Below the pieces are notes generated by a model. The model was not told where the DNA came from. It worked only from the letters and a program-made list of their open reading frames with translations, and searched no databases. This document shows positions 1 through 64,000 of a stretch of 64,000 nt of DNA, in pieces (the stretch's first letter is position 1; every line of letters begins with the position of its first letter). The translations under genes were made by a program, and so were the position numbers. The stretch comes from Hyphomicrobiales bacterium. GTDB lineage: Bacteria; Pseudomonadota; Alphaproteobacteria; Rhizobiales; OSC116. The stretch spans positions 1 to 64,000 of the forward strand of contig NVUH01000016.1 in NCBI GenBank assembly GCA_002401855.1, in the 5' to 3' direction.

Positions 1-371
1 AAAGACAGTTGGCTGGTTGTCGAGGCTCTGGAAGTTTGCATTTTTGTTTGGCACTGCGTGCGTTCGCTCCGCTCTCTAGCTTAAGCCACTCAGCCGCTGA
101 TCAGCGGTAGACACACCACCCAACCTAACCGCATTATGCTTAGTAAGCTGGAGTTTGGTGAGGCTCTGCATATAGGTGCCATACTGTTTGCTCATTGTGC
201 TTTTCATGGGAAATGGGTCCGAACCCGTAGGGTAAGGCAAGGCCGACTGGCCGTCGGGCAGTTAGCCCGTAGCAAGCTTGCGGAGGCAAGCGCCCGCAGG
301 GGCTCACTAGAGAGCGTAGCGAACGTAAAAATGCAAACTTCCAGAGCCTCAACGGCCAGCTAACTGTCTTT
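1..371 (+). repeat. Family A interspersed repeat, copy 1, with extended terminal inverted repeat
   Basis: GCTCTGGAAGTTTGCATTTTT at 25 and AAAAATGCAAACTTCCAGAGC ending at 347. Outer arms aaagacagttggctgg... and ...ccagctaactgtcttt are also inverted. Confidence 0.9.
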
Positions 372-382
372 AATAAAGAAAG

Positions 383-937
383 TCAGCAGATTTTTTGGTA
401 GGCGATTTTTGGAGTGGTGAGGTTGTCGAAAGGTTCTAAATCATCGTAGATTTTTATGAATTCGGCGTCTTCATTTTGTCGACGGAAAATGGTGGTGACT
501 AATTTATCGTCGGGTATTGGTTGTTTTTGACAGGTGGCGAAAATGAGTTGGTTGGTGACTTTGAATAGGGTGGGGTTGTTGGTTATTTTGGTGTCCCAAT
601 CGGCTAGATAATCGTAGACTTGTTGGCGTTGTTTTTGGGGTATGGTGAAATATTCGAAATGTAGGAATTCTAGCTGGTGGGGCTTGAAGATGGGGGTGAA
701 AGGGTGGAAATTCATCCGTTCTAAGAGGAAGCTTTTAACCTCGAGATAATCGTTTTCGATGTTTTCGATTTTGACCTCGTAAATGAAGCTGTTTTCGGTG
801 ATTTGGACTTGATCGGGTATGCGAATTGCGTATTTACCGCCAAAGGGTGAGGTGAAATGTTTTAGGTTTTGCGGCTCATCGGTGCCGCAAGACGTTAAGA
901 GGAGTAAGCTTAGACATAATGTGATTATTTTTTGCAT
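383..937 (-). CDS. hypothetical lipoprotein
   Basis: 184 aa ORF; N-terminal signal peptide with lipobox LLLLTSCG; no family recognised. Confidence 0.65.
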   Translation of the reverse strand: MQKIITLCLSLLLLTSCGTDEPQNLKHFTSPFGGKYAIRIPDQVQITENSFIYEVKIENIENDYLEVKSFLLERMNFHPFTPIFKPHQLEFLHFEYFTIPQKQRQQVYDYLADWDTKITNNPTLFKVTNQLIFATCQKQPIPDDKLVTTIFRRQNEDAEFIKIYDDLEPFDNLTTPKIAYQKIC

Positions 938-1088
938 TCACCCCTGCCTTTTTATATTTACACCTTGTTTTTTGCTAACTATAGCATATCTAATAAGTGT
1001 AAAATTTGTGTTCTTAAATTTAAGATTAATATCACACAGATTGATTTTAGGGTGTATAAGGATATGAGTTTAAGGATTTTGTTGATTT

Positions 1089-1658
1089 ATGAATTTTAAC
1101 ATTCCCAATATATTGACCATGTTTAGAATTGTGGCTGTGGCTGTGATTGTTGTGTGCTTTTATTTTGAAGGCGACACATGGCGGTGGATTGCGCTTGGCA
1201 TTTATGTTGTGGCGGGTATTACAGACTTTTTGGATGGGTATATTGCGCGCAAATGGGACATGCAATCTGACCTGGGGCGGATGCTTGACCCGATTGCTGA
1301 TAAGTTACTGATTTCTATAGTGATATTGATGTTGACGGCTTATGGGGCTATTGGGTTGGATAATTTTTCGATTATTCCTGCTGTGGTGATTTTGAGCCGT
1401 GAGATATTGATGTCTGGCTTGCGAGAATATTTGGCGCAACTGCATGTGAATATGCCTGTGTCTTATTTGGCTAAGTGGAAAACTACCGTGCAGATATTAT
1501 CGCTGGGGTTTTTGTTGGCTGGTGATGCGGGTGATAAGTTTTTGCCGTATAATACTGAAATTGGGTTGACCTTGTTATGGGTTGCGGCGGGTTTGACTGT
1601 TTATACGGGGTATGATTATCTGCGTATTGGCATTCAGCATGTGATTAATAGAGATTGA
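1089..1658 (+). CDS. pgsA: CDP-diacylglycerol--glycerol-3-phosphate 3-phosphatidyltransferase
   Basis: CDP-alcohol phosphatidyltransferase motif (DFLDGYIARKWDMQSDLGRMLDPIADK). Confidence 0.93.
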   Translation: MNFNIPNILTMFRIVAVAVIVVCFYFEGDTWRWIALGIYVVAGITDFLDGYIARKWDMQSDLGRMLDPIADKLLISIVILMLTAYGAIGLDNFSIIPAVVILSREILMSGLREYLAQLHVNMPVSYLAKWKTTVQILSLGFLLAGDAGDKFLPYNTEIGLTLLWVAAGLTVYTGYDYLRIGIQHVINRD

Positions 1659-1664
1659 GCGATT

Positions 1665-2141
1665 ATGAATAATAACGATATTTTACGTAGCATTCGCTAC
1701 ACATTTGATTATAGCGATGCGCAAATGAGTGAGATTTTTGCAGCGGCTGATTTTGAGGCTAACCGTGCTTTTGTGACGAGTTTGCTGAAAAAAGATGATG
1801 CTGACGATTTTAAGAATTGTAATGATGAAATGCTGGCGGTGTTTTTGAACGGGTTGATTAATAAAAACCGTGGCAAAAAAGATGGGCCGCAGCCTGAGCC
1901 TGAAACTGAGATGACCAATAATATTACGTTTAGGAAGTTGCGCATTGCGTTGAATTTGAAGAGTGATGATATTTTAGATATTTTGGATATGGCTGATTTT
2001 AGGTTGAGTAGCCATGAGCTGAGTGCGTTTTTCCGTAAGGAAGGGCATAAGCATTATCGGCAGTGTAAAGACCAGATTTTGCGGAATTTCTTGTTTGGGT
2101 TGCGGTTGAAGCATCGGCCTGATGAAAAGGCTGCTGATTAG
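1665..2141 (+). CDS. DUF1456 family (YehS-like) protein
   Basis: Two repeated NNDILRSIRYTFDYSD / TFRKLRIALNLKSDD units typical of DUF1456. Confidence 0.75.
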   Translation: MNNNDILRSIRYTFDYSDAQMSEIFAAADFEANRAFVTSLLKKDDADDFKNCNDEMLAVFLNGLINKNRGKKDGPQPEPETEMTNNITFRKLRIALNLKSDDILDILDMADFRLSSHELSAFFRKEGHKHYRQCKDQILRNFLFGLRLKHRPDEKAAD

Positions 2142-2182
2142 GGCTTTAACAGCGGTAACGGTAGGTTCATCGGTTGCAATTC

Positions 2183-2935
2183 TTACCTTTGTGCATGGAT
2201 CGTTTGGCCTGTTTTTTTGTCTTTGTCTAACAATATGGACATGATTAATTGAGCGGTATCCTCTGGTAAGGAAATTTTACCGAGACTGGACTCTTTTAGG
2301 ATTTCTTTTTTTATGTTTTCTGTCATCCAGCCTGTGTTTACTGGGCCTGGGTCTATTGAATTTATGCGAATGTTTAGTTTGCTGAGTTCGGGGGCGAGTT
2401 GTTTTGCTAGCATTTCTACGGCGGCTTTTGTGGTGGTGTAGGAAATTTGATTTGTGCCCATGCTGCCTAGGGATTGGCCTGATATTAGGTTAATGATGTT
2501 TCCTGCATTCTGCCTTTTTGTGAACTCGCTGCATAACATGGTTACGGCGCGTTGGTTTACTGCGTAATGTTTGTCTAGGATTTCTGGAGTTAGGTCGGTG
2601 AATGGGATTTCGATGTCGCGGCAGGCGTTGTTGATTAGAATGGTTGGGGTGCCTAGAGAGGCTTCGGCTTGTTTGAAGAGGGTGTTTGCGGCTTTGGGGT
2701 TTGAGAGGTCGAGCTCGCAGCTTTTGACGCGAACGCCGTATTGTTTGAGTTCGTTGGTTATGTTTTGGGTGTCGCTTGTGGGGGTGTTTGGGAACATTTG
2801 TTGGTCATATTCATTCCAATAGGTGAAGAAGATGTCGCCGCCGTTTTTGGCTATTTCGCGGCAGATTGAGGCACCTATGCCGATGCTTCTGCCTACGCCT
2901 GTTATTAGGGTGATTTGTGATTTGAGTTGTTTCAT
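2183..2935 (-). CDS. SDR family oxidoreductase
   Basis: GVGRSIGIGASI, NNA and YTTTKAA motifs of short-chain dehydrogenases. Confidence 0.85.
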   Translation of the reverse strand: MKQLKSQITLITGVGRSIGIGASICREIAKNGGDIFFTYWNEYDQQMFPNTPTSDTQNITNELKQYGVRVKSCELDLSNPKAANTLFKQAEASLGTPTILINNACRDIEIPFTDLTPEILDKHYAVNQRAVTMLCSEFTKRQNAGNIINLISGQSLGSMGTNQISYTTTKAAVEMLAKQLAPELSKLNIRINSIDPGPVNTGWMTENIKKEILKESSLGKISLPEDTAQLIMSILLDKDKKTGQTIHAQR

Positions 2936-2971
2936 TGGTGGAGTTTATCACAGGGGTGGCGTCCTGCCAAC

Positions 2972-3387
2972 GCTCTGGAGGTTTGCTTTATGTTTGGCAC
3001 TGCACCCCAAGGGTACTTTGTCGCTTTGCTCGGGCGCGCTCGTTCGCTCCGCTCTCTAGCTAAGCCACTCAGCCGCTGATGGGACGCAAACTCACCACCC
3101 AACCTAACCGCATTATGCTTAGTGAGCTAGAGTTTGGCGAAACGCAGCATATAGGTGCCAAATTATTTACTCAATGTGCTTTTCTAGGAAAAAAAGTCCG
3201 AACCCATAGGGTGAGGCAAGGCCGACCGGCCGTCGGGCGGTTAGCCCGTAGCAAGCTTGCGGAGGCAAGCGCCCGCGCCGTGAGCGTAGCGAGGAAGTGC
3301 CCTTGGGGTGCAGGGGCTCACTAGAGAGCAACGCGAACGATAAAAAGAGAGGCCAAAGCCGAACGTAAAAATGCCAACTTCCAGAGC
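2972..3387 (+). repeat. Family A interspersed repeat, copy 2
   Basis: Terminal repeats gctctggaggtttgc / atgccaacttccagagc; shared core modules plus inserted caccccaagggtactttgtcgc-type cassettes. Confidence 0.9.
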
Positions 3388-3405
3388 ATCAACAGCAGCG
3401 CTCCC

Positions 3406-4179
3406 CTACCCCGCCCGACTAAAAAGCTGAATATAATTAATCGACATATCACCCGCCAACGAAAACCGATCACTCAACGGGTTATATTTCACCCCCGTCT
3501 CATCAATCATCTCCAAGCCCAACGCCTCCACCATATCCTGCAACTCTTTCGGCACAATAAACTGGCTCCACACATGCGTACCCTTAGGCAACCACCCCAA
3601 CACATATTCCACGCCTACAATCGCCATCGCAAAACTTTTAAAATTACGGTTCAACGTCGCAATAAACATAATCCCACCGGGCTTCAACATATCCGCACAA
3701 GAAGACAAAAACAACGGCACGTCAGACACATGCTCAATCACTTCCATATTCAAAATCACATCAAATTTCTCACCCTGCGCCTCTAAATCTTCCGACGTCG
3801 TGGCACGGTAATCAATCTCCAGCCCCTGCTCCATCGCATGCGCCGTAGCAATTTTCACATTCTTCTCTGCCGCATCAGCGCCAATAATCTCAGCCCCAAG
3901 TTTAAAAATAGGTTCAGTCAACAAACCACCACCGCAGCCAATGTCCAACATGCGCAAGCCTTTATAAGGCGCTCTGGGGTCAAACCCCTCAGCCGCTTCA
4001 AGCTCAAAATGCTCAAAAATTTTGCTGCGTATATATTTAAGCCGAATCGGGTTAAACTTATGCAAAGGCGCAAATTTACCCTTCGGGTCCCACCATTGTT
4101 CGGCAATTTTCACAAAATTTGCCACATCATCAGGGTTGATCGTGGTCGATTTAACAGCTTCAGTCATGCACAGGCTCAT
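3406..4179 (-). CDS. ubiG: 3-demethylubiquinone-9 3-O-methyltransferase
   Basis: Class I SAM methyltransferase, LDIGCGGGLLTEP, N-terminal WWDPKGKFAPLHKFNPIRL. Confidence 0.93.
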   Translation of the reverse strand: MSLCMTEAVKSTTINPDDVANFVKIAEQWWDPKGKFAPLHKFNPIRLKYIRSKIFEHFELEAAEGFDPRAPYKGLRMLDIGCGGGLLTEPIFKLGAEIIGADAAEKNVKIATAHAMEQGLEIDYRATTSEDLEAQGEKFDVILNMEVIEHVSDVPLFLSSCADMLKPGGIMFIATLNRNFKSFAMAIVGVEYVLGWLPKGTHVWSQFIVPKELQDMVEALGLEMIDETGVKYNPLSDRFSLAGDMSINYIQLFSRAG

Positions 4180-4354
4180 TTATAATCATTTCCCACATCA
4201 TACCCCAAATCACCCACAGCTCAAGCCATTTGATACCCCGCCTACACCTTATTTTGGCCTTTATTGTTTGATATTTACCCCACATAAAACCAAGGATAAC
4301 CATTCTGATAACCTTTTGTTAACCTTACTTGCCTAAATTTGATCTGAAAGAGTT

Positions 4355-4912
4355 ATGCGTAATCGAAAGCTGGAAAAATACATGACGAATAAACATTTTG
4401 GCGCCTTTAAAGGCCTCTCATCACTAATCATCGCCGCAACATTGCTAAGCGCCACACCAGTTTTTGCTGACGATCCAAAACCGATCTCGCAACATAAAGA
4501 TTGGACAGTTTTTGCTTATGAAGAAGCTGGTAAAAAAACCTGTTTCGCCGTCACCCAACCAACCGAAAGCTTGCCCGCAGGCGTAAGACGCGGTTCTATT
4601 TTCTTTTCCGTCACCCACAGCCAGACTGACAAAACAACCAATGCAGTTAGTGTCGCTATGGGCTATCCACTACGCGAAAACAGCACCCCAACCATCACCG
4701 TTGGCAGCAAAACCTTTTCCATGTTCGCGCAAACCGAAACCGCTTGGCCAGCAGGCGATAATGTGCAATCAGCCCTTGTCGCGGCCATGAAACGCGGTCA
4801 AAAAATGATCATCAAAGGCACATCCAGCCGTGGCACCAACACCACAGACACTTATTCGCTGTCAGGCATCACCGCCGCCATTGGCGCCGCCAAAACTCAT
4901 TGTAGTCTCTAA
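4355..4912 (+). CDS. invasion-associated locus B (IalB) family protein
   Basis: Signal peptide; W-x-V...C-pair architecture; 'KTCFAVTQPTESLPAGVRRGSIFFSVTHSQ' resembles IalB family. Confidence 0.7.
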   Translation: MRNRKLEKYMTNKHFGAFKGLSSLIIAATLLSATPVFADDPKPISQHKDWTVFAYEEAGKKTCFAVTQPTESLPAGVRRGSIFFSVTHSQTDKTTNAVSVAMGYPLRENSTPTITVGSKTFSMFAQTETAWPAGDNVQSALVAAMKRGQKMIIKGTSSRGTNTTDTYSLSGITAAIGAAKTHCSL

Positions 4913-4970
4913 TAAGGCCCTTTGTAATCCCTAGTAGGACCCTTTGTAGTCCCTAGTAGGCCCCCTCTAT
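4901..4970. repeat. short tandem repeat of about 22 bp, about 2.5 units
   Basis: ctctaataaggccctttgtaat / ccctagtaggaccctttgtagt / ccctagtaggccccctctatagt. Confidence 0.8.
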
Positions 4971-5021
4971 AGTCTATGGTAAAATCCATTCTGGTTTCAC
5001 CTCTAGATTCTAAACATTTAC

Positions 5022-5068
5022 AGCCCTTACATTATCAGCTATATACGCTGCAAAGTAAGGGCTTTTTT
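5022..5068 (+). terminator. Rho-independent-like terminator after the IalB-family gene
   Basis: agcccttac...gtaagggcttttttat inverted repeat followed by T tract. Confidence 0.7.
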
Positions 5069-5096
5069 ATGCCTATCAATATTATGAGCACTCCAC

Positions 5097-6329
5097 ATGT
5101 CACATACGTTAGATATTGCCAAAATAAACCAAAATTCCGCCACTCCTAATTTGGCGCAAGACGGCCTCACAACACCATCAAACGACGTGCTACCCAATTT
5201 AGTCGGCATGCCGCGCGAAACCCTCAAACAAATCTTGGCCGATTTAGGTGTCAAACAAAAAGCCATCAAAATGCGTAGCGCCCAAATTTGGCACTGGCTC
5301 TACATTGCAGGCGTCACAGATTTCAATGACATGCTCAATGTAAACAAAGACTTGCGCAATTTGATGGCCGAAAAATATTCCATAGAGCGCCCCGAAGTGG
5401 TCGAAGAGCAAATTTCAGTCGATGGCACCCGCAAATGGCTGATGCGCATGCCCAAACAACCGGGCGATCTTGTCGGCCACGAGGTTGAATGCGTATATAT
5501 CCCCGAGCAAACCCGTGGCACATTATGCGTTTCAAGCCAAGTCGGCTGCACATTATCTTGCACATTCTGCCACACAGGCACCCAGCGCATGGTGCGTAAC
5601 TTAACCTCCGAAGAAATCATCGCCCAAATCATGGTCGCACGCGACCGCATTGGCGATTGGCCAAGCATGGATCGGGTCAATGACCCAAATCTACCGCAAA
5701 CTGGCCGCATGATCAGCAACATTGTCTATATGGGCATGGGCGAGCCACTCTATAATTATGAGCATGTTAAAAACGCCATCAATATAATGGCCGATGGCGA
5801 TGGCATTTCACTATCCCGCCGCCGCATCACATTGTCCACTTCAGGTGTGGTCAACTTCATCGATAAAATCGGCGAAGAAACCGGCTGCATGTTGGCCATC
5901 AGCTTACATGCGGTTGATGATGATGTGCGCGATGTCCTCGTGCCGATCAACAAAAAATTCAACCTAGAAACCTTGCTCGAAGCCTGCCGCAATTACCCAG
6001 GCGTATCCAACGCAAGGCGCGTCACCTTCGAATATGTCATGCTTAAAGACATTAATGATTCAATTGCCGATGCCAAAAAACTGGTGACATTACTCAAAGG
6101 CATCCCCGCCAAAATCAACCTCATTCCGTTCAACCCGTGGCCGGGTAGCGAATATGAATGTTCCGATTGGGAGCAAATCGAAAATTTCGCCGAGGTGATC
6201 AACCGCGCAGGCTATGCCAGCCCGATCCGCACCCCACGCGGCCGCGACATTATGGCAGCTTGCGGCCAACTTAAATCCGAGAGTAAGATCAACAGAAAAC
6301 CCCGCATTCAAAAAGGTGATGCAACATAA
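5097..6329 (+). CDS. rlmN: 23S rRNA (adenine2503-C2)-methyltransferase
   Basis: Radical [12 protein letters not shown] motif, [22 protein letters not shown]. Confidence 0.95.
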
Positions 6330-6748
6330 TGCTCAAAGCCCTCAACATCGTCATGGCCTATCTCATCGGCTGTATTTTCACCGCCATCTGCGTGGCGCTG
6401 ACTTATTATCTGCCACAAGTGTCAACCGGCACCGAGCTTAATAGCAAAAACATGGTCGACATGATTATGGTGGTGATTGTCTCACTGGTTATTTTCCCCG
6501 CGCCATTAACCCTCATCTTTGGCCTATTCGCTTATTTCAAAAAAATTCAATCACCTTATTTCTATATGATATATGGGGTTTTCGCCATCATGATCACCTT
6601 GGCTTTCATCCCGGGTCTACAAGGCGTTAAGGGCGATGAAGCCAGCCTTTGGGTGCCGTTCATTGGCGTCGTGGTCAACGCATTGGCAGGCTATTTATTC
6701 TGGTATTTGTCAATCCGACAACCCTTATCAAAGACACAACAAACCTAA
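6329..6748 (+). CDS. hypothetical membrane protein
   Basis: Start overlaps rlmN stop (taATG); four predicted hydrophobic segments. Confidence 0.65.
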   Translation: MLKALNIVMAYLIGCIFTAICVALTYYLPQVSTGTELNSKNMVDMIMVVIVSLVIFPAPLTLIFGLFAYFKKIQSPYFYMIYGVFAIMITLAFIPGLQGVKGDEASLWVPFIGVVVNALAGYLFWYLSIRQPLSKTQQT

Positions 6749-6784
6749 TTCAAAAACAAATTTGTAAAACAAACGGAAATTAAA

Positions 6785-8008
6785 ATGGATAAAAAAGACA
6801 TAAATAAAGTGGTGCTTGCCTATTCTGGCGGTTTAGATACCAGCATCATCTTAAAATGGCTACAGCAAGAATATGATTGCGAAGTCGTTACATTCACCGC
6901 CGATCTCGGCCAAGGCGAAGAGCTAGAACCTGCCCGCGCCAAAGCCGAATTGCTCGGCATTAAAGAAATTTACATCGAAGACGTACGCGAAGAATTCGTC
7001 AAAGACTATGTCTTCCCCATGTTCCGCGCCAACGCCCTATATGAAGGCGTTTACCTACTCGGCACAGCCATCGCCCGTCCGCTCATCTCCAAAAAACAAA
7101 TCGAAATTGCCGAGAAAACTGGTGCCGATGCCGTGTCTCATGGCGCGACAGGCAAAGGCAATGACCAAGTGCGTTTCGAGCTAGGCTATTATGCCCTAAA
7201 CCCCGACATTAAAGTCATCGCCCCATGGCGCGAATGGGATTTATCAAGCCGTACCAAACTCATCGAATTTGCCGAAAAAAACCAAATCCCCATCGCCAAA
7301 GACAAACGCGGCGAAGCGCCTTTTTCTGTCGATGCCAATTTGCTACACACCTCATCTGAAGGCAAAGCCTTGGAAGATCCAAGCGTCGAAGCCCCAGAAT
7401 ATGTTTACCAGCGCACAGTCAGCCCAGAAGCCGCGCCCGACAAACCAACCTATGTCGAAATCGGCTTTGAATCAGGCGATCCTGTGTCCGTCGATGGCGT
7501 CATCCTCAGCCCTGCAAGCCTGCTAACCCGCCTCAACGAACTTGGTGGCGCCAATGGCATTGGCCGTCTAGACCTAGTCGAAGGCCGCTATGTCGGCATG
7601 AAATCCCGCGGAATTTACGAAACCCCGGGCGGCACCATCATGCTCACCGCCCATAGAGGCATCGAAAGCATCACACTAGATCGCGGTGCCATGCATCTTA
7701 AAGATGAGCTAATGCCAAGATATGCCGAAATCATCTATAACGGTTTCTGGTTCAGCCCAGAACGCGAAATGCTACAAGCCATGATCAACAAAGCCTCAGA
7801 ACCCGTTTGGGGCACAGTCGTGGTCAAACTCTACAAAGGCAGCGTATCAGTGGTCAGCCGCAAATCACCATATTCTCTATATAGTGAAGCCCATGTAACC
7901 TTCGAAGAAGACAATGTTTATGATCATAATGACGCCGCTGGCTTCATTAAACTCAACGCATTGCGCTTACAATTGCTCGCCAAACGTAAGAAAAAAATGA
8001 ACATGTAG
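6785..8008 (+). CDS. argG: argininosuccinate synthase
   Basis: [19 protein letters not shown]-terminus; full-length 407 aa. Confidence 0.97.
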
Positions 8009-8028
8009 CTTCTAGATACTTATAAACC

Positions 8029-8061
8029 AAAGGCGTAATTCTCACGAATTACACCTTTTTT
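8029..8061 (+). terminator. intrinsic terminator downstream of argG
   Basis: ggcgtaattctcacgaattacacctttttt hairpin plus T tract. Confidence 0.7.
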
Positions 8062-8176
8062 GTTGAATTTAACTCAAATAGTCATTTGAAATTAACCATA
8101 ATTCTGCTTAAAAGTTGCACTGTATTGAAAGTTAATGTTAATTTACCGCACTATTATGCGGAATATGGAGAAACAC

Positions 8177-8605
8177 ATGTTCGAAGAATTTAAGAAATTT
8201 GCCATGAAAGGCAATATGGTCGACCTAGCCATTGGTTTTATTTTAGGCGGCGCATTTGGCACAATCGTCAAATCACTAGTTAACGATGTCATCATGCCCC
8301 CCATTGGCTTACTATTAGGCGGCGTAGATTTTGCCAACCTATTCATTCTACTCAAAGGCGAGGGCCCGTTCGCCACAGTAGAAGCCGCCGCCGAAGCAGG
8401 CGCGGTCACCCTAAATTATGGCCTATTCATCAATAATTGCATCAGCTTCCTAATTCTAGCCGTCGTATTATTCTTCATCGTTAAAGCCATCAACACCGCC
8501 AAAGAAACTATGGCAAAAGCCGAGGAAGAAGAGGCAGCAAAGCCCGCAAAACCAGCAGCACAAGAAGTGCTACTAGGCGAAATCCGCGATCTCTTAAAAA
8601 AATAA
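8177..8605 (+). CDS. mscL: large-conductance mechanosensitive channel
   Basis: [35 protein letters not shown]; start chosen downstream of the 8135 ORF start. Confidence 0.95.
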
Positions 8606-8625
8606 AATTCACAAATACAGCGCGC

Positions 8626-8660
8626 AAAGCCGCACTCGACCTGGTGAGTGCGGCTTTTTT
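8626..8660 (+). terminator. intrinsic terminator downstream of mscL
   Basis: gccgcactcgacctggtgagtgcggcttttttt. Confidence 0.85.
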
Positions 8661-8722
8661 TCGGCAAAAAAACCAACTCAGAATTCCTATCCGCCCCTCA
8701 TTTCCAAACCAACCATTCATTT

Positions 8723-8921
8723 CACCCCAAGGGCACTTCCTCGCTTCGTTCACGGCGCAGCAAGCCCAATCTATCATGGTAAAAGAGTCCGAAGCCGATA
8801 GGCTGAGGCAAGGCCGACTGGCCGTCGCGCGGTTAGCGCGTAGCAAGCACGCGGAGGCGTGCGCCCGCAGGGGCTCACTAGCGTGCCTTAAGGCACGCGT
8901 AAAAATGCAAACTTCCAGAGC
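8723..8921 (+). repeat. Family A repeat, copy 3 (5'-truncated)
   Basis: Right half with aaaaatgcaaacttccagagc end; variant hairpins gcacgcGGAGgcgtgc and gcgtgccttaaggcacgc. Confidence 0.85.
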
Positions 8922-8939
8922 TTAGGCAGGACACTGCCC

Positions 8940-9045
8940 AGTGATAACTGAAAAGTTGTGATGTAGAAATTTTGTGCAGGACTCGCAATCGTTGAGCCAG
9001 CATTTACCGCCGTTAAAGACATAAGAAAGTTAGCTGTACAGCCGA
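8940..9045 (-). repeat. Family B repeat, copy 1
   Basis: Reverse complement matches 30222-30318: tacagctaactttcttatgtctttaacggcggtaaatgctggctca...cctgcacaaaatttctacatcacaact. Confidence 0.75.
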
Positions 9046-9093
9046 TACTCGGGTACTTCATTTATACGTTCGCTTAAGCTCACTGTTGACACT

Positions 9094-9180
9094 TGCACCC
9101 CAAGAGCACTTTGTCGCTTCGCTCGGGCGCGCTCGTTCGCTGCGCTCTCTAGCCGACCGCGCGTTAGACGGCAGCGGCTG
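9094..9180. repeat. Family A repeat fragment, copy 4
   Basis: gcaccccaagagcactttgtcgcttcgctcgggcgcgctcgttcgctgcgctctctag module shared with copies 2, 7 and 13. Confidence 0.65.
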
Positions 9181-9239
9181 CGAACGGCCGAACACGCACT
9201 CACTGAACGGCACGTAATTTGGAAACGAAGAGCCAAAAA

Positions 9240-9824
9240 TCACGGATAGAGCAAGCCTTCAGCCCACCCAGCATCGCCAAGCCGAAACTCCCGCCGCTCA
9301 TGCAGCCGAAAATCCTTCATCTGCATCACTTCAATACGCTGCGGCACCACCCGATAGCCCGACCAAAAATCAGGTCGATGCATTTTACCCAGCGGCAATT
9401 TCAACCCCTCTTTGGCCACACGCTTTAGCAAATGCCCATGACTCTCCAACCGTTGCGATTGCTTCGATGCCCACGCCCCCACACGGCTTTGCATCGGCCG
9501 GCTGTCAAAATAAGCATCCGCTTGTTCATCCGAAACCAACTCACAGACCCCTTCAATACGTATCTGCACATCCAACGCATCCCAATGAAAACACAACGAA
9601 ACCTTAGCATTCTCAGCAATCTCCCCGCCCTTACGAGACGATAAATTCGTATAAAAAACAAACCCTTGTTCATCCCATTCCTTCAACAGCACAGTGCGAT
9701 TAGACGGCTGACCATCGCCCGAAACAGTCGCCAAATTCATCGCATCAGGATATTTCACGTTTTTATTTTTCTTAGCTTTTTCAAACCAATATTCAAACAA
9801 TTCAAACGGGTTTTGTGCAACCAT
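9240..9824 (-). CDS. pdxH: pyridoxamine 5'-phosphate oxidase
   Basis: NLATVSGDGQPSNRTVLLKEWDEQGFVFYTN and C-terminal WSGYRVVPQRIEVMQ... Confidence 0.93.
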   Translation of the reverse strand: MVAQNPFELFEYWFEKAKKNKNVKYPDAMNLATVSGDGQPSNRTVLLKEWDEQGFVFYTNLSSRKGGEIAENAKVSLCFHWDALDVQIRIEGVCELVSDEQADAYFDSRPMQSRVGAWASKQSQRLESHGHLLKRVAKEGLKLPLGKMHRPDFWSGYRVVPQRIEVMQMKDFRLHERREFRLGDAGWAEGLLYP

Positions 9825-9936
9825 TTTTCACCTCAATTCCATCTTACCCACCAGTCTAATGCCATATCAACACAAAATCGAGTTCATTATACCCCTCACT
9901 CATCAAAATTTTTGACTATATAAATGCACCCAAACC

Positions 9937-11166
9937 ATGCTTAATGCACCCATGAATTCTCAAACAATAAAATCAACAAACCCAAAACTCAGTATATGGG
10001 TGCTCATCGCCATTGCCTCCATTGGCACTTTGGCGCTCAATATCTTTGTGCCCTCCATGCCCAGCTTGGTAACCAGCCTAAGCACAACCCAAAGCATGGC
10101 TCAGCTCACCCTCACTTTTTACCTATTGTCATTAGCGTTTGCACAGCTCATTGTCGGGCCATTATCCGATAAATACGGCCGCCGTCCCATACTCCTGCTC
10201 GGCATATTAATATACGTCATCGCCAGCCTCGCCTCAGCTTTTGCCATCAATATCGAAACCCTTATTTCCGCCCGTATCTTCCAAGCTTTGGGCGGCTGTT
10301 GTGGCATCGTCATCACCCGCGCCATCATCCGCGATGTTTATAGCAAATCCAAAGGCGTGGTTATCTTAAGCTACCTCACAGCCGCCATTACGTTGGCCCC
10401 CATGTTAGCCCCCATATTAGGTGCATTTCTCGATCAATGGGCAAGTTGGCGTGCCAGCTTTTATTTTGTCGCAGCTTTTGGTGTGCTCATCGGTCTCATC
10501 GCCCTAAAAGGCCTGTATGAAACCAATTTCAACCTCACCAAATCAATGAATTTTTCCACCATACCCGCCCAATATTGGTCATTGCTCAAAGAGCCAGAAT
10601 TTCTCGGCTATGCATTGGCTGTGGCATTTAACAATTCGGTATTTTTCAGCTTCATCGCTGGCGCACCCTTTATCATTGCCGATGTCATGCATCTAGGTCC
10701 CAGCACTTACGCATTTTATTTCCTACTCGTCAGCGGCGGCTACATGGCAGGTAACTTCCTAGCAGGTCGTTTTGCCAACAAAATCAAAACCCAAAAAATG
10801 ATCAATATCGGCATCATCATTATGCTGGTTGGCATCATGGCCGCCCTCTACGGCTATTCTATCGGCTATTCCCATCCAATCATCCTATTTGGCCCGATGG
10901 GCTTCATCGCCCTTTCAGCCGGCCTCATCAGCCCCAACGCCATAGCAGGTCTGCTCAATGTGCGGCCAGACATAGCTGGCACCGCCGCTGGTCTTTCGGG
11001 CTTCTTACAAATGTTATCAGGCGCTTTGGGCACATTTATGGTCGGCACATTCCACCAACAATCTGGTTTTTCCATGGTCGGGTTTATGACGTTTTTTGCC
11101 ATTCTCATGGTCATCAGTTTTTACGGCCTAGTCGGCCGCAAATCAAATAAGGCAGAAAATGCTTAA
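9937..11166 (+). CDS. Bcr/CflA family multidrug MFS transporter
   Basis: FVPSMPSL, GPLSDKYGRRPILL, ARIFQALGGCCGIVITRAIIRDVY. Confidence 0.88.
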   Translation: MLNAPMNSQTIKSTNPKLSIWVLIAIASIGTLALNIFVPSMPSLVTSLSTTQSMAQLTLTFYLLSLAFAQLIVGPLSDKYGRRPILLLGILIYVIASLASAFAINIETLISARIFQALGGCCGIVITRAIIRDVYSKSKGVVILSYLTAAITLAPMLAPILGAFLDQWASWRASFYFVAAFGVLIGLIALKGLYETNFNLTKSMNFSTIPAQYWSLLKEPEFLGYALAVAFNNSVFFSFIAGAPFIIADVMHLGPSTYAFYFLLVSGGYMAGNFLAGRFANKIKTQKMINIGIIIMLVGIMAALYGYSIGYSHPIILFGPMGFIALSAGLISPNAIAGLLNVRPDIAGTAAGLSGFLQMLSGALGTFMVGTFHQQSGFSMVGFMTFFAILMVISFYGLVGRKSNKAENA

Positions 11167-12355
11167 ATCCGCCCCCCTTCAAATCAAAAAGCCCCACATC
11201 GCTATATTAATATTCCTCTCAGCATTAAGCCCTGTAGCGATGAATATTTTCATCCCCTCAATGCCCAATTTAACCGAAAGCTTAAACACCCAACACAACA
11301 TTGCCCAACTCACCCTGACGTTTTATTTAATCGCCTTCGCCATCGCCCAACTCATCCATGGCCCGCTATCCGATAGGTTTGGCAGACGCCCCATATTAAT
11401 CGCAGGCGTCATCATTTTCATCATAGCCAGTCTCGGCTGCGCGTTTGCCTATAATATTGAGCAACTCATCATTGGCCGTATCTTCCAAGCCGCAGGCGGC
11501 TGCGCAGGCATAGTGACCACCCGTGCCATTGTCCGCGATTTATACGAGCGCGATAAAGCCGCCAGTCTCATAGGCTATATGACCATGATCATGGCCTTAG
11601 CCCCGCTTATGTCCCCCACAATCGGCGGCTTTATCGACCAATATTCAGGCTGGCGCACCAGTTTTTATTTCGTCGCCATCATGGGCATCATCGCCTATAT
11701 TTTGGCGTTTAAATTCTTGCACGAAACCAATCATCAACCAATAGACAGCATTAATGTGAGAGAAATAGCCACCAAATATTTCACTTTGCTCAAAGAAAAA
11801 CAATATATCGGCTTTGTCTGCGGCATGGCTTTTTCCTCATCCGTGTTTTTCAGCTTCATCGCAGGCGCGCCATTTTTAGTCACCAAAATTCTAAATTTGG
11901 AACCCAGTGTTTATGGCTTTTATTTCGTCATGGTGTCATTCGGCTATATGGTTGGTAATTTCCTATCTGGCAAGCTCACCACCCGTTTGGGCAGTTATAA
12001 AATGTTCATGTTGTCCAATCTTGTGCTGATCATTGGCATGGCCATATTGCTGGTTGCAGCCTATGTCGGCATCAGCCAACCTGTCTATATTTTCGCCCCC
12101 ATGGCCATCGTTGCCTGCGCCAATGGCTTGGCCATTCCGTCAGCTATGGCCAGCGCACTTTCCGTCAGGCCCGAAATTGCTGGCACCGCCTCAGGCCTAG
12201 CAGGCTTCACCCAAATTGCCTTAGGCGCTTTTGCCACTTTCATCGTTGGCTATTTTCACAATGGCACCACAACCCCGATGATCACCAGCATGGTGGTTGG
12301 CGGTGTTTTAAGCATATTCTGCTTTGTAATCTTAGAAAAAAAAGATAGTGTTTAA
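11159..12355 (+). CDS. Bcr/CflA family multidrug MFS transporter (tandem paralog)
   Basis: Same motifs as the preceding ORF, overlapping by 8 nt. Confidence 0.88.
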   Translation: MLKSAPLQIKKPHIAILIFLSALSPVAMNIFIPSMPNLTESLNTQHNIAQLTLTFYLIAFAIAQLIHGPLSDRFGRRPILIAGVIIFIIASLGCAFAYNIEQLIIGRIFQAAGGCAGIVTTRAIVRDLYERDKAASLIGYMTMIMALAPLMSPTIGGFIDQYSGWRTSFYFVAIMGIIAYILAFKFLHETNHQPIDSINVREIATKYFTLLKEKQYIGFVCGMAFSSSVFFSFIAGAPFLVTKILNLEPSVYGFYFVMVSFGYMVGNFLSGKLTTRLGSYKMFMLSNLVLIIGMAILLVAAYVGISQPVYIFAPMAIVACANGLAIPSAMASALSVRPEIAGTASGLAGFTQIALGAFATFIVGYFHNGTTTPMITSMVVGGVLSIFCFVILEKKDSV

Positions 12356-12361
12356 TACATT

Positions 12362-13294
12362 ATGCTAAATAACAATTCCTTCAAAACCCTCCTGACCACC
12401 ATTCTCGCGCTCCTTGCCTTTGCCGCCAATTCTGTTTTGGCGCGTTTGGCGCTCGAAGTCCCCGATATAGATCCAGGCTCCTTCACCACCATCAGGCTCA
12501 TTTCTGGCGCCGTTATGCTGTCTATTTTGGTGCTCATCCTCCGCCCCAAGCAACCACCAAACACCCAAATCAGATACCCCATCAAAACTCTGTACCAAAA
12601 AGCCATGTTATTCGAGCTCGAAGCCCGCGGCAGTTGGACATCAGCTTTCATGCTGTTTCTTTATGCTGGCTGCTTTTCATTCGCTTATGTGGTATTAGAC
12701 ACCGCAACAGGCGCACTTATATTGTTTGGCGCCGTTCAAATCACCATGATTATAATGTCACTATTCTCAGGCAAAAAACTACATACCAGCGAGTGGGCAG
12801 GCTTGGTTTTGGCATTCATTGGCTTTATCTACCTTATATATCCCAATTTAGGCTCACCCACACTTTACGGTTTTATTCTCATGTCAATCGCTGGCATTGG
12901 GTGGGGCGTTTATTCCGTGCGGGGCCGCGATAGCCTCAACCCCTTGCTCGACACCACGTTTAATTTCATACGAGCGGTGCCATTTGCAGGCTTTTTTTCG
13001 ATGCTCAATTTATCGAATCTCAGCCTCGGCTCAGATGGCATTTATTACGCCATCATTTCAGGCGCACTCACCTCGGGCATTGGCTATGCCATCTGGTATG
13101 TTGCGCTTAAAAACCTGCAACTCACCACCGCAGCTGTGGTGCAATTGTCAGTGCCCATCATCGCCGCCATTGGCGGGGTGATGTTTGTCAATGAAAGCCT
13201 AACCTTACGACTAATCATTTCCACCGTCATTATTTTAGGTGGTATTTTGCTGGTAATTTTTGGCCGCGCATCATTCAAAATAAAAACCAAATAA
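12362..13294 (+). CDS. DMT superfamily (EamA) transporter
   Basis: Ten hydrophobic segments, duplicated EamA-like halves. Confidence 0.8.
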   Translation: MLNNNSFKTLLTTILALLAFAANSVLARLALEVPDIDPGSFTTIRLISGAVMLSILVLILRPKQPPNTQIRYPIKTLYQKAMLFELEARGSWTSAFMLFLYAGCFSFAYVVLDTATGALILFGAVQITMIIMSLFSGKKLHTSEWAGLVLAFIGFIYLIYPNLGSPTLYGFILMSIAGIGWGVYSVRGRDSLNPLLDTTFNFIRAVPFAGFFSMLNLSNLSLGSDGIYYAIISGALTSGIGYAIWYVALKNLQLTTAAVVQLSVPIIAAIGGVMFVNESLTLRLIISTVIILGGILLVIFGRASFKIKTK

Positions 13295-13407
13295 ACTTAG
13301 TTTCTTATCTGCACTCACCATCACAATCCCGCTCAACACCGCAACTCCAAAAACTTGCTAAAAACTTAACTTGGGATTTGAATTTTCACAACATAGATGA
13401 TAAGAAT

Positions 13408-13419
13408 GTTAGCGCTAAC
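13408..13419. promoter_or_regulatory. LacI-family-like operator palindrome
   Basis: gttagcgctaac perfect palindrome with central CG, upstream of the aldehyde dehydrogenase gene. Confidence 0.5.
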
Positions 13420-13485
13420 TTTCATTCATGAAAACCAACCATTTTTCGGGCAATACTCATTAACCGACAAGAGATAGGAAATATT

Positions 13486-15012
13486 TTGACAGATTCTATA
13501 TTCACCCCCCATGGCAAACATCTCATTGCAGGCGAATGGGTCAGCAGCGACGCTAAATTCACCTCCACTCCCGCAAGCGGCGAATCTTTTGAATTTTCAG
13601 CCGCCAACCCCGCATTGGTCGATACCGCCGTACAAGCCGCCGAGCAAGCTTTTCTAAGCTATGGCTATTCATCCAATGCCGACCGCGCTAAATTCCTCAA
13701 CACCATCGCTGATGAAATTGAAAAACGTGCCGATCAAATCACCGAAATTGGCTCTAACGAAACAGGCTTGCCAACCGCGCGCCTACAAGGCGAACGCGGC
13801 CGCACAATGGGTCAATTACGTCTTTTCGCTGGCCACATAGAAGCTGGCGATTATCTCGACAAACGCTTCGATGAAGCCCTACCCGACCGCGCACCCTTGC
13901 CGCGCCCAGACTTACGCATGATGCAACGCCCCATTGGCCCTGTTGCCGTGTTTGGCGCCTCAAATTTCCCCTTGGCCTTCTCAGCTTTAGGCGGCGACAC
14001 AGCATCTGCTTTAGCCGCAGGTTGCCCCGTGGTCGTCAAAGCCCATAACGCCCACCCCGGCACCTGCGAAATCATGGCCGAAGCCGTGCATGCTGCCATT
14101 AAAATTTGTGGCATTCATCCAGGCGTGTTCAGCCTTCTCCAAGCCAATAGCCGCGATGTTGGCCAAGCTTTGGTAAAACATCCGCTCATCAATGCCGTTG
14201 GTTTTACCGGCTCATTAGGTGGTGGCCGCGCATTGTTCGATCTTTGTACAAGCCGCGAAACCCCCATTCCTTTCTTTGGCGAACTAGGCTCAGTCAACCC
14301 CATGTTCCTATTGCCCGAAGCTTTATCAGCCCGTGGCGATAGCTTGGCAACAGGTTGGGCAGGCTCACTCACCATGGGCGCAGGCCAATTCTGCACCAAT
14401 CCGGGTGTTGCCGTGGTCATAAAAGGTGCCGCAGCCGACTCTTTCATCAAAGCCACCACCGCAGCGCTTGAACCAATCGGTGCCCAAACCATGCTCACCG
14501 AAGGCATCGCACAAGCTTACCAAAGCGGCAATAAACTCATTTCCGAATCAACTGGCGTACAAGAATTGTTCACATCGACGTGTAATTTGCGCCAAGCCAG
14601 CCCTTATTTATACCAAACCACTGGTGACATCTGGTTGGCCAATGAAGCAATAACCGAAGAAGTTTTCGGCCCATTGGGAATCATCATCACCGTCAATGAC
14701 CAAGCACAAATGATTGAAATCGCTAATGGTTTAAAAGGCCAGCTAACCTGCACCTTGCATTTAGATGATGGCGACACGACGCTAGGCCAAAGCCTATTGC
14801 CAATTCTAGAGCGCAAAGCTGGCCGTATTTTAGCCAACGGATTCCCTACAGGGGTTGAAGTTAGCGACACAATGGTGCATGGTGGCCCATATCCAGCGTC
14901 CACCAATTTTGGTGCAACATCTGTGGGTACGATGGCAATCAGGCGTTTCTTACGCCCTGTCTGTTATCAAAATATCCCCGCAAGTCTGCTACCTGCAGAC
15001 CTAAAATCATAG
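13486..15012 (+). CDS. aldehyde dehydrogenase, alpha-ketoglutaric semialdehyde dehydrogenase-like
   Basis: GPVAVFGASNFPLAFSALGGDTASALAAGCPVVVKAHNAHPGT; TTG start. Confidence 0.85.
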   Translation: MTDSIFTPHGKHLIAGEWVSSDAKFTSTPASGESFEFSAANPALVDTAVQAAEQAFLSYGYSSNADRAKFLNTIADEIEKRADQITEIGSNETGLPTARLQGERGRTMGQLRLFAGHIEAGDYLDKRFDEALPDRAPLPRPDLRMMQRPIGPVAVFGASNFPLAFSALGGDTASALAAGCPVVVKAHNAHPGTCEIMAEAVHAAIKICGIHPGVFSLLQANSRDVGQALVKHPLINAVGFTGSLGGGRALFDLCTSRETPIPFFGELGSVNPMFLLPEALSARGDSLATGWAGSLTMGAGQFCTNPGVAVVIKGAAADSFIKATTAALEPIGAQTMLTEGIAQAYQSGNKLISESTGVQELFTSTCNLRQASPYLYQTTGDIWLANEAITEEVFGPLGIIITVNDQAQMIEIANGLKGQLTCTLHLDDGDTTLGQSLLPILERKAGRILANGFPTGVEVSDTMVHGGPYPASTNFGATSVGTMAIRRFLRPVCYQNIPASLLPADLKS

Positions 15013-15045
15013 CTGGAACCAAATCTAGTTGAGTGCGGGGGACCT

Positions 15046-15100
15046 CATCTATGTTGATTGATAAGTGCTAAAATAAGCACAATATCCATCAACATAGATG
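15046..15100. terminator. nested inverted repeat, possible bidirectional terminator or cruciform
   Basis: Arms catctatgttgat / atcaacatagatg (13 bp) enclosing gtgctaaaataagcac hairpin. Confidence 0.45.
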
Positions 15101-15219
15101 GAGCACTTATTCACTTAAGTGCCTCACTTCTAAGATAACATACCGATCACGGTTTTTTGAGATTACACACGACCAAAAATATTGCATAAAGATTCAGGTC
15201 AATTCAGCAAGGTCGCGGC

Positions 15220-15591
15220 ATGAAAAAACATCTCCCTCTCATCATTGCCATCTTGCTATTGGCTCTCGCTTATTTTACTGGCTGTAGCAAATATATAGGC
15301 CTAGCTTGGTATGGCAAAGCCACACTCATAGGCGGCGCAGGCGGTATTATCCTTGCACTTGCAGCCTATTGGTTTAATAAAAACAGCCTCAATATAACCC
15401 TCATCGCCCTATTCGCCATCACCGCCGCAATCACCTATTATTACGCCCGTATCTTTATCGATTCGGCCGATTTCGAGCCAACAGCAGGCTTTGTCTGGTA
15501 TATCGGCTATCACATTGGTGCGGCTTTATTCATTCCGACGGCGGCATATGTTTTGCAAAAAATTCTACCACAATCTGCGTCGACTGATTAA
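15220..15591 (+). CDS. hypothetical membrane protein
   Basis: 123 aa, four hydrophobic segments; no family recognised. Confidence 0.55.
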   Translation: MKKHLPLIIAILLLALAYFTGCSKYIGLAWYGKATLIGGAGGIILALAAYWFNKNSLNITLIALFAITAAITYYYARIFIDSADFEPTAGFVWYIGYHIGAALFIPTAAYVLQKILPQSASTD

Positions 15592-16852
15592 ACACTTCCT
15601 CACCACTAATTTTACCAACCGCACCCATAAATTTCATAATCGGCAACAAACTGCCCGCATCATGATAATTTAAATGCTGCGCGCCTGCAATCATATGAGT
15701 TTCAAACCCAGAACGAATAACTGGCTTTAAAAAATCCATACTGCCTTGGTTAAACTCACTATACATCATCAAATAAGCCGCATTTATCGGCGCCAATGGT
15801 GTCGCTGAAAACACACCACCATCCAAATTCACGACAGCTTTTATTTGGTTGTCAATCCTGCCCAATTCTGTCGCCACCCCGCCACCAACAGAAAGCCCAA
15901 TAGCCCCAACATTCTGCAAATCAATGACATTTTCAGCCGCCCCAACCATGCCAAGTGTTTCATCCAATTTACCCAACATAAACTGGCTGTCACCCGCCCG
16001 CCGCATCACAATACCCGCCATACCACTGCTATTTTGAATTTGTTGTAAAGTCAATTCTGCACGTTTTTCTTGGCTAATTTCATCTTTTGCCAAAATGGAC
16101 AATAACTGTTTATCCATAGCTTTTTCTGCATCACTCAAACCCGCTTGGACGCGTTTATATTCAACATCTTGCTCATCATGGCGCACGCTCAGCACCACAT
16201 AACCACGGCTCGCTAGCTCTTCAAGCAGACGGTTATTATCCGCTGCAATCGAAATAAGCGCATGGTTATATATAATCACAGGATATGGGGGTTTCGCCGC
16301 CAAAAACGGCATTTTAAGATAAGAATGGGTTTTTATATTTTTCAAATAAAGCGCTAAATATCTAACAGCAGCAGGAAATTTTTCATTCTTATAAAATTCA
16401 CTCCAAATCCCATCTCGTTTATATCGACCATATTCCCCGCCCGCAGGATACCAGATTTTTGCGAATAAATGCCGAACCTCATCACCATCTTGTCGTTCAT
16501 ATGCAGCAGATACAGTGCCAACATCATATTGACCCGTTGGTTTCGAAAGCTTTATCAGCGGCATATAATGGCTCAAGAACACCGACAATAATATAAGCAG
16601 AAACCCAAAAACATACCCCACTAATTTCATGATAATATGCACATCAAACTGCCAATAGTAGGCGGCAAACATGCCTAAAAAAGCAATATAAAACGGCAAC
16701 ATTTGCCACCGCCATGGCGTTAGAAATAGCTGCAACAAGATAAAAACCAATATAATCGCATAGGCCCAGCCAAAATCTAACTTTATCCAGCTGATGAGCA
16801 ATAATAAAACCCCACCAATATTTATCAATATCTCTAACAATGCCATGGTCAC
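15530..16852 (-). CDS. alpha/beta hydrolase family protein, platelet-activating-factor-acetylhydrolase-like
   Basis: N-terminal TM segments; PVIIYNHAL, GAIGLSVGGG nucleophile elbow, GAQHLNYHD. Confidence 0.7.
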   Translation of the reverse strand: MTMALLEILINIGGVLLLLISWIKLDFGWAYAIILVFILLQLFLTPWRWQMLPFYIAFLGMFAAYYWQFDVHIIMKLVGYVFGFLLILLSVFLSHYMPLIKLSKPTGQYDVGTVSAAYERQDGDEVRHLFAKIWYPAGGEYGRYKRDGIWSEFYKNEKFPAAVRYLALYLKNIKTHSYLKMPFLAAKPPYPVIIYNHALISIAADNNRLLEELASRGYVVLSVRHDEQDVEYKRVQAGLSDAEKAMDKQLLSILAKDEISQEKRAELTLQQIQNSSGMAGIVMRRAGDSQFMLGKLDETLGMVGAAENVIDLQNVGAIGLSVGGGVATELGRIDNQIKAVVNLDGGVFSATPLAPINAAYLMMYSEFNQGSMDFLKPVIRSGFETHMIAGAQHLNYHDAGSLLPIMKFMGAVGKISGEEVFNQSTQIVVEFFAKHMPPSE

Positions 16853-17505
16853 CGCCTACCTTGTTCCAAATACCCCATAACAAAATCTGCCAAGTTTTCT
16901 GCAAATTCTTCCGCACCCAACCCTAAATTCCATGAAGATTGCGCGTCATTATGCATTAGTTTTCCCAAAAACATCATGTTATAAAAATAGCTGACCATCG
17001 CCGCCACTTGCGCGATATTTCGCCCAGCCAATTCACCTGCCCATTGATTTAACATAGCCTCAAATCCGTGTAAGGCTCGTTTTTCTTGCGCCTGCCAATG
17101 CCCGCCCAGTAGCTCTGGCCGCAAACGCGAGTATAAATATGCAGGCCGCATCACATAGCTTAAAGCCTCAAATTGCCGCCATGCCGCAAGAGCTATCCGC
17201 AGCAAAACTTCACGTAAGTTTTCCGCGCTTTGCACATCAGGTTGGTTTTGCGCTACCTCATTCCACACCCGAACTTTCTCAATATATAAAGCAATTAAAA
17301 TCGAAATCAGCGCATCCTTATTCTCAAACCTTTGATATATAGACGCAGCCGATACACCTGCCGTGGTTGATAATTTGGCAATATTAATCACCTCAAAGCT
17401 CTCCACCTGCAAAAGCTCATCCATAGCCTGCATAATCTTATCACGGGTGATTTGCGACCTTTTCTGAACCGCCTTTTTAGCACCCTTTTCAACCAATAAA
17501 CCCAT
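16849..17505 (-). CDS. TetR family transcriptional regulator
   Basis: TRDKIMQAMDELL...AKLSTTAGVSAASIYQRFENKDALI HTH. Confidence 0.85.
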   Translation of the reverse strand: MGLLVEKGAKKAVQKRSQITRDKIMQAMDELLQVESFEVINIAKLSTTAGVSAASIYQRFENKDALISILIALYIEKVRVWNEVAQNQPDVQSAENLREVLLRIALAAWRQFEALSYVMRPAYLYSRLRPELLGGHWQAQEKRALHGFEAMLNQWAGELAGRNIAQVAAMVSYFYNMMFLGKLMHNDAQSSWNLGLGAEEFAENLADFVMGYLEQGRR

Positions 17506-17524
17506 TCAACCTCCAAAAATAAAT

Positions 17525-17545
17525 ATAAATATGATTCATATTTAT
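17525..17545. promoter_or_regulatory. palindromic putative TetR operator
   Basis: ataaatatga t tcatatttat, 10-bp arms, just upstream of the TetR start. Confidence 0.5.
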
Positions 17546-17637
17546 ATAAATAAAGCCCGTTTGTATAGGTAAAAGTTCATTTTGTATAGATAAAAACCCA
17601 TTTATCAAACCAACGGTTCATTTGACAAACTTAACCA

Positions 17638-17700
17638 ATATCGTTATAATTTATAACGATATAGACAATAACGATATTATTAATAACGATATTAGCAACA
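17638..17700. promoter_or_regulatory. putative MarR operator cluster
   Basis: atatcgttata att tataacgatat palindrome followed by two further aataacgatatt half-sites. Confidence 0.55.
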
Positions 17701-17727
17701 ACGTTACAAATGGAAATGATATAAAAC

Positions 17728-18153
17728 ATGCTAAATCCACTATATCAGAATACTGGCTTCCTCCTTTCCATGGTCGCCGCACAAGCCACGAAAATCTATG
17801 AAGATGCAGTGGCTGAAATGGGCCTAAACCCTCTTCATATAGGCCTACTTGAGATAGTGGCCGCCCAACAACCCATTGTTCAATCGCGCATTGCTGAGCA
17901 GCTCGCAATTTTCAAGCCAGTCATCGTCACTTTGGTCAATGAATTAGAGGCTAAGAGCTTGGTACAGCGCCAACCTCATCCAACTGACAAACGCGCGTTT
18001 GAAATTCATTTACAACCCAAGGGCGCGCAAATATTGGCCAAAATTCACCAAGCCAGCGCCACCATAATGGCCGAATTTCTCTCCACATTAAATGATTCCG
18101 AACAAAAACAATTCCACGCCAGCCTCATCAAGCTATCAAGACAAAAAAACTAA
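17728..18153 (+). CDS. MarR family transcriptional regulator
   Basis: Winged-helix 'LAIFKPVIVTLVNELEAKSLVQRQPHPTDKRAFEIHLQPKG'. Confidence 0.88.
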   Translation: MLNPLYQNTGFLLSMVAAQATKIYEDAVAEMGLNPLHIGLLEIVAAQQPIVQSRIAEQLAIFKPVIVTLVNELEAKSLVQRQPHPTDKRAFEIHLQPKGAQILAKIHQASATIMAEFLSTLNDSEQKQFHASLIKLSRQKN

Positions 18154-18169
18154 AATACCCACAACACTT

Positions 18170-18454
18170 GTACAAAAAAGGCCACATATTGGTTGTTGCC
18201 TTGGGTCATCTGGATGCCAATCACCTTCGCGCTCAAAATCGCCGCACTCAACAAGCCATGACTTTGGCGATGAAGAAAAATTCAAAGTCCCAATGGATAC
18301 ACAAGTTGCCATTATGCGCTTAACAGGCGCGGCCAACGGCAATATTAACATCGCCAAATCCTATATATTGGCGCGTGAATTGTCATTGGCCAAAGGCGAT
18401 TATAAAACCGCCTTCAAAACTTACGAAAAGCCTAAAACGCCAGAAAAAGCCTAA
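18170..18454 (+). pseudogene. C-terminal remnant of FAD-dependent monooxygenase/oxidoreductase
   Basis: Frame gives ...TGAANGNINIAKSYILARELSLAKGDYKTAFKTYEKPKTPEKA, resembling the C-terminal 'GAGTsla...aYvLAgELa.akGDh.aAf..YE' region of FAD monooxygenases; no intact N-terminal domain upstream. Confidence 0.5.
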
Positions 18455-19098
18455 CGCGCCGCCCACAATAAGCCGCGCTCTAGTATAGTGCGCATTTGTG
18501 GGTGCTTAAATTCATCCGCCGTATGGCCAAGCGCACTATAAAATACCCGCGCTTTATGATATTTGTGCTTCCACACAACTGGCATAACAACCCCGTCAAT
18601 ATGCGCATCATATTCACCCGTAAATGTCGTCGTCGCTAACACTTCAATCGCCGGGTCAACATGCAAATAATATTGCTCACTATGATAATTAAAATCATCA
18701 ACACCCGCCACAATCGGGTCATCAGGCTTGGTAATTTGAACGCTATAATCAATGATATTGCCGGGATGCGCAACCCACTGCCCGCCCGTCATAAATTGAT
18801 AGGCAGTCTCAGCTCTAAAACTATCACCCATCGCCCCATGACAACCCGCTAACCCACTGCCCGCTTTCACCGCAGCAATCAGGTTTTCAACTTCTTCTTT
18901 TTCAATAGTCGCTTGGGTAAACATCGGCACAATCAGATCAAAATCACCCAATTTTGGGTCTGCAAACGCCGCCGTACCCGCCACCAATGTCACGTCAAAA
19001 CCGTTAGCTTCCAAAATGTCTTTCACCACATTACCAGTGGCTTCAGGTGTGTGGCCTTCCCAGCCACCCCATGCAATCAGTGCAGTTTTATCACTCAT
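18451..19098 (-). CDS. ThuA-like domain protein
   Basis: WGGWEGHTPEATG, GLAGCHGAMGDSFR, PVVWKHKYHKARVFYSALGHTADEF. Confidence 0.85.
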   Translation of the reverse strand: MSDKTALIAWGGWEGHTPEATGNVVKDILEANGFDVTLVAGTAAFADPKLGDFDLIVPMFTQATIEKEEVENLIAAVKAGSGLAGCHGAMGDSFRAETAYQFMTGGQWVAHPGNIIDYSVQITKPDDPIVAGVDDFNYHSEQYYLHVDPAIEVLATTTFTGEYDAHIDGVVMPVVWKHKYHKARVFYSALGHTADEFKHPQMRTILERGLLWAAR

Positions 19099-19099
19099 T

Positions 19100-20200
19100 T
19101 TAATCTCCAATTTTCCCAAATTCTATAGCATCAGATAAAGCGGCAGGCCGCCCACATTGATGTTCTAATTTCACAATTCTTTCTTCATCCGCAGCGGTCT
19201 GAATGGCCTGCATCACCTCTAACACATGCAAAGATAACTCGAGCCCCGCACGGTGCGGACGGTCAGAAACAATGGCTTGCGCCATATCCGCCAAACCCAA
19301 AATCCGATAATCTCCATCACCATAAATATGGCTCTGTTCAACCATTTCCCAATCATCCAAACCAGCCGATATTTTTATCTCGCCTTCAAATTTATTCGGG
19401 TCAGCCACCAACATCGAGCCTTTTTGCCCATAAATCTCAATCGGGCTATGTTCATGCTTATGCACGTCAAAACTCTGCGTCATGGTCACCGTTGCCCCAC
19501 TCGCAAACTGCATAATGCCCGAGAAATGCGTATCAATTTTTACCCCAAAACTCTCGCCCTCGCGATCGCCAGATTTTATAGCCCGCTCATTATATGTGGC
19601 CTTAGCCATACCAACCACCGCATCAACAGGCCCTAACATATTAATCAAAGCCGTAATGTAATAAGGCCCCATATCGAGCATCGGTCCACCACCAGCTTGG
19701 TAATAAAAATCAGGGTTCGGATGCCATCTTTCATGGCCGGGGCACATCATAAATGCCGTTCCCGCCACCACATCACCGATAAGACCATCGTCAATCACTT
19801 TACGCGCCGTCTGGTGCGCACCGCCTAAAAATGTATCAGGCGCACAACCCACCCGCAGGCCTTTGGCCTTGGCAGCATTGGCCAACTCAGTGGCCTCAGC
19901 CAAATTCAACGCTAACGGCTTTTCACTATAAACATGCTTGCCAGCAGCAATCACTTGCAAGCCAACTTCCACATGATATTGCGGCGTGGTCAGGTTCAAA
20001 ACAATGTCAATATCATCAGCCGCCAATAACTCAGCCACACTTAAGGCTTTTAATCCATAAGTTTCAGCCTTGGCACTCGCCGCATCCATATTAATATCAG
20101 CCACCGCCACCATTTTAAGCACGTCAAATTGCGGTGCTGCTTTAAAATATGCGTCAGAAATATTGCCGCAACCAATCACACCCACATTAATTATGGTCAT
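19100..20200 (-). CDS. Gfo/Idh/MocA family oxidoreductase
   Basis: GVIGCGNISDAYFK Rossmann, GKHVYSEKPLALNLAEA. Confidence 0.9.
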   Translation of the reverse strand: MTIINVGVIGCGNISDAYFKAAPQFDVLKMVAVADINMDAASAKAETYGLKALSVAELLAADDIDIVLNLTTPQYHVEVGLQVIAAGKHVYSEKPLALNLAEATELANAAKAKGLRVGCAPDTFLGGAHQTARKVIDDGLIGDVVAGTAFMMCPGHERWHPNPDFYYQAGGGPMLDMGPYYITALINMLGPVDAVVGMAKATYNERAIKSGDREGESFGVKIDTHFSGIMQFASGATVTMTQSFDVHKHEHSPIEIYGQKGSMLVADPNKFEGEIKISAGLDDWEMVEQSHIYGDGDYRILGLADMAQAIVSDRPHRAGLELSLHVLEVMQAIQTAADEERIVKLEHQCGRPAALSDAIEFGKIGD

Positions 20201-20295
20201 TAAAACCTCCCAATTTCATTTATTTTCCGCCAATATTAACGTTAAAACAAAACCAAGCAAGCCTTTTGTCGCCAATAATAAAATAAAAAGAAAGG

Positions 20296-20372
20296 TGGTG
20301 ATCTCGACAGGAATTGAACCTGTGACCCCCAGATTAGGAATCTGGTGCTCTATCCGACTGAGCTACGAGACC
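20296..20372 (-). tRNA. tRNA-Arg (anticodon CCT)
   Basis: GGTCTCG...CGAGATC acceptor stem, anticodon stem-loop CCAGA-TTCCTAA-TCTGG, TTCAATTC T-loop, encoded CCA. Confidence 0.95.
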
Positions 20373-20422
20373 AACAGCTCCTATTTAGCAGAGCCCCCGC
20401 CCACAAGCCATTAAAAAGCGCA

Positions 20423-21046
20423 TCAATTCACAAGCTGCGCGACAAGCGCTATATTATTAGCAGGCATTTCAACACACGCCTTAACTTCAAGCCCAAATCC
20501 CAACAGATTATCAATCACATCCTCTATATTTTTATAACCAATCAGCGAGTTTTGCGCCTGCAAATCAGCGTGAAATTTCTCATCACCATCAGATGTCAAA
20601 ACCCCTTCACGCATAAACGGCCCATAAATAAAAATCCGACCATCTTTATGTAGCAAATCCGCCGCCCCACACATAAAATTCACCATGTCAGTTTGCGAAA
20701 TCAGATGCAGCAAATTGACCATCATAATAAAATCCACCCGATCCAATTCATCCACCCAGCCTTTTGCAGCAATATCAACATGCCGCGCCGCCGATATATT
20801 CTCGAGTTTTAAATAGTCCCGCCATGCATCAACACTAGCCCGCCGTTTGGTATCAATATCCGATGGCTGCCAGTTCAAATTAGTAAACTTCTGCGCAAAA
20901 TGGCTAATATGCTGCCCCGTACCACTGGCAATTTCCAACACGTTACCCTCTTTCGGCAAGTATTCGGCCAACACCGCTTCAATCGCATCTCGATTACGCC
21001 CCGCAGCAGGTGCAAACATCTGCCCATCTTCTTCTGTCACTTGCAT
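20423..21046 (-). CDS. DUF938 family SAM-dependent methyltransferase
   Basis: FAPAAGRNRDAIEAVLAEYLP..VLEIASGTGQHISHFA. Confidence 0.88.
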   Translation of the reverse strand: MQVTEEDGQMFAPAAGRNRDAIEAVLAEYLPKEGNVLEIASGTGQHISHFAQKFTNLNWQPSDIDTKRRASVDAWRDYLKLENISAARHVDIAAKGWVDELDRVDFIMMVNLLHLISQTDMVNFMCGAADLLHKDGRIFIYGPFMREGVLTSDGDEKFHADLQAQNSLIGYKNIEDVIDNLLGFGLEVKACVEMPANNIALVAQLVN

Positions 21047-21068
21047 AACTCACTCCCTATTCGCATGT

Positions 21069-21464
21069 CTATTTGGTAACACGCCATAACCAATAAGCCA
21101 ATGCAGGAAAACCAACAATTTCAGCCAAGAATGAAGGCAAAATCGCGGCGCCGAACACAATCTCCATATCCAACCCACTCAACCGAAACAAACCAGCCAA
21201 GCCAACCAATAAACACAGATAAATCAACGTCGAACGAACAGAACCAAGCCGAAAGCCACCCACAAAAAACAGCAGTCCAACCCCAAACCAAACACCGCCC
21301 AAAAACCGAAAATGATTATCCTGAACTCCATAGACTGTGGCATTGGACATTCGCACAAAATCAACAGATGACAACCAACCAAGCGTGGTAATACCACCCA
21401 AGCCAACATTCAACCCCATCATCATTATCACCGCACCAACTAACCATAATACAAATTTTAACAT
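21069..21464 (-). CDS. DUF4345-like membrane protein
   Basis: 131 aa with four TM segments; RFLGGVWFGVGLLFF. Confidence 0.6.
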   Translation of the reverse strand: MLKFVLWLVGAVIMMMGLNVGLGGITTLGWLSSVDFVRMSNATVYGVQDNHFRFLGGVWFGVGLLFFVGGFRLGSVRSTLIYLCLLVGLAGLFRLSGLDMEIVFGAAILPSFLAEIVGFPALAYWLWRVTK

Positions 21465-21568
21465 AATTGTAACACCTTCTAATTAATATAGAGCCTATAT
21501 AGTCATGCAATTTAATTGAGTCAATCAATAATTATACGCGTTACAATTAATGTAAAAAAGAGAATAAT

Positions 21569-22189
21569 ATGCCAAAAAAAATGGGCCGCAAACCACGCAA
21601 CCAAACGCAGATCAACGCCGTGCGTGATAAAATCATCAATCACGCGTTAAAATTATTTCAAGATGAAGGCTATGAGGCCATCTCCATGCGGCGCTTAGCA
21701 AAAGAAGTCGGCTGCGCCCCAATGACCATTTATGCACATTTCGATGGCAAAATTAACATTCTACAACACCTATGGGCAGTCGTGCTTGAAACCGTATTCA
21801 GCCAAATCCACACCAATATCAAAACCAGCAAAAATCCCACAGAGCGCCTCAACACTGCCGCCCAAACCTTCGCCCAATATTGGCTCGAAAACCCCGATCA
21901 TTTCCGCTTGGTATTCATGTCAGCAGGCATCACACGACCAGATGTCGATTCATTCCTTAAAAACAAAGCCACCCTATCACATTTCAAATTTTTCTCAGGC
22001 CTGGTCATGCTGGCTCTTGCCGAAACTCACACGCCCAACAGTGCCGAAGTCAAAGCCAAAACCGATGGCCTCATCAGCGCCCTCATCGGCATTGTGTTTT
22101 GCGCCAACACCATTGCCGATTATCCATGGACCAAACCAGAAGATATGGTCAACCTCATGCTCACCACCCTGTTAACCAGCAAAGCATAA
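21569..22189 (+). CDS. TetR family transcriptional regulator
   Basis: YEAISMRRLAKEVGCAPMTIYAHFDGKINIL HTH. Confidence 0.88.
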   Translation: MPKKMGRKPRNQTQINAVRDKIINHALKLFQDEGYEAISMRRLAKEVGCAPMTIYAHFDGKINILQHLWAVVLETVFSQIHTNIKTSKNPTERLNTAAQTFAQYWLENPDHFRLVFMSAGITRPDVDSFLKNKATLSHFKFFSGLVMLALAETHTPNSAEVKAKTDGLISALIGIVFCANTIADYPWTKPEDMVNLMLTTLLTSKA

Positions 22190-22213
22190 ATCAATCACCT
22201 GACATTTTAACCT

Positions 22214-22241
22214 AAGTTGGTAACCTGTAAATTACCAACTT
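22214..22241. promoter_or_regulatory. 10-bp inverted repeat, putative operator
   Basis: aagttggtaa cctgtaaa ttaccaactt; no T tract follows. Confidence 0.4.
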
Positions 22242-22253
22242 GAGAAATTCAAA

Positions 22254-22380
22254 TTGATCGCGCCACCCCTCAAAACATTTTCAACCAGCCAACAAATTAT
22301 ATTTGACGCCCTAAGCAACCCTTTGCGCCACCGAATTATCTAGCTTTTGACAAAAACCCCACTTAGCTTAAAAACCAAAG
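22254..22380 (+). pseudogene. N-terminal remnant of ArsR-like winged-helix regulator
   Basis: Frame reads LIAPPLKTFSTSQQIIFDALSNPLRHRII*LLTKTPLSLKTKAKS; 'DALSNPLRHRII' is the typical ArsR helix start, interrupted by TAG. Confidence 0.45.
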
Positions 22381-23295
22381 CCAAAAGCTAATGGTAAAAA
22401 GTCCAGCGGCGGTGCTGATCAGCAATACATTGCTCGCTACATTCACACCGCGGTTATAATAAGTGGCAAAAATATAAGTATTCACCCCCGCAGGCATCGA
22501 AGCCAGCAAAATAAATATCCGCGATATATCATGCGGCGCATCCAATATTTTTATCAAAACCAACCACAAAATAAACGGCTGCACCATCAGCTTCATCGTC
22601 GCAAAAACCGTGGCCTGCAACCAAACTGACGATAACTTATACTGCACCAACACCCCGCCAATGCCAAACAGCGCGCATGGCAAAACCGCTCCAGCCAGCA
22701 TTTCTGTGGTCACATCTAAAACACCCGGCATTTCAAAACCCACAATATTACTCAAAAACCCGCATAAAATACCAATCACAATCGGCTGAGTGACAATATT
22801 TTTGGCCGCAATTTTAAACGTACGGCTCAGCGGCTGCGCATCACGGCGCTGCAATTCCATGGTAACCATACCCATCGTATATAATATCGGCGCATGAATA
22901 CCCAATACGGTCAGCATTAAAACCATGCCCTCATCGCCATATGCCCGCTGAATAAGTGGCAAACCAATTAAAAGTCCGTTGATAAAACAGCCACTAAACG
23001 CCACAGCCACTGCTTCACCGGGCCGCCGCTTAAACACCGTACGGGCAATAAAAATACCCGTAAAAAATATAAAAAATGAGGTTAAATAATAGGGCCCCAC
23101 ATATTCAATGCGAAAAGCCTCACTAAATTCCATCGACGATATAGACCGAAACAGCAAAACAGGCGCAGCAATATTATTGACAAACCGCGTCAGCGCATTG
23201 ACCCCCTCAGCAGGAAAATAACCCGCCCGCACCATGCCATAACCAAGTAACATGAGTAAAAAAACTGGCGCAATAACCGAAAATATAAATGACAT
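22363..23295 (-). CDS. AEC family (auxin efflux carrier-type) transporter
   Basis: MSFIFSVIAPVFLLMLLGYGMVRAG...; ten TM pattern. Confidence 0.87.
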   Translation of the reverse strand: MSFIFSVIAPVFLLMLLGYGMVRAGYFPAEGVNALTRFVNNIAAPVLLFRSISSMEFSEAFRIEYVGPYYLTSFFIFFTGIFIARTVFKRRPGEAVAVAFSGCFINGLLIGLPLIQRAYGDEGMVLMLTVLGIHAPILYTMGMVTMELQRRDAQPLSRTFKIAAKNIVTQPIVIGILCGFLSNIVGFEMPGVLDVTTEMLAGAVLPCALFGIGGVLVQYKLSSVWLQATVFATMKLMVQPFILWLVLIKILDAPHDISRIFILLASMPAGVNTYIFATYYNRGVNVASNVLLISTAAGLFTISFWLWFLS

Positions 23296-23394
23296 GGTTT
23301 TTTATAACCTGTTTTTCTAAAATAGATATAACTAATATATCACTATAAATACCAATTCTCACATGGCGCTTGACTGAATTTTATATTAACGATA

Positions 23395-23409
23395 TTTACC
23401 TTAGGTAAA
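23395..23409. promoter_or_regulatory. palindrome upstream of GH1 gene
   Basis: tttacct t aggtaaa, 15 nt before the ATG. Confidence 0.35.
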
Positions 23410-23424
23410 ACCGAGGGAAAAATC

Positions 23425-24738
23425 ATGTTTTCAGTAAAACGCGAAGATTTTGGCAAAGATTTTGTATTTGGTGCCGCCACCGCCGCCTATCAAATCGAAG
23501 GCGGACAAACAGATGGCCGCGGCCCTTCTATTTGGGATAGTTTTTCTCGCACCCCCGGCAATACACATAATTTCGAATCAGGCGTACAAGCTTGCGATCA
23601 TTATAACCTCTGGCCACAAGACCTTGATCTCATTCAAGATGCAGGCTTTGATGCCTATCGCTTTTCTCTATCTTGGCCACGCCTAATCCCCGAAGGAACA
23701 GGCGCCACAAACCAAAAAGGCCTCGATTATTACGACCGCCTCATCGATGGCATGCTAGAGCGCAACATCAAACCTTTCGCCACGCTCTACCATTGGGATC
23801 TACCATCCCCCTTGCAAGACAAAGGCGGCTGGATGAACCGAGACATAGCCAGCTGGTTTGCCGATTACGCAAGCTTAGTGCAACAAAAATACGGCGACCG
23901 CATTGAGACCACCGCCACCATAAATGAGCCATGGTGCGTGTCATTCCTATCACATTTCCTCGGCGCACATGCCCCAGGTTATAAAGACATCCGCGCCACT
24001 GCCCGCGCCATGCATCATGTGCTTTTTGCCCATGGCAAAGCGGTCGAAGCCATCCGTGCCGAAGGCGGCGATAATCTTGGCATAGTGCTAAATTTCGAAT
24101 GGGATATGCCCGCCACAGATAGCGCCAACGACAAAAAAGCCGCCCACATTGCCGATGGCATTTTCAACCGCTGGTTCTTAGACGGCGTATTCAAAGGCCA
24201 ATATCCCGATGATATGCTAGAAGCTTTCGGCGACAATATGCCCAAAGGTTTTGATGCTGACATGCAAACCGTCTCCACCCCACTAGATTGGCTCGGCGTA
24301 AATTATTACACAAGACGCGTAGTAGAATATGATGCCAACCTCCCCATATTCCCCGTAAAACCAGTAGAAGGCGGACTAGAAACCACCGAAATGGGCTGGG
24401 AAATCTTCCCCAAAGGCCTAGAAAACATCCTCACCCGCATCTCAGACGACTACACAAAAATCCCCATGTATGTAACCGAAAACGGCATGGCCGAAGTTGA
24501 AGGCATGGACGACCCAAGACGCGTTCAATATTACAACGACCACCTACAAGCCGTACTAGACGCCAAAGCCAAAGGCGCCAACATGCAAGGTTACTTCGCA
24601 TGGTCATTGCTAGATAATTACGAATGGGCAGAAGGCTATAACAAACGCTTCGGCCTAGTGCATGTTGACTACGAAACCCAAAAACGCACCCCAAAAGCCA
24701 GCTACAGAGCATTCCAAGGCTTGTTACATAACACCTGA
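23425..24738 (+). CDS. GH1 family beta-glucosidase
   Basis: FVFGAATAAYQIEGG, TINEPW, YVTENGMAE, WSLLDNYEWAEGYNKRFGLVHVDYETQKRTPKASY. Confidence 0.95.
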   Translation: MFSVKREDFGKDFVFGAATAAYQIEGGQTDGRGPSIWDSFSRTPGNTHNFESGVQACDHYNLWPQDLDLIQDAGFDAYRFSLSWPRLIPEGTGATNQKGLDYYDRLIDGMLERNIKPFATLYHWDLPSPLQDKGGWMNRDIASWFADYASLVQQKYGDRIETTATINEPWCVSFLSHFLGAHAPGYKDIRATARAMHHVLFAHGKAVEAIRAEGGDNLGIVLNFEWDMPATDSANDKKAAHIADGIFNRWFLDGVFKGQYPDDMLEAFGDNMPKGFDADMQTVSTPLDWLGVNYYTRRVVEYDANLPIFPVKPVEGGLETTEMGWEIFPKGLENILTRISDDYTKIPMYVTENGMAEVEGMDDPRRVQYYNDHLQAVLDAKAKGANMQGYFAWSLLDNYEWAEGYNKRFGLVHVDYETQKRTPKASYRAFQGLLHNT

Positions 24739-24756
24739 ATATGTAATGCATTTCAA

Positions 24757-24971
24757 TGGCACACCGAAACTCAGAATATCGTCAACCTCTCGCCACCTCA
24801 GCTTAATGATGATAGATTGGGTGGTGAACCAGCACACGACCAGCGGCTGAGTGGCTTAGCAAGCACGCGGAGGCAAGCACCCGCGCCGTGAGCGGAGCGA
24901 GGAAGTGCTCTTGGGGTGCAGGGGCCACTAGCCCACCGAAAGGTGGGCGTAAAAATGCAGACTTCCAGAGC
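24757..24971 (-). repeat. Family A repeat, copy 5 (truncated, chimeric)
   Basis: gattgggtggtgaa...cagcggctgagtggcttagc joined to caggggccactagcccaccgaaaggtgggcgtaaaaatgcagacttccagagc. Confidence 0.8.
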
Positions 24972-25056
24972 ATTAAAAATAGCAATCATCACACCCAAGC
25001 CACCAAAACCAAAACAGCACCTTTTTACCTGTACGTCACTATATTGAGTTTTATTT

Positions 25057-25689
25057 TTATTTTGAATTGCCGTCATCCTCATCAAAATATCTGATCACCC
25101 GCGCAGGACTACCAACCGCCACACACCGCGCAGGTATGTCTTTAGTCACCACACTACCAGCACCAATAGTCGTACCATCGCCAATTGTCACACCACCCAT
25201 AATAATCGCACCCCCACCTATCCAACATTTCTCGCCAACAACAATCGGTTTTGATATGTTCATACCAATATCACTCGCATCATTCTCGCCCATAAAATAC
25301 CCAATCAACCGCTCCGATATACGCTCATCAGGGTGTGCAGGGTGGCTAGTGGCCAAAAACTGCACATGCGGGCCAACAAGCGTCATATCACCAATGTTAA
25401 TTTTATTGCCATCTAAAAATGTGCACCCCATATTAATAAACCCACTGCCCAAATGCACATGGCAGCCATAATCAATATAAAATGGTTCAACAATTTTTAC
25501 ATTCTCACCACCCGAACCAAATATTTTACCCAAAGCCACTTGCCGCGCCGCTTCATCTTCTTCTGGTATCACCTGATAGGCCTTCATATTGGCACGTCCT
25601 TGCGCCGCCAATGCCATTATTTCGGCATCCAAACCAAAATAAGGTTCAGCCGCTAACATTTTCTCATATTCGGTTGGCTTTTTGGTCAT
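25057..25689 (-). CDS. sugar O-acetyltransferase (maltose/galactoside acetyltransferase-like, left-handed beta-helix)
   Basis: TEYEKMLAAEPYFGLDAEI; PIVVGEKCWIGGGAIIMGGVTIGDGTTIGAGSVVTKDIPA. Confidence 0.92.
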   Translation of the reverse strand: MTKKPTEYEKMLAAEPYFGLDAEIMALAAQGRANMKAYQVIPEEDEAARQVALGKIFGSGGENVKIVEPFYIDYGCHVHLGSGFINMGCTFLDGNKINIGDMTLVGPHVQFLATSHPAHPDERISERLIGYFMGENDASDIGMNISKPIVVGEKCWIGGGAIIMGGVTIGDGTTIGAGSVVTKDIPARCVAVGSPARVIRYFDEDDGNSK

Positions 25690-25752
25690 TTACTTTTCTC
25701 CCCACTCAAGTAAACTTATATAAGTTCAAAATATAAACAACGAAAAACCTTC

Positions 25753-26571
25753 ATGAATCCAGCACCAAAATCAAAAGCCTACCGCAACATACTCGCCTCT
25801 GGCCTCTATCTTCTGGCAGGCGGCCATGCCTATGCCAGTTGCAACCTGACCCAAGGCGGCAACGATAAAATCATCCAAGTGGTCGATGGCGATACGGTAA
25901 TTCTTTCCTCAGGCAAACAAGTCCGCATGGTCGGCACCCAAGCGCCAAAATTAGCCCTCAACCGCAAAAATTTCATCGATTGGCCATTGGCTGATACAGC
26001 CAAAACCGAACTAGAAAACATCTCTTTAGGCAAACAAGTCACCCTAAAATACGGCGGTCTAAAAATAGATCGTCACCACCGCATTCTAGCTCACCTATTC
26101 ATTAAAGATGAAAACGGCCAAGACATTTGGTTACAAGAATATATGCTAGAACAAGGCCTCGCTCGCACTTATAGCTTTAAAGACAACCGCTCCTGCATCA
26201 CCGAATTACTCGCTGCCGAAACTTCAGCACGCGTTACAAATAAAAACATTTGGGCGCATGAATATTACAACATTATCAATGCCACCGACCTTAAAACCCT
26301 CGCCCAAAAGCATGGCACTTACCAATTAATCGAAGGCAAATTACTCAAATTCGAATATAGGTATGGCCAATTATATTTTAATTTCGGCCAGAATTACCGC
26401 ACAGATTTTACTATCAATGTACCCAAACGTCACCGCATGGCCTTCGCTCAGTCAAACCTAGATTTCAAAAATATGATCGGCAAGGCCATCCGCGTCCGTG
26501 GCTGGTTAGAAAAAAGGGGCGGCCCCATGATAGAAGCCACCCACCCCGAACAATTAGAATTTCTTGATTAA
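25753..26571 (+). CDS. thermonuclease (SNase-like) family protein
   Basis: IIQVVDGDTVILSSGKQVRMVGTQAPKL...EYMLEQGLARTYSF. Confidence 0.8.
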   Translation: MNPAPKSKAYRNILASGLYLLAGGHAYASCNLTQGGNDKIIQVVDGDTVILSSGKQVRMVGTQAPKLALNRKNFIDWPLADTAKTELENISLGKQVTLKYGGLKIDRHHRILAHLFIKDENGQDIWLQEYMLEQGLARTYSFKDNRSCITELLAAETSARVTNKNIWAHEYYNIINATDLKTLAQKHGTYQLIEGKLLKFEYRYGQLYFNFGQNYRTDFTINVPKRHRMAFAQSNLDFKNMIGKAIRVRGWLEKRGGPMIEATHPEQLEFLD

Positions 26572-27530
26572 AAACTCGTATCGATTTTATGCGCATTAAA
26601 AGTAGTTTTTAAAGCCTCCGCCAACGGCGTGTATGGCACATCACCCAATAAGGCTTCAAGCTTATCTTGGTTCAAGCTTTGCGCCACATTAGCCATAAAC
26701 CGCAACTCCAACATTTCACGAAACGCCTTATTAAATATGCCAATAATACGAATCACACCCCACGGAAATTTACCAATTTTAAGCTTCTTGCCCGCAGCCT
26801 GCCCCACCGCATCAACCATTTCCATACCCGTTAAATCATGCCCTGCGCTATGAAAAACTTCAAACAAATCAAGATCTTTACGTTTTTCAAGCAATGCCGC
26901 ACCAATCCTGCCCAAATCAGGCAAATAAGCCCAAGTATGTTTTTTATCTTCGACGCCCGATAACCAAATTTTACCCTTAGGCACATTGTCCAACACTAGA
27001 TATTTAAAAAAGCTGCTGTCACTCGACCCTGGCCCCCAATAATCTCCCGCCCGCAACACAATAATTTGCACACCTTGAGTTTGAGCAAAATGTGCCATGC
27101 CCTGTTCTAATTGCTTACGAAACCCACCCTTTTTGGTAATCGGGTTTTGCGCCGATTGCTCGTCATATACCGGCCCATCATCAGGCGAGAAATTATAAAT
27201 ATTACCCGCAAATAATATCGTTGCATTCAGTTTCTTGGCCGTCAACATCACATTATTGGTAATTTTAGGCATCAATTCCGCCCATTTGTCATAAGGCATA
27301 TTAATGCCATGCACAATCGCCTCACAACCTTTACCAGCCGCCAATAAATCATCCATATTCATCGCGTCACCTTTAAACAAAGTCACATCCGCATTTTTCA
27401 ACATGGAATCATGCTTAAATTTATTTAGATCGCGTAATAATAAATGCAAATGCCATCCATTATCTAACAATGCCTGTGCTTGCGCCCTACCAAAATTCCC
27501 AGTCACGCCCAATATCAATGCTTTTTTCAT
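26568..27530 (-). CDS. NAD(P)-binding/NAD-dependent epimerase family protein
   Basis: MKKALILGVTGNFGRAQAQALL Rossmann motif; start chosen at internal Met. Confidence 0.8.
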   Translation of the reverse strand: MKKALILGVTGNFGRAQAQALLDNGWHLHLLLRDLNKFKHDSMLKNADVTLFKGDAMNMDDLLAAGKGCEAIVHGINMPYDKWAELMPKITNNVMLTAKKLNATILFAGNIYNFSPDDGPVYDEQSAQNPITKKGGFRKQLEQGMAHFAQTQGVQIIVLRAGDYWGPGSSDSSFFKYLVLDNVPKGKIWLSGVEDKKHTWAYLPDLGRIGAALLEKRKDLDLFEVFHSAGHDLTGMEMVDAVGQAAGKKLKIGKFPWGVIRIIGIFNKAFREMLELRFMANVAQSLNQDKLEALLGDVPYTPLAEALKTTFNAHKIDTSF

Positions 27531-27639
27531 GATTAAATCCTTCAAATTGTAGATGAGCTATATTTAATCCAAACAAAAACTTATAATAAGCTACAAATTA
27601 TGTTAGCTAGATATACATAAATGAATACGAGGCAAAATC

Positions 27640-28545
27640 ATGCGAGACATAGATTGGAATCTATTAAACAGCTTTTTAGCCGTCGCCAATATGGGCAGCC
27701 TGTCCAAAGCCGCAGCTCAATTGGGCAGCACTCAACCAACCATTGGCCGCCACATCGAACAGCTCGAAACCCACCTCAAAATCCGCTTGTTTGACCGCAC
27801 TCAAAAAGGTTATAAAATCACCGAACTGGGCATGCAGCTTGCAGAACAAGCCAAAAGCATGAAACAATTTGCCGACAATATCAGCCTCATTGCGGCAGGC
27901 AAATCCCAGCAAGTGGCAGGCACAGTGCGCATCACTGCCTCCGAAATGGTGGCGGTCAATCATCTGCCCAAAGCCATCCGCCAAATCCGCAACCTTCACC
28001 CCGAAATAGATTTTGAAATCGTCGCCAATAACCGCACCGATAACCTACTCGAGCGCGAGGCAGACATTGCCATCCGCATGTATCAACCCAATCAAGACGA
28101 TTTAATCTGCCGCAAGGTCAATGATTTAGCAATGGGCATTTATGTCAGCCAAAATTACCCGCGTTTTGATGAATTGATGGCATTAACCCCCACTGATATA
28201 AACAAATTCCTATCCCATGATTTTATCGGTTATGACCGTGACACAATGATCATTGATGGTTTTAAACAATTGGGCATTAAGCTTAACGGCAAAGACATTG
28301 GCAAAGATCATTTCAACATCAGGTCAGATTCGCAAGAAGTGAACTGGCACGCCCTTAAAGCAGGCCTTGGCATAGGCTTTCAGGTGGTTAGCCTGTGCCA
28401 AACTCACGCCGATTTACATCCCCTTTTTACCAATTATGACCTTGGCACCATGCCCATTTGGATCACCGCCCACCGCGAGGTCAAAACATCCCGCCGAATT
28501 AGGCTTGTTTACGATCAGCTTTGCGACTATTTTAGCAAAATATAG
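27640..28545 (+). CDS. LysR family transcriptional regulator
   Basis: DWNLLNSFLAVANMGSLSKAAAQLGSTQPTIGRHIEQLE. Confidence 0.93.
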   Translation: MRDIDWNLLNSFLAVANMGSLSKAAAQLGSTQPTIGRHIEQLETHLKIRLFDRTQKGYKITELGMQLAEQAKSMKQFADNISLIAAGKSQQVAGTVRITASEMVAVNHLPKAIRQIRNLHPEIDFEIVANNRTDNLLEREADIAIRMYQPNQDDLICRKVNDLAMGIYVSQNYPRFDELMALTPTDINKFLSHDFIGYDRDTMIIDGFKQLGIKLNGKDIGKDHFNIRSDSQEVNWHALKAGLGIGFQVVSLCQTHADLHPLFTNYDLGTMPIWITAHREVKTSRRIRLVYDQLCDYFSKI

Positions 28546-28566
28546 TTTGGTAATTGGGGCACAAGA

Positions 28567-29400
28567 ATGTTATTTATTAGATCGTTGATATTCAATGTGG
28601 TTTTTTACATTCACATGATTATGTGGCTCGTTGTCTGCATCATCGCGCTACCTTTCCCCAAAGCTATGACCCGCTGGGTTATGGTGTCCTGGGCACATCA
28701 AGTGCCCTATTTGCTAAAGTGGATTTGCAATATAGAGATTGAAGCCCGCGGCTTGCATAACATCCCCGACAGAAAATTGTTGGTCGCCTGTAATCATCAA
28801 TCCTTCTTAGAGATCATCCTGCTGGCCAAATATCTCAAATTCCCCATCATGCTGTTTAAAGTAAGCCTAGGCCGCATCCCCGCTTTTGGGTGGGCATTAT
28901 ATAAATTGCGCTTCATTCCCATTGTGCGTGGTGGCCGCGCCAAAACCATAAAATTCATTGTCAAAGAGTCAAAATCACGCATATTACATAATGGCCAAGT
29001 GATGATTTTCCCCGAAGGCACCCGCGTCACACCAGGCGAGGTGGTAAAATTAAAACAAGGCGTTATCGCCATTTACGAGGCTTTGCATCTCGATTGCCTG
29101 CCGGTCGCACAAAATTCTGGCCTGTTCTGGGCACGCAACTCATTCATGCGCTATCCCGGCAAAGTGATTATCGATTTCATGCCGATGATTGATAAAGATT
29201 TAGAACGTGAAAAATTCACCGAACAATTGCATAGCACCATGATGACTAAAAAAGTTGAGCTTGAACAAGAAGGCTTCCGCGCTGACACCCCACCACCAGC
29301 GCCCGAAAAGGCAAAATGGATAGAGGCTGCCAAAAATCAAACCATCATCATTAAAGATGGCCAAATTAAAATTGATGGCATCATCACCAAAATCGACTAG
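28567..29400 (+). CDS. plsC: 1-acyl-sn-glycerol-3-phosphate acyltransferase
   Basis: NHQSFLE, FPEGTRVTPG motifs. Confidence 0.88.
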   Translation: MLFIRSLIFNVVFYIHMIMWLVVCIIALPFPKAMTRWVMVSWAHQVPYLLKWICNIEIEARGLHNIPDRKLLVACNHQSFLEIILLAKYLKFPIMLFKVSLGRIPAFGWALYKLRFIPIVRGGRAKTIKFIVKESKSRILHNGQVMIFPEGTRVTPGEVVKLKQGVIAIYEALHLDCLPVAQNSGLFWARNSFMRYPGKVIIDFMPMIDKDLEREKFTEQLHSTMMTKKVELEQEGFRADTPPPAPEKAKWIEAAKNQTIIIKDGQIKIDGIITKID

Positions 29401-29409
29401 AGGCAAATT

Positions 29410-29907
29410 ATGGCACACATAAAAATGGATCGCATTTTTGTAAAAATATTGTCTTTACTACAAAAAAATGGCCGCATCTCCAATTCCGACCTATCCGAAC
29501 AGGTAAATTTAAGCGCCAGCCCCTGCCATCAACGCATGCGCAAACTCGAAAAATCGGGCATCATCAAAGGCTATATGGCAAGGCTAGACCTCTCAAAACT
29601 ACGCCATCACGATACAGTCATTGCCGAGGTTGCACTCAATTCCCACAATATGGAAAGCTTCGTCCAATTCGAGCAATATGCCCGCAACCACAGCCGCATC
29701 GTCGAATGTTTCAAAGTCTCAGGCCCCTTCGATTATTTCGTCCGCTTCATCTGCAAAGATATGGAAGAATATAACCAACTATCCGACGAAATTCTAAGCG
29801 AAACCAACGCCGCCACCTGCAAAAGCTTCGTCGTCCTACAACATGTAAAAGAATTCACCGGCTACCCCCTAGATATGCTAGCAGACGACACCCCCGAATA
29901 TATTTAA
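29410..29907 (+). CDS. Lrp/AsnC family transcriptional regulator
   Basis: MDRIFVKILSLLQKNGRISNSDLSEQVNLSASPCHQRMRKLEKSGIIKGYMA. Confidence 0.92.
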   Translation: MAHIKMDRIFVKILSLLQKNGRISNSDLSEQVNLSASPCHQRMRKLEKSGIIKGYMARLDLSKLRHHDTVIAEVALNSHNMESFVQFEQYARNHSRIVECFKVSGPFDYFVRFICKDMEEYNQLSDEILSETNAATCKSFVVLQHVKEFTGYPLDMLADDTPEYI

Positions 29908-30215
29908 CATTTTTTACGCCCACCTTTCGGCGGGCTAGCAGCCCCTGCGGGCACGATACTCCGTATCGCTTGCTACGCCTAACGGCGACGCGCAGTCGCG
30001 CTTGCCTCAGCCTACGGCTTCGGACTCATTTCCCACGAAAGGCACACTAAGTAAACTATATGGCACCTATACTCGGAGTTTCGCCAACTTCTAGCTCACT
30101 AAGCATAATGCCGCTAGGTTGGGTGGTGAGTTCACGTCCCATCAGCGGCTGAGTGGCTTAGCTAGAGAGCGGAGCGAACGCACGCAGTGCCAAACATAAT
30201 GCAAACTTCCAGAGC
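29908..30215 (-). repeat. Family A repeat, copy 6 (left terminal repeat truncated at the lrp stop codon)
   Basis: cattttttacgcccacctttcggcgggc...atgcaaacttccagagc. Confidence 0.88.
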
Positions 30216-30221
30216 ATAGGC

Positions 30222-30318
30222 AGTACAGCCAACTTTCTTATGTCTTAGCAACGGCAAATGCTGGTTCACCAGTCGCAACTCCTGCGCAAAATTTCCACAT
30301 CACAACCTTTCAGCAAAC
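30222..30318 (+). repeat. Family B repeat, copy 2
   Basis: tacagccaactttcttatgtcttagcaacggcaaatgctggttcacc...cctgcgcaaaatttccacatcacaacctttcag; matches reverse complement of 8940-9045. Confidence 0.75.
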
Positions 30319-30340
30319 TCAGGTCAGTACCCCTGCCAAC

Positions 30341-30723
30341 ACTCTGGAAGTCTGCATTTTTACGTTCGGCTTCGCCTCTCTAATGGCCCCTGCGGGCGCT
30401 TGCCTCCGCAAGCTTGCTACGGGCTAACCGCCCGACGGCCAGTCGGCCTTGCCTCACCCTACGGGATCGGACTTTTTTTCCTAGAAAAGCACAATGAGTA
30501 AACAGTTTAACGCCTATATGCGGAGCATCTCCAAACTCTAGCTCACTAAGCGTATCTCCAAACTCTAGCTCACTAAGCGTAATGCAGCCAATTTAGGTGC
30601 CGAATTCACCCCCAACCAGCGGCAGAGTGGCTTAGCTAGAGAGCGGAGCGAACGAGCGCGCCCGAGCGAAGCGACAAAGTGCCCTTGGGGTGCAGTGCCA
30701 AACATAATGCAAACTTCCAGAGC
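30341..30723 (-). repeat. Family A repeat, copy 7
   Basis: actctggaagtctgcattttt...atgcaaacttccagagc; internal 27-bp tandem duplication near 30525-30580. Confidence 0.9.
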
Positions 30724-30852
30724 ATAGGCAGTACAGCCAACTTTCTTAAGGTATTCTCAGAAATAAATAGAAACACCGAATTTGCTTTGCATTCCACTTC
30801 ATTTCCCTCTATATCTTCTGCAAAAATAATCCGCAGCTAAGTAGGAGTTTGT

Positions 30853-32139
30853 ATGGCACGGATAGTCATGAAATTTGGCGGCACCAGCGTGGCAGATATC
30901 GACCGCATACGCAATGTTGCCAAGCATGTAAAACGCGAAATTGATGGCGGCAACCAAGTCGCCGTTGTGCTCAGCGCCATGTCAGGCACCACCAACCAAT
31001 TGATCGAGTGGACGCGTGAAGCCAGCCCAATGCATGATGCCCGCGAATATGACGCCATTGTCGCCTCTGGTGAACAAATCACCATCGGCCTATTGTCAGT
31101 CATTCTGCAATCTATGGGCATCAACGCTCGCTCTTGGCTCGGCTGGCAAATTCCCATTAAAACCTCAAATATACATGGCGCCGCCCGCATCGAAGATATC
31201 GATGGCACAGAAATAATAAAACGCATGCAAAACGAAAGCCAAGTGGCAGTCATTGCAGGCTTCCAAGGCCTCGCGTCCGATGGCCGCATCACCACATTAG
31301 GCCGCGGCGGGTCAGACACCACAGCCGTCGCCATTGCCGCCGCCATCAAAGCCGATATTTGCGACATTTACACCGATGTCAATGGCGTTTACACCACCGA
31401 CCCGCGCATCGTACCCAATGCCAAAAAGCTCAACCGCATTTCATACGAAGAAATGCTAGAAATGGCCTCACTAGGCGCTAAAGTTTTGCTCACCCGCTCA
31501 GTCGAACTGGCGATGATTCACAAAGTGCGCCTTGCGGTGCGCTCCAGCTTCGAAGACCCGGAAACCGCCCGCCCGACAAGAGACAGCGATTTCACAAATT
31601 TAACAACAGGCATCAGCAATCACCCCGGCACACTGGTCTGTGATGAGGACGAAATTATGGAACAAGAACTTGTAAGCGGCATCACTTATTCAAAAGATGA
31701 AGCCAAAGTCACATTGGTCAATATATCCGATAAACCCGGCATTTCAGCGCGTATTTTCACGCCCTTGTCCGAAGCCAATATCAATGTTGATATGATTGTG
31801 CAAAATGTCTCCGAAGATGGCAAATATACCAATATGACCTTCACCGTACCCGAAGGCGATCTTGATAAAGCGCTTAAAGTTATAGAAGACAATGCTGACA
31901 ATATCGGTTATGAAAAAATCTTATCCGCCACTTCGATCGTTAAAATTTCAGTCATCGGTGTTGGCATGCGCTCGCATGCAGGTGTCGCCGCAAAAATGTT
32001 CGAAACTCTGGCTAAGAAAGGCATAAACATCATTGCCATCACCACCAGCGAAATAAAAGTCAGCGTATTAATAGACGCCGAATATATCGAATTGGCAGTG
32101 CGCGCCTTACATACTGCCTATGATTTGGACGTGAATTAA
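30853..32139 (+). CDS. lysC: aspartate kinase
   Basis: IVMKFGGTSVADIDRI; C-terminal ACT domains. Confidence 0.96.
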   Translation: MARIVMKFGGTSVADIDRIRNVAKHVKREIDGGNQVAVVLSAMSGTTNQLIEWTREASPMHDAREYDAIVASGEQITIGLLSVILQSMGINARSWLGWQIPIKTSNIHGAARIEDIDGTEIIKRMQNESQVAVIAGFQGLASDGRITTLGRGGSDTTAVAIAAAIKADICDIYTDVNGVYTTDPRIVPNAKKLNRISYEEMLEMASLGAKVLLTRSVELAMIHKVRLAVRSSFEDPETARPTRDSDFTNLTTGISNHPGTLVCDEDEIMEQELVSGITYSKDEAKVTLVNISDKPGISARIFTPLSEANINVDMIVQNVSEDGKYTNMTFTVPEGDLDKALKVIEDNADNIGYEKILSATSIVKISVIGVGMRSHAGVAAKMFETLAKKGINIIAITTSEIKVSVLIDAEYIELAVRALHTAYDLDVN

Positions 32140-32231
32140 TTTACAAATCAGTTTATTAATTATATAGTGTAGTAATCGGCAACACGAATCGATTTAAATT
32201 CAAAGTAGAAGCTATCAAAAAAGGCCACAAC

Positions 32232-34613
32232 TTGAGTGATCGTGAACAAAATAATTTATCTTCTTCAACTCCAGAAGCAGCACCAGTTGTTGTGAGTATC
32301 GAGTCGGGTCAACCTATGTCACCCCTGGCCGCAGGCCCACAGCAAATTCTGCGCGATTTGCGCGAAATTATGGCCAGCCAAGACAATGATGATCAAACCC
32401 GTCTCGACAAAATCACCCTGCTGGTATCAAGTAATATGCAGGCCGAAGTGTCCTCTATATATTTGGTATTAAACACTGGCGAACTGGAGCTTTTCGCCAC
32501 CGAAGGCCTAAATAAAGACGCGGTTCACACCGCCAAAATGCCTGCTGGTCGCGGCTTGATCAGCTATATCGCCAAAACCGCTGCACATTTAAACTTACCC
32601 AATGCCCGCTCACATCCCAATTTTGTGTTCCTGCCCGAAACAGGCGAAGATATCTATCATAGCTTTTTAGGCGTACCCATTTTAAAACATGGCATTTCAA
32701 TTGGTGTACTGACCGTGCAAAATAAAAGCATGCGCATTTATTCCGAAGAAGAATGTGAAGTATTATACACCGTCTCTATGCTGCTAGCCGAGGTCATCTC
32801 AACCAGCAAAAGCATTCGCTTATCAGGCGTGGTCAGTGGCCAAGATGATAAACCCGAAATTGTTGATGCCACCCACAGCATGCCCGTCAACCTCAAAGGC
32901 ATTTCATTTTCAAGCGGCATTGCCATTGGCCATGTCGTACTGCATCAACCACGTATTAAAATCACCAACCTCATGTCTGATGATGTCGAGGCCGAGCATA
33001 AACGTTTAAGCCAAGCCATCCGCACATTACGCGCCTCAATTGCCGATATGTTAGAGCATCCAGATTTGGCACGTACGGGCGAGCATCGCGATATACTCGA
33101 AACTTTTTTAATGTTTGCCAACGATCGTGGCTGGAAGCGCAAAATACACGAAGCGCTCACCAAAGGCATCACCGCCGAAATCGCGGTCGAAAAAGTCCAA
33201 ATTGCCACCCGCGCCCAAATGTTGCGCCAAGCCGACCCTTATCTGCGCGAAAGATTGCATGATTTAGATGATTTAGGCAACCGCCTGCTGCGCATATTGA
33301 CCAACAATCAAGCCACATCGGTCAGTGCCGAATTACCCGATGACACCATTTTAGTGGCGCGTAATTTAGGCCCCGCCGAATTGCTGGATTATGACCAAAG
33401 TAAATTGAAAGGCTTGGTGCTTGAAGAGGGCGCCACCAACAGCCATGCTGGCATTGTCGCCCGTGCATTGGGCATACCTGCCATTGGCGGCGTGGCCGAT
33501 ATATTCAATTATATCGAACAAGATGACCCCGTCATCGTCGATGCTGAAACCGCCGAGCTATATCTACGCCCGCGTAGCGAAATCCTCAATAGTTTCATCG
33601 ATAAAAAGGCCCTATTTGCCGAAAAACAACAAGAATATGCAAAAATCCGCCTATTGCCTGCCAAATCAGTTGACAATCAAGACATCAATCTGATGATTAA
33701 TGCAGGCCTTGATGTCGATTTAGAACATTTTGACGAAAGCGGCGCCCAAGGCATTGGCCTCTACCGCACCGAAGTGCAATTAATGCTATTGTCCAAATAT
33801 CCTGGCAAAGACGCACTCACCGCCAATTATAAAAAAGCCTTTGATCAATTGGGTGATAAAAAAATCACCTTTCGTACCTTTGATGTCGGCGGCGATAAAG
33901 TCCTGCCCTATATAAGAAGCACCAAAGAAGAAAATCCTGCCTTAGGTTGGCGCGCCATCCGCATGGCACTCGATCGTCCGGGTCTATTTCGCCATCAATT
34001 GCGAGCTTTATTGATGGCCGCCCGTGGCCATGAGCTTAACATCATGTTCCCAATGGTTGCCGATATTTCCGAATTTCGCCAAGCCAAAAAATTTGTTGAA
34101 GCCGAAAAAGCCAAACTAAAGGCCAAAAATATTGGCATGCCCACCAAGGTTAACCTTGGTGTGATGATTGAAGTACCCGCACTTTTGTGGCAATTATCGG
34201 CTTTGTTTAAAGAGGTTGATTTTGCCTCAGTTGGCAGCAATGATTTATTGCAATTCACCTATGCCGCCGATCGCGGCAACCCGTTATTACAGGGCCGTTA
34301 TCATAGCCTAACCACACCTATCCTCAACATGTTACGCAGCATTGTTGTCGCCGCCAATGCCGCCAACATTCCCCTATCTTTATGCGGTGAAATTGCTGGC
34401 AGGCCCAAATTGGCATTGGCTTTACTGGGCATTGGCTTTAAACACCTTTCAATGAATAGCGCCTCAGTTGGCCCAGTAAAAATGATGGTTAGATCGCTTG
34501 ACCTGCAAAAATTTAGCACATTTCTAAATCAACATTTAGATGATGATTGCGAAGGTATAAATGACATAATTTCCGATTATATTGCTGAAAACAATATAAA
34601 GATAAATGTTTAA
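32232..34613 (+). CDS. ptsP: phosphoenolpyruvate--protein phosphotransferase PtsP (GAF-EI)
   Basis: N-terminal GAF; EEGATNSHAGIVARALGIPAIGG; EVPALLWQL, SVGSNDLLQFTYAADRGN. Confidence 0.94.
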   Translation: MSDREQNNLSSSTPEAAPVVVSIESGQPMSPLAAGPQQILRDLREIMASQDNDDQTRLDKITLLVSSNMQAEVSSIYLVLNTGELELFATEGLNKDAVHTAKMPAGRGLISYIAKTAAHLNLPNARSHPNFVFLPETGEDIYHSFLGVPILKHGISIGVLTVQNKSMRIYSEEECEVLYTVSMLLAEVISTSKSIRLSGVVSGQDDKPEIVDATHSMPVNLKGISFSSGIAIGHVVLHQPRIKITNLMSDDVEAEHKRLSQAIRTLRASIADMLEHPDLARTGEHRDILETFLMFANDRGWKRKIHEALTKGITAEIAVEKVQIATRAQMLRQADPYLRERLHDLDDLGNRLLRILTNNQATSVSAELPDDTILVARNLGPAELLDYDQSKLKGLVLEEGATNSHAGIVARALGIPAIGGVADIFNYIEQDDPVIVDAETAELYLRPRSEILNSFIDKKALFAEKQQEYAKIRLLPAKSVDNQDINLMINAGLDVDLEHFDESGAQGIGLYRTEVQLMLLSKYPGKDALTANYKKAFDQLGDKKITFRTFDVGGDKVLPYIRSTKEENPALGWRAIRMALDRPGLFRHQLRALLMAARGHELNIMFPMVADISEFRQAKKFVEAEKAKLKAKNIGMPTKVNLGVMIEVPALLWQLSALFKEVDFASVGSNDLLQFTYAADRGNPLLQGRYHSLTTPILNMLRSIVVAANAANIPLSLCGEIAGRPKLALALLGIGFKHLSMNSASVGPVKMMVRSLDLQKFSTFLNQHLDDDCEGINDIISDYIAENNIKINV

Positions 34614-34739
34614 ATCTCGCACATAGCTATATTATTGCCACAAATGAGTAAAAAAAACGCCCCTAAGCCTTTATTTAACTGGTCTTAAACCTTTATTTAT
34701 TTTACTAATAAGCTCGAATTTTGTTTACAAAGCCTGTCT

Positions 34740-36302
34740 ATGTCAGATAGTAATAATACAAACCCCAACTCTGCCACAACGAGCCTTAGGCCAAGTGACA
34801 CAGAAGAGAGTAATAAATTGGCCGAAGAAAAGCAGATCAAACAACAAAATTTAGCTGATCTCGGTGCTCAATTTAAACAAGCCCGCGAAACGCTCGGGTA
34901 TAATATATCTGATTTAAATGAACATACAGGCCTATCCACTACCGAGCTAGAAGCTGTCGAGCAAGGCTCATTTCAACATATTGAGCAGCAAGATTATGTC
35001 GAATATTATATCCACACTTATGCCGCATTGCTCAGTCTTGATGCCGATCAGATTTTAGCTATTTTCAGGCAAAATTATTACGAGGCCGAAGCCACCTCAA
35101 CCGATGATGAACAAGACATCTACCAAATAAATGATGACGAAATAAACATTCATGATCAAGACCAATATGAAGACGCTTTCACCGATGAAGCCCGCAAAAC
35201 ATTAGAAGTGCTGGATGCCTCAAGCATCGATAGCCTCAAAGCCAATGATCAATTCGAAGGTGAACAAGACACTGGCTTAGCTAACCATTCAGAGCCAAGC
35301 CCACCTCAAGAAATCCCAGGTATACAGGCCGATACCATCCATGAGCCAATCATCTCAAACCCAAAAAACAAACCGTTCCCTTGGCTTAAATTAATCCTGT
35401 CAATTGTCTTTGTTTTGGCCGTCTCTGGTGGTGCTTATTACGCCAATCTGAAGTTTGGGTCAGGTCGAACCCTGAATCAAATCACCAACCAAATTACCGA
35501 AAATGTCACCACTTCAAGTGACACCACCACCAATAATGATAACAACGCCAGCAGCAGCATTAGTGACACCAGCGTCACTAATGACAACAATATCGATAAT
35601 GATAACAACACCAGTAATAACACCAATATCAATATTGTCAAAGATACTGACCGCGTGCCAGAAGGCCAAAAAGCCAAAAAAATCGGCATATTAGAAAGCA
35701 AAATCATCACCCAAGGTTCCGACAATCTCAACGCTCCAACCGCCGTAATGGTGCAAAAACCATTAATTTTGATTGACCAACCCACAGCTGACACACCCGA
35801 TCAAACCACCGAAAGTATCGGCGACCTCATCACCGATACCAGCGAAAATAGCACCGCAGAGGCCGCCACAAAAGAAATCGCCCAAACAACAACTGATGCC
35901 ATCAGCCAAACCATTAATGAAGATTTGGCCAATACCGCAAACATAGCCGCCGCTGAGGAAGCCGCAAAACAAACCAGCACTGGTGACCCGCAATTGCCTG
36001 TAGACCCAATCCAACAAGCATTGGCACAATTGCCCACAGACAATGAAAAATACAGCTTACATACCAGCCAAAATAGCTGGATTTTAATCGAGGATGATGC
36101 CGCTCAAATCCTATTTTCAGGCGAGTTAACCCCCGAAAAAATCTTCACTTTTCCTAAAATTGTGGGTGTGATTATTTCCTTAGCTGACGCAGGCGTACTA
36201 GACGTTTATAAAGGTAAACAATTACAAGGTAAATTAGGTGTAAAAGACGAAACACTCGACCTTGTTTCTGTTGAACAACGCTTTAACCAAATTTCAAATT
36301 AG
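34740..36302 (+). CDS. RodZ-like helix-turn-helix membrane protein
   Basis: LGAQFKQARETLGYNISDLNEHTGLSTTELEAVEQG; single TM; periplasmic DUF4115-like C-terminus; Asn/Thr/Ser-rich linker. Confidence 0.8.
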   Translation: MSDSNNTNPNSATTSLRPSDTEESNKLAEEKQIKQQNLADLGAQFKQARETLGYNISDLNEHTGLSTTELEAVEQGSFQHIEQQDYVEYYIHTYAALLSLDADQILAIFRQNYYEAEATSTDDEQDIYQINDDEINIHDQDQYEDAFTDEARKTLEVLDASSIDSLKANDQFEGEQDTGLANHSEPSPPQEIPGIQADTIHEPIISNPKNKPFPWLKLILSIVFVLAVSGGAYYANLKFGSGRTLNQITNQITENVTTSSDTTTNNDNNASSSISDTSVTNDNNIDNDNNTSNNTNINIVKDTDRVPEGQKAKKIGILESKIITQGSDNLNAPTAVMVQKPLILIDQPTADTPDQTTESIGDLITDTSENSTAEAATKEIAQTTTDAISQTINEDLANTANIAAAEEAAKQTSTGDPQLPVDPIQQALAQLPTDNEKYSLHTSQNSWILIEDDAAQILFSGELTPEKIFTFPKIVGVIISLADAGVLDVYKGKQLQGKLGVKDETLDLVSVEQRFNQISN

Positions 36303-36372
36303 CCAAATTTTAAACCAGAGAGTATGCTTTGACCGCTTCACAAAGTTGATGGCCGCATTGCAAAAGTAAAAT

Positions 36373-37452
36373 ATGATTAAACAAGAAAAAATCGATCAAT
36401 TACTTAGCCGTTTCGATGCCATAGAGTCTGAGCTATCCTCAGGCCCGCCAGCCGAAAAATTAATCGCCCTATCAAAAGAACATGCCGAACTATCACCGGT
36501 GATTGAAATGCTGCGCAAAATCATCAGCGCCCGCAATGAAATTGCCGATTTAAAAGAAATCCAAGCCGATAAAGACTCCGACGCCGAAATGCTAGAAATG
36601 GCCAAAGACGAAATTTCCGATTTGGAAAAAAGCCTACCCAAACTTGAGCATGACCTGCAAATCCAGCTATTGCCCAAAGACATGGCCGATGAGAAAAACG
36701 CCATTCTCGAAATCCGCGCTGGCACAGGCGGTGATGAAGCCGCCCTTTTCGCAGGCGATTTATTTCGCATGTATCAGCGCTATGCATCTCTCAACGGCTG
36801 GAAGGTAGAAACCATGTCAGCCAGCTCATCCGAGCGCGGCGGCTTTAAAGAAATTATCGCCTCAGTCACTGGCAAAGGCGTGTTTGCCAAGCTTAAATAC
36901 GAGTCCGGTGTGCATCGTGTGCAACGTGTGCCTTCTACTGAATCGGGCGGGCGAGTGCATACCTCAGCCGCCACAGTTGCGGTATTGCCCGAGGCCGAAG
37001 AGGTCGATGTTAAAATCGAAGATAAAGACCTGCGCATTGATGTTTTCCGCGCCTCAGGCCCAGGCGGCCAATCAGTCAACACCACCGACAGTGCCATCCG
37101 CATCACCCATTTACCCACGGGCATCGTGGTCATCCAACAAGATGAAAAAAGCCAGCATAAAAACCGCGCCAAAGGCATGATGGTCTTGCGCTCACGCATT
37201 TACGAGGCCGAGCGCCAACGCTTGCATGACATCAGAGCGGGCGACCGCAAAGAACAAGTCGGCTCAGGTGATCGTTCTGAACGCATCCGCACCTATAACT
37301 TCCCACAAGGCCGCGTGTCCGATCACCGCATCAATCTCACTCTATATAAGCTCGATAAATTAATCGCGGGCGATGGCCTGTACGAAATGGTCGATGCGCT
37401 AATTAATGACGATCAAGCACGCAAACTTTCTGCCTTGCAAGATGAAATGTAG
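36373..37452 (+). CDS. prfA: peptide chain release factor 1
   Basis: [28 protein letters not shown] motif. Confidence 0.97.
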
Positions 37453-37461
37453 TTTCCTGCC

Positions 37462-38358
37462 ATGCATATTGAAAAATATCATCAGCAATTAACCCAAAAA
37501 TTAACCTCCAACGGCAGCGAAACTGCCGATCTAGATGCCCGCCTGCTGATTTGTCATTTCTTACAGTTAGATTTAACCTCATTCATCATGCAACAAAACC
37601 GCATGCTAACAAAGACCGAAACCACCCAACTACACGCCGCCGAGGCCAAAGCGTTAGCACACATGCCCATTTCGCGCATTCTCCAAAACCGCCAGTTTTG
37701 GGGTTTAGATTTCACCATTAATGAACATGTCTTAGATCCCCGCGCCGATAGCGAAATCCTCATCGAAACCCTGTTGCATTTTCGCCCCCCCTCACCCGAG
37801 CCACTAAAATTGCTCGATTTAGGCACAGGTTCAGGCTGCCTATTGCTCGCCTTATTGCACGAATATCAATCCGCCACAGGTATAGGCGCCGATTTTTCCG
37901 CCAAAGCCTTAAAAATCGCCCAACTCAACGCCAAAAACCTAAACCTCTCAAACCGCGCTGCATTCATTCAATCCGATTGGTTTACAAAAATTGAACCACA
38001 GAAATTTGATATCATCCTCTCCAACCCACCTTATATTCCGCATAAAGACATCGCCTCATTGGCCGACAATGTAAAACTATACGATCCATTGTCAGCCTTA
38101 GACGGCGGCGATGATGGCCTAACCCCCTACCGCATCATCACCCGCCAAGCCTCACAATATTTAAAACCCAACGGCATTCTCATATTCGAAATGGGTTTTG
38201 ATCAGGCCGATGGCTTGTTTGACATTTTGCAACAAGAAGGTTTCAATTCTACCGATTTTGCCATGCCCAACTCAGGCAATCACCCAAAATTAATGAACGG
38301 TTTGGGTTATGATTTAGCCCAAAACCCACGCATCATCATTGCCAAACACAAATCTTAA
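37462..38358 (+). CDS. prmC: peptide chain release factor N(5)-glutamine methyltransferase
   Basis: LDLGTGSGCLLLALL and ILSNPPYIP motifs, adjacent to prfA. Confidence 0.95.
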   Translation: MHIEKYHQQLTQKLTSNGSETADLDARLLICHFLQLDLTSFIMQQNRMLTKTETTQLHAAEAKALAHMPISRILQNRQFWGLDFTINEHVLDPRADSEILIETLLHFRPPSPEPLKLLDLGTGSGCLLLALLHEYQSATGIGADFSAKALKIAQLNAKNLNLSNRAAFIQSDWFTKIEPQKFDIILSNPPYIPHKDIASLADNVKLYDPLSALDGGDDGLTPYRIITRQASQYLKPNGILIFEMGFDQADGLFDILQQEGFNSTDFAMPNSGNHPKLMNGLGYDLAQNPRIIIAKHKS

Positions 38359-38599
38359 TGGCAGATATACAGTTTTTGGGGATAAATAGTCACTATTTAG
38401 GCAAGAATTAGGTATTTTAATCAATTAGAGTTGGAATGCACATAAATTGCCTATAGGCTATATGTAGAAATAAAATGCAGAAGCATTATTTTTTTCATAA
38501 CATGCTGTGAACTTTCACCAGTAAATGTAGATGACTAGTCATTTGAATTGATTCGTGATTAGAAAACTTTCAAATCTAAATTAAAGAATGAGATCCTAA

Positions 38600-39328
38600 G
38601 TGAGATCCCCAAACGAAAACAATCGTACAAGACAAGGTCAGCAAAATAACCGCCGTGGCCGCCATAATAATAACCGCCGTAATAATAATAACAATAATAA
38701 TAATAACGGCGGCAACAAGCCACAAAATACGCTGACTCGAAATTTCGACAGCAATGGCCCAGATGTGAAAATTCGCGGCAATGCCCAAACCGTTGCCGAA
38801 AAATACACTTCACTCGCCCAAGATGCCATCTCCTCTGGCAGCCGCATCATGGCCGAAAACTATTTTCAACATGCCGAGCATTACAAACGCATTGTCAGCA
38901 TTGCCCAAGAGCAAGTGGCCGAGCAAAAAGCCGCGCATCAAGCCAAAATGGATACTCAACAGGCCGAGCAAGAAGCCAAACGTGCCGAACATGAAGCCAG
39001 ACGCGCCGAGCAAGAAGCCAACCGCGCTGTGCAACGTGAGCAAAATGCCCAATCAAATAGCACCCAGCCAGATGTTGAAGCCCCTGCCATCGACACCATT
39101 AGCGATTCAGCGCCAAGCATGAATAATAATGACAATGCGCCGGTAAACATACTTGCTGATAATGAGCCAAGCCAACCTGCTTCCGAACAACCCACCGCAG
39201 AAGAGCCCAAGCCAAAACGTAAGCCGCGGCCAAAACGCAAGCCAAGCATTGCCAAAACGGAACCGGTAGAGCCAGCAACTGCTGACGCCCAGTCCCCAGC
39301 ACCAACAGTTACCGAAGAAACCAATTAA
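38600..39328 (+). CDS. DUF4167 domain-containing protein
   Basis: Asn/Arg-rich N-terminus followed by NTLTRNFDSNGPDVKIRGNAQTVAEKYTSLAQDAISSGSRIMAENYFQHAEHYKRI. Confidence 0.92.
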   Translation: MRSPNENNRTRQGQQNNRRGRHNNNRRNNNNNNNNNGGNKPQNTLTRNFDSNGPDVKIRGNAQTVAEKYTSLAQDAISSGSRIMAENYFQHAEHYKRIVSIAQEQVAEQKAAHQAKMDTQQAEQEAKRAEHEARRAEQEANRAVQREQNAQSNSTQPDVEAPAIDTISDSAPSMNNNDNAPVNILADNEPSQPASEQPTAEEPKPKRKPRPKRKPSIAKTEPVEPATADAQSPAPTVTEETN

Positions 39329-39360
39329 TCGAACCATCCACTTAAAATAAAGAGAAAAAA

Positions 39361-39879
39361 ATGGACGAAAGCAAAATTCCTGCTGGTAAAGACGTGCCAA
39401 ATGACATCAATGTCATCATCGAAATTCCGCAAGGCAGCTCCATCAAATATGAAGTAGACAAAGCCTCAGGCGCCGTTTTTGTCGATCGCTTTTTATTCAC
39501 CCCCATGTATTATCCGTGCAATTATGGCTACATTCCAGCCACCTTGTCAGATGATGGCGACCCCGTAGATGTGTTGGTTGTATCACCCGAACCCGTAGTG
39601 CCCGGCAGCGTCATCCGCGCCCGCCCCATCGGTGTATTTTTAATGGAAGATGAAAGCGGCGGAGACGAAAAAATCATCGCCGTCCCGCATGATAAAGTCA
39701 CCACCGAATTTACCAAAGTGCAAACTTTAGACGATCTACCAAAACTAACCGTCGATAAAATTCAACATTTCTTCGAACACTATAAAGACCTAGAACCAGG
39801 TAAATGGGTTAAAGTTGTCGGCTTTGAAGGCGTAGACGTTGCAAAGAAAAAAATCACAGAAGGTTTTGACCGCGCATAG
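39361..39879 (+). CDS. ppa: inorganic pyrophosphatase
   Basis: [53 protein letters not shown]. Confidence 0.97.
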
Positions 39880-39902
39880 GTTGAAGCAAATTCTGAATAA
39901 AT

Positions 39903-39936
39903 AAAGCCCCATAAATTTATTTTATGGGGCTTTTTC
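39903..39936 (+). terminator. intrinsic terminator downstream of ppa
   Basis: aaagccccataaatttattttatggggctttttc. Confidence 0.9.
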
Positions 39937-39993
39937 TGTGCCAAATCTTAAGCTCATAAGTTGCAGCTATCTAAGGGGTGCGCTCCTGTTGAT

Positions 39994-40330
39994 GCTCTGG
40001 AAGCTTGCTTTATGTTGGGCACTGCGTGCGTTCGCTCCGCTCTCTAGCTAAGCCACTCGGCCGCTGGTCGGATGCAAATTCACCACCCCAATCAACTACA
40101 TTACGCTTAGTTAGCTAGAGTTTGCAGATACTCCGAGAACAGGTGCCATATAGTATACTCAATATGCTTTTCATGGAAAATAAGTCCGAGCCCGTAGGGT
40201 GAGGCAAGGCCGACTGGCCGTCGCCGTTAGGCGTGGCAAGAGAGCGGAGCGAACGCACGCTAGTGCTAATAGAGAGCAACGCGAACGATAAAAGAGAGGC
40301 GAAGCCGAACGAAAAAGTCTAAACTTCCAC
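39994..40330 (+). repeat. Family A repeat, copy 8, overlapping folD 3' end
   Basis: gctctggaagcttgctttatg...aaaaagtctaaacttccacc. Confidence 0.88.
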
Positions 40331-41242
40331 CATCTCAATCCCATTCTGCGCACAACAAGCCTGCAGCGTATTATGCAACAAACAAGCAATCGTCATCGGC
40401 CCCACACCCCCAGGCACCGGCGTCAAACTCCCCGCCACCAACTCCACTTCAGCCGCATCAACATCGCCAGTCAACTTATCTTTTTTACCGTCTTGCGCCA
40501 CACGGTTCATACCCACATCAATCACACAAGCACCTTTTTTCACCCAGCTCCCCTTGACCATATCGGCACGGCCAACCGCCACCACCAACAAGTCAGCACC
40601 AGCACATATTTTCTCAATCTCACGGCTGCGCGAATGGCAAATCGTCACCGTAGCATTCTCTTTAAGCAATAATTGCGCAACAGGCTTACCAACAAGGTTA
40701 GAGCGCCCCACAACCACCGCATTCAACCCTGTCAAATCACCCAATGTCTGCTTCGCCAACATCACACAACCAAGCGGCGTGCAAGATATCAAGCCTTCAA
40801 CACCAGATGCCAATTTACCGGCATTAATCGGGTGCAAACCATCAACATCTTTGTCAGGCGATATAAGCTCAATAATTTTTTGCTGGCTAATATGATCAGG
40901 CACCGGAAACTGCACCAAAATACCGTTCACACTAGCATCTTCATTCAAGCGTTGCACCAGATCCAACACATCTTGCTCAGGCGTATCAGCTGCCAATTTA
41001 TGCTCAATAGAAATCATCCCAATTTCTTTGGTCTGCTTACCCTTCATCCGCACATAAACTTCAGAAGCAGGATCAGCACCCACCAAAACCACCGCCAATG
41101 CAGGTGTAATCCCATGCTCAGTTTGCATTTTACTCACGGCTTTGGCTAAATTATCACGTAATTTCTGCGCGATAGCGCGGCCATCAATGCGTTCAGCAAT
41201 ATTCGGGGTTTGATCAGTCATGGCGATATTTCCTTTGCCCAA
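40319..41242 (-). CDS. folD: bifunctional methylenetetrahydrofolate dehydrogenase/cyclohydrolase
   Basis: VGADPASEVYVRMKGKQTKEIGM, VVGRSNLVGKPVAQLLL, TPVPGGVGPMTIACLLHNT. Confidence 0.96.
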   Translation of the reverse strand: MGKGNIAMTDQTPNIAERIDGRAIAQKLRDNLAKAVSKMQTEHGITPALAVVLVGADPASEVYVRMKGKQTKEIGMISIEHKLAADTPEQDVLDLVQRLNEDASVNGILVQFPVPDHISQQKIIELISPDKDVDGLHPINAGKLASGVEGLISCTPLGCVMLAKQTLGDLTGLNAVVVGRSNLVGKPVAQLLLKENATVTICHSRSREIEKICAGADLLVVAVGRADMVKGSWVKKGACVIDVGMNRVAQDGKKDKLTGDVDAAEVELVAGSLTPVPGGVGPMTIACLLHNTLQACCAQNGIEMVEV

Positions 41243-41299
41243 AGTATAAACATAGCTTGGTCAATAACTTGATCAAGCTATAAGGTGCGAATAGCACCC

Positions 41300-41359
41300 G
41301 TCACTTATGTGACGTGCCTGTGCAGGCTCTTGCAAAGCAAGAAATAGCCGCAAGCGATA
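41300..41359 (+). repeat. Family C short hairpin repeat, copy 1
   Basis: gtcacttatgtgac gtgcctgtgcaggctcttgcaaagcaagaaatagccgcaagcga. Confidence 0.6.
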
Positions 41360-41432
41360 TAATATGCCGCCTTTATAGCTCACCTACAGGCGAAATCAAT
41401 TTAATTTTCTGCACTTACCCATTCAAAAACTG

Positions 41433-41460
41433 AAAAGGGCTCGCCCCAAAGGCAAGCCCA
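41433..41460 (-). terminator. intrinsic terminator downstream of the YggT-family gene
   Basis: On minus strand gggcttgcctttggggcgagcccttttca. Confidence 0.75.
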
Positions 41461-41486
41461 AATAAATTATTCAAATCTCTGTAAGC

Positions 41487-41783
41487 CTAGTAAAGGCCAA
41501 GATATCGCGGCAAATCATAGCTGATAAAATTATCAATAAAATAGAGAGCCAATATCAATATGATAAACGAAATGTCCAACCCACCCAATGGCGGAATAAA
41601 GCGCCGTATCGGCCGCAACATCGGCTCGGTTAGCTTTTGCAATGTCGAATATACGGTGGCGACAAATTGATTATTCATATTCATAATGCCAAACGCCATC
41701 AACCAGCTCATAATGGCGCTGGCAATCAATACAAATTTCAATATACCGATTACTGAACTTAAAAGTTGAATCACTGCAATCAT
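41487..41783 (-). CDS. YggT family membrane protein
   Basis: LLSSVIGILKFVLIASAIMSWL...LRPIRRFIPPLGGLDISFIILILALYFI. Confidence 0.9.
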   Translation of the reverse strand: MIAVIQLLSSVIGILKFVLIASAIMSWLMAFGIMNMNNQFVATVYSTLQKLTEPMLRPIRRFIPPLGGLDISFIILILALYFIDNFISYDLPRYLGLY

Positions 41784-41949
41784 CTAATATTCCTAACTAT
41801 TGTTTGATTAGTAGATATAAGTGATTTATCACGTAAAGCAATAGTATCTAGTGGAATTTTATCAAATTGGTTAATTTTAAATAGCCCTTTACCCCAATTA
41901 CACTCTCAATTACTCTGTTAAAAACAACGAATCAATCACAGGTGAAAAT

Positions 41950-44223
41950 ATGTCCGATGAAAGCCTCAAACAACGTGCCTTAAAATATCACAAATACCCG
42001 CGTCCCGGTAAAATGACCATCACCCCCACTAAACCTTTGGGCAATGCACGCGACCTTTCACTGGCTTATTCCCCTGGCGTGGCCGAAGCCTGCCTCGAAA
42101 TCGTCAAAGACCCACAAACCGCCCGCGATTATACCATTCGCGGCAATCTTGTTGGCGTCGTCACCAATGGCACAGCCGTGCTAGGCCTAGGCGACATCGG
42201 CCCCCTAGCTTCAAAACCAGTGATGGAAGGCAAAGCCGTCCTGTTTAAAAAATTCGCCGACATCGATGTGTTTGACATCGAACTCAACGAAAAAGATCCA
42301 AAAAAACTAGCCGATGTCATCGCTGCCCTAGAGCCAACTTTCGGCGCCATTAACCTAGAAGATATCAAAGCCCCCGAATGCTTCATCGTCGAAAACGATT
42401 TACGCGAGCGGATGAACATCCCCGTATTTCATGATGACCAACATGGCACCGCCATCGTCGCAGGAGCGGCCATTTTCAACGCCCTACGCCTCGTCAATAA
42501 AAAATTCGAAGATGTAAAAATCATCTCCACAGGCGGCGGCGCAGCTGGCATTGCCTGCCTAAATTTGCTGCTCACCCTAGGCGCAAAACGCGAAAACATT
42601 TATCTATTCGATCACACAGGCCACATTCACAAAGGCCATAAAGATGCATCAAGCCAAAAAATGGATTTTGCCCAAGCCAAAAAAATCGAATTAAAAGATG
42701 CCCTTGTCGATGCCGATGTTTTCTTAGGCCTGTCAGCCCCCAATCTGCTGACTGCCGAAATGATCATGCCAATGGCCAAAGACCCGCTCATTCTGGCGCT
42801 GGCCAACCCCAACCCAGAAATCATGCCCGATGTTGCCCGCGCCGCACGCCCCGACGCCATCATCGCCACAGGCCGCAGCGACAGCGCCAACCAAGTCAAT
42901 AACGTCCTCTGCTTCCCGTTCATCTTTAGGGGCGCACTAGATGTCGGCGCCACCACAATTAACGAAGAAATGAAACGCGCCTGCGTTGTCGCCATTGCCG
43001 ATCTAGCCATGGTCGAAGCCTCAGAAGTGGTAGCCAACGCCTATCAAGGCGAAAGCCTCACATTCGGCAAAGAATATGTAATCCCCAAACCATTCGATCA
43101 GCGCTTATTGGTAGAGATTGCCCCCGCCGTGGCCAAAGCCGCCATGGACAGCGGCGTTGCCACCCGCCCGATTGAAGATTTCAAAGCCTATAAAGAAGAT
43201 TTAGAGCATTTTGTCTACCGCTCACAAATGCTGATGAAACCTGTCATTGACCGCGCCAAAACCAACCCCAAACGCATTGTTTATGCCGAAGGCGAAGACC
43301 GCCGCGTGCTACGCACCGTGCAAACCGTCATCGATGAAGGCATCGCCATTCCCGTATTAATTGGCCGCCCCGATGTCATCGCCAACCGTTGCGAGCAATT
43401 GGGTCTGCACATTCGCCCACACGAAGATTTCGAGATTTGCAACCCTGAAAATGATGCCCGTTATAGCGATTATTGGAACGAGTTCCATAAAATCATGCAA
43501 CGCGATGGCGTCACCCCAGCCGAAGCACGAACCATCATCCGCACCAACAGCACCGCCATTGCCAGCATCATGCTCAAACGCAAAGAAGTCGATGGCATGA
43601 TTTGCGGCTCCTATGGCCAATATTTCTGGCATTTAAAATATGCGCTCAACATCATCGGCAAACGCGAAGATGTCGGCGATGTTTCCGCCATGAACGGCTT
43701 GGTGCTCGAAGACGGTGCCCTATTCTTCTGCGACACCTATGTAACTCCCATTCCAACCATCGATGAAATCGTCGAAACCACCCTAATGGCGGCAGAAGAA
43801 CTAAAACGCTTTGGCATCACCCCCAAAATCGCGCTAATCAGCCACAGTAACTTCGGCAATGCCCCCACAAAATCAGCCTTAAAAATGCGCGACGCCGTTA
43901 AAATTTTAAACAAAGTTGCCCCCGATTTAGAAATCGATGGCGAGATGCATGCCGATGCCGCAATTGACCCCGAAATCCGCCATGCATTATTCCCCAATTC
44001 ACGCCTCACAGGCCGCGCTAACTTGCTGATATTCCCCAACTTAGACACCGCAAACGCAAGCTTTAACTTGCTCAAAGCCATTGGCAACGGCCTCAGCGTC
44101 GGCCCCATATTACTAGGCATGAAACAACCCATCCACATCGCCACCGACAGCATCACCTCCCGCGGATTGATGAACCTAACAGCGGTAACCGTGGTTGATG
44201 CGCAGATATTGGAAGAGAAATAG
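41950..44223 (+). CDS. maeB: NADP-dependent malic enzyme with C-terminal phosphotransacetylase domain
   Basis: [55 protein letters not shown]-like C-terminus. Confidence 0.94.
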
Positions 44224-44290
44224 AAGCAAGCTCAGCAGTCAAATTATAAATGCTGAGCGAGCTGCCACCAAAGGGTGGCGTCCTGCTAAT

Positions 44291-44612
44291 GCTCTGGAAG
44301 TTTGCATTTTTACGTTCGCTTCGCTCTCTAGTGAGCCCCTGCGGGCGCACGCCTCCGCGTGCTTGCTAACGGGCTAACCGCCCGACGGCCAGTCGGCCTT
44401 GCCTCACCCTACGGGCTCGGACTTTTTTTCCTAGAAAATCACAATGAGTAAACTATATGGTACCTATACTCGGAGCTTCGCCAAACTCTAGCTCACTAAG
44501 CATAATGCGGTCAGGCTAGGTGGTGAATTTACCGCTGATCAGCGGCTGAGTGTCTTAGCAAGCGAACGGAGTTCGCGCACGCAGTGCCAAACATAAAGCA
44601 AACTTCCAGAGC
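44291..44612 (-). repeat. Family A repeat, copy 9
   Basis: gctctggaagtttgcatttttacg...aaagcaaacttccagagc. Confidence 0.92.
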
Positions 44613-44653
44613 ATTAACAAGCGGCCACCCAGCATCACAACCACCGCCAAAAC

Positions 44654-45433
44654 TTACTTCTCAGTATTCATCAACCGCCCAATAACCAACCGCGACAACC
44701 ATTTCGGCACCAAACGCAGCATATAAGGCAACAACCTATTCATCGTCCCCGTAACCACAATAGTTTCACCGCGCATATAACCGTTAAACCCAATTTCAGC
44801 CACAGCTTCAGCACTCATCAACGGCGCATAATCAAACAAATCAGAGCGCCCCATTTGCGCCCGCTCCCCAAACCCAGTTTCAGTCGATCCAGGACAAACC
44901 GCACTCACCTTAATATTCCGATGCTTATTCTCTTCCGCCAACGCTTCAGTGAATGACAAAACAAATGCCTTACTCGCCCCATAAACCCCCATATAAGGCG
45001 TTGCCAAAAATGCCACGGTCGAAGCAACATTCATCACACCCCCACCATTGGCCTCAATTTCATCCAAAAACCGTATCGATAAATCCGTCAAAACCCGCAC
45101 ATTCAAATCAACAATATTCAACTGCGCCTCAATCCCCAATTCACGCATCGAGCCATTCAACCCAAACCCAGCATTATTGACCATATGCTTAACACTCAAA
45201 TCATTCTCTTTAAGATAGGCAACCAATGTCCCAACCGCATCCAACAAACTCAAATCCAGCACCAAAACATCAACCCTGCACGAATGCCGCTCAACAATTT
45301 CATCAGCAACCCTCTGCAGCTTATCCCCCGACCGCGCCACCAATAACAAATCTTCCCCCAAACCAGCAAATTGATAAGCCAACGCCTCACCAATCCCCCC
45401 CGACGCCCCAGTAATAATTGTTATCGCAGTCAT
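44654..45433 (-). CDS. SDR family oxidoreductase
   Basis: ITGASGGIGEALA, NNAGFG, YGASKAFV. Confidence 0.92.
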   Translation of the reverse strand: MTAITIITGASGGIGEALAYQFAGLGEDLLLVARSGDKLQRVADEIVERHSCRVDVLVLDLSLLDAVGTLVAYLKENDLSVKHMVNNAGFGLNGSMRELGIEAQLNIVDLNVRVLTDLSIRFLDEIEANGGGVMNVASTVAFLATPYMGVYGASKAFVLSFTEALAEENKHRNIKVSAVCPGSTETGFGERAQMGRSDLFDYAPLMSAEAVAEIGFNGYMRGETIVVTGTMNRLLPYMLRLVPKWLSRLVIGRLMNTEK

Positions 45434-45537
45434 AATCTCATTCCCATCTTAAAAGCACCGCACCCGCACTCAATCTCTCCGCACCCCACCCAGTTTAAAA
45501 AACTCATATGTTTTTTAAACCAGCCGGACTGGAGGCC

Positions 45538-45595
45538 GCCACTTATGTGGCGCACCCGTGTAGGCCCGAGCAAAGCGAGGAATAGCCGCGAACGA
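45538..45595 (+). repeat. Family C short hairpin repeat, copy 2
   Basis: gccacttatgtggc gcacccgtgtaggcccgagcaaagcgaggaatagccgcgaacga. Confidence 0.6.
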
Positions 45596-45612
45596 AACAA
45601 ACCAAACCAAAC

Positions 45613-46080
45613 CTATAAACTAGCCTTAACCGCTTCCCGCAACGCAATCCGATCATTGGTTGAAACCCCCAACAACTCCGACACCCGCCAAATCAAATTA
45701 TCCTCAAACGGCGTAATCTCATTGTCAGCCAATACAATCTTCCACAACATGCGCACAATCTCCTTGCGCCCATCATTGTCCAATTCATCATTCAATTTTC
45801 TAGTAAATTTATACAGGTCAATCGCATCACGCTCAGCATTATCAGCGTCTTTAATCAATAAAGTCGCTTCCTCTTCGCTAATGTCGAAATGCTTCTGAAT
45901 TTGCCTATGCATCACACGGGCTTCTTCAGCACTATAAAACCCGTCAATCCGCGCCGCATGCACCATCAAAGCCACCGCAGAAAGCTGAAACTCATCATCC
46001 TGCAAGTCAGCACCGCTAAGCTTCTGTCCCATTAATTTATCTGTAAAAGATTTAATCTTTTGCCACATATATAGTCTCAC
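45613..46080 (-). CDS. TerB family tellurite resistance-like protein
   Basis: Helical LMVHAARIDGFYSAEEARVMHRQIQKHFDISEEEA...DNEITPFEDNLIWRVSELLGV. Confidence 0.85.
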   Translation of the reverse strand: MRLYMWQKIKSFTDKLMGQKLSGADLQDDEFQLSAVALMVHAARIDGFYSAEEARVMHRQIQKHFDISEEEATLLIKDADNAERDAIDLYKFTRKLNDELDNDGRKEIVRMLWKIVLADNEITPFEDNLIWRVSELLGVSTNDRIALREAVKASL

Positions 46081-46088
46081 TTTTTAGT

Positions 46089-47978
46089 TCAATTAGAATA
46101 ATAACCACCTTCACCAGCATCTTTATCATCACCTAGTAAACCAGGGTCATCAGGGCGATGCGGCAATGCAGCTTGGTCATCCCCTTCTACAATCGGCTGG
46201 CTACTATAGGGGCTTTTGCTGGCTTGCTGCGTCACTTCATTAGGCTTATTTTTATTGATTTTCTTTATAGTAGGCTTCTTGTTATCACTTGCTTTCAATC
46301 CACTAGATTTTTTAGTTCCCGATTTTTGTGGGCTGGCATCAGCAGGTTGAAAATCAATTTTTTCCTGTGCCTTAACTTTTTCGGTTTTCACATCCACGGC
46401 CTTCGGCGCAGCAACAACAGTAATTTTAGCCCCACCAATTCCACCTTTATCACCGCCATCATCCCCACCACTCTCGTCAGAAAGCTTATCTTTAGTGAGT
46501 TTTTCCTGCTTTTCTTCAGTAATTTTAGCCATTTCTAATTTGGCTTTTTTCTTCACGTCCACGATCTCTTGTTTTTGCGCCTTTTCTTGGCTCTGCAAAG
46601 CCTGCACTTCACTTTCATGATGTTCAAGCAAAATATTCGCCGCCATATCAGCTTCAACTTGTGCCAAATTATAATCAGGCACTTTCCATTCATAGGCATC
46701 CAGTTCACCCGTCACAGGCGATATCGGCGCCCAAACATCCGCAATATGCCCATCCGCCAGCCAAACAGGGTCACTTGGCGCCCGTTGCGCCCGCGCCAAC
46801 CACTCTGCCACCAGCCCTCTATTGCCCAATTCGCCTTGCTCAATCTTGGCCATCAAAGTGCACACCCGCGCGCTCGGATCATCAGCCACAATATTTTCCA
46901 GCGCTTTGCGCGCTGCCGCCCAATCACTCTGCTCAATCGCCACCCGCGCCACCATCACCGCCGCTTCCACGCCGCCGCGCACCGCCATATCAGCATGGCC
47001 AATCCCAGCCTTTAAAGCAAATGTCTGCACACGTTTTAACCAAATATTGGGTTTTTCTTCATCTTTTTGAACCGAAAACAACGCCCCAAGCTCTGGGTGC
47101 GGCGCCAAACGCCAGCATTTTTCTAACAATTTATGCGCCTTGCGCAAGCTCCCCTTAACCAATAATAATTTGGCAGCAAGCACTGTGGCTGGCACCAATT
47201 CTGGCGCATAAGTGCGGGCTTCTAACGCCAATTCCAACGCCCGTTCGGCATTGCTATCTTCAATATTCATCGCCTCAGCAGTTAGCAAAACCGCGCGCTT
47301 GCGTTTGTTTTCACCGGTATTTGTGCCTTCCAAACGGCCAATCATCAACAGGCTGTTAAGCGCTCCGCCCCAGTCACCTTCGGCAGTTTGCATGTCAAAC
47401 AACCCGTTCAACGCCCATTTGCTTTGCCCATCATGTGCCACCGCATCCAAGGCAATTAGCTTGGCCGCACCACCATCTTCATTACGCTGCGCTTCCATAA
47501 ATAAACCGCGCAAACCCAGCATTTTGGTCGCGTCTTGCTCAATCATTTTCTCAAAAGCTTTATGAGTTTGGTCTCTATTGCCTTCCAACTGCGCAGTTTG
47601 CGCCCGCAATAACAAAGTCAAAGGTTCGTTATCCAGTTTATCCGCCGCCAAACGAGCAAATTTTTGCGCCGTTCTTAAATCGCCAGAACCAACCGCAATA
47701 ATGCCCTTCGACAAAGCTTCATAACCTTTTTTACGTTTGCGTGATGAGAAAAACAGCCCAAAAGCATCAGGCGCGCCCATAACACCGCGCACCAAACGCC
47801 AAGTAATCACACACACCACCACCAATATAACAATGGACGCAATAAACAAACCCATCGAAATTTTAACGTGATAGCCAAACCAGTCAAATTCCACAAATCC
47901 AGGATTATTATTCAGCCACACGACCGAGGTAACAAACACCACAAATGCTATAAAATATCCAATCAATCTAATCATCAT
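46089..47978 (-). CDS. HemY N-terminal domain heme biosynthesis-associated TPR protein
   Basis: N-terminal TM pair, VEFDWFGYHVKISMGLFIASIVILV, AEALNIEDSNAERALELALEA; Lys/Ser-rich C-terminal tail. Confidence 0.88.
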   Translation of the reverse strand: MMIRLIGYFIAFVVFVTSVVWLNNNPGFVEFDWFGYHVKISMGLFIASIVILVVVCVITWRLVRGVMGAPDAFGLFFSSRKRKKGYEALSKGIIAVGSGDLRTAQKFARLAADKLDNEPLTLLLRAQTAQLEGNRDQTHKAFEKMIEQDATKMLGLRGLFMEAQRNEDGGAAKLIALDAVAHDGQSKWALNGLFDMQTAEGDWGGALNSLLMIGRLEGTNTGENKRKRAVLLTAEAMNIEDSNAERALELALEARTYAPELVPATVLAAKLLLVKGSLRKAHKLLEKCWRLAPHPELGALFSVQKDEEKPNIWLKRVQTFALKAGIGHADMAVRGGVEAAVMVARVAIEQSDWAAARKALENIVADDPSARVCTLMAKIEQGELGNRGLVAEWLARAQRAPSDPVWLADGHIADVWAPISPVTGELDAYEWKVPDYNLAQVEADMAANILLEHHESEVQALQSQEKAQKQEIVDVKKKAKLEMAKITEEKQEKLTKDKLSDESGGDDGGDKGGIGGAKITVVAAPKAVDVKTEKVKAQEKIDFQPADASPQKSGTKKSSGLKASDNKKPTIKKINKNKPNEVTQQASKSPYSSQPIVEGDDQAALPHRPDDPGLLGDDKDAGEGGYYSN

Positions 47979-48035
47979 ACATCCTAATTTTTTGGCTAAT
48001 TCTCAGCTAATTTTTAGCAGTTCTGCGGTTTCATT

Positions 48036-49262
48036 TTATTGCAATGATGTCAATATATCCGCGCTCACTTGGCGCATTAAATCTTGTGCCACCATGCGGC
48101 TTTTTACCGCTGCCATCCATTTGGCAAATACCATTTTGGCAGGGCCTTCAAGCCCTTCGCCCTCTGCAATGGCCGCACTTAAATTTTTGTTCAGTACAGC
48201 CACTTCCATCCGCGCCAACACCGCTTCAGCAGAACTGCCTTCAACATTACCCGTTTTACGAATAGAGATAACCGCTTTGGCATTGCCAATAAATTTATCG
48301 AATATCGATTTACCATCACCTTTTAAATCCGCCACCAAAGCCGCATCCAACAAACCGTTAAATTGGCCCAACAAAGTCACTTCACTGGCCAAACCTGTTG
48401 CCGCATAAGCGATTAATTCAGCCAGCGCAACATTATCGCCCGCCACACCTTTTAAGGCGTTAAGCTCCACTTCAAACGGCGCTTCGTCCTGCAATGCCCG
48501 CTCCAACGAGGCCACCGCCAGCGCAGTCGCCATGCCACTGGCATCACCAGCAACACCCGTGTTTTTGGCGGCTGCCACTTCCAAGGCATTTTCCGCAACC
48601 CTTTTCACCGCCGCCAGTTCCGCCGTAAGTGCCGCAATTTCTACTTCAATATCAGCAATTTTTTCTAAATCAACAGCTCGCGCCGCTTCATTTGCCACCC
48701 CCGCACTGTTCACACTCACGCTGGGCAATACAACATTCGATAGTCTTTCACGAATGCCCTCAATTGCCGCACTAAAATCCAAACTCTGCTCAGTTTGCTG
48801 TGCCGCCAAGCTTTCTAAAGCAACAATTTTGTCAATAATCGGCGATAAATCAGTCGGCTCAGTCGGTTCAGGCATCGTCTCTTGTATCTCAATCAGCTCC
48901 CCTTCAATCGACAATATACGGGTCGAAACGTCAGTATAACGCGCTTCAGCCGCCGCTGCCGCATCCCCGCCATTAATCAATTTACTCAAACCACCCAAAC
49001 TGTCCGATTTAAGCGCAAAATAACCCAGCCCAAACACCAACACCACAGTCGCCACACCGCCCAATAAGCCGGCCACAATCAGCCCACCAAAACCACTATT
49101 TTCTTTAACAATAGACGGCGCAATTTCATCCAATTCCCGATCAAGCGCCTCAAACAAAACATCCTCAGCCTCAACCTCTTCCACTGGTTCAGCTTCAATG
49201 GTTTCAACCACCGCATCTTCAGGCTTTACATCTTCATTTTTTTTATCATCTTCACTCATCAT
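48036..49262 (-). CDS. mitofilin-like (COG4223) inner membrane protein
   Basis: Acidic N-terminus, one TM, coiled coil, C-terminal helical region; position between hemD and the HemY-like gene. Confidence 0.78.
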   Translation of the reverse strand: MMSEDDKKNEDVKPEDAVVETIEAEPVEEVEAEDVLFEALDRELDEIAPSIVKENSGFGGLIVAGLLGGVATVVLVFGLGYFALKSDSLGGLSKLINGGDAAAAAEARYTDVSTRILSIEGELIEIQETMPEPTEPTDLSPIIDKIVALESLAAQQTEQSLDFSAAIEGIRERLSNVVLPSVSVNSAGVANEAARAVDLEKIADIEVEIAALTAELAAVKRVAENALEVAAAKNTGVAGDASGMATALAVASLERALQDEAPFEVELNALKGVAGDNVALAELIAYAATGLASEVTLLGQFNGLLDAALVADLKGDGKSIFDKFIGNAKAVISIRKTGNVEGSSAEAVLARMEVAVLNKNLSAAIAEGEGLEGPAKMVFAKWMAAVKSRMVAQDLMRQVSADILTSLQ

Positions 49263-49283
49263 TCAGGCCTATTCATGTGGAAG

Positions 49284-50006
49284 TCAGTTTAATTTTTTAT
49301 GCAGCAAGTCTAACAATGCCTGCTCATCGGGCTGATCTATATAATATATCTGTTTAAGATAGGGCTTACATGCCCGCTCTGCAATGTTTTTTGACAAACA
49401 AAATATAGGTAGAGAGCTTATTTTTGCCAAATGCCGCATTTCCTCGATTAAATCTATAAATATTTTTGCACTTCTAGTCGAATAAAACAATATAGCATCA
49501 ATTTCACCCGCGCATAATTTTTGTTCAATCTCAGGCATAATCTGTTTTGTTGGCTTCATTTCATAAGCCCGCAAACGCTCACAATCAATTGACAGTTCGG
49601 CTAAGCTTTTAGCCAAATCCCCCGCCTGATCCACACCTGATATATGCAACAATTTATTTTCTAGACCGCGTACCAAATAATCCCGCGCAATCACCTCAAC
49701 CAAACTCGCCACATCACCAGCGCCTTGGCCTAAAACCTCAAACCCATGCAAAGCCGCCAATTTAGCCGTTTGTTTACCAACCACATAACAAGGCAAGGCC
49801 TTAAATTCCGCAACATCCACAATAGCTCTTATGCCATTGGCCGATGTAAAAACCAAAGCCGCCACCTCATCCAACTTTGGCATTAAAAACTCAAGCTCGC
49901 AAAAGACCATCATCGGCGCAGACACAGCCAAAAACCCCAGTCCAGCCAAACCATCAGCCGTACGCTGAAAATCTTGCTGTGGTCTGGTGACTAATATCTG
50001 CTTCAT
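49284..50006 (-). CDS. hemD: uroporphyrinogen-III synthase
   Basis: ILVTRPQQDFQRTADGLAGLGF; LVFTSANGIRA; adjacent to hemC. Confidence 0.88.
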   Translation of the reverse strand: MKQILVTRPQQDFQRTADGLAGLGFLAVSAPMMVFCELEFLMPKLDEVAALVFTSANGIRAIVDVAEFKALPCYVVGKQTAKLAALHGFEVLGQGAGDVASLVEVIARDYLVRGLENKLLHISGVDQAGDLAKSLAELSIDCERLRAYEMKPTKQIMPEIEQKLCAGEIDAILFYSTRSAKIFIDLIEEMRHLAKISSLPIFCLSKNIAERACKPYLKQIYYIDQPDEQALLDLLHKKLN

Positions 50007-50010
50007 TCAC

Positions 50011-50958
50011 TTAAATCTCATATAAAGGTTCAAAAAAGTCAGGCCCAGCTTTTTCCAACAATTCCAAGCCCAAATTACGCCCAAAAACTTCCGCTTGGTT
50101 CAACGGCGCCGTAATCGCCACTTCATGCACAACTTTACCATCAGGCGTTAAGATCTTGCCTTTAAACTCAATTTGCTGGCCATATACTTGTGCCAAAGCC
50201 GCAATCGGCGTGCGGCAAGAACCATCCAATGCCCGCAAAAACGCCCGCTCCATATTCACTTCAACTTGGCTTTCACCACAATTAATCGCCGATAATAATT
50301 TAATCATCGATACATCATTATCACGCACCTCAAGCCCAATCGCCCCTTGCGCAACCGCGGGCAACATATCCGCCGCCGATATACTATGCGTCATCACTTC
50401 ATTAATGCCCAAACGATTCAATCCCGCCAAAGCCAAAATAGTCGCATCCACATCACCATTGGCAAGCTTTTCAAGCCGCGTTTGCACATTGCCCCTAAAA
50501 TTCACAATCTTAAAATCAGGCCGCATCGCCAGTAAAATCGCCGCCCTCCGCAAAGATGACGAGCCAATCACCGCCCCCTCAGGCAGTTCTTTTAACGCGT
50601 TATATTTAACTGATATAAACGCATCCCGCACATCTTCACGCGGTAAAATGGCGGTCATAATCAGCCCCACAGGCAGCACAGTCGGCACATCTTTCATACT
50701 ATGCACCGCAATATCTATCTTGCCATCGCTAAGCTGTTGCTCAATTTCACTAGTAAACAAGCCTTTGCCGCCAAAATCCTTAAGCGGCTTATCCTGAATG
50801 CGGTCACCCTTGGTCGAAATGGCGATAATTTCAAAATCTTTTTCATCCAGCCCAAAGGCCGATTTCAGCCTGTCACGGGTCTGTTGAGCCTGTATCAGCG
50901 CCAAAGGGCTACCGCGGCTACCAATTTTAATCGGAAGGGTTAAATTTTGTGGAATCAT
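50011..50958 (-). CDS. hemC: porphobilinogen deaminase (hydroxymethylbilane synthase)
   Basis: IKIGSRGSPLALIQAQQ, VHSMKDVPT, FLRALDGSCRTPIAA; start placed at MIPQN. Confidence 0.96.
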   Translation of the reverse strand: MIPQNLTLPIKIGSRGSPLALIQAQQTRDRLKSAFGLDEKDFEIIAISTKGDRIQDKPLKDFGGKGLFTSEIEQQLSDGKIDIAVHSMKDVPTVLPVGLIMTAILPREDVRDAFISVKYNALKELPEGAVIGSSSLRRAAILLAMRPDFKIVNFRGNVQTRLEKLANGDVDATILALAGLNRLGINEVMTHSISAADMLPAVAQGAIGLEVRDNDVSMIKLLSAINCGESQVEVNMERAFLRALDGSCRTPIAALAQVYGQQIEFKGKILTPDGKVVHEVAITAPLNQAEVFGRNLGLELLEKAGPDFFEPLYEI

Positions 50959-51033
50959 ATTCACAGCTTGCCTCATCTCGGCGTTTATTATAAAAGCGTT
51001 CTCATATATGAATATATATAGCATTTAGGTCAA

Positions 51034-52104
51034 GTGGGATTCCGCAAATTGTCACATAAACAAATCATATGTCTAGGCTTAGAATCCAGTTGCGATGACA
51101 CCGCCGCTGCCATTGTCAGGCGCAATGCCGATGGTAGTGCCGATATTCTGTCCAATATCATCCACACCCAAACCGATGTTCACGCCCCATTTGGCGGCGT
51201 GGTGCCCGAGCTAGCCGCCCGCGCCCATATAGAATATATGGATCAAATGGTCGCCGAAGCCCTCAAAACCGCGCAATTAACCTATAATGATCTAAACCTA
51301 GTCGCCGCCACCTCTGGCCCAGGCCTACTAGGCGGCGTCATAATCGGTCTGATGAGCGGCAAAGCCATTTCTTTAGCACACGATCTACCATTTATAGCCG
51401 TCAATCATCTCGAAGGCCACGCACTAACCGCAGGTCTTTCCCACGGCATCGAACCACCATATTTGCTATTACTCATTTCAGGCGGTCATACCCAAATCCT
51501 ACAGGTCAATAAAGTAGGACAATATGAATTATTGGGTACTACCATTGATGACGCCATCGGCGAAGCCTTCGACAAAACCGCCAAATTGCTAGGCCTTGGC
51601 TATCCCGGTGGCCCCTTTGTCGAACAGTATGCCAAACAAGGTAATCCCAAACGCTTCAACCTCCCCCGCCCCATGAAGGGTCGCAAAAACTGCGATTTCT
51701 CATTCTCAGGCCTAAAAACCGCGGTACTACATGCCGCCAAAAACATCCAACCTATCACCCAACAAGATAAGTATGACCTTTGCGCCGCCTTCCAAGCCGC
51801 AGCTGCCGATGTGCTAGCCGACCGCCTAAAACGCGCCATGCTGATTTTTCGTGAAAACCTCAATGTTACCATTGATTCACCCCAAAAACTCATCATAGCA
51901 GGCGGCGTAGCCGCCAACAAAGCCATCGCCCAAAAATTAACCGACCTTGGCCAACAACATAATTTCGAATTAATCGTTCCGCCGGCGAATCTATGCACTG
52001 ACAATGGCGCCATGATTGCATGGGCAGGCATCACCCAATATTTAAATGGCAACACCAACAACCTAACCGCCCCCCCCAGAGCTAGATGGCCACTTTACGA
52101 ATAA
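51034..52104 (+). CDS. tsaD: tRNA N6-adenosine threonylcarbamoyltransferase
   Basis: LGLESSCDDTAAAIV, HTQTDVHAPFGGVVPELAARAHIE, GGVAANKAI. Confidence 0.96.
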   Translation: MGFRKLSHKQIICLGLESSCDDTAAAIVRRNADGSADILSNIIHTQTDVHAPFGGVVPELAARAHIEYMDQMVAEALKTAQLTYNDLNLVAATSGPGLLGGVIIGLMSGKAISLAHDLPFIAVNHLEGHALTAGLSHGIEPPYLLLLISGGHTQILQVNKVGQYELLGTTIDDAIGEAFDKTAKLLGLGYPGGPFVEQYAKQGNPKRFNLPRPMKGRKNCDFSFSGLKTAVLHAAKNIQPITQQDKYDLCAAFQAAAADVLADRLKRAMLIFRENLNVTIDSPQKLIIAGGVAANKAIAQKLTDLGQQHNFELIVPPANLCTDNGAMIAWAGITQYLNGNTNNLTAPPRARWPLYE

Positions 52105-52114
52105 TACTGCCTAT

Positions 52115-52453
52115 GCTCTGGAAGTTTGCATTTTTGCTAAGCACTGCGTGCGTTCGCTCCGCTCTCTAGCTAAGCCACTCAGCCGCTGATCGGGTGCAAG
52201 CTCACCACCCAACTTAACTACATTAAGCTTAGTGAGCTAGAGTTTGGTGAAACTCCGAATATAGGTGCTGCATAATTTACTCATTGTGCTTTTCGTGGAA
52301 AAAGAGTCCGAACCCGTAGGGTGAGGCAAGGCCGACTGGCCGTCGCCGTTAGGCGTGGCAAGAGAGCGGAGCGAACGCACGCAGTGCTTATAGAGAGCAA
52401 CGCGAACGAAAAAAGGAGGCAAAGCCAAACGAAAAAATGCAAACTTCCAGAGC
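52115..52453 (+). repeat. Family A repeat, copy 10
   Basis: gctctggaagtttgcatttttg...aaaaaatgcaaacttccagagc; extended terminus tactgcctat abuts the tsaD stop codon. Confidence 0.92.
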
Positions 52454-52680
52454 ATTAACCGCACCACCAACTGTCTAAATCTCCAAATTAATCAAAAATT
52501 AACCATAATATACTTAAGTTTACCCACAGAACTTTAGCCTATTTCACCACTTCACCACACGTAAGACGCAAAAAAGGAGCAGATTTACATCTGCCCCCGT
52601 GCCTCTGGGTTAGAAAAATGGTCCGCTAACCCAACAAGTTAGGCTATACCCCGAGTTTTTCGAATCACCCTCAAATACAT

Positions 52681-54618
52681 TTATAAAGCTTCGTGATTTT
52701 TAATCAACTCTTCAACCACCTCAGGCTCAGCCAAAGTCGAAATGTCACCCAAATTACCATACTCATCTTCAGCAATTTTACGCAAAATACGCCGCATAAT
52801 TTTACCAGAACGAGTTTTAGGCAAACCCGGAGCAAATTGTAACTTATCTATGGTGGCAATCGGGCCAATTTCTTTGCGCACCCATTTAACCAAATCAACT
52901 TTCAACTCATCAGATGGCACACCATCATGCATCAAAGTCACATAGGCATAAATACCTTGGCCTTTAATCTCATGCGGAAAACCCACAACAGCCGCTTCAG
53001 ATACCGCATCATGCGCCACCAAGGCCGATTCAATTTCAGCCGTGCCCATCCGATGACCAGATACATTCAGCACGTCATCAACCCGCCCGGTAATCCAATA
53101 ATAACCATCCTTATCGCGTTTCGCGCCATCACCCGTAAAATATTTGCCTTTAAAAGTGCTAAAATAAGTCTGAATAAACCGCTCATGATCACCATAGATA
53201 GAGCGCGCTTGGCCTGGCCAACTGTCTGTTATGCAAAGCAAACCTTCGGCTTCACCTTCAAGCACTTTACCATCTTGGTCAACAATTTCTGGATGAACAC
53301 CAAAAAATGGAAAGCTTGCTGAACCAGGCTTCATCGCCGTTGCGCCGGGCAATGGCGAGATCAAAATCCCACCAGTTTCAGTTTGCCACCATGTATCCAC
53401 AATCGGGCAATTTTTATTACCAACAATGTTATAATACCATTCCCAAGCTTCAGGATTAATTGGCTCACCAACCGACCCCAGCAAACGCAAAGATGAACGG
53501 TCAGATTTAGTCACAAAATCATCACCCTTAGCCATCAAAGCGCGGATAGCGGTTGGCGCAGTGTAAAATGTCGAGACTTTATGTTTATCAATCACATTCC
53601 AAAACCGCGAAGCATCAGGATAAGTCGGCACACCTTCAAACATCAAAGTCGTCGCGCCATTGGCCAGCGGCCCATAAACAATATAGCTATGCCCCGTAAT
53701 CCAACCCACATCAGCAGTGCACCAAAAAACATCGTCATCATGATGATCAAATACATATTTATGCGTCATACTAGCATAAACCAAATACCCGCCCGTCGTG
53801 TGTAAAACACCTTTTGGTGTGCCAGTCGAGCCAGAGGTATAAAGAATAAATAACGGGTCTTCAGCCTTCATTTCTTCAGGTTCACAAGTTTCAGGCAAGC
53901 CTTTTTGCGCTTCCTTCACCCAAATGTCGCGGCTGTCATCAAACGCCACGTCACCGCCGGTGCGCATCACCACAAATACTTTTTCGCCACCTTCGGTTTT
54001 TTCAAGCGCGGCATCAACATTGGCTTTAAGCGGCACAGTCTTGCCCGCTCGATAACCTTGGTCAGCCGTCACAATAAATTTAGATTTGCAATCTCTAATC
54101 CGCCCCGCCAAAGCTTCAGGCGAAAACCCACCAAACACCACACTATGCGGCGCACCAATGCGCGTACAAGCCAGCATGGCATAAGCCGCTTCAGGTATCA
54201 TTGGCATATACAAGGTAACCACATCACCTTTTTTCACGCCATTAGCTTTGAGCATATTGGCAAACAAACAAACCTGTTTATGCAATTCATTATAGGTAAT
54301 ATTCTTAGAATCATCTGGGTTATCACCTTCCCAAATAATCGCAGTTTGCTCGCCACGTTCAGCCAAATGACGGTCAATACAATTGGCCGATACATTCAAA
54401 GTGCCATCTTCAAACCATTTAATCGAAACATCACCCTCAAAGCTAGTATTTTTCACCTTGCTAAATGGCTTCATCCAATCAATGCGTGTGCCATGATAAG
54501 CCCAAAAAATATCCGGATGTTCAGCCGAGCGCTTATGCAATGTGTCATATCTAGCGTGATTAACAAAGCTTTTGGCCGCAAAAGCTTCATGCGGATAATG
54601 TGTTTCAACTTTAAACAT
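52681..54618 (-). CDS. acs: acetate--CoA ligase
   Basis: [68 protein letters not shown]. Confidence 0.97.
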
Positions 54619-54711
54619 ATGTCTTCCTCTTTATTTATTGCCCCAACAATAAGGGATTTACCACCCAAAAGGGAGTCGTCCATTCGTGCCAATTTTATTT
54701 TTCATTAAAAT

Positions 54712-54996
54712 TTAAATCGGGTTTGAAAACGCAATCTTCATTGGTTTCACTGTCATTTTTTCAAACAAACCTGCAATCGCATAAGGGTCAGAAGCTAAAA
54801 ACCCATCCAACGCCGCACGGTCATCAGCTTCAACAATTAAATGCGAGCCAATCATTTTATCATCAGCACTCAATAACGCCCCACCAATAATTATCCGCGC
54901 GCCAGCATCAGCAGCAAACGCCAAATGCTTCTCGCGTGTCGCCATCCGTAAATCTAAACTATTTTCTTTGTCATAACATGAAACAGCAAAATACAT
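54712..54996 (-). CDS. YciI family protein
   Basis: MYFAVSCYDKENSLDLRMATREKHLAF...; the 5' extension of the ORF to 55089 is repeat-derived and excluded. Confidence 0.88.
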   Translation of the reverse strand: MYFAVSCYDKENSLDLRMATREKHLAFAADAGARIIIGGALLSADDKMIGSHLIVEADDRAALDGFLASDPYAIAGLFEKMTVKPMKIAFSNPI

Positions 54997-55012
54997 TTTA
55001 TCTCTCTTTTTG

Positions 55013-55118
55013 TTTGGCCCCTGCGGGCGCAACACTCCGTGTTGCTTGCTACGCCTAACGGCGACGCGCGGTCGCGCTTGCCTCACCACTGCGTGGATCG
55101 GACTCTTTTCCCATTCAA
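55013..55118 (-). repeat. Family A repeat fragment, copy 11
   Basis: gcccctgcgggcgcaacactccgtgttgcttgctacgcctaacggcgacgcgcggtcgcgcttgcctcac, core hairpin block only. Confidence 0.8.
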
Positions 55119-55138
55119 CGGCACCATCGCCACCAAAA

Positions 55139-56164
55139 TTATTCTTCTTTTTTCAAAGGCCGATTGAGTAAATTTTCAATGGCCGCATTCACATCCAAAT
55201 CACCTGCCACAATATCCGCCACGGTTTGGCAAATCGGCATATCAATGCCCAATTCTTTCGCCCATTTGGCCAAAATACTAGCTGTATGCACACCCTCGCT
55301 CACACTTTGGCGGGCATCCATAATTTGTTGCAAAGTCTGGCCTTGGCCAAGCGCCATGCCGAGCGACATATTGCGCGAGGTCGCGCTATTCGCCGTCAAA
55401 GTTAAATCACCCAAACCAGACAGGCCAAATAAAGTCTCACGTTTCGCCCCCAAAGCCACACCAAACCGCGTCAATTCAGCAAAACCCCGCGTGGTCAACG
55501 CCGCACGCGCACTGTCACCAAATCCCTTACCGTCCGAAATCCCCGTGGCAATCGCCAAAACATTCTTAACCGCCCCGCCAATTTGCGCCCCAATAATATC
55601 AGTCGAATGATAAAGCCGAAACGTAGGTATAGACAAAGCCTGCGCCAATTCCTGCCCAATTTCAGCATCTTCCATCGCCAAAGTAATCGCAGTCGGCAGG
55701 CCTTGCGCCACATCAATGGCAAAACTCGGCCCAGATAATATACCCGCCTGAGCCATCGGCAAAACCTCGGCCAAAACATCAGTCAACAACATACGGCTAC
55801 TAGCCTCAATGCCTTTAGCACAAATCAAAACAGGTATCGGCTTCTTCAAAAATTCACTAAATGCTTTACCAACATGCCGCACCACTTGCGCAGGCGTCAC
55901 CCATAAAATCGCGTCCATTTCGGCCATATCCGCCATGTCATTGGTGGCTTTTATCCCATCAGGCAACGGCACACCCTTCAAAAACACACTGTTTTCATGA
56001 GTGTCATTAATCGCCGCAACCACCTCAGGCTCATAAGCCCAAATCAAAGTCTCATGCCCAGCCTTCGCCGCCACACAAGCCAAAGCCGTCCCCCAAGCAC
56101 CTGCACCCATAACACCAATTTTTTTCACATTTTTTGTCACGAAAATCTTAACTCCCTCAACCAC
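55139..56164 (-). CDS. gpsA: glycerol-3-phosphate dehydrogenase (NAD(P)+)
   Basis: KKIGVMGAGAWGTALA, CAKGIE, SGPSFA, GAQIGGAVKNVLAIATGISDG. Confidence 0.95.
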   Translation of the reverse strand: MVEGVKIFVTKNVKKIGVMGAGAWGTALACVAAKAGHETLIWAYEPEVVAAINDTHENSVFLKGVPLPDGIKATNDMADMAEMDAILWVTPAQVVRHVGKAFSEFLKKPIPVLICAKGIEASSRMLLTDVLAEVLPMAQAGILSGPSFAIDVAQGLPTAITLAMEDAEIGQELAQALSIPTFRLYHSTDIIGAQIGGAVKNVLAIATGISDGKGFGDSARAALTTRGFAELTRFGVALGAKRETLFGLSGLGDLTLTANSATSRNMSLGMALGQGQTLQQIMDARQSVSEGVHTASILAKWAKELGIDMPICQTVADIVAGDLDVNAAIENLLNRPLKKEE

Positions 56165-56282
56165 ATACCCACATATTTAACCCCTGCTCAGCCATTAGGC
56201 AAGTGTTATGGTTAACAATCCAAAGCGTTTGCTACCAGCTAACTGTCTTTATGCAGCCTATGCGGGGAAGCATCCTGCCGAT

Positions 56283-56634
56283 ACTCTGGAAGTCTGCATT
56301 TTTTCGTTCGGCTTCGCCTCTCTTTTATCGTTCGCTTTGCTCTCTATAAGCACTAGCGTGCGTTCGCTCCGCTCTCTTGCCACGCCTAACGGCGACGCGC
56401 AGTCGCGCTTGCCTCAGCCAAAGGCTTCGGACCCTTTTCCCACGATAAGCACAAGGCTGCAAATTCTGAGTTTGTCGGGACGCACCGAAATTCGGAGTTT
56501 CGCCAAACTCGAGCTCACTAAGCATAATGTGGTTAGGTTGGGTGGTGAATTTGCATCCAACCAGCGGCTGAGTGGCTTAGCTAGAGAGCGGAGCGAACGC
56601 ACGCAGTGCCAAACATAATGCAAACTTCCAGAGC
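56283..56634 (-). repeat. Family A repeat, copy 12
   Basis: actctggaagtctgcatttttt...atgcaaacttccagagc; flanks agctaactgtctttatg / agccaactgtcatg. Confidence 0.9.
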
Positions 56635-56695
56635 ATCAACTATCAGCCAACTGTCATGTCTTCAACAGAGCCAAAAATCCAACTCATCATCCAAC

Positions 56696-56947
56696 TCAGA
56701 AATCCGACGTAATCCCCTTATTCTCCCAATCAGAATACCTAGTCGGCTCAAGCCCCTTAGCCCGCCCATTATATTCCTTAACCATCCCATCAGCCACTTT
56801 ATCAATCTCAGCCCGCCGCGCCGCCGCCTCACGTATCGCCTGCTCCGCCGCCGCCGAAATCACTTTCCCCCTAGCCGCCCCCAATTTTTCCAATTCGGTC
56901 AAATCACTCGGCTCAGTCACCAATGTATATTTAATTTCATCACTCAT
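56696..56947 (-). CDS. DUF1674 (SDHAF4-like) protein
   Basis: C-terminal GRAKGLEPTRYSDWENKGITSDF signature; adjacent to rsmB. Confidence 0.8.
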   Translation of the reverse strand: MSDEIKYTLVTEPSDLTELEKLGAARGKVISAAAEQAIREAAARRAEIDKVADGMVKEYNGRAKGLEPTRYSDWENKGITSDF

Positions 56948-57030
56948 ACCCGCACCCTAACGTAAAAACTTGACTCAAACAGCAAAAAAGCGTTTTTGAC
57001 ATCTAACTAGATGAAAAACGGATATCCACA

Positions 57031-58398
57031 TTGAACGACACCCCAAAAGCCCCCGAATATAAAGCCAAAAAATCACCAAAAAACATCCCAGGCTTCACCG
57101 CCCGCCAAGTCGCGCTGCAATTTTTAGGCTATATTTTGTTCAACCGCCTCACCTTCGATGACGCGCTGCTTAAAACCCAAGCCGAAACCCAGTGGAATAA
57201 TTTAGACAATCGCGATCAATCCTTCGTGCGAAACCTCATCATCACCAGCCTGCGCCACCACACCAAAATCGAGTATTTCATCAAGCTTTACATGAAAAAA
57301 TCACTCCCGCGCAAAGCCTATCAAGCCCATTATATCCTCATCTTAGGCGCCGCCCAGCTACTTTATCTCGAAACCCCGCCCCACGCCGCCATTTCTTTGA
57401 GCTTAAACTTGGCCGATAGCAATGATGCCAAACATTTCAAAAAACTCATCAACGCCATTTTGGGTAAAATCAACCGCGAGCAAGATAAATTGCGGTTCTT
57501 AACCCTCACACCCGAGCAAATGCTACCCAAATGGGTCGCCCAAAAATGGCAAAACTATTACGGCGAAGCCATCACATTGCAGTTGGCCAAAGCCTATCAC
57601 ACCCAACCAAAAATGGATTTAAGCGTCAAATCCAACCCACAAGATTGGGCAAAAAAACTCGACGCCACCCAAATTGGCGATCTTACAATTCGTCTTAATA
57701 ACCGCCCCGCTTTCACCCAATTAGAAGGTTTTGCCGATGGCGAGTTCTGGGCGCAAGATGCCGCCGCCGCCATCGCCGCCCATCTATTCGATGATGTCAA
57801 AGGCAAAAATATACTAGATTTATGCGCCGCCCCGGGCGGAAAAACCATGCAATTGGCCGCCATGGGCGCACATGTTACGGCAATTGATATCAGCAAAAAC
57901 CGCATCAAACGCTTAGAAGAAAATCTCAAACGCACAAAATTAACCAAAAACGTCACCATCACCCAAGCCGACATCAGAAAATACGAACCAGAGCAAGCCC
58001 CAACCCATATATTGCTCGATGCCCCATGCAGTGCCACAGGCACAATGCGCAAACATCCCGAAATCTTATTGCTAAAATCACATGATGATGTCACCAAGTT
58101 AAAAAAAATCCAAGCCGAGCTGCTCAATAAATGCATCGACATGGCAGCAAAAGGCGCGCAGATTATTTATGTAACCTGCTCAATAGAGCCCGAAGAAGGC
58201 GAAAAACAAATCGACAGCATCATCGGGCGCCGCATGGATGTGGCATTAGAACCAATCACTCAAGCCCAACTCGGCTTGATTGGCGAAATGGCACAACTTA
58301 AAATCAGCCCCAAAGGCTGGCTGCGTATATTGCCCAATATTGATGACCCCATAGGCGGAATGGATGGCTTCTTCATGGCAAAGTTACGCAAAATATAA
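57031..58398 (+). CDS. rsmB: 16S rRNA (cytosine967-C5)-methyltransferase
   Basis: DLCAAPGGKTMQLAAMGA, DAPCSATGTMRKHPE, YVTCSIEPEEGE. Confidence 0.93.
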   Translation: MNDTPKAPEYKAKKSPKNIPGFTARQVALQFLGYILFNRLTFDDALLKTQAETQWNNLDNRDQSFVRNLIITSLRHHTKIEYFIKLYMKKSLPRKAYQAHYILILGAAQLLYLETPPHAAISLSLNLADSNDAKHFKKLINAILGKINREQDKLRFLTLTPEQMLPKWVAQKWQNYYGEAITLQLAKAYHTQPKMDLSVKSNPQDWAKKLDATQIGDLTIRLNNRPAFTQLEGFADGEFWAQDAAAAIAAHLFDDVKGKNILDLCAAPGGKTMQLAAMGAHVTAIDISKNRIKRLEENLKRTKLTKNVTITQADIRKYEPEQAPTHILLDAPCSATGTMRKHPEILLLKSHDDVTKLKKIQAELLNKCIDMAAKGAQIIYVTCSIEPEEGEKQIDSIIGRRMDVALEPITQAQLGLIGEMAQLKISPKGWLRILPNIDDPIGGMDGFFMAKLRKI

Positions 58399-58511
58399 GT
58401 AAAATCACCTGCATAACTATCCACATAAGTTGTCATGGCCTTGCAATGCCCATTATTGCTAGCTATGCTTAACTTTAAGTTATTATCATTTAAGGTTATG
58501 CGGCACAAAAT

Positions 58512-60221
58512 ATGATACATTTTTCATTTTCTGAGAAAATAAAATTGGTCTATTTAGCCCTTACCTATTATGTTCGCCATATAAAACAAAAGATCACCCT
58601 GCTTTATATACTTAGGTGGCGCAAAGCCAAAACTCTACCAAACACGATTATTCATCAACCAGATGATTTTCATATATCCGATCCAACCATTGCTGAAGAC
58701 ATTTATGATGGCCATATTTCTTTGGCGGGCCTAAGCTTCAACATAGGTGCCAATTCGCCTTTTCAAGTCGTGCCGCCCAATCAAGATTGGTATGAAAAAC
58801 TCATTTCATTTGGCTGGTTACGCCATTTCAAAGCCCTAGATTCACCCATCGCTTTGCTGCAAGCCAAGGCCTTATTCATCGATTGGCTGTACAATAAAAA
58901 TTTTCACAATCGCAACAATTGGCGCGCTGCGGTCACCGCCAAACGCTTAATCGCCTTGCTGTCATTCCATTCTATTATGGTCGATGAGGACGGCGAAATT
59001 TCTAGCCATGTTTATTTTAAGGCCATCGATCGCCACATTCAAATTCTAATTCGCACCTATAAACATGCCAAATATAGCCAGGATAAATTAGAAGTCGCCA
59101 TCGCTTTATGTTTTGCCCAAAATTGCTTGGATACGAACTATACAAGCCGATATATCGACAATCATTTTGAGGCCATGTTGGCCGATCAGCTTAACCAACA
59201 AATATTACCCGATGGCGGCCACATTAGCCGCAATCCCGATATTTTGTTAGAAATTATGCTCAACCTCATCCCGCTTAAATCCAGCTATACTGCCCAAAAA
59301 TTGCCTGTGCCTGTGGCGCTACAAAACGCCATAGACCGCATCATTCCCGTGCTGCATTTCTTCTGCCATCCCGATGGTAATTTCATTCAATTTAATGGCG
59401 CTGGCCCCACCGATTGGGCAGCATTTTTAAGCGTATTCGATGCCGAAGGCGAAGGCCTCAACCCACCAACCCAAGCCCCGCACAGTGGCTATTACCGCCT
59501 TTATGCCCCCAATTTACAAATCACTATAGATGCCGGCGCCATGCCCGAAGCGCAATTTAGCACCAGCGCCCATGCCGGGCCATTGGCAATCGAAATTTTC
59601 ACTAGTGGCCAGCGCATGGTGGTCAATTGCGGCGCCGCACCTAAGCACGATTATAACTGGTTCACCACCACCCGCTCGACCGCCGCCCACTCAACCTTAA
59701 GCATTGATAATGAATCAACCGCCATTATAAAATTGCCCAACTGGCTCAGCAATCTCATCGGCAATCAAATTTTTCACGGCCACAGCAAACGCCCAGTTAC
59801 CATTGGCAAAACCCCGATAGGCCCAAAAGTTAGTGCCAGTCATGATGGCTATATACGCGCTTTTGGCCTCATTCACCAACGCGAGATTACCCTCAATGAA
59901 GATGGCAGCCTCATCACCGGTATTGATAATTTATCACCCGCAAACCCCAATGCCACCCCAGCCGAGCACCCCTTACCGTTCGACATCCGCTTTCATCTAC
60001 ACCCCAATGTCGAAACCCAATCTTCGCGCGATGGCCATAGCATTTTAATCACCTTGCCCAATCAAGATGTTTGGCAATTCGTCTCAACTTTCACAAGTTT
60101 CAGGCTCGAAGACAGCATCTATCTCGGCGAGGGCCAAGAAAAGAAAAAGACCTCACAAATTGTAATTTCAGGCACAGTCGAAGATTATGCCGAGGTCAAA
60201 TGGCAATTCCGAAAAATTTAG
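58512..60221 (+). CDS. heparinase II/III family protein
   Basis: QDWYEKLISFGWLRHFKAL; LPDGGHISRNP; AHSTLSIDNES; sits after rsmB. Confidence 0.9.
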   Translation: MIHFSFSEKIKLVYLALTYYVRHIKQKITLLYILRWRKAKTLPNTIIHQPDDFHISDPTIAEDIYDGHISLAGLSFNIGANSPFQVVPPNQDWYEKLISFGWLRHFKALDSPIALLQAKALFIDWLYNKNFHNRNNWRAAVTAKRLIALLSFHSIMVDEDGEISSHVYFKAIDRHIQILIRTYKHAKYSQDKLEVAIALCFAQNCLDTNYTSRYIDNHFEAMLADQLNQQILPDGGHISRNPDILLEIMLNLIPLKSSYTAQKLPVPVALQNAIDRIIPVLHFFCHPDGNFIQFNGAGPTDWAAFLSVFDAEGEGLNPPTQAPHSGYYRLYAPNLQITIDAGAMPEAQFSTSAHAGPLAIEIFTSGQRMVVNCGAAPKHDYNWFTTTRSTAAHSTLSIDNESTAIIKLPNWLSNLIGNQIFHGHSKRPVTIGKTPIGPKVSASHDGYIRAFGLIHQREITLNEDGSLITGIDNLSPANPNATPAEHPLPFDIRFHLHPNVETQSSRDGHSILITLPNQDVWQFVSTFTSFRLEDSIYLGEGQEKKKTSQIVISGTVEDYAEVKWQFRKI

Positions 60222-60340
60222 CACAACGTTTTTAGCAAAAAATTGTAGATAGCGCCACATAGCTATAGCAAGGCCGACCGCAATATGTTAGTTGAGCGAA
60301 TAATGCTATAGACCAACTTGATCATCATAAAGGAATAGTT

Positions 60341-61924
60341 ATGAACCTCCCTATCAAACGCGCCCTTATTTCCCTATCAGACAAAACTGGCCTGATTGAA
60401 TTCGCCCAAAACCTACACGATTTAGGCGTCGAATTACTCTCCACTGGCGGCACGTCAAAAGCCATAGCCGATGCAGGCATTCCAGTTATCGATGTTGCCG
60501 ATATCACCAAATTCCCCGAAATGATGGACGGACGGGTCAAAACATTACACCCCGCCGTACATGGTGGCCTGCTAGCCTTGCGCGATAATGATGATCACGT
60601 CAAAGCCCAACAAGAACATAACATCCCCAACATCGACCTTTTGGTCGTCAACCTATACCCCTTCGAAGAAACCGTCACCAAAGGCGGCGATTACGAAGAT
60701 TGCGTCGAAAATATCGACATTGGCGGCCCCGCCATGATCCGCGCCGCCTCCAAAAACCACGGCTTCGTCACAACCATTGTCGAAACTGCCGATTACCAAA
60801 CCGTGCTAGACGAAATGGCCGCCAACAATGGCGCCACAACATTAGCCACCCGCAAAAAACTAGCCGCCAAAGCCTATGCCCGCACCGCAGCTTACGATGC
60901 CGCCATTTCCAACTGGTTCGCCGAGCAATTAAACACCCCAACGCCCGATTACCGAGCGTTCGGTGGCAACCTCAAACAAACATTGCGCTACGGCGAAAAC
61001 CCGCACCAAACCGCAGCTTTTTACGTCAATGGCGACAACCGTAAAGGCGTGGCCACAGCCACTCAACTTCAAGGCAAAGAACTAAGCTTCAACAACATCA
61101 ACGACACCGATGCTGCATTCGAACTAGTAGCTGAATTCAACCCAAGCCAAACCAAAGCCGTAGCCATCATCAAACACGCCAACCCGTGCGGTGTGGCAAC
61201 AGGCGACGACCTAGTCGCCACCTACAAAGCCGCCCTAAAATGCGACCCCGTATCAGCCTTTGGCGGCATTGTCGCCATGAACGACACAATCACCGCTGAT
61301 CTGGCGACAGAAATCGTCAAAGTCTTCACCGAGGTCATCATCGCCCCCGCCGCCACAGACGAGGCAAAAACCATCATCGCCGCCAAGAAAAACCTACGGC
61401 TATTAGTCACAGGCGGCCTACCAGATGCAAAATCCGAAGGCCTAAACATCCGCTCAGTGGCAGGCGGCCTACTAGTCCAATCCCGCGACAACGGTTGTGT
61501 AGATGACCTAGACCTAAAAACCGTCACCAAACGCAGCCCCACAGAGCAAGAAATGGCCGACATGAAACTAGCCTTCAAAATCTGTAAACACGTAAAATCT
61601 AACGCCATCATATACGTAAAAGACGGCGCAACCGTCGGCATTGGCGCAGGCCAAATGAGCCGCATAGACTCAACCCGCGTCGCCGCCCAAAAAGCCGAAG
61701 ACGCCGCCCAAACAGCAGGTGAAACCACCAGCCTAGTCAAAGGCAGCGTCGTTGCATCAGATGCCTTCTTCCCCTTCGCCGATGGCTTAATCGCCGCCGC
61801 AGCAGCAGGCGCCACCGCCATAATCCAGCCAGGCGGCAGTATGCGTGATGACGAAGTCATCAAAGCTGCCGATGAAGCTGGTTTAGCCATGGTATTCACC
61901 GGCATGCGTCACTTCAAGCACTAG
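60341..61924 (+). CDS. purH: bifunctional AICAR transformylase/IMP cyclohydrolase
   Basis: [44 protein letters not shown], full-length 527 aa. Confidence 0.97.
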
Positions 61925-61962
61925 AGCCTTAGCTGTAAAAATACAGATAGCTGGTAATTAAT

Positions 61963-62314
61963 GCTCTGGAAGTCTGCATTTTTACGCCCACCTTTCGGTG
62001 GGCTAGTGGCACTGCACCCCAAGGGCACTTTGTCGCTTCGCTCGGGTGCGCTCGTTCGCTCCGCTCTCTTGCCACGCCTAACGGCGACGCGCAGTCGGCC
62101 TTGCCTCACCCTACGGGTTCGGACTTTTTTTCCTAGAAAAGCACAATGAGTAAACAGTTTAGCACCTATACTCGCCGCTTCGCCAAACTCTAGCTCACTA
62201 AGCGTAATGCGGTAAGGTTGGGTGGTGTGTCTGCGTCCCACCAGCGGCTGAGTGGCTTAGCAAGCGAACGGAGTTCGCGCACGCAGTGCCAAACATAATG
62301 CAAACTTCCAGAGC
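61963..62314 (-). repeat. Family A repeat, copy 13
   Basis: gctctggaagtctgcatttttacg...atgcaaacttccagagc. Confidence 0.92.
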
Positions 62315-62342
62315 TTAAGCAGTATCCCTCATAGTTCCGAGC

Positions 62343-62741
62343 TTAAATCCGACTCCAAACCTGACCCTGACAGAAAAACAAAAAACACCCTTCAAGCTTA
62401 ACCTCATCATCATTCAACAAATTCACCACACCTTTATAAGTCTTACCATCCCGCGGATTATACAAATCGCCTTCCCATTTCTTCGGATCACCAGTAATCT
62501 CAAGCTTAAACAATTGCAAACCCAACATCGGCTGCCCCCGCAATTTCGGGTCTTCATTCTTATCATCCACCGCACCAGGCTTAGCTTCCTTCGCAATCAA
62601 CCCACAAATCGCGGTGCCACATTTCACAATGTCAATTTCACCTTTTTTATCCTGCGTCGCCCATTTACCATAAACCTCGGCTGCATAGGAACCACCACTC
62701 ATAAACCCCAGCATCATCAACACTAAAACCGCTTTTTTCAT
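62343..62741 (-). CDS. DUF2147 family secreted protein
   Basis: Signal peptide; YGKWATQDKKGEIDIVKCGTAICGLI...WEGDLYNPRDGKTYKGVV. Confidence 0.88.
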   Translation of the reverse strand: MKKAVLVLMMLGFMSGGSYAAEVYGKWATQDKKGEIDIVKCGTAICGLIAKEAKPGAVDDKNEDPKLRGQPMLGLQLFKLEITGDPKKWEGDLYNPRDGKTYKGVVNLLNDDEVKLEGCFLFFCQGQVWSRI

Positions 62742-62742
62742 A

Positions 62743-64000
62743 TCATTCTCTCTCTTCTTTCACGCTCAAAAACACCACAATGCCAACCACCAAAAACCCG
62801 ATAATCGTCACCAAACTCATCCTCTGGTCATCAAATGCCAGAGTTAAAATACCAATCAATAATGGCGCCAAAAACGCCGTAGCTTTGCCCGACAAAGCAA
62901 ACAAACCAAAATATTTTGTCGTCTCCCCTTCAGGAATAATTTTTACCAACATAGTGCGGCTCGCCGCCTGCGCAGGCCCAGCAAACAAACCAATGCCAAT
63001 GCCAAATATCAAAATAATTTTTTCTCCCAATGTCGCAAACAACCCAGTCTCACCAGTATCTTGCGGCAAATCAATCAACCACAACGCACTCTGCCCATCC
63101 ACCGACAATATACCCAAAGCCGATACAATCAGCCCAACCAGCGCCACAATAATAGTTTTTTTCGGCCCAAACCAATCGTCACACCAACCACCAACATAAG
63201 CCCCCAATGCCGCCGCAACCGATAAAATAATGCCAAAAACACCCAATGTGGTAATCGTCCAATCAAACACAAAAGACGCATAAATCCCACCAAACGCAAA
63301 CAAAGCCGACAAGCCATCATAATAAACCATCCGCGCCACAAAAAATTTCAGAATATTCGGCCGCCCCAATAAGCCAGCCAACAATACCCCCGTATCCTTC
63401 AATCCCGCAATCGCACTATCGACCACCTTGGCCTTTTTAATCTCACGTGGCACTTCATCAGGTGTAAATAAAAACATCGGAATCACAAAAATAACAAACC
63501 AAATAGCCGCCAGTGGCCCCACAAATCGGTCAGCTTCATATAAATGAGGGTCAAAATCAAGCACTGGCGCCAAGCCCAACATGGTCAAACCAGTTTCTTT
63601 AGAGGCAGAAAGCAACCCCAGCACAATCACCAAAGTAATCAACCCACCAACATAACCCAGCGCCCAACCAAAGCCCGATAATTTGCCCATTTTCCCAGGC
63701 TGCGCAACAGATGGCAACATCGCATTGTTAAACACCCCCGCAAATTCAATACCCACCGCCGCCAAAATAATCGCAACCACCACCAAGCTGATCATATTCT
63801 CAGCACCAGGCGCTGCAAACCATAACAGGCTCGTCCCAATAATATAAACCACCGCAAACACCATAATCCACGGCTTCCGCGGCCCAGTTCTATCAGCAAT
63901 CGACCCCAATATCGGCGCCATAATTGCCAAAATCAACCCCGCCGCCGTTTGCGTAAACGACCAAGCGGCTTGCCCTTGCACCCCATCGGCCATAAAATGA
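62743..64000 (-). CDS. MFS transporter, UMF1-like; 5' end probably beyond window
   Basis: LILAIMAPILGSIADRTGPRKPWI; the supplied start lies 7 nt from the window edge and usual N-terminal TM residues are absent. Confidence 0.82.
   Translation of the reverse strand, partial: HFMADGVQGQAAWSFTQTAAGLILAIMAPILGSIADRTGPRKPWIMVFAVVYIIGTSLLWFAAPGAENMISLVVVAIILAAVGIEFAGVFNNAMLPSVAQPGKMGKLSGFGWALGYVGGLITLVIVLGLLSASKETGLTMLGLAPVLDFDPHLYEADRFVGPLAAIWFVIFVIPMFLFTPDEVPREIKKAKVVDSAIAGLKDTGVLLAGLLGRPNILKFFVARMVYYDGLSALFAFGGIYASFVFDWTITTLGVFGIILSVAAALGAYVGGWCDDWFGPKKTIIVALVGLIVSALGILSVDGQSALWLIDLPQDTGETGLFATLGEKIILIFGIGIGLFAGPAQAASRTMLVKIIPEGETTKYFGLFALSGKATAFLAPLLIGILTLAFDDQRMSLVTIIGFLVVGIVVFLSVKEERE

Follow-up and report, generated by a model that had tools for sequence, protein, structure and literature searches.

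The element and its copies in the window

The window analysed here is a stretch of 64,000 nucleotides from a Hyphomicrobiales draft genome of 3.08 Mb. Region 181-347, in which the earlier note had described consecutive covarying mini-hairpins (H1 to H5), makes up the right half of a family A element, which measures 320-420 bp and is bounded by the terminal inverted repeat CTCTGGAAGTYTGCATTTTT. The terminal repeat has 111 genome-wide matches at no more than one mismatch, while the reversed control pattern has none. BLAST against the window and the genome places copy 1 of this compound element, with its inverted-repeat ends, at 1-375 (+). The left terminal inverted repeat (CTCTGGAAGTTTGCATTTTT, 26-45, +) was located by genome-wide pattern matches and the right one (327-346, -) is its exact reverse complement. 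Between them lies the multi-hairpin module H1-H4 (219-297, +), which is common to other alphaproteobacteria. H1 (ACCC-gta-GGGT, 223-233, +), flanked by CCGA and (G/A)AGG, was delimited by sequence, covariation and flank pairs; H2 (GGCC-gact-GGCC, 241-252, +) and H3 (CGGGC-agtta-GCCCG, 255-269, +) by covariation tests; and H4 (GCTTGC-ggag-GCAAGC, 276-291, +) by the list of alleles. In copy 1 the H5 position holds a hairpin of the GC-gta-GC type with no long stem.

Further forward-strand copies lie at 2957-3396 (module at 3198, +), 8723-8933 (module 8789-8885, +, with H5 GCGTGCC-ttaa-GGCACGC), 39987-40293 (module at 40186, +) and 52105-52476 (module at 52308, +), the last two with H3 CGCC-gtta-GGCG, together with a partial copy at 24740-25000 (+) that carries H5 of the type GCCCACC-gaaa-GGTGGGC. 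Reverse-strand copies lie at 29901-30260 (module 29928-30023, -, with H2 GCGC and H4 CGATAC-gga-GTATCG), 30342-30748 (module 30375-30470, -), 56281-56662 (module 56335-56430, -) and 61939-62324 (module 62027-62122, -). An isolated module with H1 CCAC-gca-GTGG and H4 GCAACAC-gga-GTGTTGC is found at 55004-55114 (-). The copy at 44276-44627 (-) stands 3' of a malic enzyme/PTA-like gene; it has an orthologue in the sister genome G005, and the site is empty in genomes G001, G003 and G004.

When a target-site duplication was sought, the flanks of the element proved to be semi-conserved modules that blur its boundary, and no clear duplication was seen. The window element combines terminal inverted repeats and many copies with the absence of an ORF, as a MITE does, and the naked module does not show this combination. 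An ORF-bearing element between paired repeats was considered and rejected, as the 3.4-kb pair on contig C50 encloses ordinary host genes, among them, to judge by the translations, those of an SppA-like protease and a polyprenyl synthase. Where compound elements stand tail to tail, a conserved 58-60 nt linker such as CTTAGGCAGGAGTGC..CCCAGTATAGGCTGTAAAAAGACAGTTAGCTGGTAGTTGAGG joins them (loci L032, L051, L063, L064, L066, L069, L076, L080 and L084), and the two halves of this linker also occur as alternative outer flanks of single elements. At L039:7456-8090, truncated element heads stand in tandem at a spacing of 167-168 nt and are followed by one full copy.

Architecture and alleles of the module

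The repeat consists of four or five small hairpins with stems of 2-7 bp in a fixed order, and the module follows the plan CCGA-[H1]-(T)GAGGCAAG-[H2, loop GACY]-G(T/C)CG-[H3]-..-[H4, loop GGA, GGAG or GGAT]. Its core pattern, GAGGCAAGNNCGACYGNNCGYC, has 74 matches in the genome and none when reversed. In many copies the tetranucleotides CGTC and GTAG adjoin H3 and H4, respectively. Some module copies (L228, L234 and L236) lack the inverted-repeat ends altogether, and the module is therefore independent of the compound element.

Reading of the copies recovered every H1-H5 variant that the earlier note had named in the window. Besides ACCC-gta-GGGT, H1 takes the forms AGCC-gata-GGCT (copy at 8789, +) and CCAC-gca-GTGG (copy at 55101, -). 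The H2 arms GGCC/GGCC are present in the copies at 219, 3198 and 8789, as described, with a correction to the loop, which was misquoted for the second copy (3198) and reads GACC rather than GACT; the arms GCGC/GCGC are present in the copy at 30023 (-). At H3, CGGGC-agtta-GCCCG and CGCGC-ggtta-GCGCG were found along with the CGCC-gtta-GGCG of the copies at 40186 and 52308. At H4, the stems beginning with GCTTGC, GCACGC, CGATAC and GCAACAC all enclose GGA(G), and both of the long H5 hairpins are likewise there. The accompanying statement that loops hold while stems change is strictly correct for H2 (GACY) and H4 (GGA, GGAG or GGAT); at H1, H3 and H5 it needs loosening, as the loops vary within a narrow grammar.

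Two main alleles of H2 and three of H3 occur in this genome, and H2 GCGC is always accompanied by H3 CGCC-gtta-GGCG. H4 has about nine fully paired alleles and a majority form that lacks local pairing: GAGAGC-gga-GCGAAC, the most frequent sequence at the H4 position (25 of the 59 parsed copies), has just two Watson-Crick pairs of its own and is predicted by folding to pair distantly with the left half of the element. In many copies the computed fold contains a long stem that joins the left and right halves.

Covariation of the stem arms

A covariance model built from 19 Anderseniella-type copies returned 180 matches, from which 139 distinct rows were used. Among these 139 copies, standard pairs make up 98.6% of the pair cells as compared with 82.1% after shuffling, and the covariation score of 0.288 (0.071 shuffled) was reached by none of 500 shuffles. 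Sliding the partners out of register reduced pairing to 26-41%. In a null that takes account of the tree, with the parsimony number of changes placed on a FastTree tree, the best seven column pairs all fall in stems, three of them at E<0.05 and seven at E<=0.12. Both the covariation score and the tree-aware test use a 139-row alignment that was fitted to the structure and is hence biased towards it.

A structure-blind test of H1 used solely CCGA and GAGGCAAG as anchors, considered the first three pairs in a fixed register and re-dealt the 3' arms among copies. Watson-Crick pairs numbered 67 of 75 in the genome of the window, against 54.1 in re-dealt sets (sd 2.9, maximum 64 in 2000), and 157 of 177 in other genomes, against 104.7 (sd 4.9). 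The bases flanking H1 add independent support. Read as 5'-CC(xx)..(yy)GG-3', the flanks in other genomes are GA/GA in 101 cases, GA/TC in 15 and GG/CC in four, with no TC/TC, which indicates that a tandem G-A step alternates with Watson-Crick pairs; CCTC..GAGG was read around H1 in several copies of the own genome. Given covariation in the shuffle, tree-aware and structure-blind tests, the arms have been kept complementary. The paired changes are real and the fold has been kept while its letters changed, as the earlier note had proposed, and the covariation reaches other alphaproteobacterial lineages.

Exchange of hairpins between copies

The paired changes could also arise if gene conversion swapped a few fixed hairpin cassettes whose folding is unselected. 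The small number of H2 and H3 alleles and the constant association of H2 GCGC with a single H3 form agree with this explanation, and so does the site behind the malic enzyme/PTA-like gene. This site is occupied in the genome of the window (G000) and in G005, and between the two H2-H4 are alike and H1 is one base apart, while the whole of H5 and of one left-half hairpin differs. In other, one-sided orthologous comparisons H1 or H2 alleles are exchanged, and separate insertions are possible there. Much of the variation within the genome is accordingly a reassortment of few hairpin alleles, and the few alleles and the whole-hairpin differences at the PTA site mean that within-genome variation by itself would suggest too many independent compensatory events. 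Against swapping as the whole explanation, H1 and H4 have many paired alleles, half-swapped arms occur in just one of 31 distinct H1/H2 combinations and covariation extends to distant alphaproteobacteria. The earlier note had recognised that swapping of a few cassettes might account wholly for its variants; this is borne out in part inside the genome, and we judge cassette swapping without selection on folding to be unlikely. The differences at orthologous sites, taken with the wider covariation, indicate that short-term change is largely hairpin exchange and that long-term change shows compensation.

The copy at 62027-62122 (-) has mismatched H2 arms (GGCC and GCGC) and is a possible half-exchanged hairpin. 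At L056 and L272, elements between the same two orthologous genes of sister genomes seem to have opposite orientations.

Placement and the question of a terminator

With genes predicted from ORFs by a simple rule, 76 of 155 copies (49%) lie between converging genes as compared with 29 of 211 background gaps (14%; p 2.5e-13). Four short covarying hairpins in fixed order recur in many intergenic copies, mostly between converging genes. Such a strong convergent bias would be expected of a bidirectional intrinsic terminator, and in relatives that lack the element at the PTA site an ordinary hairpin apparently stands in its place, judging by the sequence. However, terminator-like sites in window positions 44000-63900 number 23 as compared with 26.8 in shuffled sequence, none of them lies within any of the four complete elements of that stretch, and on the module strand neither H4 nor H5 is followed by a T-run. 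A terminator role is therefore very unlikely. The assignment of the element to intrinsic terminators, as GC-rich hairpins followed by a T-run, was rejected for the 44000-63900 part of the window.

Placement also bears on mobilisation by a REP-associated tyrosine transposase (RAYT). The repeat resembles RAYT-borne REPs in being palindromic, extragenic, of high copy number and placed between converging genes, and the GTAG and CGTC tetranucleotides beside H4 and H3 are suggestive of them. Yet the module has four hairpins, not one, and Y1_Tnp has no matches in the draft genomes G000, G001, G002 and G005, which makes this explanation extremely unlikely. The class of GTAG-REPs or REPINs was rejected on the same finding, no RAYT (Y1_Tnp) being present in these repeat-rich genomes. 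A search for an IS91-type Y2 transposase in this genome, G001 and G002 was likewise negative.

DNA or RNA as the folded form

The earlier note left the choice between a folded RNA and a DNA cruciform, and the results point to single-stranded or cruciform DNA as the better fit. The alternative is a structured RNA, either a dispersed sRNA or a 3'-UTR stabiliser, in which the fold is kept for its function as RNA. Its stems would covary as observed, tandem G-A steps are common in RNA, and copies just 3' of genes could be transcribed; moreover, many REPs have been argued to act as RNA (PMC3733652). A search of Rfam, however, returned no family above the gathering score and chance-level matches only under permissive settings. 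Nor do the copies prefer one sense with respect to their neighbours, tandem arrangements being 31 ++ and 33 -- (p 0.90). In fixed registers G-U pairs number nine against four A-C mismatches, a difference that is not significant (p 0.27). This count was preferred to that from the fitted alignment (35 G-U against five A-C), since the model behind the alignment is itself permissive of G-U and places some H3 pairs wrongly.

DNA and RNA differ in the loops that they favour, so that here the loops and the mismatches beside the stems can tell the two apart. Stable tetraloops of DNA include GNNA and GNAB, the favourite loop of RNA is GNRA, and GCGAAGC is far more stable as DNA than as RNA. Loop statistics were taken over distinct hairpins only, with the same loci outside the elements as background. 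GNA triloops account for nine of 15 triloops in the own genome and 33 of 74 in other genomes, against a background of about 5-6% (p 3e-8 and 7e-20). The mirror class, TNC, hardly occurs (0/15 and 1/74), so the loop grammar belongs to one strand. Among tetraloops, GNYA accounts for 9/29 in the own genome and 17/109 in others (background 2-3%) and GNAB for 5/29 and 17/109 (background 4%). GNRA occurs in one of 29 own tetraloops, as against the nine GNYA, and in 14 of 109 elsewhere, a mild enrichment over 79/2175. Mini-hairpins of the d(GCGAAGC) type have been described as extraordinarily stable DNA hairpins (PMC10527192). The conserved loops may merely be inherited.

For the three window copies folded with DNA parameters, the minimum-energy structure was the hairpin array and the module strand came out slightly more stable than its complement, with modest z-scores for the module strand (-0.9 to -2.3), while RNA-parameter folds showed no consistent strand preference. 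Placement, the G-U count, loops and folds together appear to favour DNA, which is more likely than RNA to be the folded form, and we regard a structured RNA as doubtful.

Distribution

The repeat is scattered through many unrelated alphaproteobacteria. Sister-genus genomes carry the whole element and other families of the order the module core only. Among the matches listed for an exact 19-mer of the module, the named genomes belong to Qipengyuania, Erythrobacter, Sphingomonadaceae, Parasphingorhabdus, Sphingorhabdus, Emcibacter, Kordiimonas, Anderseniella, Robiginitomaculum, Microvirga and Hyphomicrobiales, and in Sphingomonadaceae, Emcibacter, Kordiimonas, Anderseniella, Robiginitomaculum, Hyphomicrobiales and others the module recurs without the terminal-inverted-repeat element. 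In evenly drawn samples the strict pattern was matched in one of 384 other genomes of the class and three of 398 other genomes of the phylum; these low numbers indicate that the family is patchy and that the strict pattern misses variants. The core string was absent from the literature searched.

Several further occurrences were observed. The 19-mer lies on L146 (JAAVHG010000014.1), a contig titled as an Oscillibacter MAG that is possibly a mis-binned alphaproteobacterial contig or a case of transfer, and on nine contigs of a viral collection (L291-L299). Some hosts have tandem arrays of about 100 nt (L096, L158 and L177). At L094:1096-1130, near a module copy, the palindrome CGTCATCCCGGA..TCCGGGATCCA has the look of an ordinary CGTC-type REP.

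Proposed explanation

We consider it probable that H1-H4 are the core hairpins of a REP/MITE-like palindromic repeat, dispersed and non-autonomous, that is kept as folded single-strand DNA and whose hairpins are exchanged between copies. The folding unit would be one DNA strand, exposed as a single strand during replication or mobilisation. Consistent with this, the hairpins of the module strand are strongly enriched for the loops of very stable DNA mini-hairpins, and next to H1 lies a tandem G-A step that Watson-Crick pairs can replace. Copies would exchange whole hairpins via recombination or gene conversion, and the element would be tolerated downstream of genes. With both whole-hairpin exchange and compensation at work, the paired changes would be block swaps on short time scales and genuine compensations on long ones. 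A bolder proposal, which we put forward tentatively and hold to be rather improbable, is that selection acts on a linear array of ultra-stable hairpins of single-stranded DNA (GNA/GNNA loops and tandem sheared G-A steps), and that the repeat is an alphaproteobacterial mobile element recognised by a non-HUH enzyme and evolving by whole-hairpin exchange.

Placement is the usual ground on which bacterial palindromic repeats are argued to persist as RNA, as DNA or as junk. The present family offers many natural variants across the whole class with which DNA and RNA can be compared. If folding of DNA is what has been kept, it points to a single-stranded-DNA process that spreads or protects the repeats.

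Comparison with known systems

RIME, BIME and BOX, of rhizobia, enterobacteria and pneumococci respectively, are mosaic intergenic units of palindromic modules, and by description alone the window element is alike in being mosaic, intergenic and built of palindromic modules. Like a MITE, it has terminal inverted repeats of about 20 bp, no ORF and orthologous sites that are occupied or unoccupied within the genus; unlike a MITE, its module also exists without inverted-repeat ends, both in this genome and outside the genus. The C-G-closed GNA triloops resemble d(GCGAAGC) mini-hairpins, and the cores GC-gaa-GC and GC-gca-GC recur at H1 and H5. This likeness is drawn from sequence, and d(GCGAAGC) is a physical motif, not a family of genomic repeats.

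REPs tagged with CGTC or GTAG are high-copy extragenic palindromes of 20-40 bp with one stem (8-9 bp in CGTC repeats) that almost invariably starts with A-T pairs; they are patchy over species and lie mainly between unidirectional and converging genes, and the CGTC repeats are typical of alphaproteobacteria and lack a dedicated transposase (Di Nocera et al. 2013, PMC3733652). The module repeat is similarly high-copy, extragenic, palindromic, patchy and placed between converging genes, and its bias towards the 3' ends of genes agrees with REPs in the broad sense. It differs from the tagged REPs in having four or five stems of 2-7 bp in fixed order with conserved CCGA, GAGGCAAG and GACY joints. 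Set against the published description (PMC3733652), membership of the CGTC-REPs was rejected, as the module does not fit the combination of a terminal CGTC tag, a stem of 8-9 bp that begins with A-T pairs and a CCA tail. The family is best read as a new multi-hairpin, REP/MITE-like non-autonomous repeat.
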